Assembly (NCBI GenBank): GCA_947629485.1
Contig: CANRDX010000017.1
Coordinates: forward strand, 1-32,287
Source of the DNA: an uncultured Clostridia bacterium
Lineage (GTDB): Bacteria > Bacillota > Clostridia > Christensenellales > Borkfalkiaceae
Direction of reading: 5' to 3'
DNA: 32,287 bases
Below the pieces are notes generated by a model. That model searched no databases. It saw only the letters and a program-made list of their open reading frames with translations, and had not been told where the DNA came from. A program made the translations under genes and the position numbers. Positions 1-32,287 of this stretch are shown here, piece after piece. Positions within the stretch are counted from its first letter, which is position 1. Each line of letters begins with the position of its first letter.

Positions 1-1365
1 ACCTTCATGGCGATGGTCTATATCCTCATGGTGACGGCGGGCATGTTTGAAAAGACGGGCGTCAGCTACGGCGCGGCGTACATCGCGACGGCGGTGGGCG
101 CGGTCGCGGGGACGATGATCATGGCGTTCGTCGCGAAAATGCCCCTCGCGCAGGCCTCGGGCATGGGTATCACCGCCTTCATCGTGCACAATCTCCTCCT
201 CGCGGGGACGGGGCTGACGTACGCCAACTGCATGGTGTTCACCCTCATCGACGGCGTCGTCTTTCTCATTCTCACGGTGACGGGACTGCGCAGAAAGATC
301 TTTGAAGCGATCCCCAAAGCCGTCCGCCACGCCATTCCCGTCGGGATCGGGCTGTTTATCGCCTTTATCGGAATGCAGAACGCGGGCGTTATCTTGGGGA
401 ATCCCTCCACGCTCGTCTCGTTTGCCTCCTTCAACGTGCTCCCCGGCGGGGCGTCCTTTATGGGGGTGAACGACGGCTCCTACATCGGCATTCTCCCCGC
501 CCTCGTCGCCCTGCTCGGCGTCGTGGCGATCGCCGTGATGTCCAAGCGCAACATGAAGGGGGCGATCCTGTGGGGCATTCTCGGCTGTACGGGGCTGTTC
601 TATGCGTGCGCGGGCATCGGGTACGCGTGCGGCTCCTCGGGCTGCGAGGCCCTCTTCAAGGCGTTCTCCATCTCCGATCCCTTCTCCGCGTTCTCCGATT
701 GGGGGACGCAGTCGGTGGGGAAAGTCTTTACGGAAGGCTTCAATTTCCGCCCCTATCTCGAAGCGCACGGCGCGTGGTCGCTCGCCCTGCTCATCTTCAC
801 CGCAGCGCTCTCACTGTGCATGCTCGACATGTTCGATACGATCGGAACGCTGTACGGCGCATGCGCGCGGGGCGGGCTTCTCGACGAAAACGGCACCCCC
901 ATCCGCATGGACCGCATGATGCTCTCCAACGCGCTCGCGGCGACGGTGGGCGCGATCGCGGGGACTTCTACCGTGACGACGTGCGCGGAGTCCTCTTCGG
1001 GCGTCGTGGCGGGGGGAAAGACGGGATTCACCGCGCTGACTTCCGCCGTGCTCTTCCTCATCGCGATGTTCCTCTCCCCCATTGCCCAACTCATTCCGAG
1101 CTGTGCGACGGGCGCCGCGCTCATCTGGGTGGGCGTCCTCATGATGACTTCCGTCACCGATATCGATTGGAAAGACCCCTGCGACGCGCTCGCCGCCTTC
1201 CTCACCTTCGTCATCATGGTGCTCGGATATTCCATCTCGAAGGGCATCGGCATCGGCATTCTCACCTTTATCCTCGTCAAACTCTTTACGGGCAAGGTGA
1301 AAGAGATCAGCGTTTCGACGTGGATCATCGGCGCGCTCTTCCTCACCATGTTCGTTCTGACGTAG
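1..1365 (+). CDS. NCS2 family purine permease, AzgA/PbuG type (5' end outside window)
   Basis: This is an integral membrane importer of the nucleobase-cation-symporter-2 superfamily, AzgA/PbuG branch, which takes up guanine, hypoxanthine or adenine, probably with protons. The frame is open to base 1, and the codons before the first ATG read T-F. Family members begin with a conserved AGLTTF-type segment leading into the first membrane helix, so the real start lies just upstream and only a few dozen residues are missing. About ten to twelve hydrophobic helices are visible. The family signature DTIGTLYG (near residue 278) is followed by GTSTVTTCAESSSGVVAGG (near 320), where the substrate-binding acidic residue is expected. 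A hairpin terminator follows. The exact purine cannot be decided from sequence. No neighbouring purine gene is present except the phosphoribosyltransferase-like gene 4.5 kb away. Confidence 0.9.
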   Translation, partial: TFMAMVYILMVTAGMFEKTGVSYGAAYIATAVGAVAGTMIMAFVAKMPLAQASGMGITAFIVHNLLLAGTGLTYANCMVFTLIDGVVFLILTVTGLRRKIFEAIPKAVRHAIPVGIGLFIAFIGMQNAGVILGNPSTLVSFASFNVLPGGASFMGVNDGSYIGILPALVALLGVVAIAVMSKRNMKGAILWGILGCTGLFYACAGIGYACGSSGCEALFKAFSISDPFSAFSDWGTQSVGKVFTEGFNFRPYLEAHGAWSLALLIFTAALSLCMLDMFDTIGTLYGACARGGLLDENGTPIRMDRMMLSNALAATVGAIAGTSTVTTCAESSSGVVAGGKTGFTALTSAVLFLIAMFLSPIAQLIPSCATGAALIWVGVLMMTSVTDIDWKDPCDALAAFLTFVIMVLGYSISKGIGIGILTFILVKLFTGKVKEISVSTWIIGALFLTMFVLT

Positions 1366-1374
1366 AAAGTAGTG

Positions 1375-1412
1375 AAAAGGAGCCGCCTCGCTTTGAGACG
1401 GCTCCTTTTTTT
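1375..1412 (+). terminator. Rho-independent terminator of the permease gene, possibly bidirectional
   Basis: The stem AGGAGCCG (1378-1385) pairs with CGGCTCCT (1399-1406), with further pairing inside, and is followed by a T run. Four A bases precede the stem, so it may also stop dnaJ transcription arriving from the other side. Confidence 0.85.
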
Positions 1413-1424
1413 AGGTAAATTTTC

Positions 1425-2555
1425 TTATTTTTTATAGGCGTCCTTGCCGTAGAGCGCGTTGAGGGCGTCGGAATATTTCTTGGACTTTTCGTACTGTTTT
1501 AAGTCGAAGGGCTGAACTTCCTCGATCGCCTGCCGCTGTTCCCGCGTGAGACGGGAAGGGATCTCCACAAAGGCGCGCAGATAGAGGTTCCCCGTGCCGT
1601 TGCGCGCTTTGATCCCCTTCCCGCGGACGGTAAAGACGGCGCCCGTCTGCGTGCCCTCGGGGATCGTGTATTCAAATGCGTCGTCCAGCCCGGGAACGAG
1701 CACCGAGCCGCCGAGGACCGCCGTCTTGAAGGGAATGGGCAGATCGACGTAGAGATCGAGGTTCTTCCTCTGAAAGAGCTTGTGCGGTTCGACGTGAAAG
1801 ACGATGATAAGATCGCCCGCCTCGCCGCCGTCCGTGCCCGCCTGCCCGTAGCCGCGCTTGCGGATGTAGGAATTGGTGTCCGCCCCCGCGGGGACTTCGA
1901 TGGTGAGCTTGGTCTCGCGGCGGAGATATCCGCGCCCCTTGCAGTCGGCGCATTTCTCCACGATGACCCTTCCCTTGCCGTTGCATTCGGGACATGCCCC
2001 CACGCGAACCGTTCTTCCGAAGGGCGTCTCCTGCGTGTATCGCAGCTGTCCTCTGCCCTCGCAGCGCGCGCATTTGCGGAAGGACATGCCGTTTTTCGCC
2101 CCCGTTCCGCCGCAGGCGGGGCAGGGTTCGTTGCGCATATAGCTGATGTCGCGGCGGCAGCCCTTCGCGGCGTCCATAAAGGAGAGCGTGAGATCGATCT
2201 GGATCGGCTCGCCCGTGTTGTCACGCCGAACGGACGCGCCGCCGCCGAAGCCCTGAAAGATGGATTCGAAGATGTCGCCAAAGCCGAATCCGCCGAAGCC
2301 CGCGCCCCCCATGCCGCCCATACCGCCCATGCCGGGGTGCTCGCGCTCGTAATCGTATGCGGCGCGCTTCTGCTTATCGGAGAGAACTTCGTTCGCCTCG
2401 TTGATCTCCTTGAATTTTTCCGCGGCAAGCCGATCGCCCGGATGAAGATCGGGGTGATATTGCTTGACGAGTTTTTTGTACGCCGCCTTGATCTCCTCGT
2501 CGGAGGCATCCTTGCTTACGCCGAGGATCTCGTAATAATTCTTCTTTTCTGCCAT
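1425..2555 (-). CDS. dnaJ: Chaperone protein DnaJ
   Basis: DnaJ is the Hsp40 co-chaperone that delivers unfolded clients to DnaK and stimulates its ATPase. All type I domains are present in its 376 residues. The J domain covers about 5-70 with the HPD motif at 34-36. It is followed by a Gly/Phe-rich linker (about 75-115) with GGMGGMGG-type repeats. The zinc-binding cysteine-rich domain holds four CXXCXGXG units ([32 protein letters not shown]), and the two client-binding C-terminal beta domains complete the protein. Length is normal. The ATG has only a weak upstream AAGGT. It is the last gene of a grpE-dnaK-dnaJ set, but lies 673 bp from dnaK across a repeat-filled gap, so it may be expressed separately. 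Confidence 0.97.
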
Positions 2556-2580
2556 TTTTTACGAACCTTTTTTCATGCCG

Positions 2581-2608
2581 AAAGAGGATGCGACCTGCCA
2601 TCCTCTTT
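2581..2608. other. Hairpin just upstream of dnaJ
   Basis: AAAGAGGATG (2581-2590) is perfectly complementary to CATCCTCTTT (2599-2608) with an 8-nt loop. It lies 25 bp before the dnaJ start, in the leader on the minus strand. On the minus strand only three T bases follow, so it is a poor terminator there. It could be an mRNA structure before dnaJ. Function unknown. Confidence 0.5.
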
Positions 2609-2733
2609 TGTTGTTTTGTCGTTTCGCCGCTCACGTATCGCCGCGGCTTTTTCCAATTACGGTGCGAGCAGGGTTTCCCTGCGCTGCGCGCCAGACCCTT
2701 CGACTACGCTCAGGGCGACGCATTAAGAATGAC

Positions 2734-2833
2734 ACCCCCTCAGTCTGCTGTGCAGACAGCTACCCCTCAAAGGGGGCGCCAAGTGTTTGTCACTTCGTTC
2801 GACACCCGCCCCCTTATAAAGGGGTAGGGCTTC
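2734..2833. repeat. Modular hairpin repeat array A (dnaK-dnaJ gap)
   Basis: The array contains a CAGTC...GACAGCT hairpin (stem GTCTGC/GCAGAC), a CCCCT/AGGGG hairpin, a GTCACTTCG-type imperfect hairpin and a CCCCTTtataAAGGGG module ending in TAGGGCTTC. The same modules occur in the arrays near 13.6, 14.5, 16.7 and 27.7 kb. Here modules of opposite orientation are joined, so the array is a mosaic. It contains no convincing gene. Confidence 0.75.
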
Positions 2834-2846
2834 TTTTGCCCCTATT

Positions 2847-2957
2847 CCCTCGCAAAGTTTTGTTTTGCGGTGTTCGGACTTCGTTTAAGGGGATTCTCTC
2901 CCCCACTGCGTGGGGTCGGAATGACGCGGTAAACCCGAAGCAAAACAAAATTTGCGA
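2847..2957. repeat. 111-bp direct repeat, copy 1
   Basis: This copy starts CCCTCGCAAAG and ends AAATTTGCGA, and is matched 249 bp downstream by copy 2 with one difference that I can see (CACTGCG here, CACTACG in copy 2). The ends are partly complementary (CGCAAAGTTTTGTTTTG against CAAAACAAAATTTGCG), so each copy could fold into a long stem. Confidence 0.9.
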
Positions 2958-3095
2958 ACCCTTTTCTCAATTTTTGCGTTAGGCGGAATTCGCTTCCGCC
3001 GTGCGCGCCCCAAGTTGGCAAGCCCTGTTGCCTTAATGACTTTGAGAACAGAAAGGTTCAGCGGGCGACGGGGTTGAGAGATGTGAAGGGCTAAC

Positions 3096-3206
3096 CCCTC
3101 GCAAAGTTTTGTTTTGCGGTGTTCGGACTTCGTTTAAGGGGATTCTCTCCCCCACTACGTGGGGTCGGAATGACGCGGTAAACCCGAAGCAAAACAAAAT
3201 TTGCGA
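3096..3206. repeat. 111-bp direct repeat, copy 2
   Basis: Second copy of the repeat at 2847-2957, ending 23 bp beyond the dnaK stop codon. The 138 bp between the copies is not repeated and shows no gene. With array A, these repeats fill the whole dnaK-dnaJ gap. Confidence 0.9.
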
Positions 3207-3228
3207 CTTATTTGCGAGTTACAGCTTT

Positions 3229-5016
3229 TTATTGGTGAAATTCCTCGTCGCCGGGGTTGCTGCCGGGGTTGCCGCCCGCCGCGTTCTGCTGATAGAGCTT
3301 GGCGATGACGGGCTGGATCTTCTTGGAAAGCTCTTCAAACGCCGCGTTGTACTTCTCTTCGTCGTCCGATTCGAGATCCTTTTTCGCCTCGTCCACCGCC
3401 GACTGCAACGTCGCTTTGTCCTCGTCGGAGAGCTTGCCTTCGCTATCCTTGATTGTCTGCTCCACGGAGAAGATAAGTCCGTCGAGCTTGTTCTTCGCGT
3501 CCACCTTCTGCTTTCTCTTCTTATCCTCTTCGGCGTACTGCTCGGCTTCCTTGACCGCCTTGTTGATCTCGTCCTCGGAGAGGTTGGTGGACGACGTGAT
3601 GGTGATATCCGTGGACTTGCCCGTGCCGAGATCCTTCGCCTCGACGTGCACGATGCCGTTCGCGTCTACATCGAAGGTCACTTCGATCTGCGGGATCCCG
3701 CGGGGCGCGGGCGCGATGCCCGTGAGCATGAATCTGCCCATCGTCTTGTTGTCGCGGCAGAATTCGCGCTCGCCCTGCAAGATGTGGATCTCCACGCTCG
3801 TCTGATTGTCTGCCGCCGTAGAGAATACCTGCGACTTCTTGACGGGGATCGTCGTGTTCCTATCGATGAGGCGGGTGAATACGCCGCCGAGCGTCTCGAT
3901 GCCGAGGGAGAGGGGCATGACGTCGAGAAGAAGGACGTCTTTCACCTCACCCGTCAAAACGCCGCCCTGAATGGCTGCGCCGATCGCGACGCACTCATCG
4001 GGATTGATGCCCTTGAAAGGCTCCTTCCCCGTGATCGCCTTCACCTTCGCGACGACGGCGGGAACGCGGGTGGATCCGCCGACGAGGATCACCTTGTCGA
4101 TATCGCTGTAAGAGAGCTTGGCGTCCTGCATGGCAAGGCGCATAGGCTCTGCCGTCTTTTCGATGAGGTCGGCAATGAGCGCTTCAAACTTCTGGCGGGT
4201 GATTTCCAGTTCGAGGTGGGCGGGGCCTGCTTCCGTCATGGAGATGAAGGGCAGGGAGACGGAGGTGGACGTCATGCCCGAAAGCTCGATCTTCGCCTTT
4301 TCCGCAGCCTCTTTAAGGCGCTGCATCGCCATCTTATCTTTGGAAAGATCGACGCCGTGGCTCTTCTTGAATTCCTCTACCATGTAGTCCATGAGGCGCT
4401 TATCGAAGTCGTCGCCGCCGAGCATGTTGTTGCCGTTGGTCGCGAGCACTTCGAACACGCCGTCCGAGATTTCGAGAATGGAGACGTCGAACGTGCCGCC
4501 GCCGAGGTCGTAGATCATGACCTTGCTGTTTTCCTTTTCTTTATCAAGCCCGTAGGAGAGCGCCGCCGCCGTCGGCTCGTTGATGATACGGAGCACGTTG
4601 AGGCCTGCGATCTTGCCCGCGTCCTTCGTCGCCTGACGCTGTGCGTCGGTGAAATATGCGGGGCAGGTGATGACGGCGTCCGCCACCTTTGTGCCGAGAT
4701 AGGCTTCCGCGTCCGCCTTCAACTTGGAGAGGATCATCGCGGAGATCTCCTGCGGCGAGTACGATTTCTCGTCGATCTTCACTTTGTAGTCCGAACCCAT
4801 CCTGCGCTTGATGGAGATCACCGTCTTATCGGGGTTGGCGACTGCCTGCCGCTTTGCGACCTGCCCGACGACGCGGGAACCGTCCTTTTGGAACGCGACG
4901 ACGGAGGGCGTCGTTCTGCTGCCCTCTGCATTGGCGATGACGACGGGTTCTCCCCCCTCCATGACTGCGACGCACGAATTGGTCGTGCCCAAATCAATAC
5001 CGATTACCTTACTCAT
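3229..5016 (-). CDS. dnaK: Chaperone protein DnaK (Hsp70)
   Basis: DnaK is the ATP-dependent Hsp70 chaperone that binds exposed hydrophobic peptides, working with DnaJ and GrpE in the cytoplasm. The protein has 595 residues. The N-terminal ATPase domain (about 1-360) shows [17 protein letters not shown] at the phosphate loop, [12 protein letters not shown] and [10 protein letters not shown]. The peptide-binding beta domain (about 370-480) contains [12 protein letters not shown] helical lid follows and ends in a short Gly/Asn-rich tail with final residues DEEFHQ. It is slightly shorter than the usual 610-640 residues because the lid and tail are compact. The start ATG has GAGGT upstream. It lies 99 bp downstream of grpE on the same strand, and a small GCCCCT/AGGGGC hairpin lies between them. 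Confidence 0.98.
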
Positions 5017-5071
5017 ATTTATTTACCTCTTTCTTTATTCTTGAATTTTATGCCGAACGCGCCTCGGCGCC

Positions 5072-5086
5072 CCTTCGAGGGGCAGG
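5072..5086 (-). other. Short GC-rich hairpin between grpE and dnaK
   Basis: GCCCCT and AGGGGC flank a three-base loop in the 99-bp grpE-dnaK spacer. There is no T run on the transcribed strand, so it is more likely a processing or stability structure, or a leftover repeat module, than a terminator. Confidence 0.4.
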
Positions 5087-5115
5087 AGCCGCGCTTTTTG
5101 CCGCCTTTTGGCTTG

Positions 5116-5724
5116 CTACTTTACCACGACGACCTGCGCGAAGCGGAGGATCTTTCCGTTTTGTTCATAGCCTTTGAGATACACTTCGCGCACCGTTCCG
5201 CTCTCCTCGCCTTCCGCGGGATCGACCGCCATGATCGCCTCATGCTTGTTCGCATCGAACGGCTCGCCCACGGGGTCGATCTCCGAGATGTGCTCCTCTT
5301 CGAGAAGTTTGTTGAACGCCTTCACGACGAGTTCTATCCCCTTCTTGGTGCGCTCCTCGGCGCAGCTTGCGATGGCGCGCCCGAGGTTATCCGCGATGGG
5401 AAAGAGCTTGGATACGACGTCTGCCCTCCCCTCCGCATAGCGCCGCGCGCTCTCCGACGCCGTGCGGCGGCGGTAGTTCTCGTATTCCGCGGTCACGGCG
5501 TACCACTTGCGCTTGAAGTCCTCCGCCTGCGCCTCCGCCTCGCGGAGCGCCTTTTGCGCTTCGAGAAGCTCGCTCTTTGCGGGATCGGGCGCCGCGTCTG
5601 CTTCGGGCGCGGCGTTCTCCGCGGCGTTCGCCGCTTCGGGAACAACTTCGGGAGCTGCCGCGTTCTGTTCGGTTTCTCTCTTGCCTTGATTTTTCACCTT
5701 TCGTCCCTTCATGATGATTTGCAT
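5116..5724 (-). CDS. grpE: Nucleotide exchange factor GrpE
   Basis: GrpE is a homodimeric factor that makes DnaK release ADP. The 202-residue protein has a low-complexity Ala/Glu-rich N-terminal stretch (about 15-55), a long coiled-coil helix (about 55-105, with the conserved RKWYAVTAEYENYRRR region) and the C-terminal beta-wing domain, where GEPFDANKHEAI and REVYLKGYEQNGKILRFAQVVV are typical. Two in-frame ATG codons (5724 and 5712) are possible and neither has a clear Shine-Dalgarno site, so the start is uncertain by four residues. It is first in grpE-dnaK-dnaJ. hrcA, often upstream in Firmicutes, is absent here, and no CIRCE inverted repeat (TTAGCACTC...GAGTGCTAA) is seen in the 135 bp before the gene. 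Confidence 0.95.
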   Translation of the reverse strand: MQIIMKGRKVKNQGKRETEQNAAAPEVVPEAANAAENAAPEADAAPDPAKSELLEAQKALREAEAQAEDFKRKWYAVTAEYENYRRRTASESARRYAEGRADVVSKLFPIADNLGRAIASCAEERTKKGIELVVKAFNKLLEEEHISEIDPVGEPFDANKHEAIMAVDPAEGEESGTVREVYLKGYEQNGKILRFAQVVVVK

Positions 5725-5808
5725 TTTACTTATAACGGAAAAGGCGGCGTTCTAAACAGGTTTTTCCGAAAAAAACCCTTTCCTCGCAAAATTTTTCCCG
5801 CTTCTCCC

Positions 5809-5837
5809 TTTACAAGCGGGCAAAATTATACTACAAT
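5809..5837 (+). promoter_or_regulatory. Sigma-A type promoter of the phosphoribosyltransferase-like gene
   Basis: TTTACA (5809-5814), a 17-bp spacer and TACAAT (5832-5837) precede GGAGG (5848-5852) and the ATG at 5860. The inverted repeat CCCGCTT (5797-5803) / AAGCGGG (5814-5820) overlaps the -35 region and could be an operator. Confidence 0.7.
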
Positions 5838-5859
5838 AAGGGAAATCGGAGGTCTGAAC

Positions 5860-6492
5860 ATGGAAAACAACGCATTTGAACTGTTTGCAAAACGCAACAA
5901 CAAGGTGACCATCCGCGTGATGCCGGGGCATTTCGTGACCCAACACTCCCACATCAACTATTGCGTGGATATGACGCGCCTCAAAACGGAGGCGACCCTT
6001 GCCCGCGCCGCCGCCAAACTGTTTGCGGAGAGCTTTTCCACCGTCTCCGTCGATACCATCATCACCCTCGAACATATGAAGATGGTGGGAGCCTTCGTCG
6101 CGGAGGAGTTTTCCAAAAATACGGGGGTGAACATGAACCAGGAGATCGCGGTCATCTCCCCCGAATTCACCGCGGACGAGAAAATGATCCTGCGGGACAA
6201 CCTCATGCCCTATGTGAAAGACAGGCATGTGCTCATTCTTGCCGCCACCGTGACGACGGGCATCACCGCGCTCGGCGCCATCCGCGGGATCCGCTACTAC
6301 GACGGAGACCCCGTCGGCGTGGCGACGGTGTTCGGAGGGAACTTCGAGATCCCCGGCGTGCCCGTGAAGAAGCTCTTCGGGACGGAAGATCTGCCCGCGT
6401 ACACCTCCTACCGCCCGGGCGAATGCCCCCTTTGCAGCAAGGGCGTGAAGATCGACGCGCTCATCAATTCCTACGGATACAGCAAAATTTAA
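5860..6492 (+). CDS. Phosphoribosyltransferase family protein, orotate-PRTase-like
   Basis: The 210-residue protein has the layout of type I phosphoribosyltransferases closest to PyrE: an N-terminal hood, the central PRPP-binding strand-loop near VLILAATVTTG (124-134), and a C-terminal GECPLC motif (187-192) of the kind seen at the end of clostridial orotate PRTases. In active enzymes the residues before TTG are two acidic residues that bind ribose hydroxyls. Here they are Ala128 and Ala129, so PRPP chemistry or substrate may differ. The start is set by GGAGG eight bases upstream. It is monocistronic, with its own promoter and terminator, and divergent from grpE. No other pyrimidine gene is nearby. 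The substrate cannot be assigned; a regulatory or non-catalytic role is possible. Confidence 0.75.
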   Translation: MENNAFELFAKRNNKVTIRVMPGHFVTQHSHINYCVDMTRLKTEATLARAAAKLFAESFSTVSVDTIITLEHMKMVGAFVAEEFSKNTGVNMNQEIAVISPEFTADEKMILRDNLMPYVKDRHVLILAATVTTGITALGAIRGIRYYDGDPVGVATVFGGNFEIPGVPVKKLFGTEDLPAYTSYRPGECPLCSKGVKIDALINSYGYSKI

Positions 6493-6507
6493 CCCTTACC
6501 CATCGAA

Positions 6508-6534
6508 AGGGCCGCCGCGGGGCGGCTCTTTTTG
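6508..6534 (+). terminator. Rho-independent terminator
   Basis: GCCGCC (6511-6516), a GCGG loop and GGCGGC (6521-6526), with two further pairs outside, are followed by a T run. It closes the phosphoribosyltransferase-like gene. Confidence 0.85.
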
Positions 6535-6606
6535 ATTGTCGCCTTTTTTCTTTCGCGCATAGGATAATTTGCGGCGTCTAACGCCCCGTACATACCCGCC
6601 TCAGCT

Positions 6607-6612
6607 TATAAT
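6607..6612 (+). promoter_or_regulatory. Probable -10 element for the small membrane protein gene
   Basis: A perfect TATAAT lies 34 bp before the start codon at 6646, with GAGGTG as ribosome site at 6635-6640. No good -35 sequence is found at 16-18 bp upstream, so the promoter may depend on an activator. Confidence 0.5.
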
Positions 6613-6645
6613 AGACTTGCGGCGGGTATCGATCGAGGTGATAAG

Positions 6646-7188
6646 ATGTCGTTTATTCAAATCGTGGACGCGCTCCGCACCTACCGCGCGGACGCGCTCT
6701 TACTCGCTCTTGCGGTGACGCTTCTCACGTCGCTGCTCAAAAAGACGGTCATGAAGTCCTGCAACAAAAAAGTTTTCGTCTTTCTGCCCTTCCTCATCGG
6801 GATCGTTCTCTTTGCGCTCTACCGCGCACTCGCGACATGGAGTGCCGCTCCGTTGTGCGAAGGGATCGTCGAGACCCTTTACGGCGGGATGGAATGCGGG
6901 ATTGCGGCGATCCTCTACTACGTTTTTTACGAACAGTTTTTCCGCGGAAAAAAGACCGCTTCCCCCATCGAGGACATGCTCGAATGTATCCCCGAAAAGG
7001 AGCGGAAGAACGCGGCAAAACGCCTCTATGAGGAGAGCGAAAAGTTGGGAGACGAAGAACTTTACGGCTATTTTGCGGAGCATCTGAACGAATACGCGTC
7101 GCCCCCGCTCGGCGAGATCGAGCTGGCGGCGACGGCGGAAATTCTCGCGGCGTTTCTCGTTTCGCTCCGCACCGCCGAAAAAAAGTGA
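6646..7188 (+). CDS. Small membrane protein of unknown function
   Basis: I do not recognise this 180-residue protein. Three hydrophobic helices are visible, at about residues 15-33 (ALLLALAVTLLTSLL), 42-62 (KVFVFLPFLIGIVLFALY) and 78-98 (YGGMECGIAAILYYVFYEQF). They are followed by a charged, helical C-terminal half with EDMLECIPEKERKNAAKRL and alternating Glu/Lys, probably cytoplasmic. There is no signal peptide, Cys pair or known catalytic motif. The start is supported by GAGGTG six bases before the ATG. It stands alone, with a candidate -10 upstream and a strong terminator downstream, between the phosphoribosyltransferase-like gene and a surface lipoprotein. Codon use matches its neighbours, so it looks native. 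Neighbours give no clue to function. Confidence 0.75.
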   Translation: MSFIQIVDALRTYRADALLLALAVTLLTSLLKKTVMKSCNKKVFVFLPFLIGIVLFALYRALATWSAAPLCEGIVETLYGGMECGIAAILYYVFYEQFFRGKKTASPIEDMLECIPEKERKNAAKRLYEESEKLGDEELYGYFAEHLNEYASPPLGEIELAATAEILAAFLVSLRTAEKK

Positions 7189-7201
7189 CAAAGCCGTCTT
7201 T

Positions 7202-7233
7202 CCCGCCCCGCCGATCGGCGGGGCGGGTTTTTT
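7202..7233 (+). terminator. Rho-independent terminator, perfect 26-bp palindrome
   Basis: CCCGCCCCGCCGA and its exact reverse complement (7202-7227) are followed by six T bases. It ends the small membrane protein transcript. Confidence 0.9.
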
Positions 7234-7281
7234 ATCATGTAAATATCAATCAAATTTTGCCAATATTTTTTCAAAAACGGC

Positions 7282-7310
7282 TTGCAAATTAAACAGGAGT
7301 ATGGTAGAAT
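7282..7310 (+). promoter_or_regulatory. Sigma-A type promoter of the BspA-like lipoprotein
   Basis: TTGCAA (7282-7287), a 17-bp spacer and TAGAAT (7305-7310). Transcription would start near 7317, giving a leader of about 105 nt before the ATG at 7424. Confidence 0.75.
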
Positions 7311-7338
7311 GATATTCGCACAACGGCATAAGAAAATC

Positions 7339-7365
7339 GATACAGCGGCTTCGGTGTATCTTTTT
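7339..7365 (+). promoter_or_regulatory. Leader hairpin followed by T run, possible attenuator
   Basis: GATACA (7339-7344) pairs with TGTATC (7355-7360), with partial inner pairing and a five-T run right after. It lies within the lipoprotein leader, between promoter and ribosome site, where a terminator would reduce expression. The stem is weak, so this may be chance. Confidence 0.35.
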
Positions 7366-7423
7366 GCGTATTTTATGCGGTTGCGCGCACGATCGCAACA
7401 TCTGTAATTTCTGGGAGGTAATT

Positions 7424-9220
7424 ATGAAACACAAATTCTTACTCGCGGGACTTTCCGTTGCGGCAACCGTCTGCCTCGCTCTGGGGATCTCCGCTTGCGG
7501 TGGGAATTCCGGGCCGACGGGCACGGGCGAGACCGACCCCGCATCCGGCCTGCGCTTCACGCTTTCCGACGACGCGGATTCGTATGCCGTGACGGGCGTG
7601 AGCGACTGTTCGGTCAAGAGCGTGACGATCCCCGCGACCTACAAGGGACTTCCCGTTACGGCGATCGGCGACGAAGCGTTCGCCGGCGACAAGGCGGACG
7701 ATAAAAACGCGAGTAACAACTGCGGCGCGCTGGAAAGCGTCACCATTCCCGCCAGTGTGACGGAGATCGGCAACTACGCCTTCTTCTGGTGCACTTCGCT
7801 CACGAAGGTCACGTTCGCCCAGACCAGCGAGTTGGACAGCATCGGACGGTATGCCTTCTTCTTCTGCCGCAGCCTCACCAACATCGCGATCCCCGACAGC
7901 GTGTCGCGGATCGGCGAGAGCGCCTTTGAAAACTGTATCGATCTGAAAGAGGTCGATATCCCGGAGGAAGCGGAAGATATCGGCGTTTCCGCCTTCGAGG
8001 GCTGCTCTTCGCTCGTGGAAGTCGTCATCCCGAACGGCGTCACGACGATCTACAACAGCATGTTCAACGGCTGCACGAAGCTCACGACCGTGACCGTTCC
8101 CGAAACCGTGACTACCATCGAGTCGATGGCGTTCAATAACTGCTCCTCGCTTGCGGATCTCGATCTTCCCGACACCATCACCTACATCGGTTCCTCCGCC
8201 TTCAACGGCACCGCGATGTACGACGACGAGGAAGCGTGGGACGGCGAAGCGCATGACGTGCTCTATATCGGCAACTACCTCATCCGCGCCAAGAGCACGG
8301 TGGAGGGCGTGCAGGAAAGCACCGACGCAGACGGGAACCCCTATCATCACTACACCGTAAGACAGGGCATCCGCGTCGTCGCGGGGCAGGCGTTCTCCGG
8401 CTGCACGGAGATCAACAAGATCACCCTTCCCGATTCCGTTATTTCCATCGGCGACCAAGCCTTCCTCGGCTGCAACAAGCTGGCGGATATCGAGATCCCC
8501 GACACCATCCAATCGATCGGTGCGGATGTGTTCACCAACACGAAGTTCTACACCTCCGCCGAAAATTGGGACGCGGATAATATCCTCTATCTCGGCAACT
8601 ATCTGATCGCGGCGAACGGAAAACCCAACGGCTCGATGAAGCGTATGACGACTTTGGGCGACGTCCCTGCCGATTACACGGTGAAAGAAGGAACGACCGT
8701 GATTGCGGGCGAAGCCTTCCTCGGCTGCGACAACATGACGACGGTCACCGTGCCCGACAGCGTTACCTATCTCGGCGACCGCGCCTTTGCCGCGTGCGGC
8801 GCCATGACGGACGCGACCATCGGGGAGGGCGTCACCTCCCTCGGCTATCAGCTCTTCTTCCAATGCTCGGCGCTTACAAGCGTGACCGTCATGGGAGATC
8901 TGACCTCGATCGAGAGCGACGCGTTCCGTCAGTGCTCCAACATCGCGAAGCTCTATTTCAACGGAGACAAGGCGGCTTGGGACGAAGTTGCCGTCTCGGA
9001 GAGCCTTGTCGTCATCTCCGTCGTCGATGAAACGGATTGGACGACGACGACCGAACAGAGCGACGCGTTCGAGCTGCTCACCGTCTGCCTCTTCTCTGCC
9101 GATCAGCCCGACGTAACGCTGGGCGCAGACGGGAAGGACGAGGACGGCTACGCCTATTGGCATCTCGATCCCGAAACGGGAAAGCCCGCGCTCTGGGCCG
9201 CTCCCTCCACCGCAAACTGA
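7424..9220 (+). CDS. BspA-like leucine-rich-repeat lipoprotein
   Basis: This is a 598-residue surface protein. A lipoprotein signal peptide (positively charged MKHK, a hydrophobic core, lipobox ISAC with Cys25) would anchor it to the outer face of the membrane. From about residue 60 it is built of roughly eleven LRR_5/BspA-type repeats of about 23 residues, with the pattern VTIPxSVTxIGxxAFxxCxxL, interrupted twice by inserts that each contain a NYLI-type beta segment (near 280 and 395). The C-terminal 70 residues are not repetitive. The ATG at 7424 is chosen over the in-frame ATG 60 bases upstream because GGGAGG sits six bases before it and a signal peptide follows directly. BspA-like proteins in other bacteria serve adhesion or ligand binding; the ligand here is unknown. 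The gene is monocistronic. Confidence 0.9.
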   Translation: MKHKFLLAGLSVAATVCLALGISACGGNSGPTGTGETDPASGLRFTLSDDADSYAVTGVSDCSVKSVTIPATYKGLPVTAIGDEAFAGDKADDKNASNNCGALESVTIPASVTEIGNYAFFWCTSLTKVTFAQTSELDSIGRYAFFFCRSLTNIAIPDSVSRIGESAFENCIDLKEVDIPEEAEDIGVSAFEGCSSLVEVVIPNGVTTIYNSMFNGCTKLTTVTVPETVTTIESMAFNNCSSLADLDLPDTITYIGSSAFNGTAMYDDEEAWDGEAHDVLYIGNYLIRAKSTVEGVQESTDADGNPYHHYTVRQGIRVVAGQAFSGCTEINKITLPDSVISIGDQAFLGCNKLADIEIPDTIQSIGADVFTNTKFYTSAENWDADNILYLGNYLIAANGKPNGSMKRMTTLGDVPADYTVKEGTTVIAGEAFLGCDNMTTVTVPDSVTYLGDRAFAACGAMTDATIGEGVTSLGYQLFFQCSALTSVTVMGDLTSIESDAFRQCSNIAKLYFNGDKAAWDEVAVSESLVVISVVDETDWTTTTEQSDAFELLTVCLFSADQPDVTLGADGKDEDGYAYWHLDPETGKPALWAAPSTAN

Positions 9221-9236
9221 CATCGGAATTTCCTTC

Positions 9237-9266
9237 ATCCCTCCGCCGCGGCGGAGGGATTTTTTT
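9237..9266 (+). terminator. Rho-independent terminator
   Basis: ATCCCTCCGCCG and its reverse complement (9237-9260) are followed by a T run. It ends the BspA-like gene and separates it from the gerA operon. Confidence 0.9.
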
Positions 9267-9272
9267 GCGCGC

Positions 9273-9302
9273 TCATAAAAACCGCCCGCTCTCTTCATAC
9301 TT
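9273..9302 (+). promoter_or_regulatory. Candidate sigma-G-like promoter of the gerA operon
   Basis: TCATA (9273-9277), an 18-bp spacer and CATACTT (9296-9302) resemble the forespore sigma-G consensus as I recall it (GHATR, 18 bp, CATNHTA), with one mismatch in each element. gerA operons are sigma-G-controlled in Bacillus. Predicted transcription start falls on or next to the gerAA ATG (9308). Confidence 0.45.
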
Positions 9303-9307
9303 CTTTT

Positions 9308-10741
9308 ATGAAAAACGTTACCAATGACTTGCCAAAGACCGTGGAAGCGCTCAAAAAACTGCTCCCCGCCGAGGATATCCTCACCTTTGAATTCCTCACG
9401 GAGAAGGGGCTGACGTTTACCGTCGTCTTTGCCGATCCCATCACGGACAAAGAACTTCTCGGCGAGCAGGTCGTGCGGGCGCTCCGCCGTTTCGACGGGC
9501 CGCCGACGGCGGAGGAAGTGGGAAAGCACATCGCTTCCCCCGAGATGAAGCGGGAAAAATCGCTCGAAAAGCTCGCCGCCGAGGTACTCGCGGGCAACCC
9601 CGTGCTCCTCTGGGAGGGCATGGACGAGGGCGTCGTCGCGGGGACGAAAAAAGTGTTCACGCGCGCGATCTCCGAGCCTTCCACCGACGTCGCCGTAAAG
9701 GGGCCGCGGGAGGGATTTATCGAGGACGTCAAGACGAACACCTCGCTTGTCCGCCGCCGCTTCAAGACGGGAGAACTTCGGATCGAGATGGTGGAAGTGG
9801 GGCGGCGCTCCAAGACCTTCGTCGCCGTCTGCTATCTCGAAGGGACTTCCAAAGCCGAGGCGGTGGAGGAGGTGAAGCGCAAGCTCGGCGAGATCGAGAT
9901 CGACATCGTGCCCGACGCCTCGTATCTCACGCACTTCCTCTCCTCCCGCCCCTATTCGCTGGTGAAACAGGTGGGCACGACGGAAAAACCCGATATCTTC
10001 TGCGCGAAGATCGCCGAGGGCAGGGTGGGGCTTATCGTGGACGGCTCGCCCATCGCGCTGACCGTGCCCTATCTTCTCATCGAAGATTTCCAATCGAGCG
10101 AGGATTACTTCGTGCCCCCCTACCGCGCGACGTTCACGCGGCTTTTGCGCCTCTTCGCCCTCATCGTCGCCATTTATCTTCCCGCATTTTATGTGGCGGG
10201 GCAGCTCTTTAAGCTGCAACTCTTCCCCGTAAAACTGCTCTTGACCATCGCGGGGAGCATACGGGATATCCCCTTCTCGCCCTCGCTCGAAATGCTGCTC
10301 GTGCTGCTCGTGCTCGAAGTTCTGAACGAGGCGTCCATCCGCATGCCGAAGTACGTCGGAATGGCGCTCTCCGTCGTCGGCGCGCTCGTGCTCGGGGAGA
10401 CGGCGGTCTCGGCGGGCTTTGTCTCCACGCCCGCGATCATCATCATCGCGTTCTCGGGCATCGGATTGTATGCCGTGCCCAACCTCATCGAACAGACGAG
10501 CGTTCTGCGCCTCGCCATGCTGCTCGTGGCGGGCAGCGTGGGAACGTACGGCATCATTCTCGTGACGGGATTCGTGCTCTTCTACCTCGTGACGACGGAG
10601 AACTTCGGCACGCCGCTGCTCGCGCCCTTCTCCCCCATGATCGGAAGGGACCTGCGCGATTCGGTGTTCAAATATAATCTCGGCTCCCTTCCCACCCGTC
10701 CGCGCACGCTCAAAAGTCCCAACAAAAGGAGGTTGAAATGA
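9308..10741 (+). CDS. gerAA: Spore germination receptor subunit A (GerA family)
   Basis: This is the A subunit of an inner-spore-membrane germinant receptor, which senses small germinants and triggers ion and dipicolinate release. The 477-residue protein has a soluble two-part N-terminal domain (about 1-280, with EGMDEGVVAGTKKV, VKGPREGFIEDVKTNTSLVRRR and VGLIVDGSP typical of GerA) and a membrane domain with about five helices (280-455), including LEVLNEASIRMPKYVGMALS and the VGALVLGETAV helix. The C-terminal tail is basic. No Shine-Dalgarno sequence precedes the ATG. The next Met is about residue 80, inside the conserved domain, so this start is preferred. It overlaps gerAB by 4 bp and is first of gerAA-AB-AC, the classical order. 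Confidence 0.95.
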   Translation: MKNVTNDLPKTVEALKKLLPAEDILTFEFLTEKGLTFTVVFADPITDKELLGEQVVRALRRFDGPPTAEEVGKHIASPEMKREKSLEKLAAEVLAGNPVLLWEGMDEGVVAGTKKVFTRAISEPSTDVAVKGPREGFIEDVKTNTSLVRRRFKTGELRIEMVEVGRRSKTFVAVCYLEGTSKAEAVEEVKRKLGEIEIDIVPDASYLTHFLSSRPYSLVKQVGTTEKPDIFCAKIAEGRVGLIVDGSPIALTVPYLLIEDFQSSEDYFVPPYRATFTRLLRLFALIVAIYLPAFYVAGQLFKLQLFPVKLLLTIAGSIRDIPFSPSLEMLLVLLVLEVLNEASIRMPKYVGMALSVVGALVLGETAVSAGFVSTPAIIIIAFSGIGLYAVPNLIEQTSVLRLAMLLVAGSVGTYGIILVTGFVLFYLVTTENFGTPLLAPFSPMIGRDLRDSVFKYNLGSLPTRPRTLKSPNKRRLK

Positions 10742-11814
10742 ACAAGATATCCTCGCGCCAGCTCTATTTCTTTCTCGCATGCGTCGCGCCCGTGGGAAAA
10801 CTCGTATATTTGCCTTCGCTGCTCGTAAGCTCGGCGAAAAACGATCTGCTCTTCCCCGCCGCCCTGCAATATCTCGTGCAGGCGGGCGCGATCTTCTGCG
10901 TGCTCCTGCTCGCGAAGCGGGGCATGAATTTTTTCGAACTGCTGGAAAACACCTTCGGCAGGATCGCCGCGAGCATCCTTATCGGGATCTTCTCGCTCTT
11001 TCTCTTTTACAGCGCGCTCCTGCCCCTTTTGGAACAGAAGCTGTTCGTGCAGAGCGCGTTCTATGATACCCTCCCCTCTCTCGTCGCCTTCTCCCCCTTC
11101 TTCCTCTTTGCGGTCTACCTCTGCGCAAAGCCGCTCTCCTCGATGGGAAGGGTGTGGGATATCATCGCGCCGCTCGCGATCGCGGGGTATATCGGCATCA
11201 TGCTCCTCTCGGTGGGAACGGCAGACTTCGGCGCCCTCCGTCCCGTGGGCGCGGCGGGCGGTTCGGGCTTTTGGAAGGGTACCATGTCCGCGATGAGCTG
11301 GTTCTTCGACGCCGCGCTTCTCCTTCCCCTTCTCGGAAAATTCCAATATAAAAAGGGCATGGCGGCAAAGGGCGCGCTCGCCTATCTGCTCGGCGGGGCG
11401 GCCGTCATCTTCTTCCTCGCCACCTTCTACGGCATCTTCGCGGAGCTTTCCCAAAACCAGCTCTTCGCCTTCACAAAGACCTCGAAATACTTCGCGGGGA
11501 TCACCGTGCTCGGCAGGATCGACTATCTCTTCATCTTCACGCTTGCGCTCGTGATGGCGTTCTACTGTGCCCTGCCCATTCAGGCGGGGATCGACTGCAT
11601 CGTGCAGGCGGCGGGGCCGAAAAAATATCTCCGCCCCGCGCTCGGGATCGTGCTCTGCGCGCTCTATTTTGCGCTGACGGATCTACTCGACTATCGCTTC
11701 ACCGAGGTCGTACGCGCGATCTCGGGAACGGTCGTGTGGATCTTCCCCGTCTTCTGCCTGCTCGTCCCCGTGCTCTGTCTGCTGTTGAGGAGGCGCCGCC
11801 GTGAAATTTCGTAA
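10738..11814 (+). CDS. gerAB: Spore germination receptor subunit B (GerAB/endospore permease)
   Basis: This is the 358-residue membrane subunit of the germinant receptor, a member of the amino-acid permease-like GerAB family, which is believed to bind the germinant. About ten hydrophobic helices fill the whole length, and an N-terminal ISSRQLYFFLACVAPVGKLVYLPSL-type first helix pair is typical. The protein ends in an arginine-rich cytoplasmic tail. The start ATG overlaps the gerAA stop (ATGA), with AGGAGG just upstream inside gerAA, pointing to translational coupling and matched subunit amounts. Its end overlaps gerAC by 14 bp. The germinant cannot be predicted from sequence. Confidence 0.93.
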   Translation: MNKISSRQLYFFLACVAPVGKLVYLPSLLVSSAKNDLLFPAALQYLVQAGAIFCVLLLAKRGMNFFELLENTFGRIAASILIGIFSLFLFYSALLPLLEQKLFVQSAFYDTLPSLVAFSPFFLFAVYLCAKPLSSMGRVWDIIAPLAIAGYIGIMLLSVGTADFGALRPVGAAGGSGFWKGTMSAMSWFFDAALLLPLLGKFQYKKGMAAKGALAYLLGGAAVIFFLATFYGIFAELSQNQLFAFTKTSKYFAGITVLGRIDYLFIFTLALVMAFYCALPIQAGIDCIVQAAGPKKYLRPALGIVLCALYFALTDLLDYRFTEVVRAISGTVVWIFPVFCLLVPVLCLLLRRRRREIS

Positions 11815-12976
11815 CTTCATCAAGACAGTTCCCATGAAACTCTACATTCTTCTCGCGATCATCGTACTGTTCGCCTTCTTCTCCAACGATTTCGGGCTTG
11901 TGGATATCCAAAAGACGGCGATCATCCTCGCCGCGGCGATCGACAAAACGGAGAACGGCTATTCCCTCACGGCGCAGATCGCCGTCCCCAAAGGCAGCGA
12001 CAGGACGACGGGCGGCACTTCGAGCGTGGAGATCGAGGCGGAGGGGGCGACCGTCTCGGACTGCGTGACGCGAATCTACTCCAAGACGGGCTGGGTGCCG
12101 AAATTCGTGTTCTGCAACCTCATTCTGCTCGGGGAGGACGCCGCCGAAGAGGACGTAATGCGCAGCCTCAACTACTTTCTCCGCAACGAATATATGCCCG
12201 ATTCCTGCCTTCTCGCCGTGAGCGAGGGAAAGGCGGGCGAGATGCTCTCCTCGCAGAGCGCGCTCGACGACGCCTCTTCGCTTGCGATCACCAAACTGTT
12301 CTCCGACGCGGCGGTGAAGTCGGGGAAGGTGCTTCCCACCACCCTTCGGGAGTTTTCCATCGGCTGTTTCGGCGTCTCCGAGAGCAGCCACCTCCCCTTT
12401 ATCCGCTCCGCAACGCAGAAGGGAGAACAGAGCGGCGCGGGCGGCAGCGGGGGCGGCAATACGGGCGAAGAGGAGCAGAAGATCTATTCCGCCGAGGAGA
12501 CGGCGATCTTTTCCCGCGGGAAAATGGTCGCGCTCTTGCCGCGCGAACAGACTTTTGCATACAGCCTGCTCTTGGGGAAGGTGTTCTCGGGCACGTTTAC
12601 GGCAAAGGACGGCGAAGAGCCCGTCACGCTCACCGTGCTCGAAAATAAGGGCGGGGTCTCTTTGAAATTCGAGCCGGCGCCCGTCGTGAAACTCTCGCTC
12701 AATCTCCTCGTCCGCCTGTGCTGCCGCGGCACCTCTGCGCCCATCGACGACGTCGTCTCCGACCATGTCCCCGACAATGTGCTCGAAAACGCCGAATCCG
12801 TCCTTTCGGGCTATATCTCCGATCTCTTCGCCACCGTAAAACAGAGCGGGAGCGACCTCTTCTTCCTCAAACGCACGCTCTACCGCTCCTCTCTCAAAAA
12901 ATACGCCCTTTGGAAGGACAGCTTCCTTCCCTCGCTGCGCGCGGACATCACCGCGGAAGTCAAGACAAAAAAATAA
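11801..12976 (+). CDS. gerAC: Spore germination receptor subunit C (Ger(x)C family), lacking a lipobox
   Basis: The 391-residue C subunit of the germinant receptor normally is a lipoprotein on the outer face of the inner spore membrane. Family features are DIQKTAIILAAAIDKTENGYSLTAQIAVP near the start (the counterpart of the usual EI-excluding-GIDxxxxGY segment) and the long alternating alpha/beta GerAC domain to the C-terminus. GTG at 11801 is taken as the start, with GAGGAGG seven bases upstream. An ATG 33 bases later is less well supported. Oddly, the N-terminal hydrophobic segment (about 14-28) is followed by no Cys, so instead of lipid attachment the protein would be held by an uncleaved helix. 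A Gly/Ser-rich loop lies near residue 210. It is translationally coupled to gerAB. Confidence 0.9.
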   Translation: MKFRNFIKTVPMKLYILLAIIVLFAFFSNDFGLVDIQKTAIILAAAIDKTENGYSLTAQIAVPKGSDRTTGGTSSVEIEAEGATVSDCVTRIYSKTGWVPKFVFCNLILLGEDAAEEDVMRSLNYFLRNEYMPDSCLLAVSEGKAGEMLSSQSALDDASSLAITKLFSDAAVKSGKVLPTTLREFSIGCFGVSESSHLPFIRSATQKGEQSGAGGSGGGNTGEEEQKIYSAEETAIFSRGKMVALLPREQTFAYSLLLGKVFSGTFTAKDGEEPVTLTVLENKGGVSLKFEPAPVVKLSLNLLVRLCCRGTSAPIDDVVSDHVPDNVLENAESVLSGYISDLFATVKQSGSDLFFLKRTLYRSSLKKYALWKDSFLPSLRADITAEVKTKK

Positions 12977-12989
12977 TTCCTCTGTGCAA

Positions 12990-13019
12990 GTATAAAAATC
13001 CCGTCATGAGGCAATCATT
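12990..13019 (+). promoter_or_regulatory. Candidate sigma-F-like promoter of spoIIR
   Basis: GTATA (12990-12994), a spacer of exactly 15 bp and GGCAATCATT (13010-13019) resemble the forespore sigma-F consensus as I recall it (GYWTA, 15 bp, GGHRANAHTR), with two mismatches, both in the -10. spoIIR is a well-established sigma-F target in Bacillus. Transcription would start about 12 nt before the ATG, just ahead of the ribosome site. Confidence 0.55.
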
Positions 13020-13037
13020 ACGGCGCAGGAGGAAGAT

Positions 13038-13559
13038 ATGAAAAAATTTCTCATCGCCCTGTTGATCCTCGGCGGGATCGCGGGCATTGCGTTTACTTTC
13101 GGAGGAAAAACGTCAGACGAGGCCGCGTCGTATCTCCGAGTGCATATCCGCGCGGATTCCAACGAACCGCAGGCGCAAGCGGTAAAATATAAGGTGCGGG
13201 ATAAGGTGGTGGAGTTTCTCACCCCCCTCGTCGCCTCCTGCGAGAGCAAGGAAGAGGCGATGCAAAAGACGGAGAGCGCGCTCGGAAAGATCGAATCGGT
13301 CGCCGAAAGCGTCCTTCGCGCGAACGGGTTTGACTACGGCGCGAGGGCTTCGCTCAGGAAAGAGGATTTCCCCACCCGCGTCTACGACGGCGTGACGCTC
13401 GACGCAGGCGTATACGACGCGCTCATTTTAGAACTCGGCTCGGGCAAGGGAGATAATTGGTGGTGCGTCGTCTATCCCCCGCTGTGCTTTACAAGCGGGA
13501 ACGGAAACGTTGTGTATAAGAGCAAGATCGCGGAGATCATCAAAAAATTCTTCGGATGA
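13038..13559 (+). CDS. spoIIR: Stage II sporulation protein R
   Basis: SpoIIR is made in the forespore and exported to the space between the two membranes. There it activates the protease SpoIIGA, which cleaves pro-sigma-E in the mother cell. The 173-residue protein has an N-terminal signal or anchor helix (about 4-22) and the SpoIIR domain. LRVHIRADSNEPQAQAVKYK is the family's first block (usual form LRLHVIANSDSxxDQxLK), and NWWCVVYPPLCF near 140 is its hallmark C-terminal block. Length is somewhat shorter than the Bacillus protein but usual for Clostridia. The start has AGGAGGA five bases upstream. It follows gerAC by 61 bp with no terminator between them, so read-through from gerA is possible besides its own promoter. 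Confidence 0.95.
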   Translation: MKKFLIALLILGGIAGIAFTFGGKTSDEAASYLRVHIRADSNEPQAQAVKYKVRDKVVEFLTPLVASCESKEEAMQKTESALGKIESVAESVLRANGFDYGARASLRKEDFPTRVYDGVTLDAGVYDALILELGSGKGDNWWCVVYPPLCFTSGNGNVVYKSKIAEIIKKFFG

Positions 13560-13584
13560 GGCCTTTCGGAAAGACGCTCCAAGC

Positions 13585-13776
13585 AAGCCCTACCCTTCGC
13601 TTGCGAGGGGGAGGGTGGCGAGCGTAGCGAGGCAGGTGGGGGCGCTCCTTGTCGCCCCTGTAAGGGGAGATGGCACGAAGTGACAGAGGGGTTAAAACCC
13701 TTTCCCCCACTGCGTGGGTACTTTTCCTAAAAGAGACAGCAAAAACCCCATCAGTCACTAACGTGACAGCTTCCTC
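13585..13776 (+). repeat. Modular hairpin repeat array B, downstream of spoIIR
   Basis: In order: AAGCCCTACCC with GGGGGAGGG; a GGCGAGCG/CGAGGCAGG-type hairpin; CGCCCCT/AGGGGAG; GCACGAAGTGACAGAGGGG; CCCCCACTGCGTGGG; then AACCCCATCAGTCAC and GTGACAGCTTCC. The same order occurs on the minus strand in array F after pheT. It follows the spoIIR stop by 25 bp in the sense direction. No gene is seen in the rest of 13560-13868 apart from the inverted repeat noted separately. Confidence 0.8.
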
Positions 13777-13780
13777 CTTT

Positions 13781-13857
13781 TTGACAATATTATAACCCAA
13801 CCTCGCCATACATAGCAAGGAAAATGAGTGTGAAGGTGGGATAATTTATTGTCGAAA
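13781..13857. promoter_or_regulatory. Long imperfect inverted repeat with Spo0A-box-like sequence
   Basis: The left arm begins TTGACAATATTAT (13781) and continues AACCCAACCT. The reverse complement of the right arm reads TTCGACAATAAATTATCCCA and then CCT, so the arms match over about 25 bases with small gaps, separated by some 25 bp. The right arm contains TGTCGAA (13850-13856), a perfect Spo0A box, 12 bp before the HTH gene. This is a plausible operator for that gene, or a Spo0A site. Confidence 0.45.
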
Positions 13858-13868
13858 AAGGAGTTCTT

Positions 13869-14312
13869 ATGTCGAATTTAGCATTGTTCCCCGAACGCTT
13901 GAAGGAGTTGATGTTTGACGCGGGGCAAATGAAAACGCGCGATTTGGCAGAAAAGATTGGCGTGCATTTCACATCCGTTGCAATGTGGCTGAAAGGCGAA
14001 TCGCTCATTTCTCTTTCAAACGCTGTGAAAATTGCCGACTTTTTTGCATGCTCTATCGATTATCTGGCAGGCATGTCTGAGGTAGACCATGAGGTAACGC
14101 CGCGCGAGCTTCCTCCATTCTATGAAAATTTGCGCAAAGTCATGGCGGAGCAGGGAGTGTCGCGCTACCGTATCGTAAAGGATACGGAAATCAAGGATAT
14201 GTATTTTACGAAATGGTCGAAAGGCGCGACCCCAGACCTATTGAGCGTGATGAAGGTTGCGACTTATCTCCATGTCTCCGTGGACTATCTTATCGGAAGG
14301 ACGGATTATTGA
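13869..14312 (+). CDS. Tandem Cro/CI-type helix-turn-helix regulator
   Basis: The 147-residue protein is made of two consecutive HTH_3/XRE-type domains. Domain 1 is about 8-68, with the helix pair TRDLAEKIGVHFTSVAMWLKG. Domain 2 is about 84-144 (SRYRIVKDTEIKDMYFTKWSKG). Both end in the same cap, SIDYLAGM and SVDYLIGR, so the gene looks like an internal duplication. There is no separate ligand or dimerisation domain. AAGGAG lies five bases upstream of the ATG. The gene is visibly richer in A+T, especially at third codon positions, than its neighbours and is bracketed by repeat arrays B and C, which suggests it was acquired. The inverted repeat directly upstream may be its own operator. Targets are unknown. 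Confidence 0.88.
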   Translation: MSNLALFPERLKELMFDAGQMKTRDLAEKIGVHFTSVAMWLKGESLISLSNAVKIADFFACSIDYLAGMSEVDHEVTPRELPPFYENLRKVMAEQGVSRYRIVKDTEIKDMYFTKWSKGATPDLLSVMKVATYLHVSVDYLIGRTDY

Positions 14313-14350
14313 AGGCGTTGCCTCGTCGCGCATTTTCATTCGTCCCCTTG

Positions 14351-14384
14351 CCCCGCCCGCACGTTCTATGTTGTCGAAGGGCGG
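14351..14384. repeat. Dispersed 34-bp element, copy 1
   Basis: CCCCGCCCGCACGTTCT, then six variable bases and GTCGAAGGGCGG. A second copy lies at 16628-16665. The GC-rich ends are complementary, so it can form a stem. Confidence 0.65.
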
Positions 14385-14509
14385 CACGAGGAGCGCAGCG
14401 ACGAAGTAGCGGAGGCGAAGCCGTAGTCGAAACATCACCTTATTTTTAAGACTGCGGTGATACTTCGACTTCGCTACGCTACGCTCAGTATGACGTAATT
14501 GGTAGTCAA

Positions 14510-14612
14510 CCCCCACCACCGTCTAACGGCGGAGCCGCCCCTTCAAAGGGGGCAGCTCTTTCTCCCTCATCAGTCACTAACGTGACAGCTTCCCCCGTAA
14601 ACGGGGGAAGCC
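14510..14612. repeat. Modular hairpin repeat array C, between the HTH gene and the MmcQ gene
   Basis: Modules: CCCCCACCACCGTC/CGGCGG hairpin, GCCCCTTcaaAGGGGGC, then CATCAGTCAC-loop-GTGACAGCTT and CTTCCCCCGT/ACGGGGGAAG. The left half is in the opposite orientation to the right half. It fills the convergent gap between the HTH gene and the MmcQ/YjbR gene. The rest of 14313-14641 holds short repeats such as TTCGACTTCGCTACGC but no gene. Confidence 0.8.
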
Positions 14613-14641
14613 TTGTTATACTTTCCCCCTCGGAGGGGGCA

Positions 14642-16436
<1,795 letters not shown>

Positions 16437-16454
16437 GCATTTTTCGGAAAGTTA

Positions 16455-16463
16455 TGGTATAAT
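16455..16463 (+). promoter_or_regulatory. Extended -10 promoter of tRNA-Arg
   Basis: TGGTATAAT is a perfect extended -10 ending 18 bp before the tRNA. The -35 region is poor, as is usual for extended -10 promoters. Confidence 0.65.
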
Positions 16464-16481
16464 GTGGACTGTTGAAAACAT

Positions 16482-16558
16482 GTACTCGTAGTGTAATTGG
16501 ATAACATTATGGCCTCCGACGCCATCGACTCCGGGTTCGAGCCCCGGCGGGTACACCA
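16482..16558 (+). tRNA. tRNA-Arg, anticodon CCG
   Basis: A full cloverleaf can be drawn. The acceptor is GTACTCG with CGGGTAC, the D stem GTGT/ACAT, and the anticodon stem ATGGC/GCCAT around the loop CTCCGAC. The anticodon CCG (16516-16518) reads the arginine codon CGG. The T stem is CCGGG/CCCGG around TTCGAGC. The discriminator is A and the 3' CCA is encoded. It stands alone rather than in a tRNA cluster. Confidence 0.95.
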
Positions 16559-16560
16559 AA

Positions 16561-16590
16561 CTCCCCGAGCGACTTCTGTCGCTCGGGGAG
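16561..16590 (+). terminator. Perfect 13-bp hairpin after tRNA-Arg, likely terminator
   Basis: CTCCCCGAGCGAC (16561-16573) and its exact reverse complement (16578-16590) flank a TTCT loop, two bases after the tRNA CCA. Only two T bases follow, so termination would rely on the very stable stem. Confidence 0.6.
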
Positions 16591-16627
16591 TTCGCATGAT
16601 TGAAGGGGCGAGAACCCGAAGGGTTCG

Positions 16628-16665
16628 CCCCGCCCGCACGTTCTGATCGTCGTCGAAGGGCGGGG
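16628..16665. repeat. Dispersed GC-rich element, copy 2
   Basis: CCCCGCCCGCACGTTCT followed by GTCGAAGGGCGGGG, matching the element at 14351-14384. It lies between tRNA-Arg and repeat array D. Confidence 0.65.
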
Positions 16666-16688
16666 CAACATGACGTTATTAAAGAAAA

Positions 16689-16803
16689 CCCCCACCTGTC
16701 ACGGCAAAGCCGTGCCACCCGCCCCCGTAAACGGGGGCAGGTCGCCTTGCTGCCCCCCCTGTCGCGGCAAAATTAAGCCCGCCTCCGTGAACGGGGGCGG
16801 GCA
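16689..16803 (-). repeat. Modular hairpin repeat array D, downstream of the InlB-repeat lipoprotein
   Basis: Modules CCCCCACCTGTC, the stem ACGGC/GCCGT, GTGCCACC and CCCCCGTaaACGGGGG, then a second, degenerate round with CCCCCCTGTCGCGGC and CCGCCTCCGTGAACGGGGGCGG. The orientation corresponds to the minus strand, in sense with the lipoprotein gene ending at 16837. No gene is seen between 16559 and 16836. Confidence 0.8.
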
Positions 16804-16836
16804 AAACTTCATCGAAACTTCATTTTAACGAGTCGA

Positions 16837-18717
16837 TCACTTTCTGAAATTGCTGTACGTGGTGCCCGAGATAACGATGTTGATCGCGTCGATCGTATCG
16901 CCGCCCACTGCCCAAGAGAACGCGTTTTGGATCGTCCCCGAGGCACCCCCCTCCGTCTTGAAGGAGATGGTCTCGGTCGCGGCGTCGTACGCCGTGATCG
17001 TCACTTTCACGCCGTCAAGGTCGCCCACGGTCACGGTGATGTCGTTGCCGTCGATCGCGATCGTGCCCGCCTGCGACGTCCATGTCCCGTTCCATTTCGC
17101 GGGAAGAGCGCCTTCCCAGCCGCCCTCCGACGCCTTTTCCACGAACAGGTACGTCCCGCCCGCCGTGATGAAGTTGAGCGTCTTTGCCGTGCTGTCGTAG
17201 GAGAGCGTGTACTTCGTGCCGTCATAATCGAAGGTGATATCGTAGCCCGTGGCAGTCTGTTCCACGGAGACGACGTCGCCGCTATAATGGAAGGTGAAGG
17301 GGCTTTTCACGACCGTCACGGAGACGGTGGAGGCGGTGAGCGAAATGCTGTTGCCCGCGGCCTGCCCCGCCCATTCGATGTTCAGGATCTCCTCGGGAAT
17401 GGGATCGGCGACAACAATTTCACCGCCCTCGACGATCGTAAACTGCGCGTTGCGATAGGTGAATTCCGCCTCGCTGTCCGAGACATAGAACGAATAGGTC
17501 ACGTCAGCCTTGACTGCAAAGACTGCCTCCTTCACGGAGAGACTGTCGTTCCAATTCACGAGCTTCTTGCCGTTTGCGTCGGTAAGCACGAAGGTGAGGT
17601 AATCGACGTCGGTCGTGAGCGTGTACGTCTTATCCTCATCGGCGGTGAAGGTATAGAAATGCGGCCCCATAGAGAGGGAAACATCCCACGCCTTCGCAAG
17701 CTCGCTCTGGGCGATCTCCTCGGGCGTCTCCTCGCTGCCGATATCGGGTGCGGGAATGTTTCCGTCGCGATACAGCGTGATCGAATCCTCTTCGCCGTCG
17801 CCGAAGATGAACAGCATCTCGTCGGTATAGCCGCCCATCTGCGTCTTTGCAAGGCTCAAAAGACAATCTTTGCCGTCCCATTGGAAGGTGTAGCCGTCGT
17901 TTCTCGGGGCGAGATAGATATCCGTCGCGGGGATATCGTTGATGGTGATCGACGTGCTATCGATCACCGCCGCATAGCCCGTGTTGGAAAATTCGTCCTG
18001 ATACGCCGTGATGATCGAGAACGCCTTCTCGGTGGCGGTGAACACGAGCGTGCCGCCCGTTCCCGCCGCGCTGTGATCGCCGAGCTGGATGCGATACGTC
18101 GTCCCCTCGAAGAGCGGGAAGTCATAGGAATCGCTCTTCTTATCCCAAACGGCGACGGTGCCGTTCAAGACGTCGTCGCTTTCGGCGATGATGAGGTTGA
18201 GATCGCTGAACGCAGCCCCGTTGAGCGTCGCCGAGACGGAGTAGATCGCCGTCTTTTCCGCCGTGTAGAGGCAGAAGATGCTCGCACTCGCGTCGGAGGT
18301 GGAGTCGGGAAGCACAAATTCATGCGCGCCCGCAAACGTATCGAGCACATAGGGGTGCGCGAGGGAGCCGTCAGGCTCGGGCGCATTCTTCTCCCACGAA
18401 GCGGTGAGGGTGACGTTCGCCGTCACGGTGTACTCCGTACCCGCGGCGAGCGCGTTGCCGTCCGCCGAATCCTTCCAGCCGAGGAAGGTGTGGTCCGTCC
18501 ACGTCACGCCCACTGCGGGAAGGGTGATCTTTGTATTTTCCTCCGCAGTCTGCGCGGCGGGAGCCGAACCCGTGCCGTCGTAATCGCCGAGCGAATAGGT
18601 GACGGTGTATGTTACGGGTTCTTTGTTGTCGTCGCTTCCGCACGCCGCGAGCGCGCACACCGTGCACGCCGTAAACGTAAGCGAAAGGAAGAGCGAGATC
18701 AAGCCGCTTTTTTTCAT
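16837..18717 (-). CDS. InlB-repeat surface lipoprotein with PPC-like beta domains
   Basis: This is a 626-residue predicted lipoprotein. The signal peptide ends in a lipobox (ALAAC, Cys about 26). Residues about 35-105 form one Listeria-Bacteroides (InlB B-type) repeat, with VTYSLGDYDGTGSAP, HTFLGWKDSADG and LTASW. Two regions (about 118-225 and 340-445) look like PPC-type bacterial pre-peptidase beta domains, starting from HPYVLDTFAG and SLSMGPHFYTFTADEDKTYTL. Beta-rich segments fill the rest. No catalytic motif is seen, so binding or adhesion is more likely than enzymatic work. AGGAGA lies eight bases before the ATG. About 295 bp at its 5' end is almost the same as the start of the upstream lipoprotein gene. 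A G10/C8 tract lies in its upstream region. Confidence 0.85.
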   Translation of the reverse strand: MKKSGLISLFLSLTFTACTVCALAACGSDDNKEPVTYTVTYSLGDYDGTGSAPAAQTAEENTKITLPAVGVTWTDHTFLGWKDSADGNALAAGTEYTVTANVTLTASWEKNAPEPDGSLAHPYVLDTFAGAHEFVLPDSTSDASASIFCLYTAEKTAIYSVSATLNGAAFSDLNLIIAESDDVLNGTVAVWDKKSDSYDFPLFEGTTYRIQLGDHSAAGTGGTLVFTATEKAFSIITAYQDEFSNTGYAAVIDSTSITINDIPATDIYLAPRNDGYTFQWDGKDCLLSLAKTQMGGYTDEMLFIFGDGEEDSITLYRDGNIPAPDIGSEETPEEIAQSELAKAWDVSLSMGPHFYTFTADEDKTYTLTTDVDYLTFVLTDANGKKLVNWNDSLSVKEAVFAVKADVTYSFYVSDSEAEFTYRNAQFTIVEGGEIVVADPIPEEILNIEWAGQAAGNSISLTASTVSVTVVKSPFTFHYSGDVVSVEQTATGYDITFDYDGTKYTLSYDSTAKTLNFITAGGTYLFVEKASEGGWEGALPAKWNGTWTSQAGTIAIDGNDITVTVGDLDGVKVTITAYDAATETISFKTEGGASGTIQNAFSWAVGGDTIDAINIVISGTTYSNFRK

Positions 18718-18784
18718 TTTTTCTTTCTCCTAAAAATAATAGAGTACGGCGCGCTGCGGTTTGGCGCCGCAGAGCGCCGCATGC

Positions 18785-18804
18785 GGGGGGGGGGATCCCC
18801 CCCC
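18785..18804. repeat. Homopolymer G10-AT-C8 palindrome
   Basis: Ten G bases followed by AT and eight C bases lie 68-87 bp upstream of the lipoprotein start at 18717. Such tracts change length by slipped-strand mispairing and can also be assembled wrongly. The tract can form a hairpin in the leader. Confidence 0.85.
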
Positions 18805-18846
18805 ACCGACTATCAGTTTACGCTTTTATTCCCCGTTTATGCGGGC

Positions 18847-21708
18847 TTAATTTCCCGCGGAGAAATCGAACGTCGCGCAAAGCGATTCCGCGGAACAATC
18901 CGCAGAGTCATAAAGTTCAAGGGTCTTCTTGTCTTCGGAGATCTTCACATAGAGGGTGGCGACCTTTATCTGAGCTTTGGGAAGCGTCCAGACGCCATCC
19001 GTATACTCGGCAACAAAGGGCGTTTTGTCGTCGACGGTGATCGTGTTGGTCGTCGTATCGATGACGATCTTGGAGATGCTGCCGCTGAAAGTGTAATACG
19101 AACCGACGAACGTGTAGACGGTATACTCTCCGTCTCCGCCTCCGCCCACGTCGCTGCCGTCTTTCGTGAAGACGCAGTCCCAATTATCCGTCAGCGAACC
19201 CGCCTGTTCGTCGTAGGTGAACGTATGGCTCTGAGCGCCGCTTACATCGAGCGTGAAGGTATTGGTATCCGGGTCGTAATCCTTGATTTGGGCGGGCGAG
19301 GAATCGCCGTCGACAGAGTACGTCGCGGTCTCACCGTCGATCGTAAGTTCAAGCTGTGTGCCGTTATCATTTGCCTTCCAAACGCCGTTCAGCCCCTCGG
19401 GAATGATGCTCTCGGAAGATTTTGTATACACGCAATCCCACTGATCGGTGAGCGTGCCCGCCTTCGCGTCGTAGGTGAGTTTCAGATCGGCGATGCCGCC
19501 AAAATTACCGACGGTGATTTGGTTCGTCGCAGCGTCGTACGCCGTCACTGTGCCGTGCATGGTACCGCCGCTCGTCGTATAAGTGACGTTGATCCCCTCG
19601 AATACAAGGGTGAACGTTTCGCCGCTGTCGGTCCCCGTCCAGATGCCGTCAAGCTCCGCGGGAAGGCCGAGATCGCCCCCCATTTTGTGCGTCAACGTCG
19701 CCATAGGTTCGCCGTCGTAGAGATAATAGACTTCTTCCAATTCCTCAGTATAGCCGAAGGTAAACTCGTTGTCGCCCTCGAACATGACGGTAAATGTGCC
19801 GTTGCCGAATTCATCCACGGTATACGACGTCACGGTACCGGTCTGCGACATGCCCGCCATTGCGAACGTCACGCTCTTGCCATCGAAGGAAAGCTCATAG
19901 GAATTGCCTTCGCTGTCCGTTCCCGCCCATTCAAAATCGGTAAGCCCTGCGGGAAGCAGGAAGCCCTTGACGAGCACGACGTCGTCCTCCGCGTCGTCGT
20001 CCGCAGTGGGATGATAGGTAAGGGTATCCGCTGCGGCGTTATAGGTGAAGTTATATTTGTCGCCGTCGACGTCGATGACGAGAGCGCCCGTCTCGCTGTC
20101 GTAGGAGTCGTAGGTGCCGTCCATCGAGACCGTCGATACCGTAATGGTCGCAGAATCCTCGCCGATCACGACCGAGATAGGATAATCTTCGTCCCCGCCG
20201 ACCCATGTATCGATGAGTTCGGAAGGAAGCGTGACTTCGCCGACGTCGCCGCCGCTGCCGTTCAACGCAAGGTCTTCGATATCGAGATAACCGTGGCTGC
20301 TGCCTTCATAATCGAGATTGAGCAGAGTGAGCGTGGTCGCGTCTTTGATGGCCAGCCCATAGTGATAGGTGGTTTCGTCGCCGAGCAGAACCTCTACATA
20401 GGTGAAGTGAAGGATCCCGTCGCTGTCGATCGAGAGTTCGGAACCGACAAAGCTATCTTCGCCCTCGTAATAGGTGAGCGTATCCGCCGTGACAACGACC
20501 TTGTAATATCCTTCGCTTGTATCGATCCACGTACCCACAAAGTCGGAGAGATCGAGAGCGGTCGCGGGGCGGAATACGAGGGGATCGCCTTCGTCGAAGG
20601 TCTCGGAGAGCGTCTTTGCATCGGGATCGAACACAAAAGTCTTGTCTGTCATCCCCGAAACGGTGACGGTGAGCGTATGCGTCGTATCGTCGTACGCCGT
20701 CACCGTGCCGTTCGAGGTGCCGCCGCTCGTCATGTAGGTGATGTCAAGCCCGTCGAACACGAGGGTGACGGTCTCGCCTGCGTCCGTCGCCGTCCATGTG
20801 CCGACAAGCTCGGCAGGAAGGGTGATCGGGGCGGGTTTTGTGTAGACGCATTCCCACTGATCGGTGAGCGTGCCCGCCGCCGCGTCGTAGGTGAGTTCCA
20901 GATCGGAGCCGCTCAAAATGCTGACGGTGATTTTGTTCGTCGCGGCGTCGTATGCCGTCACTGTGCCGTGCGCGGTGCCCGCGCTCGTCGCATAAGTGAC
21001 GTCAAGTCCGTCGAATACGAGGGTGGACGTTTCGCCGTCCTCGGTCGCCGTCCACGTGCCGTCGATCCCCGTGGGAAGGGTGATACCTTCGGTCTTGGGG
21101 GTAAGCTCCGCGATGGGTTCGCCGGCGACGAGATAATAGACTGTGCTCGTCTCCGCGACATACCCGAACGTGAAATCGTTGTCCTCACCGAACGAGACGG
21201 TCAGAATGCCGTTGCCGTCCGCGTCCAGAACATAAGACGAGACGGTGCCGGTATGCGGCTCGCCCGCCACCGTGAACGTGACGGAAGTCCCGTCGAAGGA
21301 AAGCTCGTAGTCGATATCCTCTTCGTCCGTGCCCACCCAAACCGTATTGGTAAGATCTGCGGGAGGGGTCAAGGGAGTATCGTCTCTCCACGAAGCGGTG
21401 AAGGTGACGTCTGCCGTCACGGTGTACTCTGTACCCGCGGCGAGCGCGTTGCCGTCCGCCGAATCCTTCCAGCCGAGGAAAGTGTGATCCGTCCACGTCA
21501 CGCCCACTGCGGGAAGGGTGATCTTTGTATTTTCCTCCGCGGTCTGCGAGGCGGGAGCCGTTCCTGTGCCGTCGTAATCGCCGAGCGAATAGGTGACGGT
21601 GTACGTTACGGGCTTTTTTTCGTCGCTTCCGCATGCCGCAAGCGCGCACACCGTGCATGCCGTAAACGCAAGCGAGACGAGTAACGTAATAAGGCTGCGT
21701 TTTTTCAT
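18847..21708 (-). CDS. InlB-repeat surface lipoprotein with about eight tandem beta domains
   Basis: This is a 953-residue predicted lipoprotein. The lipobox ALAAC gives Cys about 26. One InlB-type repeat (about 33-103) is almost identical to that of the neighbouring lipoprotein. It is followed by about eight tandem beta-rich units of 80-100 residues, each beginning like LPAELxGTWTAT and including LVFDGLxVTY, GTVTAYDAAT and LTYDAxAGTL strands. Units 1 and 6, and units 2, 3 and 7, are the closest pairs. The GTW start and size recall lipocalin-like domains, but I cannot assign a family. The C-terminal 90 residues differ. There is no catalytic motif. The start has AGGAGA and a strong promoter 107-135 bp upstream. 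The repeats probably grew by internal duplication, so length may vary between strains. Confidence 0.85.
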   Translation of the reverse strand: MKKRSLITLLVSLAFTACTVCALAACGSDEKKPVTYTVTYSLGDYDGTGTAPASQTAEENTKITLPAVGVTWTDHTFLGWKDSADGNALAAGTEYTVTADVTFTASWRDDTPLTPPADLTNTVWVGTDEEDIDYELSFDGTSVTFTVAGEPHTGTVSSYVLDADGNGILTVSFGEDNDFTFGYVAETSTVYYLVAGEPIAELTPKTEGITLPTGIDGTWTATEDGETSTLVFDGLDVTYATSAGTAHGTVTAYDAATNKITVSILSGSDLELTYDAAAGTLTDQWECVYTKPAPITLPAELVGTWTATDAGETVTLVFDGLDITYMTSGGTSNGTVTAYDDTTHTLTVTVSGMTDKTFVFDPDAKTLSETFDEGDPLVFRPATALDLSDFVGTWIDTSEGYYKVVVTADTLTYYEGEDSFVGSELSIDSDGILHFTYVEVLLGDETTYHYGLAIKDATTLTLLNLDYEGSSHGYLDIEDLALNGSGGDVGEVTLPSELIDTWVGGDEDYPISVVIGEDSATITVSTVSMDGTYDSYDSETGALVIDVDGDKYNFTYNAAADTLTYHPTADDDAEDDVVLVKGFLLPAGLTDFEWAGTDSEGNSYELSFDGKSVTFAMAGMSQTGTVTSYTVDEFGNGTFTVMFEGDNEFTFGYTEELEEVYYLYDGEPMATLTHKMGGDLGLPAELDGIWTGTDSGETFTLVFEGINVTYTTSGGTMHGTVTAYDAATNQITVGNFGGIADLKLTYDAKAGTLTDQWDCVYTKSSESIIPEGLNGVWKANDNGTQLELTIDGETATYSVDGDSSPAQIKDYDPDTNTFTLDVSGAQSHTFTYDEQAGSLTDNWDCVFTKDGSDVGGGGDGEYTVYTFVGSYYTFSGSISKIVIDTTTNTITVDDKTPFVAEYTDGVWTLPKAQIKVATLYVKISEDKKTLELYDSADCSAESLCATFDFSAGN

Positions 21709-21814
21709 GGTTCTTTCTCCTTATTTGGATTTATAAAATTTCAACCCGTTTCAAGATCGCTCTTTGGCGGGTCGCTTCCGAATCGCAACAGAAATAAAGT
21801 GAATTATATAATAA

Positions 21815-21843
21815 AGTATAGCGGTTTGCGCCTGCCGTGTCAA
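21815..21843 (-). promoter_or_regulatory. Strong sigma-A type promoter of the large lipoprotein
   Basis: On the minus strand, TTGACA (21843-21838), a 17-bp spacer and TATACT (21820-21815). The leader would be about 100 nt, with no recognised riboswitch. The neighbouring 21860-22085 stretch is strongly AT-rich and shows no gene. Confidence 0.85.
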
Positions 21844-22088
21844 CAAAAATACGCCTTTTGTTAAAAAAATTTTATGAATTTTTCTGTATTTTTTCAAAAA
21901 TCTTTTGAATATATTCGGAAAATGTTATAAAAATACGGAAACTGTTTGCTATTCACATTTTATGGAACTTTTGTGCGGATAGCGGCGCGCCCCGCGTTTT
22001 TCTCCCCTTCCCGCCCCGAAAATGCGCCGTTTGCAACATTTTATTTGGGGTTTTTACACAAAATTTGTAATTATTTTCCCTTCCCCCC

Positions 22089-22117
22089 TTGATTTTTATT
22101 GGATTTGTTTGTATAAT
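22089..22117 (+). promoter_or_regulatory. Sigma-A type promoter of the EF-G-like gene
   Basis: TTGATT (22089-22094), a 17-bp spacer and TATAAT (22112-22117). GGGAG at 22151-22155 is the ribosome site for the ATG at 22162. A small CGGG/CCCG hairpin lies in the leader. Confidence 0.85.
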
Positions 22118-22161
22118 GATTTTATGCGGGTCCGCCCGTAATTTCATCTCGGGAGAACAAC

Positions 22162-24210
22162 ATGGAACTTTCTGCGAAGAATATCCGCAACCTTGCCGTC
22201 GTCGGGCACAGCGGCGAAGGTAAAACCACCCTCTGCGAAGCGATCCTCTACAATGCCGGCGCCATAGAGCGCATGGGCAAGATCGAAAACGGCACCACCG
22301 TCTGCGACTTCGACGAACAGGAGATCGCGAGAAAAACTTCTATCTCTCTCGCGCTCGCATACTGCGTTTGGAAAGATGTGAAACTCAACCTTCTCGACGT
22401 CCCGGGGTTCTACGATTTCGAGGGCGAATTCAATTCCGCGCTCTGCGCCGCAGGGTCTGCGCTTGTCGTGGCGGGCGCCTCGGGCACGGTGACGGTCGGG
22501 GCGGAGAAAGCCATCGACGCCTGCCTCAAAGCGAAAAAGCCGCTCGTCGTCTTCATCAACGGAATGGACAAGGAAAATGCCGACTACCGCGGCACGGTGG
22601 CGGCGTTGCAGGAGAAATATAAGGGCAAGATCGCGCCCATTCAGATCCCCATCGTGGAAGCTGAAAAGATGACGGGCTATATCAACGTCATCACGGGCAA
22701 GGCATATAAATTCTCGAACGGCGCGGAGGAGATCGCCGTTCCCGCCGCCTATACGGGCGAGCTGGAAGAGATGCAGGCCGCACTGCAAGAAGTCGCCGCC
22801 GAAAACGACGAGGCGCTCCTCGATAAATACTTCGAAGAGGGCACGCTCTCGGCGGAGGATACCGTCGCGGGGCTTCGCAAGGGCATTCAGAGCATCAGCG
22901 TCATTCCCGTCCTCGCGGGCAGCGCCCTTCTCAATAAGGGCGTGATCAACCTCATGGACGAGATCGTGGAATACATGCCGCAGGCCGCAGAGCGCGCGGG
23001 CATCGCCGCGACCGACCTCAAAACCAACGGCGAGACCCTCGTGGCGTGCGAGAAGAACGCGCCCCTCGCCGCGCAAGTCTTTAAGACGGCAGTCGACCCC
23101 TTCGTGGGCAGAATGAACTATTTGCGCATCAACCGCGGCGTGTTGAAGACGGGAACGGACGTTCTCAACCCCAACTCGGGCGCGACGGAGCGCATCAACT
23201 CCCTCTTCCTCGTGCGCGGGAAGAAGCTGGAACCCGTCAGCGAACTCGTCGCGGGCGATCTCGGCGCGGTCTCCAAGCTCGCCAACACGGGCACGAGCGA
23301 CACGCTGTGCGACGTGAACGCCCCCGTTTGCTTCAAGCCCATCGTCTTCCCCGAACCCGTGCTCTCTCTGGCGGTCTCCGCCGCCGTGCGCGGAACGGAG
23401 GACAAGGTGTTCGGCGGCCTCAACCGCCTTGCCGACGAGGACAAGGGATTTCAAGTCCGCAAGAATACGGAGACGGGCGAGACGCTCGTCTGCGGACAGG
23501 GCGAGGTACAGCTCGAAATCATCAAGAAGAAGTTAAAGACCAAATTCGGCGCAGACGCGGAGTTCACCACCCCCATCGTCGCCTACCGCGAATCCATTCT
23601 CTCCAAGTCGGAGGCAGAGGGCAAGCACAAGAAGCAGTCGGGCGGCGCGGGGCAGTTCGGCGTCGTCAATATCCGCTTCGAGCCGGGCGCGGCGGACGGC
23701 GTGTTTGAATTCGTCGACGCGACCGTCGGCGGTTCGGTGCCCAAGAACTTCATCCCCGCCGTGGAAAAGGGTCTGCGCGAAGCCATTCAGAAGGGCGTGC
23801 TCGCGGGATACCCGATGGTCAACCTCAAAGCCACCCTGTTCGACGGGAAGTCTCACCCCGTAGATAGTAAAGAAGTCGCCTTCGTCTCCGCCGCCCGCCT
23901 CGCATATGAGGACGGTATCCCGCGCGCGAAGCCCATTCTTCTCGAACCCATCTGCTCCATGAAGATCGTCGTGCCCGAACAGTATGTGGGCGACATCATG
24001 GGCGATCTCAACAAGCGCCGCGGCCGCATCATCGGCATGGACACCGTAGACGGCTTGCAGGTCATCACCGCGGAAGCGCCCGAGGGCGAGATCCTCACCT
24101 ATGCGACGAGCCTCCGCTCCATGACGCAGGGCCGCGGAAGATTCTCGCAGGAGTTCGCGAGATACGAACAGGCGCCCGAGACCGTGCTTCAAACCATCGT
24201 GAAGAAGTAA
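22162..24210 (+). CDS. EF-G-like translational GTPase (EF-G2 type)
   Basis: The 682-residue protein has the full five-domain EF-G architecture but belongs to the divergent EF-G2/EF-G-like group rather than the main fusA type. G domain: P-loop GHSGEGKTT (15-23) with Glu and Gly where EF-G has Asp-Ala/His-type residues; switch region RKTSIS (57-62); DVPGF (79-83) in place of DTPGH, so the catalytic-position His is Phe; and NGMD (133-136) in place of NKMD. Domain II spans about 290-370, and domains III-V about 385-675 with GYPMVNLKATLFDGKSH and GDLNKRRGRIIGMD. The role of this paralogue is unsettled, and it may bind the ribosome with altered GTPase activity. It is monocistronic, with a clear promoter and terminator. 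Confidence 0.9.
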   Translation: MELSAKNIRNLAVVGHSGEGKTTLCEAILYNAGAIERMGKIENGTTVCDFDEQEIARKTSISLALAYCVWKDVKLNLLDVPGFYDFEGEFNSALCAAGSALVVAGASGTVTVGAEKAIDACLKAKKPLVVFINGMDKENADYRGTVAALQEKYKGKIAPIQIPIVEAEKMTGYINVITGKAYKFSNGAEEIAVPAAYTGELEEMQAALQEVAAENDEALLDKYFEEGTLSAEDTVAGLRKGIQSISVIPVLAGSALLNKGVINLMDEIVEYMPQAAERAGIAATDLKTNGETLVACEKNAPLAAQVFKTAVDPFVGRMNYLRINRGVLKTGTDVLNPNSGATERINSLFLVRGKKLEPVSELVAGDLGAVSKLANTGTSDTLCDVNAPVCFKPIVFPEPVLSLAVSAAVRGTEDKVFGGLNRLADEDKGFQVRKNTETGETLVCGQGEVQLEIIKKKLKTKFGADAEFTTPIVAYRESILSKSEAEGKHKKQSGGAGQFGVVNIRFEPGAADGVFEFVDATVGGSVPKNFIPAVEKGLREAIQKGVLAGYPMVNLKATLFDGKSHPVDSKEVAFVSAARLAYEDGIPRAKPILLEPICSMKIVVPEQYVGDIMGDLNKRRGRIIGMDTVDGLQVITAEAPEGEILTYATSLRSMTQGRGRFSQEFARYEQAPETVLQTIVKK

Positions 24211-24247
24211 GATCGGGGCCTTCGGCTCAAAGCAAAAATAAAACGCG

Positions 24248-24283
24248 AAAAGGCATTCGGGAACGTTCCCGAATGCCTTTTTT
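24248..24283. terminator. Bidirectional Rho-independent terminator
   Basis: AAAAGGCATTCGGGAAC and its exact reverse complement (24248-24281) with T bases after and A bases before. It serves the EF-G-like gene and the convergent hemolysin III family gene. Confidence 0.92.
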
Positions 24284-24337
24284 CTGTATTTGCAAGTCCG
24301 ATTTTTCCCGAAGGGCGCTGTTGCGGCGCAAGGGCGC

Positions 24338-25000
24338 TCAAAGCATGAAGAGGATGCTCAAAAATTGCAGCGCCGTGCCGAGCAGCACGAAGAGGTGCCA
24401 CACGGAGTGGAAGTAGCGCACGCGCTTGCCGAAGGCGAAGAACGCGATCCCCGCGGTGTAGGCGATCCCGCCGAGAAGGAGCAGCCAGAAGCTCGCCGCG
24501 CTCACGGCGCGATAGAGCGCGGGCATGAAGGCGATCGCCGCCCACCCCATGACCACATAGAGCGCCATCGAGATCCCCTTGACGACCTTATTGTTCATCG
24601 CGATGGCGTTCATCACGACGCCCCCGACCGCGCACGCCCATTCCGCGCCGAACACGATCCAGCCCACCGTCGTGCCGTAGAGCGGAATGAGGCAGCAGGG
24701 CGTGTAGGTGCCCGCAATGAGCAGAAAAATGGTGCAGTGATCGAAGATGCGGAACACGCGCTTTGCCCTTCCCTGCGGAAGGAAGTGATAGAGCGCGCTC
24801 ATGGTGTAGAGGATGATGACGCTGATCCCGAACGCGATGACGGCGGCAAGCCCCACCGCGTTCTTCGCAAGCACGGAGAGCGTGATGAGCGCGGCAAGCC
24901 CGAACGCCCCGCCCACGATATGGGAAACGGCGTTGAAGATCTCTTCTCCCTTTGTATAGATCGGCCGACGAATTGCGCCGGCGGCAAGTGTTGTCTGCAT
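24338..25000 (-). CDS. Hemolysin III family (PAQR-like) membrane protein
   Basis: The 220-residue protein has seven hydrophobic helices and the conserved metal-site-type residues of the PAQR/hemolysin III superfamily: NAVSHIVGG in helix 1, SALYHFLP, FDHCTIFLLIAGTYTP and the C-terminal HSVWHLFVLLG. Bacterial members (YqfA/YplQ) are usually annotated as hemolysins after the Bacillus cereus protein, but most act in membrane lipid homeostasis. The ATG at 25000 follows AGGAGG by seven bases. The longer open frame upstream covers the promoter and is rejected. It is divergent from spoIIE and convergent with the EF-G-like gene. Confidence 0.93.
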   Translation of the reverse strand: MQTTLAAGAIRRPIYTKGEEIFNAVSHIVGGAFGLAALITLSVLAKNAVGLAAVIAFGISVIILYTMSALYHFLPQGRAKRVFRIFDHCTIFLLIAGTYTPCCLIPLYGTTVGWIVFGAEWACAVGGVVMNAIAMNNKVVKGISMALYVVMGWAAIAFMPALYRAVSAASFWLLLLGGIAYTAGIAFFAFGKRVRYFHSVWHLFVLLGTALQFLSILFML

Positions 25001-25020
25001 GGCAAACCTCCTTTTCTTCG

Positions 25021-25049
25021 AGTATAGCGCAGCCGCCGCCCGCAGGCAA
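25021..25049 (-). promoter_or_regulatory. Sigma-A type promoter of the hemolysin III family gene
   Basis: On the minus strand, TTGCCT (25049-25044), a 17-bp spacer and TATACT (25026-25021). It places the transcription start just before the AGGAGG site. Confidence 0.75.
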
Positions 25050-25195
25050 CCTATTCGCCGCGCGGGGGCGGATACTCTTCGCGGAAGAATTTCCACGGAA
25101 AATTTTTGCCCTTCTACGCATTTTTTACGCACTCTACTGTGAGTAGAATGACCTCTTTTCTCAATAGAATCGCGCAAATTGCGCTTTTTCTCTTA

Positions 25196-25250
25196 TTCGA
25201 CAAGGAAAGACGCATTTCCCGCCCGCACGATATGCGCTTTTTTTTATAAT
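25196..25250 (+). promoter_or_regulatory. spoIIE promoter region with Spo0A box
   Basis: TTCGACA (25196-25202) is a perfect Spo0A box (TGTCGAA) on the minus strand, inside TTGTCGAAT. TATAAT (25245-25250) is the -10. No good -35 is present, as in Spo0A-activated promoters. The box would be centred near -58. spoIIE is a classic direct Spo0A target. Further upstream, GCGCAAATTGCGC (25172-25184) is a small inverted repeat of unknown role. Confidence 0.55.
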
Positions 25251-25269
25251 TGCAGAAAAAAGGTGGCAT

Positions 25270-27534
25270 ATGAAAAAGCATTTCGACCTCAAAGCCGCGC
25301 TCGTGTACGCCGCGATCGGCGCGGCAATGGTATTTTTGAATTTCTCCCTGCCCATGCGCGAGCCGCTCTCCTTCGCCCTCTTCGCCGCCGCGATCTATTG
25401 CGGGCTGGATCCCTTCGTGCTCGCGGCGGAATATCTCGCCGCGTCCGCCGTGCAGCTCTCGCTGTACGCCTCGCTCTCCGCGGCGATACAGGGGGCGTTT
25501 CTTCTCGTCGTCGCGGCGCTTTACGGCCGCTTCCGCCGCCGTATCGGGGTGGAACGCGCGCTCTACACACTCGCCGCGCAGCTCCCCTTTCTCTTCTTGT
25601 TCCCGCATGCGGGATACGCCATTTTGCCCCTCTCGCCCCTCCTTCAAAAACTCGTGATCGGCGGCTTTTTCACCCTCGCCTCCCTCCTTTTCGAGGGCGG
25701 GCTGAACGCGCTCTTGCGGCGGGCGTTCCGTTGCCGCCTCTCCTCGGGAGAGCTTGCCGAGGTCGCGCTGATGTGGCTGTTTACGGGCATGGGCGGGGCG
25801 TTTGCGCTGGGACTGCCCTTCTTCTATGCGATCTCCCTCGGCGCGCTCCTGTTCGGCGTCGTGCTCGTGAGAGGCGCGGCTGCCGTGCCCTTTGCCGCCG
25901 TGCTCTCTCTTCCCCTCTGCGCCGCCCTGCAAAGCGCGATCCCCCTCGCCGAATACGTCGTCTACGCCTCCTTCGCCCTTCTCTTTATCCCCTACGGGAA
26001 GACTGCCGCCGCGCTCGCCCTCACCGTCGCGTTCGCCGCCGCAATGTACTTCGAGGGGCTTTACGTCTCCTCGGTGGCGGAGATCTTGACGACGCTGCTC
26101 GCCGCCGCCATTCCCGCCGTCCTCGTCGTCTGTCTGCCCGAAAAACTGTTCCGCCGCGCGAAAAAAACGCTGCTTTTCTACCGCGAGCGCACCCTGCCGC
26201 GCATTGCCGTCAACCGCAGCCGCCGCGCGGTGGGCGAACAGCTCTACGAGGTCTCTTCCCTTTTCCGCGAGATCGAGAGCGCGTTCGATATCGGCACGGA
26301 GGATCGCGCGGGTGACAACCTCCGCGAAAAGGTGCTCGCGGCGCTCTGCGCGGGCTGCCCCAACCGCCGTGCCTGCGAGGAGAGCGGGCGGGACGAAAAT
26401 CTCGAAAAACTCATCGCCGTCGGCAAGGCGAAGGGAAGGGTGAATCTCATCGATATCCCCGTGGGGCTTTTGAGATCGTGCCAAAACTCCGCGGGACTTT
26501 TGTTCGCGCTCAATAAACAGCTCGCGGATTACAGCCGCGCCGCGCTCGAATTGGAATCGGCGCGCGAGGGAAGGCGGCTGCTTGCCCAGCAAGCGCACGG
26601 CGTAAGCAAGATCTTGCGGGATATCGCCCTCGAACAGAGCGAGGAATTCGTCTTCTCCGACGAGGAGCAGACTCTCGCCGCCGCGCTTGCAAAGGAGGGG
26701 CTTTTAAGCTCGGAGATCTTCCTCTACGGCGAGGGCGCGCACTTCACCGTCACGGTGACGTTGGAGAGCAAGGCGGAGGGAAAGCGCGTCGCCGCCGTCG
26801 CGGGGAAGGCGCTCGGCGTCCCCCTCGCCCTCTCCGAGAAGATCCCCCTCACCGCCGAACGCGCCTGTTTCGTGCTCAAACGCAAGCCCGATTTCGACGC
26901 GTCGTTCGGCGTCGCTTCCTGCCCCAAAGAGGGAGAGACGGCGAGCGGCGATACCCATTCCATTCTCAAAATCGACGAACGGCGGTTCATCGTCGCCCTC
27001 TCCGACGGAATGGGCAGCGGCGACAAGGCGCGCTCCGTCTCCGATACCACGCTCTCCCTTCTCGAAAGTTTCTATAAGGCGAAAATGCCCTCGGAGACCG
27101 TGCTCGGCACCGTGAACAGCCTCATCGCGTTCTCTGCCGAAGAGACCTTTTCCTGCCTCGACCTTGCCGCGTTCAACCTCGACACGGGGATCGCGGACAT
27201 CGTGAAGATCGGCTCCCCCGTCGGATTCGTGCTCTCGGGCGAGACGTTGCAGGTGCTCGAAGGAGAATCCCTGCCCATCGGGGCGTTGGAAGTCGTTCAC
27301 CCCGCCGTGCTGCGCGTCGAGATGAAGGCGAACGATTTTCTCATCTTCATGAGCGACGGCGTGACGAGCGCCTTCGGCTCCTCCTCCGAACTGTGCGCCT
27401 ATCTCTCCCGCCTGCACCCGCTCAACCCGCAGTCCCTCGCGGAAGAGATCTTAAAGACGGCGCTCTCCCGCTACGACGGGCGCGCCGAGGACGACATGAC
27501 GGTGCTCACCGTGAAACTCACCAAAGCGGCATAG
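25270..27534 (+). CDS. spoIIE: Stage II sporulation protein E (serine phosphatase)
   Basis: SpoIIE sits at the polar septum and dephosphorylates the anti-anti-sigma factor SpoIIAA, which frees sigma F in the forespore. The 754-residue protein has three parts. About ten membrane helices span 1-300. A central regulatory region (about 310-540) contains a CAGCPNRRACEESGRDENLE block with cysteines, as in other SpoIIE proteins. A C-terminal PP2C-type phosphatase (about 545-752) has the metal-binding motifs VALSDGMGSGDKARS and LIFMSDGVTSAF and the final EDDMTVLTVKL. Length is slightly below the Bacillus protein (about 827). The start has AGGTGG just upstream. It is monocistronic, with a candidate Spo0A-dependent promoter. 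The genes for SpoIIAA and SpoIIAB are not in the window. Confidence 0.96.
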   Translation: MKKHFDLKAALVYAAIGAAMVFLNFSLPMREPLSFALFAAAIYCGLDPFVLAAEYLAASAVQLSLYASLSAAIQGAFLLVVAALYGRFRRRIGVERALYTLAAQLPFLFLFPHAGYAILPLSPLLQKLVIGGFFTLASLLFEGGLNALLRRAFRCRLSSGELAEVALMWLFTGMGGAFALGLPFFYAISLGALLFGVVLVRGAAAVPFAAVLSLPLCAALQSAIPLAEYVVYASFALLFIPYGKTAAALALTVAFAAAMYFEGLYVSSVAEILTTLLAAAIPAVLVVCLPEKLFRRAKKTLLFYRERTLPRIAVNRSRRAVGEQLYEVSSLFREIESAFDIGTEDRAGDNLREKVLAALCAGCPNRRACEESGRDENLEKLIAVGKAKGRVNLIDIPVGLLRSCQNSAGLLFALNKQLADYSRAALELESAREGRRLLAQQAHGVSKILRDIALEQSEEFVFSDEEQTLAAALAKEGLLSSEIFLYGEGAHFTVTVTLESKAEGKRVAAVAGKALGVPLALSEKIPLTAERACFVLKRKPDFDASFGVASCPKEGETASGDTHSILKIDERRFIVALSDGMGSGDKARSVSDTTLSLLESFYKAKMPSETVLGTVNSLIAFSAEETFSCLDLAAFNLDTGIADIVKIGSPVGFVLSGETLQVLEGESLPIGALEVVHPAVLRVEMKANDFLIFMSDGVTSAFGSSSELCAYLSRLHPLNPQSLAEEILKTALSRYDGRAEDDMTVLTVKLTKAA

Positions 27535-27574
27535 ATCAAGCCGCGGATCGTTTGAGCTGTGATTAAAATAAGAA

Positions 27575-27613
27575 AAGGGGTCGCAAACGCACTTTGCGAT
27601 CCCTTGTTTTTTT
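27575..27613 (+). terminator. Rho-independent terminator of spoIIE
   Basis: AAGGGGTCGCAAA (27575-27587) pairs with TTTGCGATCCCTT (27593-27605) with one G-T pair, followed by a seven-T run. Confidence 0.9.
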
Positions 27614-27650
27614 CGATGGGAAATGGGGCTTTTCGCGGACGGATGGAATT

Positions 27651-27920
27651 GCCCCCCATCCGTCTCACTTCGTTCGCCACCCTCCCCCCGAAGGGGGTAG
27701 GGCTTCCCCCGTCTACGGGGGAAGCTGTCACGCTTGCGTGACTGATGGGGGTTCTCGCTGTCACTTTTAGGGAAAGTACCCGCGAAGCGGGGAAAAGGGT
27801 TAAACCCCTCTGTCTCGGCTATGCCTCGACATCTCCCCTATAAGGGGCGACAAGGGGTTGCCCCCCACCTGTCGCGGCTTTGCCGCGCCACCCTCCCCCC
27901 CGAAGGGGGTAGGGCTTCCC
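27651..27920 (-). repeat. Modular hairpin repeat array F, directly after pheT
   Basis: This is the longest array, about 270 bp, and it starts at the pheT stop codon. On the minus strand it reads: GAAGCCCTACCCCC/GGGGG; GGTGGCGCGGC/GCCGCGACAGG; TGTCGCCCC/GGGGAGATG; GTCGAGGC/AGACAGAGGGG; GGGTTTAACCC; CCCCGCTTCGCGGG; GTGACAGC; CATCAGTCACG/CGTGACAGCT; CTTCCCCCGT/ACGGGGGAAG. Then a second round begins with CCTACCCCC, 212 bp after the first. The same module order occurs in array B. No gene is seen between 27535 and 27920. Confidence 0.85.
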
Positions 27921-30338
27921 CTATCTCAATTCTGCGGCGAGGGTGTGTTCCAGATTGCCGAGGATCTTCTTCATGAAACCGTCTACCGTCTCGGGTGCGA
28001 GCGGCTTTTCGGCGTTGATCCCCGCAGAGAACGTGATGTGAAGCGCGACGCTCTTCTTGCCCGCGCCGATGCGCGCGTCGCGATAGACATCGAACAGCTC
28101 CGCCCTCTTCGCCGCCTTGCATGCGCGCAGAATGCAGCTTTCAAGCTCTGCGCATGTGACTTCTTCTGCGACGACGACGGCAAGATCGCGCACGGCGTCG
28201 GGGAATTTGGGCACGGGCGTGTAGACGATCCCCTTGCGGAAGTTCTGCGAGAGAAGCGCGTAGTCGAGTTCGCACAGATACACCTTCTTTTCGAGGGCAA
28301 GCTCCGCCGCGATCGCGGGGTGCAGTTCGCCGATCCAGCCCGCTTCCCCGCCTTCCAGCGTGACCGCCGCGGCGATCCCCGGGTGCAGGAAGGGGCGCTC
28401 CGTGCGCGCATAGGAGAATTTCAGCCCGAACGCCTCGCCGATCGCCTCTACCGCGCCTTTGAGATCGAAGAAGTCCCCCTCGCCCCAAAGCGCGAGCACG
28501 GCGTGTTTGCGCTCCTCGGGAAGAGACTTGGGCGGAAGCTCCTCGGCGAGATAGATGTTTGCAAGCTCGAACAGCCTGCCCGCGTCGTTCCCGCGGCGCA
28601 CGTTGCGCACTACGTTCGCGATCATGGACGGCGCAAGTATGGTGCGCATGACGGAGAGATCCTCCCCGATCGGGTTGAGGATCTTCACCGCTCTGCGCTC
28701 GGGCGCGTCGGCGGGAAGGCGAAGAAGATCGAAATCTTTGGGCGAATAAAAGGAATAGTTGCACGCCTCGAAGAACCCCTCATGCGCCAGCGTCTCCTTG
28801 AACGCAAGCTCCTCTTTCTGCGCCGACGTAAGCCCGCCGTGCGTGACCGCCGCCGTTTTGAGGAAGGTGGGGCAAATATGCCCGTAGCCGTACATTCTGA
28901 TGACCTCTTCGGCAAGATCGGGATAGCCGTCGACGTCGCCTCGCCAGAGCGGGACTTCGACGGCGAACGTCTCTCCCCCGTCCGCGACGGCGAAGCCGAG
29001 CCGCCGCAGAATGCCGTTCACCTCCTCCTTCGGCACATGGATGCCCAGCACCGCGTCGAGCTTTGCATAGGTCGTTTCGATCGTCTTGGGCGCGCTCTCT
29101 TTGCCGTCGGAAGGGCGCGCGCACTTCCCCACGCAGGTGTACTCCGTGGGCGTACCGCAACCGAGTTCCTCGAAGAGATGCAGGGCGCGTTCCATGCCCC
29201 AACGGGGGAAAATTTCATACACGCCCCGCTCAAAGCGCGCCGAGGAATCGCTCCTCTGCCCCAATGCGCGGGAAGTCTTTCTCACGCTGTCGCGCGCGAA
29301 AACGGCGGCTTCGAGGAAAATTTCGCGCGTATCCTCCTTGATCTCGCTGTTCAGCCCTCCCATAACTCCCGCGAGCGCGACGGGACGTTCGCCGTCGCAG
29401 ATGAGAAGATTTTCGGGCGTGAGCGCGAACTCCTTTTTATCGAGCGTCGTAAGGCGCTCCCCCGCTTGGGCGCGGCGGACGACGATCTTACTGCCGCGAA
29501 GATAATCCCTGTCGAACGCGTGCATGGGCTGCCCCACTTCGAGCAAAACGTAGTTGGTGATATCCACCGCGTTGTTGACGGAGCGCAGCCCCATGAGCGC
29601 GAGACGGCGGCGCAGCCAGCGCGGGGACTTGCCGATCTTCACGTCCTTCACATAGCTGCCCACATAGAGCGGGCAGAGCGCGGGTTCTTTGACTTCGACG
29701 GGAATGACGACGTCCGTCTTTGCGCGCCCGTGCTCCATTTCGAGGGCGGCAAGAGGGGCGCAGAGAACTGCCGCGACTTCGCGCGCCATGCCGTACACGC
29801 TCATGCAGTCGGGGCGGTTGGCGGTCAGCGCGATGTCGAAAATATAGTCGTCGATGCCGACGACGGGACGGATGTCCACGCCGAGCGGGGTATCCATGTC
29901 CAAGATCAGGATGCCGTTGAACTCGGCTCCCTCATAAAAATCGTCGTTGATCCCAAGCTCTTCCCCCGAGCAGAACATGCCCTCGGAGACGACGCCGCGC
30001 AGCTTGCCCGTTTTGATCTTCTGCACGCCGCCCTCGTGGAGAACGGTCGCGCCGTCGAGCGCGACGGGGACGACGGCGCCCGCAAAGACGTTGGTCGCGG
30101 CGGTGACGATCTGCCTCGTCCCCCGCGCGCCGCAGTCCACTTGGCACACGGTGAGTTTATCCGCGTCGGGGTGCTTTTCGCACGATGCGATCTTGCAGGT
30201 CACGACGTTTTCGACATTCTTGCCGAGGTAGACAAGCTCTTCGACCTCGAAGCCGCAGGAAAAGAGCTTCTCTTCGAGTTCTTCGGCGGAGACGTCGATC
30301 TTCACATATTCCTTCAACCAAGAAAAAGGTATCTTCAT
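27921..30338 (-). CDS. pheT: Phenylalanine-tRNA ligase beta subunit
   Basis: This is the beta subunit of the alpha2-beta2 enzyme that charges tRNA-Phe. The 805 residues have the full bacterial layout. An N-terminal PFSWLKEYV segment is followed by an EMAP/OB-fold tRNA-binding domain (about 40-150, VVTCKIASCEKHPDADKL), the B3/B4 editing domain (about 200-390, with VNNAVDITNYVLLEVGQPMHAFD), the B5 domain (about 400-475) and the catalytic-like core (about 480-690, RRGNDAGRLFELANIY). The C-terminal ferredoxin-like anticodon-binding domain is about 710-803 (PDAVRDLAVVV). The ATG at 30338 is preferred because AGGAG lies five to six bases upstream; a GTG two codons earlier would overlap that site. 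It follows pheS by 46 bp in one operon under the T-box. Confidence 0.97.
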   Translation of the reverse strand: MKIPFSWLKEYVKIDVSAEELEEKLFSCGFEVEELVYLGKNVENVVTCKIASCEKHPDADKLTVCQVDCGARGTRQIVTAATNVFAGAVVPVALDGATVLHEGGVQKIKTGKLRGVVSEGMFCSGEELGINDDFYEGAEFNGILILDMDTPLGVDIRPVVGIDDYIFDIALTANRPDCMSVYGMAREVAAVLCAPLAALEMEHGRAKTDVVIPVEVKEPALCPLYVGSYVKDVKIGKSPRWLRRRLALMGLRSVNNAVDITNYVLLEVGQPMHAFDRDYLRGSKIVVRRAQAGERLTTLDKKEFALTPENLLICDGERPVALAGVMGGLNSEIKEDTREIFLEAAVFARDSVRKTSRALGQRSDSSARFERGVYEIFPRWGMERALHLFEELGCGTPTEYTCVGKCARPSDGKESAPKTIETTYAKLDAVLGIHVPKEEVNGILRRLGFAVADGGETFAVEVPLWRGDVDGYPDLAEEVIRMYGYGHICPTFLKTAAVTHGGLTSAQKEELAFKETLAHEGFFEACNYSFYSPKDFDLLRLPADAPERRAVKILNPIGEDLSVMRTILAPSMIANVVRNVRRGNDAGRLFELANIYLAEELPPKSLPEERKHAVLALWGEGDFFDLKGAVEAIGEAFGLKFSYARTERPFLHPGIAAAVTLEGGEAGWIGELHPAIAAELALEKKVYLCELDYALLSQNFRKGIVYTPVPKFPDAVRDLAVVVAEEVTCAELESCILRACKAAKRAELFDVYRDARIGAGKKSVALHITFSAGINAEKPLAPETVDGFMKKILGNLEHTLAAELR

Positions 30339-30384
30339 AGTCACTCCTTGTATCTTTATGGGAATTCGGGCGGCGCACCCCCAA

Positions 30385-31404
30385 TCACCCTTTGAACTGC
30401 TCCAAGAACCGAACGTCGTTTTCGGTGAGCAGTTTGATGTTGCCTATTCCGTATTTCAGCATCGCGATACGCTCGATCCCCATGCCGAACGCAAAGCCCG
30501 AGTATTCGTCGGGATCGACGCCGCAGTTCTCCAAGACGCGGCGGTTGACGACGCCCGCGCCCAGCACTTCGATCCAGCCCGTCCCCTTGCAGAGCGGGCA
30601 GCCCTTGCCGCCGCACGCCGCACAGCTCACATCCACTTCCACGGAGGGTTCTGTGAACGGGAAATAGGAGGGACGAAGGCGCGTTTTGCTCGTCTCCGCG
30701 AACATGGTACGGGCAAATTCGTCGAGCATGCCTTGAAGATCGCACAGCGTGACGCCCTTATCCACGACAAGCCCTTCCATCTGGTGGAACATCGGGGAGT
30801 GCGTGGCGTCGTCGTCCGAACGGAAAACGCGCCCAGGCGAGAGCATCTTGATGGGCGGCCTCTTCTTCTCCATGAGCCTGATCTGCCCCGCGCTCGTCTG
30901 CGTGCGGAGAAGAAATCCGTCGGAAATATAGAAGGTATCCTGCATGTCGCGCGCGGGATGATCGGCGGGCGTGTTGAGCGCCGTAAAATTATAATATTCG
31001 TTCTCGATCTCGGGGCCTTCAAAGATCTCGAACCCCATGCCCGCAAAGATATCGATGAGCTGGTTCTTCACGAGCGTTACGGGGTGAAGAGCGCCCTGCG
31101 CGCTGCGGCGCCCCGGCATCGTGACGTCTACCGATTCGCTCGCGAGCCGTTCGCGCATCTCGCGCTCCTTTGCGCGCGCTTCCAGCCCCTCGAAGATCTC
31201 TTCCAGCCGTTCGCGCAGCGCGTTCACGCGCTTGCCGAAGGCGGGGCGAAGCTCTGCGGCGACGTCCTTCATGCCTTTGAGGAGCGCGGTGACCTTCCCC
31301 GCGCGCCCCAAAAACTTCATTTTGACCTCGTAGAGTGCGCGGGAACTTTCGGCTCCCTCCGCCTCCTTTTGCGCCTCTTCTAAAATTCTTTCGGTATCTT
31401 CCAT
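30385..31404 (-). CDS. pheS: Phenylalanine-tRNA ligase alpha subunit
   Basis: This catalytic subunit activates phenylalanine with ATP and transfers it to tRNA-Phe. The 339-residue protein has an N-terminal coiled coil (about 1-90) that contacts tRNA. The class II core follows: motif 1 around [21 protein letters not shown], motif 2 with [19 protein letters not shown] and motif 3 near [35 protein letters not shown] segment is the usual insertion. The ATG at 31404 has AGGAGG five bases upstream; the open frame continues upstream through the T-box terminator and cannot be coding. It is first in the pheST operon. Confidence 0.97.
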
Positions 31405-31421
31405 GATCCCTCCTGCAAAAT

Positions 31422-31667
31422 AAAAAGCCCCGTCGCATACGGACAGGGCGAGATTTTCGCGGTACCACCTGTTTTCGCGCACACCGTGCGCCTTATTCTC
31501 CCTTGACGCGGGAAACGGCTCCTCTTAAAGTTCGTTTCGGAGAAGCGGCTCGCGGGGGAATACCGCGCCGTTTTCGTGTGCGCTCTCTCAGCCGCGGAGC
31601 GCTCTCTCTGGAAGGAAAACTTCGGCGCGTCTCTTCCGCTTCAAGACGCCTTTATTGATCATTTACG
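31422..31667 (-). ncRNA. T-box riboswitch of pheST
   Basis: This untranslated leader binds uncharged tRNA-Phe and lets transcription continue into pheST when phenylalanine is short. The T-box sequence AGGTGGTACCGCG (minus strand, 31470-31458) lies before a terminator with stem GCCCTGTC/GACGGGGC (31449-31442 and 31434-31427) and a TTTTT run (31426-31422). Stem I runs from about 31655, with AGAGAG motifs typical of its kink-turn region. A UUC in GGTATTCC (31560-31558) is a candidate phenylalanine specifier, but I could not fold Stem I exactly. Confidence 0.88.
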
Positions 31668-31673
31668 CTATCT

Positions 31674-31701
31674 ATTATAGCGCGATTTTCGCGCTTGTCA
31701 A
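31674..31701 (-). promoter_or_regulatory. Sigma-A type promoter of the pheST T-box transcript
   Basis: On the minus strand, TTGACA (31701-31696), a 16-bp spacer and TATAAT (31679-31674). The spacer contains a GCGCGA/TCGCGC inverted repeat. Confidence 0.85.
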
Positions 31702-31734
31702 ACGATTTTGAGAAAGTTTACACGAGAGCTATTC

Positions 31735-31769
31735 AAAACCTACCCCGCGTCCCCGCAGGGTAGGTTTTT
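31735..31769 (-). terminator. Terminator of the unrecognised gene at the window end
   Basis: AAAACCTACCC (31735-31745) pairs perfectly with GGGTAGGTTTT (31758-31768). It lies 23 bp beyond the stop codon at 31792 and separates that gene from the pheST T-box. Confidence 0.75.
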
Positions 31770-31791
31770 GATCGTTTGCAAATTCAAGCGT

Positions 31792-32287
31792 TTATGCCTG
31801 CGGCGCCGACTTGTCGGCGAGATACTCTGCAAGCGCCGTTTCATACTGGGGGAGATTGGTCGTCGCGAATTTTTTCAGATCTTCATCGCCTTCCCAAATC
31901 GCATTGCCTTCCGTATTCGGAAGCGCTTTGTAGAGCATGAAGCGCAGTCCGTGGAGCTTTTCGAGCAATGCAGCCTTTGCGCTGTCATCCAACGAAAGGT
32001 TGGAGAAATCCCACGTCACCGCACCGCCTTCTTCGGCAACGATCCTGCAATCCTTGATCGTAGTATACAGGGTCTCGACCTCGGTTTTGATGAGCTCGGC
32101 GTAACTGTCAAGGATCTCCTTTGCGATGGCGCCTTTCAGGAACGAGCCGCGAGTCTCAGTGAGAGCGGAGACCTTTCCCTGTTCTTCTTCGGTCAAATCT
32201 GTCGGTTTCAGATTGTTGATCCACGGAAGCGCTTTTGGACCTGAGTTGCTTGTCCATAAATCGTAGCGGGAGCCCCAAACGGAGGCC
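31792..32287 (-). CDS. C-terminal part of an unrecognised protein (start outside window)
   Basis: The frame is open to the last base of the window, so only the final 164 residues are seen. The first in-frame candidate start, a TTG at 32196, is not needed. Upstream of it the reading ASVWGSRYDLWTSNSGPKAL continues naturally, then WINNLKPTDLTEEEQGK. The rest looks helical and acidic, with ILDSYAELIKTEVETLY and DLKKFATTNLPQYETALAEY, and it ends SAPQA. The composition resembles the end of an exported or lipoprotein-type protein, but I see no motif and cannot name a family. A terminator lies directly downstream. Confidence 0.7.
   Translation of the reverse strand, partial: ASVWGSRYDLWTSNSGPKALPWINNLKPTDLTEEEQGKVSALTETRGSFLKGAIAKEILDSYAELIKTEVETLYTTIKDCRIVAEEGGAVTWDFSNLSLDDSAKAALLEKLHGLRFMLYKALPNTEGNAIWEGDEDLKKFATTNLPQYETALAEYLADKSAPQA

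Follow-up and report, generated by a model that had tools for sequence, protein, structure and literature searches.

Inverted pairs of two-hairpin half-modules in an uncultured Clostridia genome are probably REP-like mobile elements

The hairpin array that follows pheT in this Clostridia genome is one of many sets of short palindromes that can be read as inverted pairs of a two-hairpin half-module. We consider it likely that these are non-autonomous, REP-like mobile elements spread by a putative hairpin-recognising enzyme. REP-like spread was one of two roles raised in the original prediction, and it is supported by the placement of the modules between genes, their excess in convergent gaps, lineage-specific clusters of copies and the lack of conservation of the array behind pheT in relatives.

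In the window (the whole stretch of 32,287 nucleotides that was analysed), pheT (27921–30344, minus strand; Pfam domains B3_4, tRNA_synthFbeta, B5, tRNA_bind and FDX-ACB) ends where the array begins. The array takes up the greater part of the space between pheT and a convergent gene with a SpoIIE domain (25270–27534, plus strand; Pfam SpoIIE), and a terminator-like hairpin at 27575–27605, T-rich on both sides and matched by the terminator finder on both strands, lies between the two, beyond the array as seen from pheT. Because it starts at the stop codon, the array is probably transcribed as a 3' tail of pheT. Read from pheT its order is half-module A, BC, D and A: half-module A abuts the stop codon (27863–27920, minus strand; HMM match 27863–27917), followed by the BC element (27751–27855, minus strand) and a palindrome termed A'D (27653–27752, plus strand; HMM matches 27654–27705 and 27702–27750). 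The stems predicted at 27651–27920, with their start directly at the pheT stop codon, are real; the nine stems resolve into one half-module and two palindromic units, with a block A-B-C-D that is shared by the two long arrays. The second long array was correctly placed, with its order unchanged, after spoIIR on the other strand (13585–13779, plus strand), where module HMMs find A at 13585–13640, BC at 13647–13746 and a truncated D at 13746–13779. Partial sets had also been predicted, and module HMMs located these as a B-type half-module (2736–2783) with a truncated A (2788–2832) on the minus strand (2736–2832 in all), a half-module D at 14565–14611 (plus strand) and a half-module A at 16690–16743 (minus strand). 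Two further kinds of repeat were seen in the window. A second kind of palindrome is present at 2842–2957 and 3091–3206 as two 116-bp copies, which are 97% identical and separated by 249 bp. Its inverted ends are long and rich in A and T, and its inner hairpin lies next to motifs similar to those of a CGTC-tagged repeat. At 16837–21708, two adjacent minus-strand frames with internal repeats share 238 nt at 93% and 95 nt at 82% identity; the first of these has a List_Bact_rpt domain.

The basic piece is a half-module of approximately 50 nt, consisting of hp1, a hairpin with a C-rich stem; hp2, in which a variable stem is set between GTC and GAC; and a G-rich tail. We interpret A, B, C and D as variants of a single half-module, and the unit of approximately 100–130 bp as two half-modules in inverted orientation. 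B and C together make BC, an imperfect palindrome of approximately 105 bp that is bounded by CTTG and C(A/G)AG and contains four hairpins and, at its centre, a GGGTT/AACCC stem; the copy behind pheT scores 110 bits with covariance model R1, the alignment of which includes this copy. D and A make the second palindrome, in which the inverted half-modules are closed by CCCCCATC/GATGGGGG (27653–27752). When folded as single-stranded DNA and compared with 200 shuffles, this palindrome forms an 8-bp closing stem with a z score of -4.7, half-module A with its C-rich and GTC/GAC hairpins reaches -4.3 and BC reaches -2.7, with one shuffle equally good. The neighbours of 20 BC copies were also compared. 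A left neighbour was present in 10, always an A in the same orientation, and a right neighbour in 10, an inverted half in nine of them; six copies had neither. Given this left A and right inverted half, BC tends to sit midway within another palindrome.

Support for the hairpins comes from an alignment (A1) in which 31 BC copies of this genome and its relatives are compared. As local hairpins, 93.7% of cells are paired and 12 of 33 pairs show double changes, and slid versions of the same structure all scored far lower; the 55 double-changed cells compare with a shuffled mean of 20.4, and none of 500 shuffles was as high. A global cloverleaf drawn on A1 pairs 93.6% of cells and shares pairs with the local hairpins; we favour the local hairpins over it because the cloverleaf has only 35 double-changed cells compared with 55. 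These compensatory changes support the hairpins. Part of the covariation, for example that of the pair 6–25, may be a single old event inherited by a subfamily, and template-switch repair of palindromes can also give rise to covariation, which is no proof that the shape is recognised. Columns 6, 25 and 49 of A1 tend to covary as T-A-A or G-C-T; at columns 25 and 49 a single pattern applied to Clostridia loci returned 45 AA cores, 60 CT cores and one mixed core. The GTC/GAC and G-tail motifs are conserved around the variable stem, and hp2 stems begin GTC or AC. Of the 61 hp2 loops that could be parsed, 34 are GNA, and their complement TNC is found in 30 of 50 parsed hp2' loops (63 copies); since the copies are related these counts carry no probability, and a few loops are mis-set by the simple stem finder. 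GNA loops form very stable DNA mini-hairpins. Both orientations of the hp2 loop are present, and the inversion test was not clean.

Copies outside the window are common. A BLAST search of the 1.55-Mb genome with the array gave 72 matches, and BC is present at 60 bits or more with R1 at at least 34 loci. Profile HMMs of A, B, C and D identified 141 non-overlapping modules in 64 clusters across 402 kb of this genome; this sample comprises the window and about 370 kb from 20 other stretches, and as these were chosen partly for holding matches the module density is not a genome average. The same HMMs at the same thresholds found nothing in the reversed sequence. With genes taken from a simple caller, 140 of the 141 modules are intergenic. 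One of the gene calls (7439–10780) is probably wrong, being a minus-strand frame that lies over plus-strand tandem repeats. Counting gaps that are at least 30 bp long or occupied, modules are present in 18 of 47 convergent, 23 of 131 tandem and five of 39 divergent gaps; convergent gaps are occupied more often than divergent (p = 0.013) or tandem gaps (p = 0.008), and tandem and divergent gaps do not differ (p = 0.63). A separate repeat that resembles the CGTC-tagged REPs, CGTCATACTGAGC...GAAGTATCAC, was found 14 times with one pattern in the window and stretches L009–L028, in all 14 cases within 250 bp of a module.

Of 61 genomes in the genus, 37 (its own included) have close relatives of the array by DNA search. 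The 24 genomes in which these were not found concern close relatives of the array only, since a DNA query can miss divergent forms; one such genome (G030) gave no match in the DNA search yet has ten matches to R1. At E ≤ 0.001, R1 was matched in 29 of 200 genomes of the order and 40 of 291 of the class, counts that probably include GC-rich false matches. As weak R1 matches (11–26 bits) are common in high-GC contigs, we trust only the counts at 40 bits or more, which are nine of 200 and 15 of 291 respectively, own genome included. The R1 copy numbers are lower bounds, with 19 candidates scored per genome in the order and 13 in the class. Of 45 full copies from six genomes, 42 are most similar to a copy of their own genome, compared with 10.8 on average and 22 at most after permutation; the count is inflated by several copies in G012 and G033 that come from one locus each. 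Copy identity was 0.861 within and 0.745 between genomes. These figures support amplification lineage by lineage, although some pairs of genomes are no less alike than copies within one genome: copies from G010 and G046 share 0.864 identity, compared with 0.823 among G010 copies.

Occupation of homologous gaps also differs. The nearest relatives of this pheT in named records are from uncultured Clostridia and, less near, Candidatus Gallimonas. Of 54 relatives, 10 have profile matches in the first 700 nt behind pheT, and these matches differ from the array in composition and orientation. The relatives are distant Clostridia, the stretch available behind pheT is shorter than 700 nt in six of the 54, and the profiles may miss divergent forms. 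The gap upstream of pheT is 281 bp and contains BC in L070 versus 21 bp in L033, with flanks that are 80–83% identical.

Related forms apparently occur outside the Clostridia, in Alphaproteobacteria, judging from matches in viral contigs and plasmids. The exact core pattern GGGGAGCTGTC-N-GACTGAGGGG was found in 109 stretches of viral contigs, a search that itself selects for identity of the core. One of these (L275, IMGVR_UViG_3300029705_006572) is a structural operon of a prophage, which encodes terminase and coat-protein domains and carries ten half-module cores in 14.7 kb, which among the matches listed lie in gaps between phage genes. Thirty core-bearing viral stretches have a G+C content above 0.67; the one tested (L313) encodes terminase, portal and capsid domains, and such high-GC clusters may be alphaproteobacterial gene transfer agents. 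The full inverted pair reaches up to 59 bits with R1 among 24 high-GC and related contigs, and the strict core is present near one of 76 relatives of the L313 portal gene. A near-empty site was identified by comparing L371 and L373 (95.7% identity over 3314 + 185 bp of flank), which differ by approximately 120 bp that hold one unit and separate a stop codon from the gene that follows; this pair is from a high-GC phage-like cluster rather than from strains of this species. A few junction bases also differ there. Of the two features of DDE-type MITEs, terminal inverted repeats and a target-site duplication, inverted ends are present and a duplication is not evident at this one near-empty site. 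Another 13 candidates among 97 contigs compared were less clean (82–92% identity). On plasmids, R1 scored 42 bits on pSM30-1 of Pleomorphomonas sp. SM30 (Alphaproteobacteria) and matched a Chelatococcus plasmid weakly (22 bits), in both cases without the strict core. Nothing was found by BLAST when a BC copy was compared with phages, or when a BC-type copy and another Clostridia copy were compared with plasmids; the latter copy matched 31 faecal phage records, mostly over one half-module among the best 20 of the 31. Matches in Paracoccus were not counted, as the query (3430–3560) was mostly outside the element (R1: 3526–3653).

Taking the elements to be mobile palindromes, two inverted half-modules would adopt a branched fold when the DNA is single-stranded, at a replication fork or as a cruciform. 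A trans-acting enzyme probably recognises this branched shape and would copy or insert the unit elsewhere as DNA. Insertions within genes would be lost and intergenic ones tolerated, above all in convergent gaps, which could account for the placement of the modules. Copies may then collect beside, or inside the centre of, earlier copies to form arrays such as that behind pheT. Common descent across phyla would be the simplest reading of the Clostridia and alphaproteobacterial forms. The broader idea that they make up one homologous superfamily of two-hairpin palindromes in Clostridia (Bacillota) and Alphaproteobacteria, which crosses phyla by horizontal transfer in phage and phage-like clusters and is spread by a kind of enzyme not yet linked to REPs that reads DNA mini-hairpins with GNA-type loops, is one that we put forward tentatively and regard as rather doubtful.

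The original prediction also raised a sense-direction role at transcript 3' ends, and the modules could act as structured RNA in 3' untranslated regions, ending, processing or stabilising transcripts in the sense direction. The enrichment of convergent gaps and the hairpins with compensatory changes fit this, as does the pheT locus itself, where no terminator lies between the stop codon and the array and one lies behind it. The single result in favour of polarity is that A modules lean towards the orientation of the gene in front (33 same, 18 opposite; p = 0.049); the counts are 16/10 for B modules (p = 0.33), 9/12 for C modules and 10/6 for D modules, and all of these pool tandem and convergent gaps and come from copies that are not independent. 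At least six T in any 8 nt, on either strand, was found in only three of 64 clusters, so the U-tract of an intrinsic terminator is generally lacking, and at 75 gene ends facing a cluster a simple finder already placed a terminator before the cluster in 33, only after it in 14 and found none in 28. Given the weak orientation lean, the rarity of T-rich stretches and these terminator counts, a common role in 3'-end formation is not clearly supported. Since, in addition, modules fill divergent and tandem gaps at much the same rate and relatives have not kept the array behind pheT, we think this explanation unlikely. Maintenance by the host as binding sites for a protein (gyrase, a nucleoid protein or a repair protein), as has been proposed for BIMEs, would fit a variable stem framed by conserved GTC/GAC and G-tail motifs, and the recurrent GNA and TNC loops. 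Against it stand the 24 genus genomes without detectable close relatives of the array (with the reservation given above on the DNA query), the lineage-wise similarity of the copies and the differing occupation of homologous gaps, and we consider it highly improbable.

The usual enzyme of REPs is a Y1 transposase or RAYT, and mobilisation by such a Y1 HUH transposase would make these elements classical REPINs. Inverted hairpin pairs, intergenic placement, high copy number and close similarity within the genome are all as expected for this, but the genome, which is 98% complete, has no match to PF01797 (Y1_Tnp), a family that we take to include RAYTs, while five of 14 control genomes were positive. 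Nor is Y1 associated with the arrays: in the genus it was found in 15 of 61 genomes, nine of the 37 with array relatives and six of the 24 without (Fisher p = 1.0), and in the class in 171 of 291, comprising 25 of 40 R1-positive genomes and 146 of 251 others (Fisher p = 0.73). At 38 best-match Y1 loci (eight and 30 from the positive genomes of genus and class respectively), R1 was strong near one (L127), reached about 21 bits at L131 and did not exceed 16 bits at two others, and the REPtron arrangement of a transposase gene flanked by its repeats was not seen at any of the 38. RAYT-mobilised REPs are described as having a GT[AG]G guide where the hairpin begins at its foot (PMC6006769). GTGG, which fits this, precedes hp2 in 28 A modules among the 45 parsed (63 in total) as the complement of their GCCAC tail; BC has (A/C)TGTC or (A/C)TGGC before hp2 and CTTG before hp1, with no conserved GT[AG]G foot. 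On the Y1 results we disfavour mobilisation by a RAYT in this genome, and give it even less credence than host binding sites. The target of IS91 is a match for CTTG/CAAG ends, and these ends prompted a search for IS91-type Y2 transposases; as it found none in 61 genomes and none in the controls either, it has no bearing on the question.

If the superfamily reading proved true, the elements would represent a Bacillota branch of the CGTC REPs that lack a transposase and could lead to the missing mobiliser. Defined half-modules and a covariance model are now to hand, as are a near-empty site and a patchy distribution among gut Clostridia, so that the mobiliser can be sought by gene-presence association. 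The findings also caution against taking arrays of this kind for regulators in 3' UTRs or for novel RNAs; a survey of human microbiomes lists 250 palindromic candidates among 3161 structured RNAs (PMC8040213).

By comparison with known systems, the original view that the array belongs to no named family was right as regards Rfam, where at gathering thresholds only tRNAs were matched in the window and 11 copy-rich loci; the nearest described kind is the CGTC-tagged REP group. Below threshold, a manganese riboswitch match of 31.6 bits (gathering 45) was seen at L024:6662–6812. The 56-position model of Whalefall-1 RNA (RF01762; PMC2864571) gave a weak full-length match to half-module D, and was rejected because its 18.6 bits fall short of the gathering score, which is 37, and because 58 kb rich in copies yielded no match even at E = 1. 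Going by titles and the opening lines of abstracts, none of the open-licence papers listed describes this two-hairpin design. BOX elements of Streptococcus pneumoniae are likewise modular intergenic repeats with hairpins and partial arrays, but would be set apart by the design and sequence of their modules. With REPINs/BIMEs and their RAYT (TnpAREP) the elements share inverted hairpin pairs, intergenic placement, many copies, amplification within genomes and arrays, and they differ in the BC foot, the genome without Y1 and the Y1 loci examined without a REPtron.

The CGTC-tagged REPs are described (Di Nocera et al. 2013) as short intergenic palindromes, mostly inverted dimers, that are strongest in Alphaproteobacteria, with CGTC or TGTC beside the hairpin, a frequent CCA tail, no dedicated transposase and a preference for convergent and tandem gaps (PMC3733652). 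The stem is given there as 8–9 bp with two leading A-T pairs; the phyla listed are Proteobacteria, Chlorobi, Bacteroidetes, Spirochaetes and Thermotogae, Firmicutes are not among these and no word beginning 'clostridi' stands in the main text, and REP-like repeats without a dedicated transposase are called an open question as of 2013 (PMC3733652). In common with this description, our elements are short intergenic palindromes with inverted pairing and a preference for convergent gaps. The tag beside hp2 was CGTC in 12, TGTC in 32 and another sequence in one of 63 A modules (18 unparsed), TGTC in 25 and AGTC in seven of 32 B modules, and AGTC in 20 of 21 D modules (one unparsed); GCCAC(C/T) follows hp2 in 28 of the 45 parsed A modules (of 63). 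The GTC of the tag often pairs with GAC, in contrast to the unpaired tag of CGTC-tagged REPs, and unlike the REPs of that report the elements show no tandem–divergent difference in gap occupation. Array units further differ from the published description in having a second, C-rich hairpin, a shorter hp2 that lacks the two leading A-T pairs and so departs from the stem rule, and a Clostridia host. The CGTC-tagged REPs appear to be the closest described kind, from which the array is set apart by its hp2 stem, its second hairpin and its Clostridia host.
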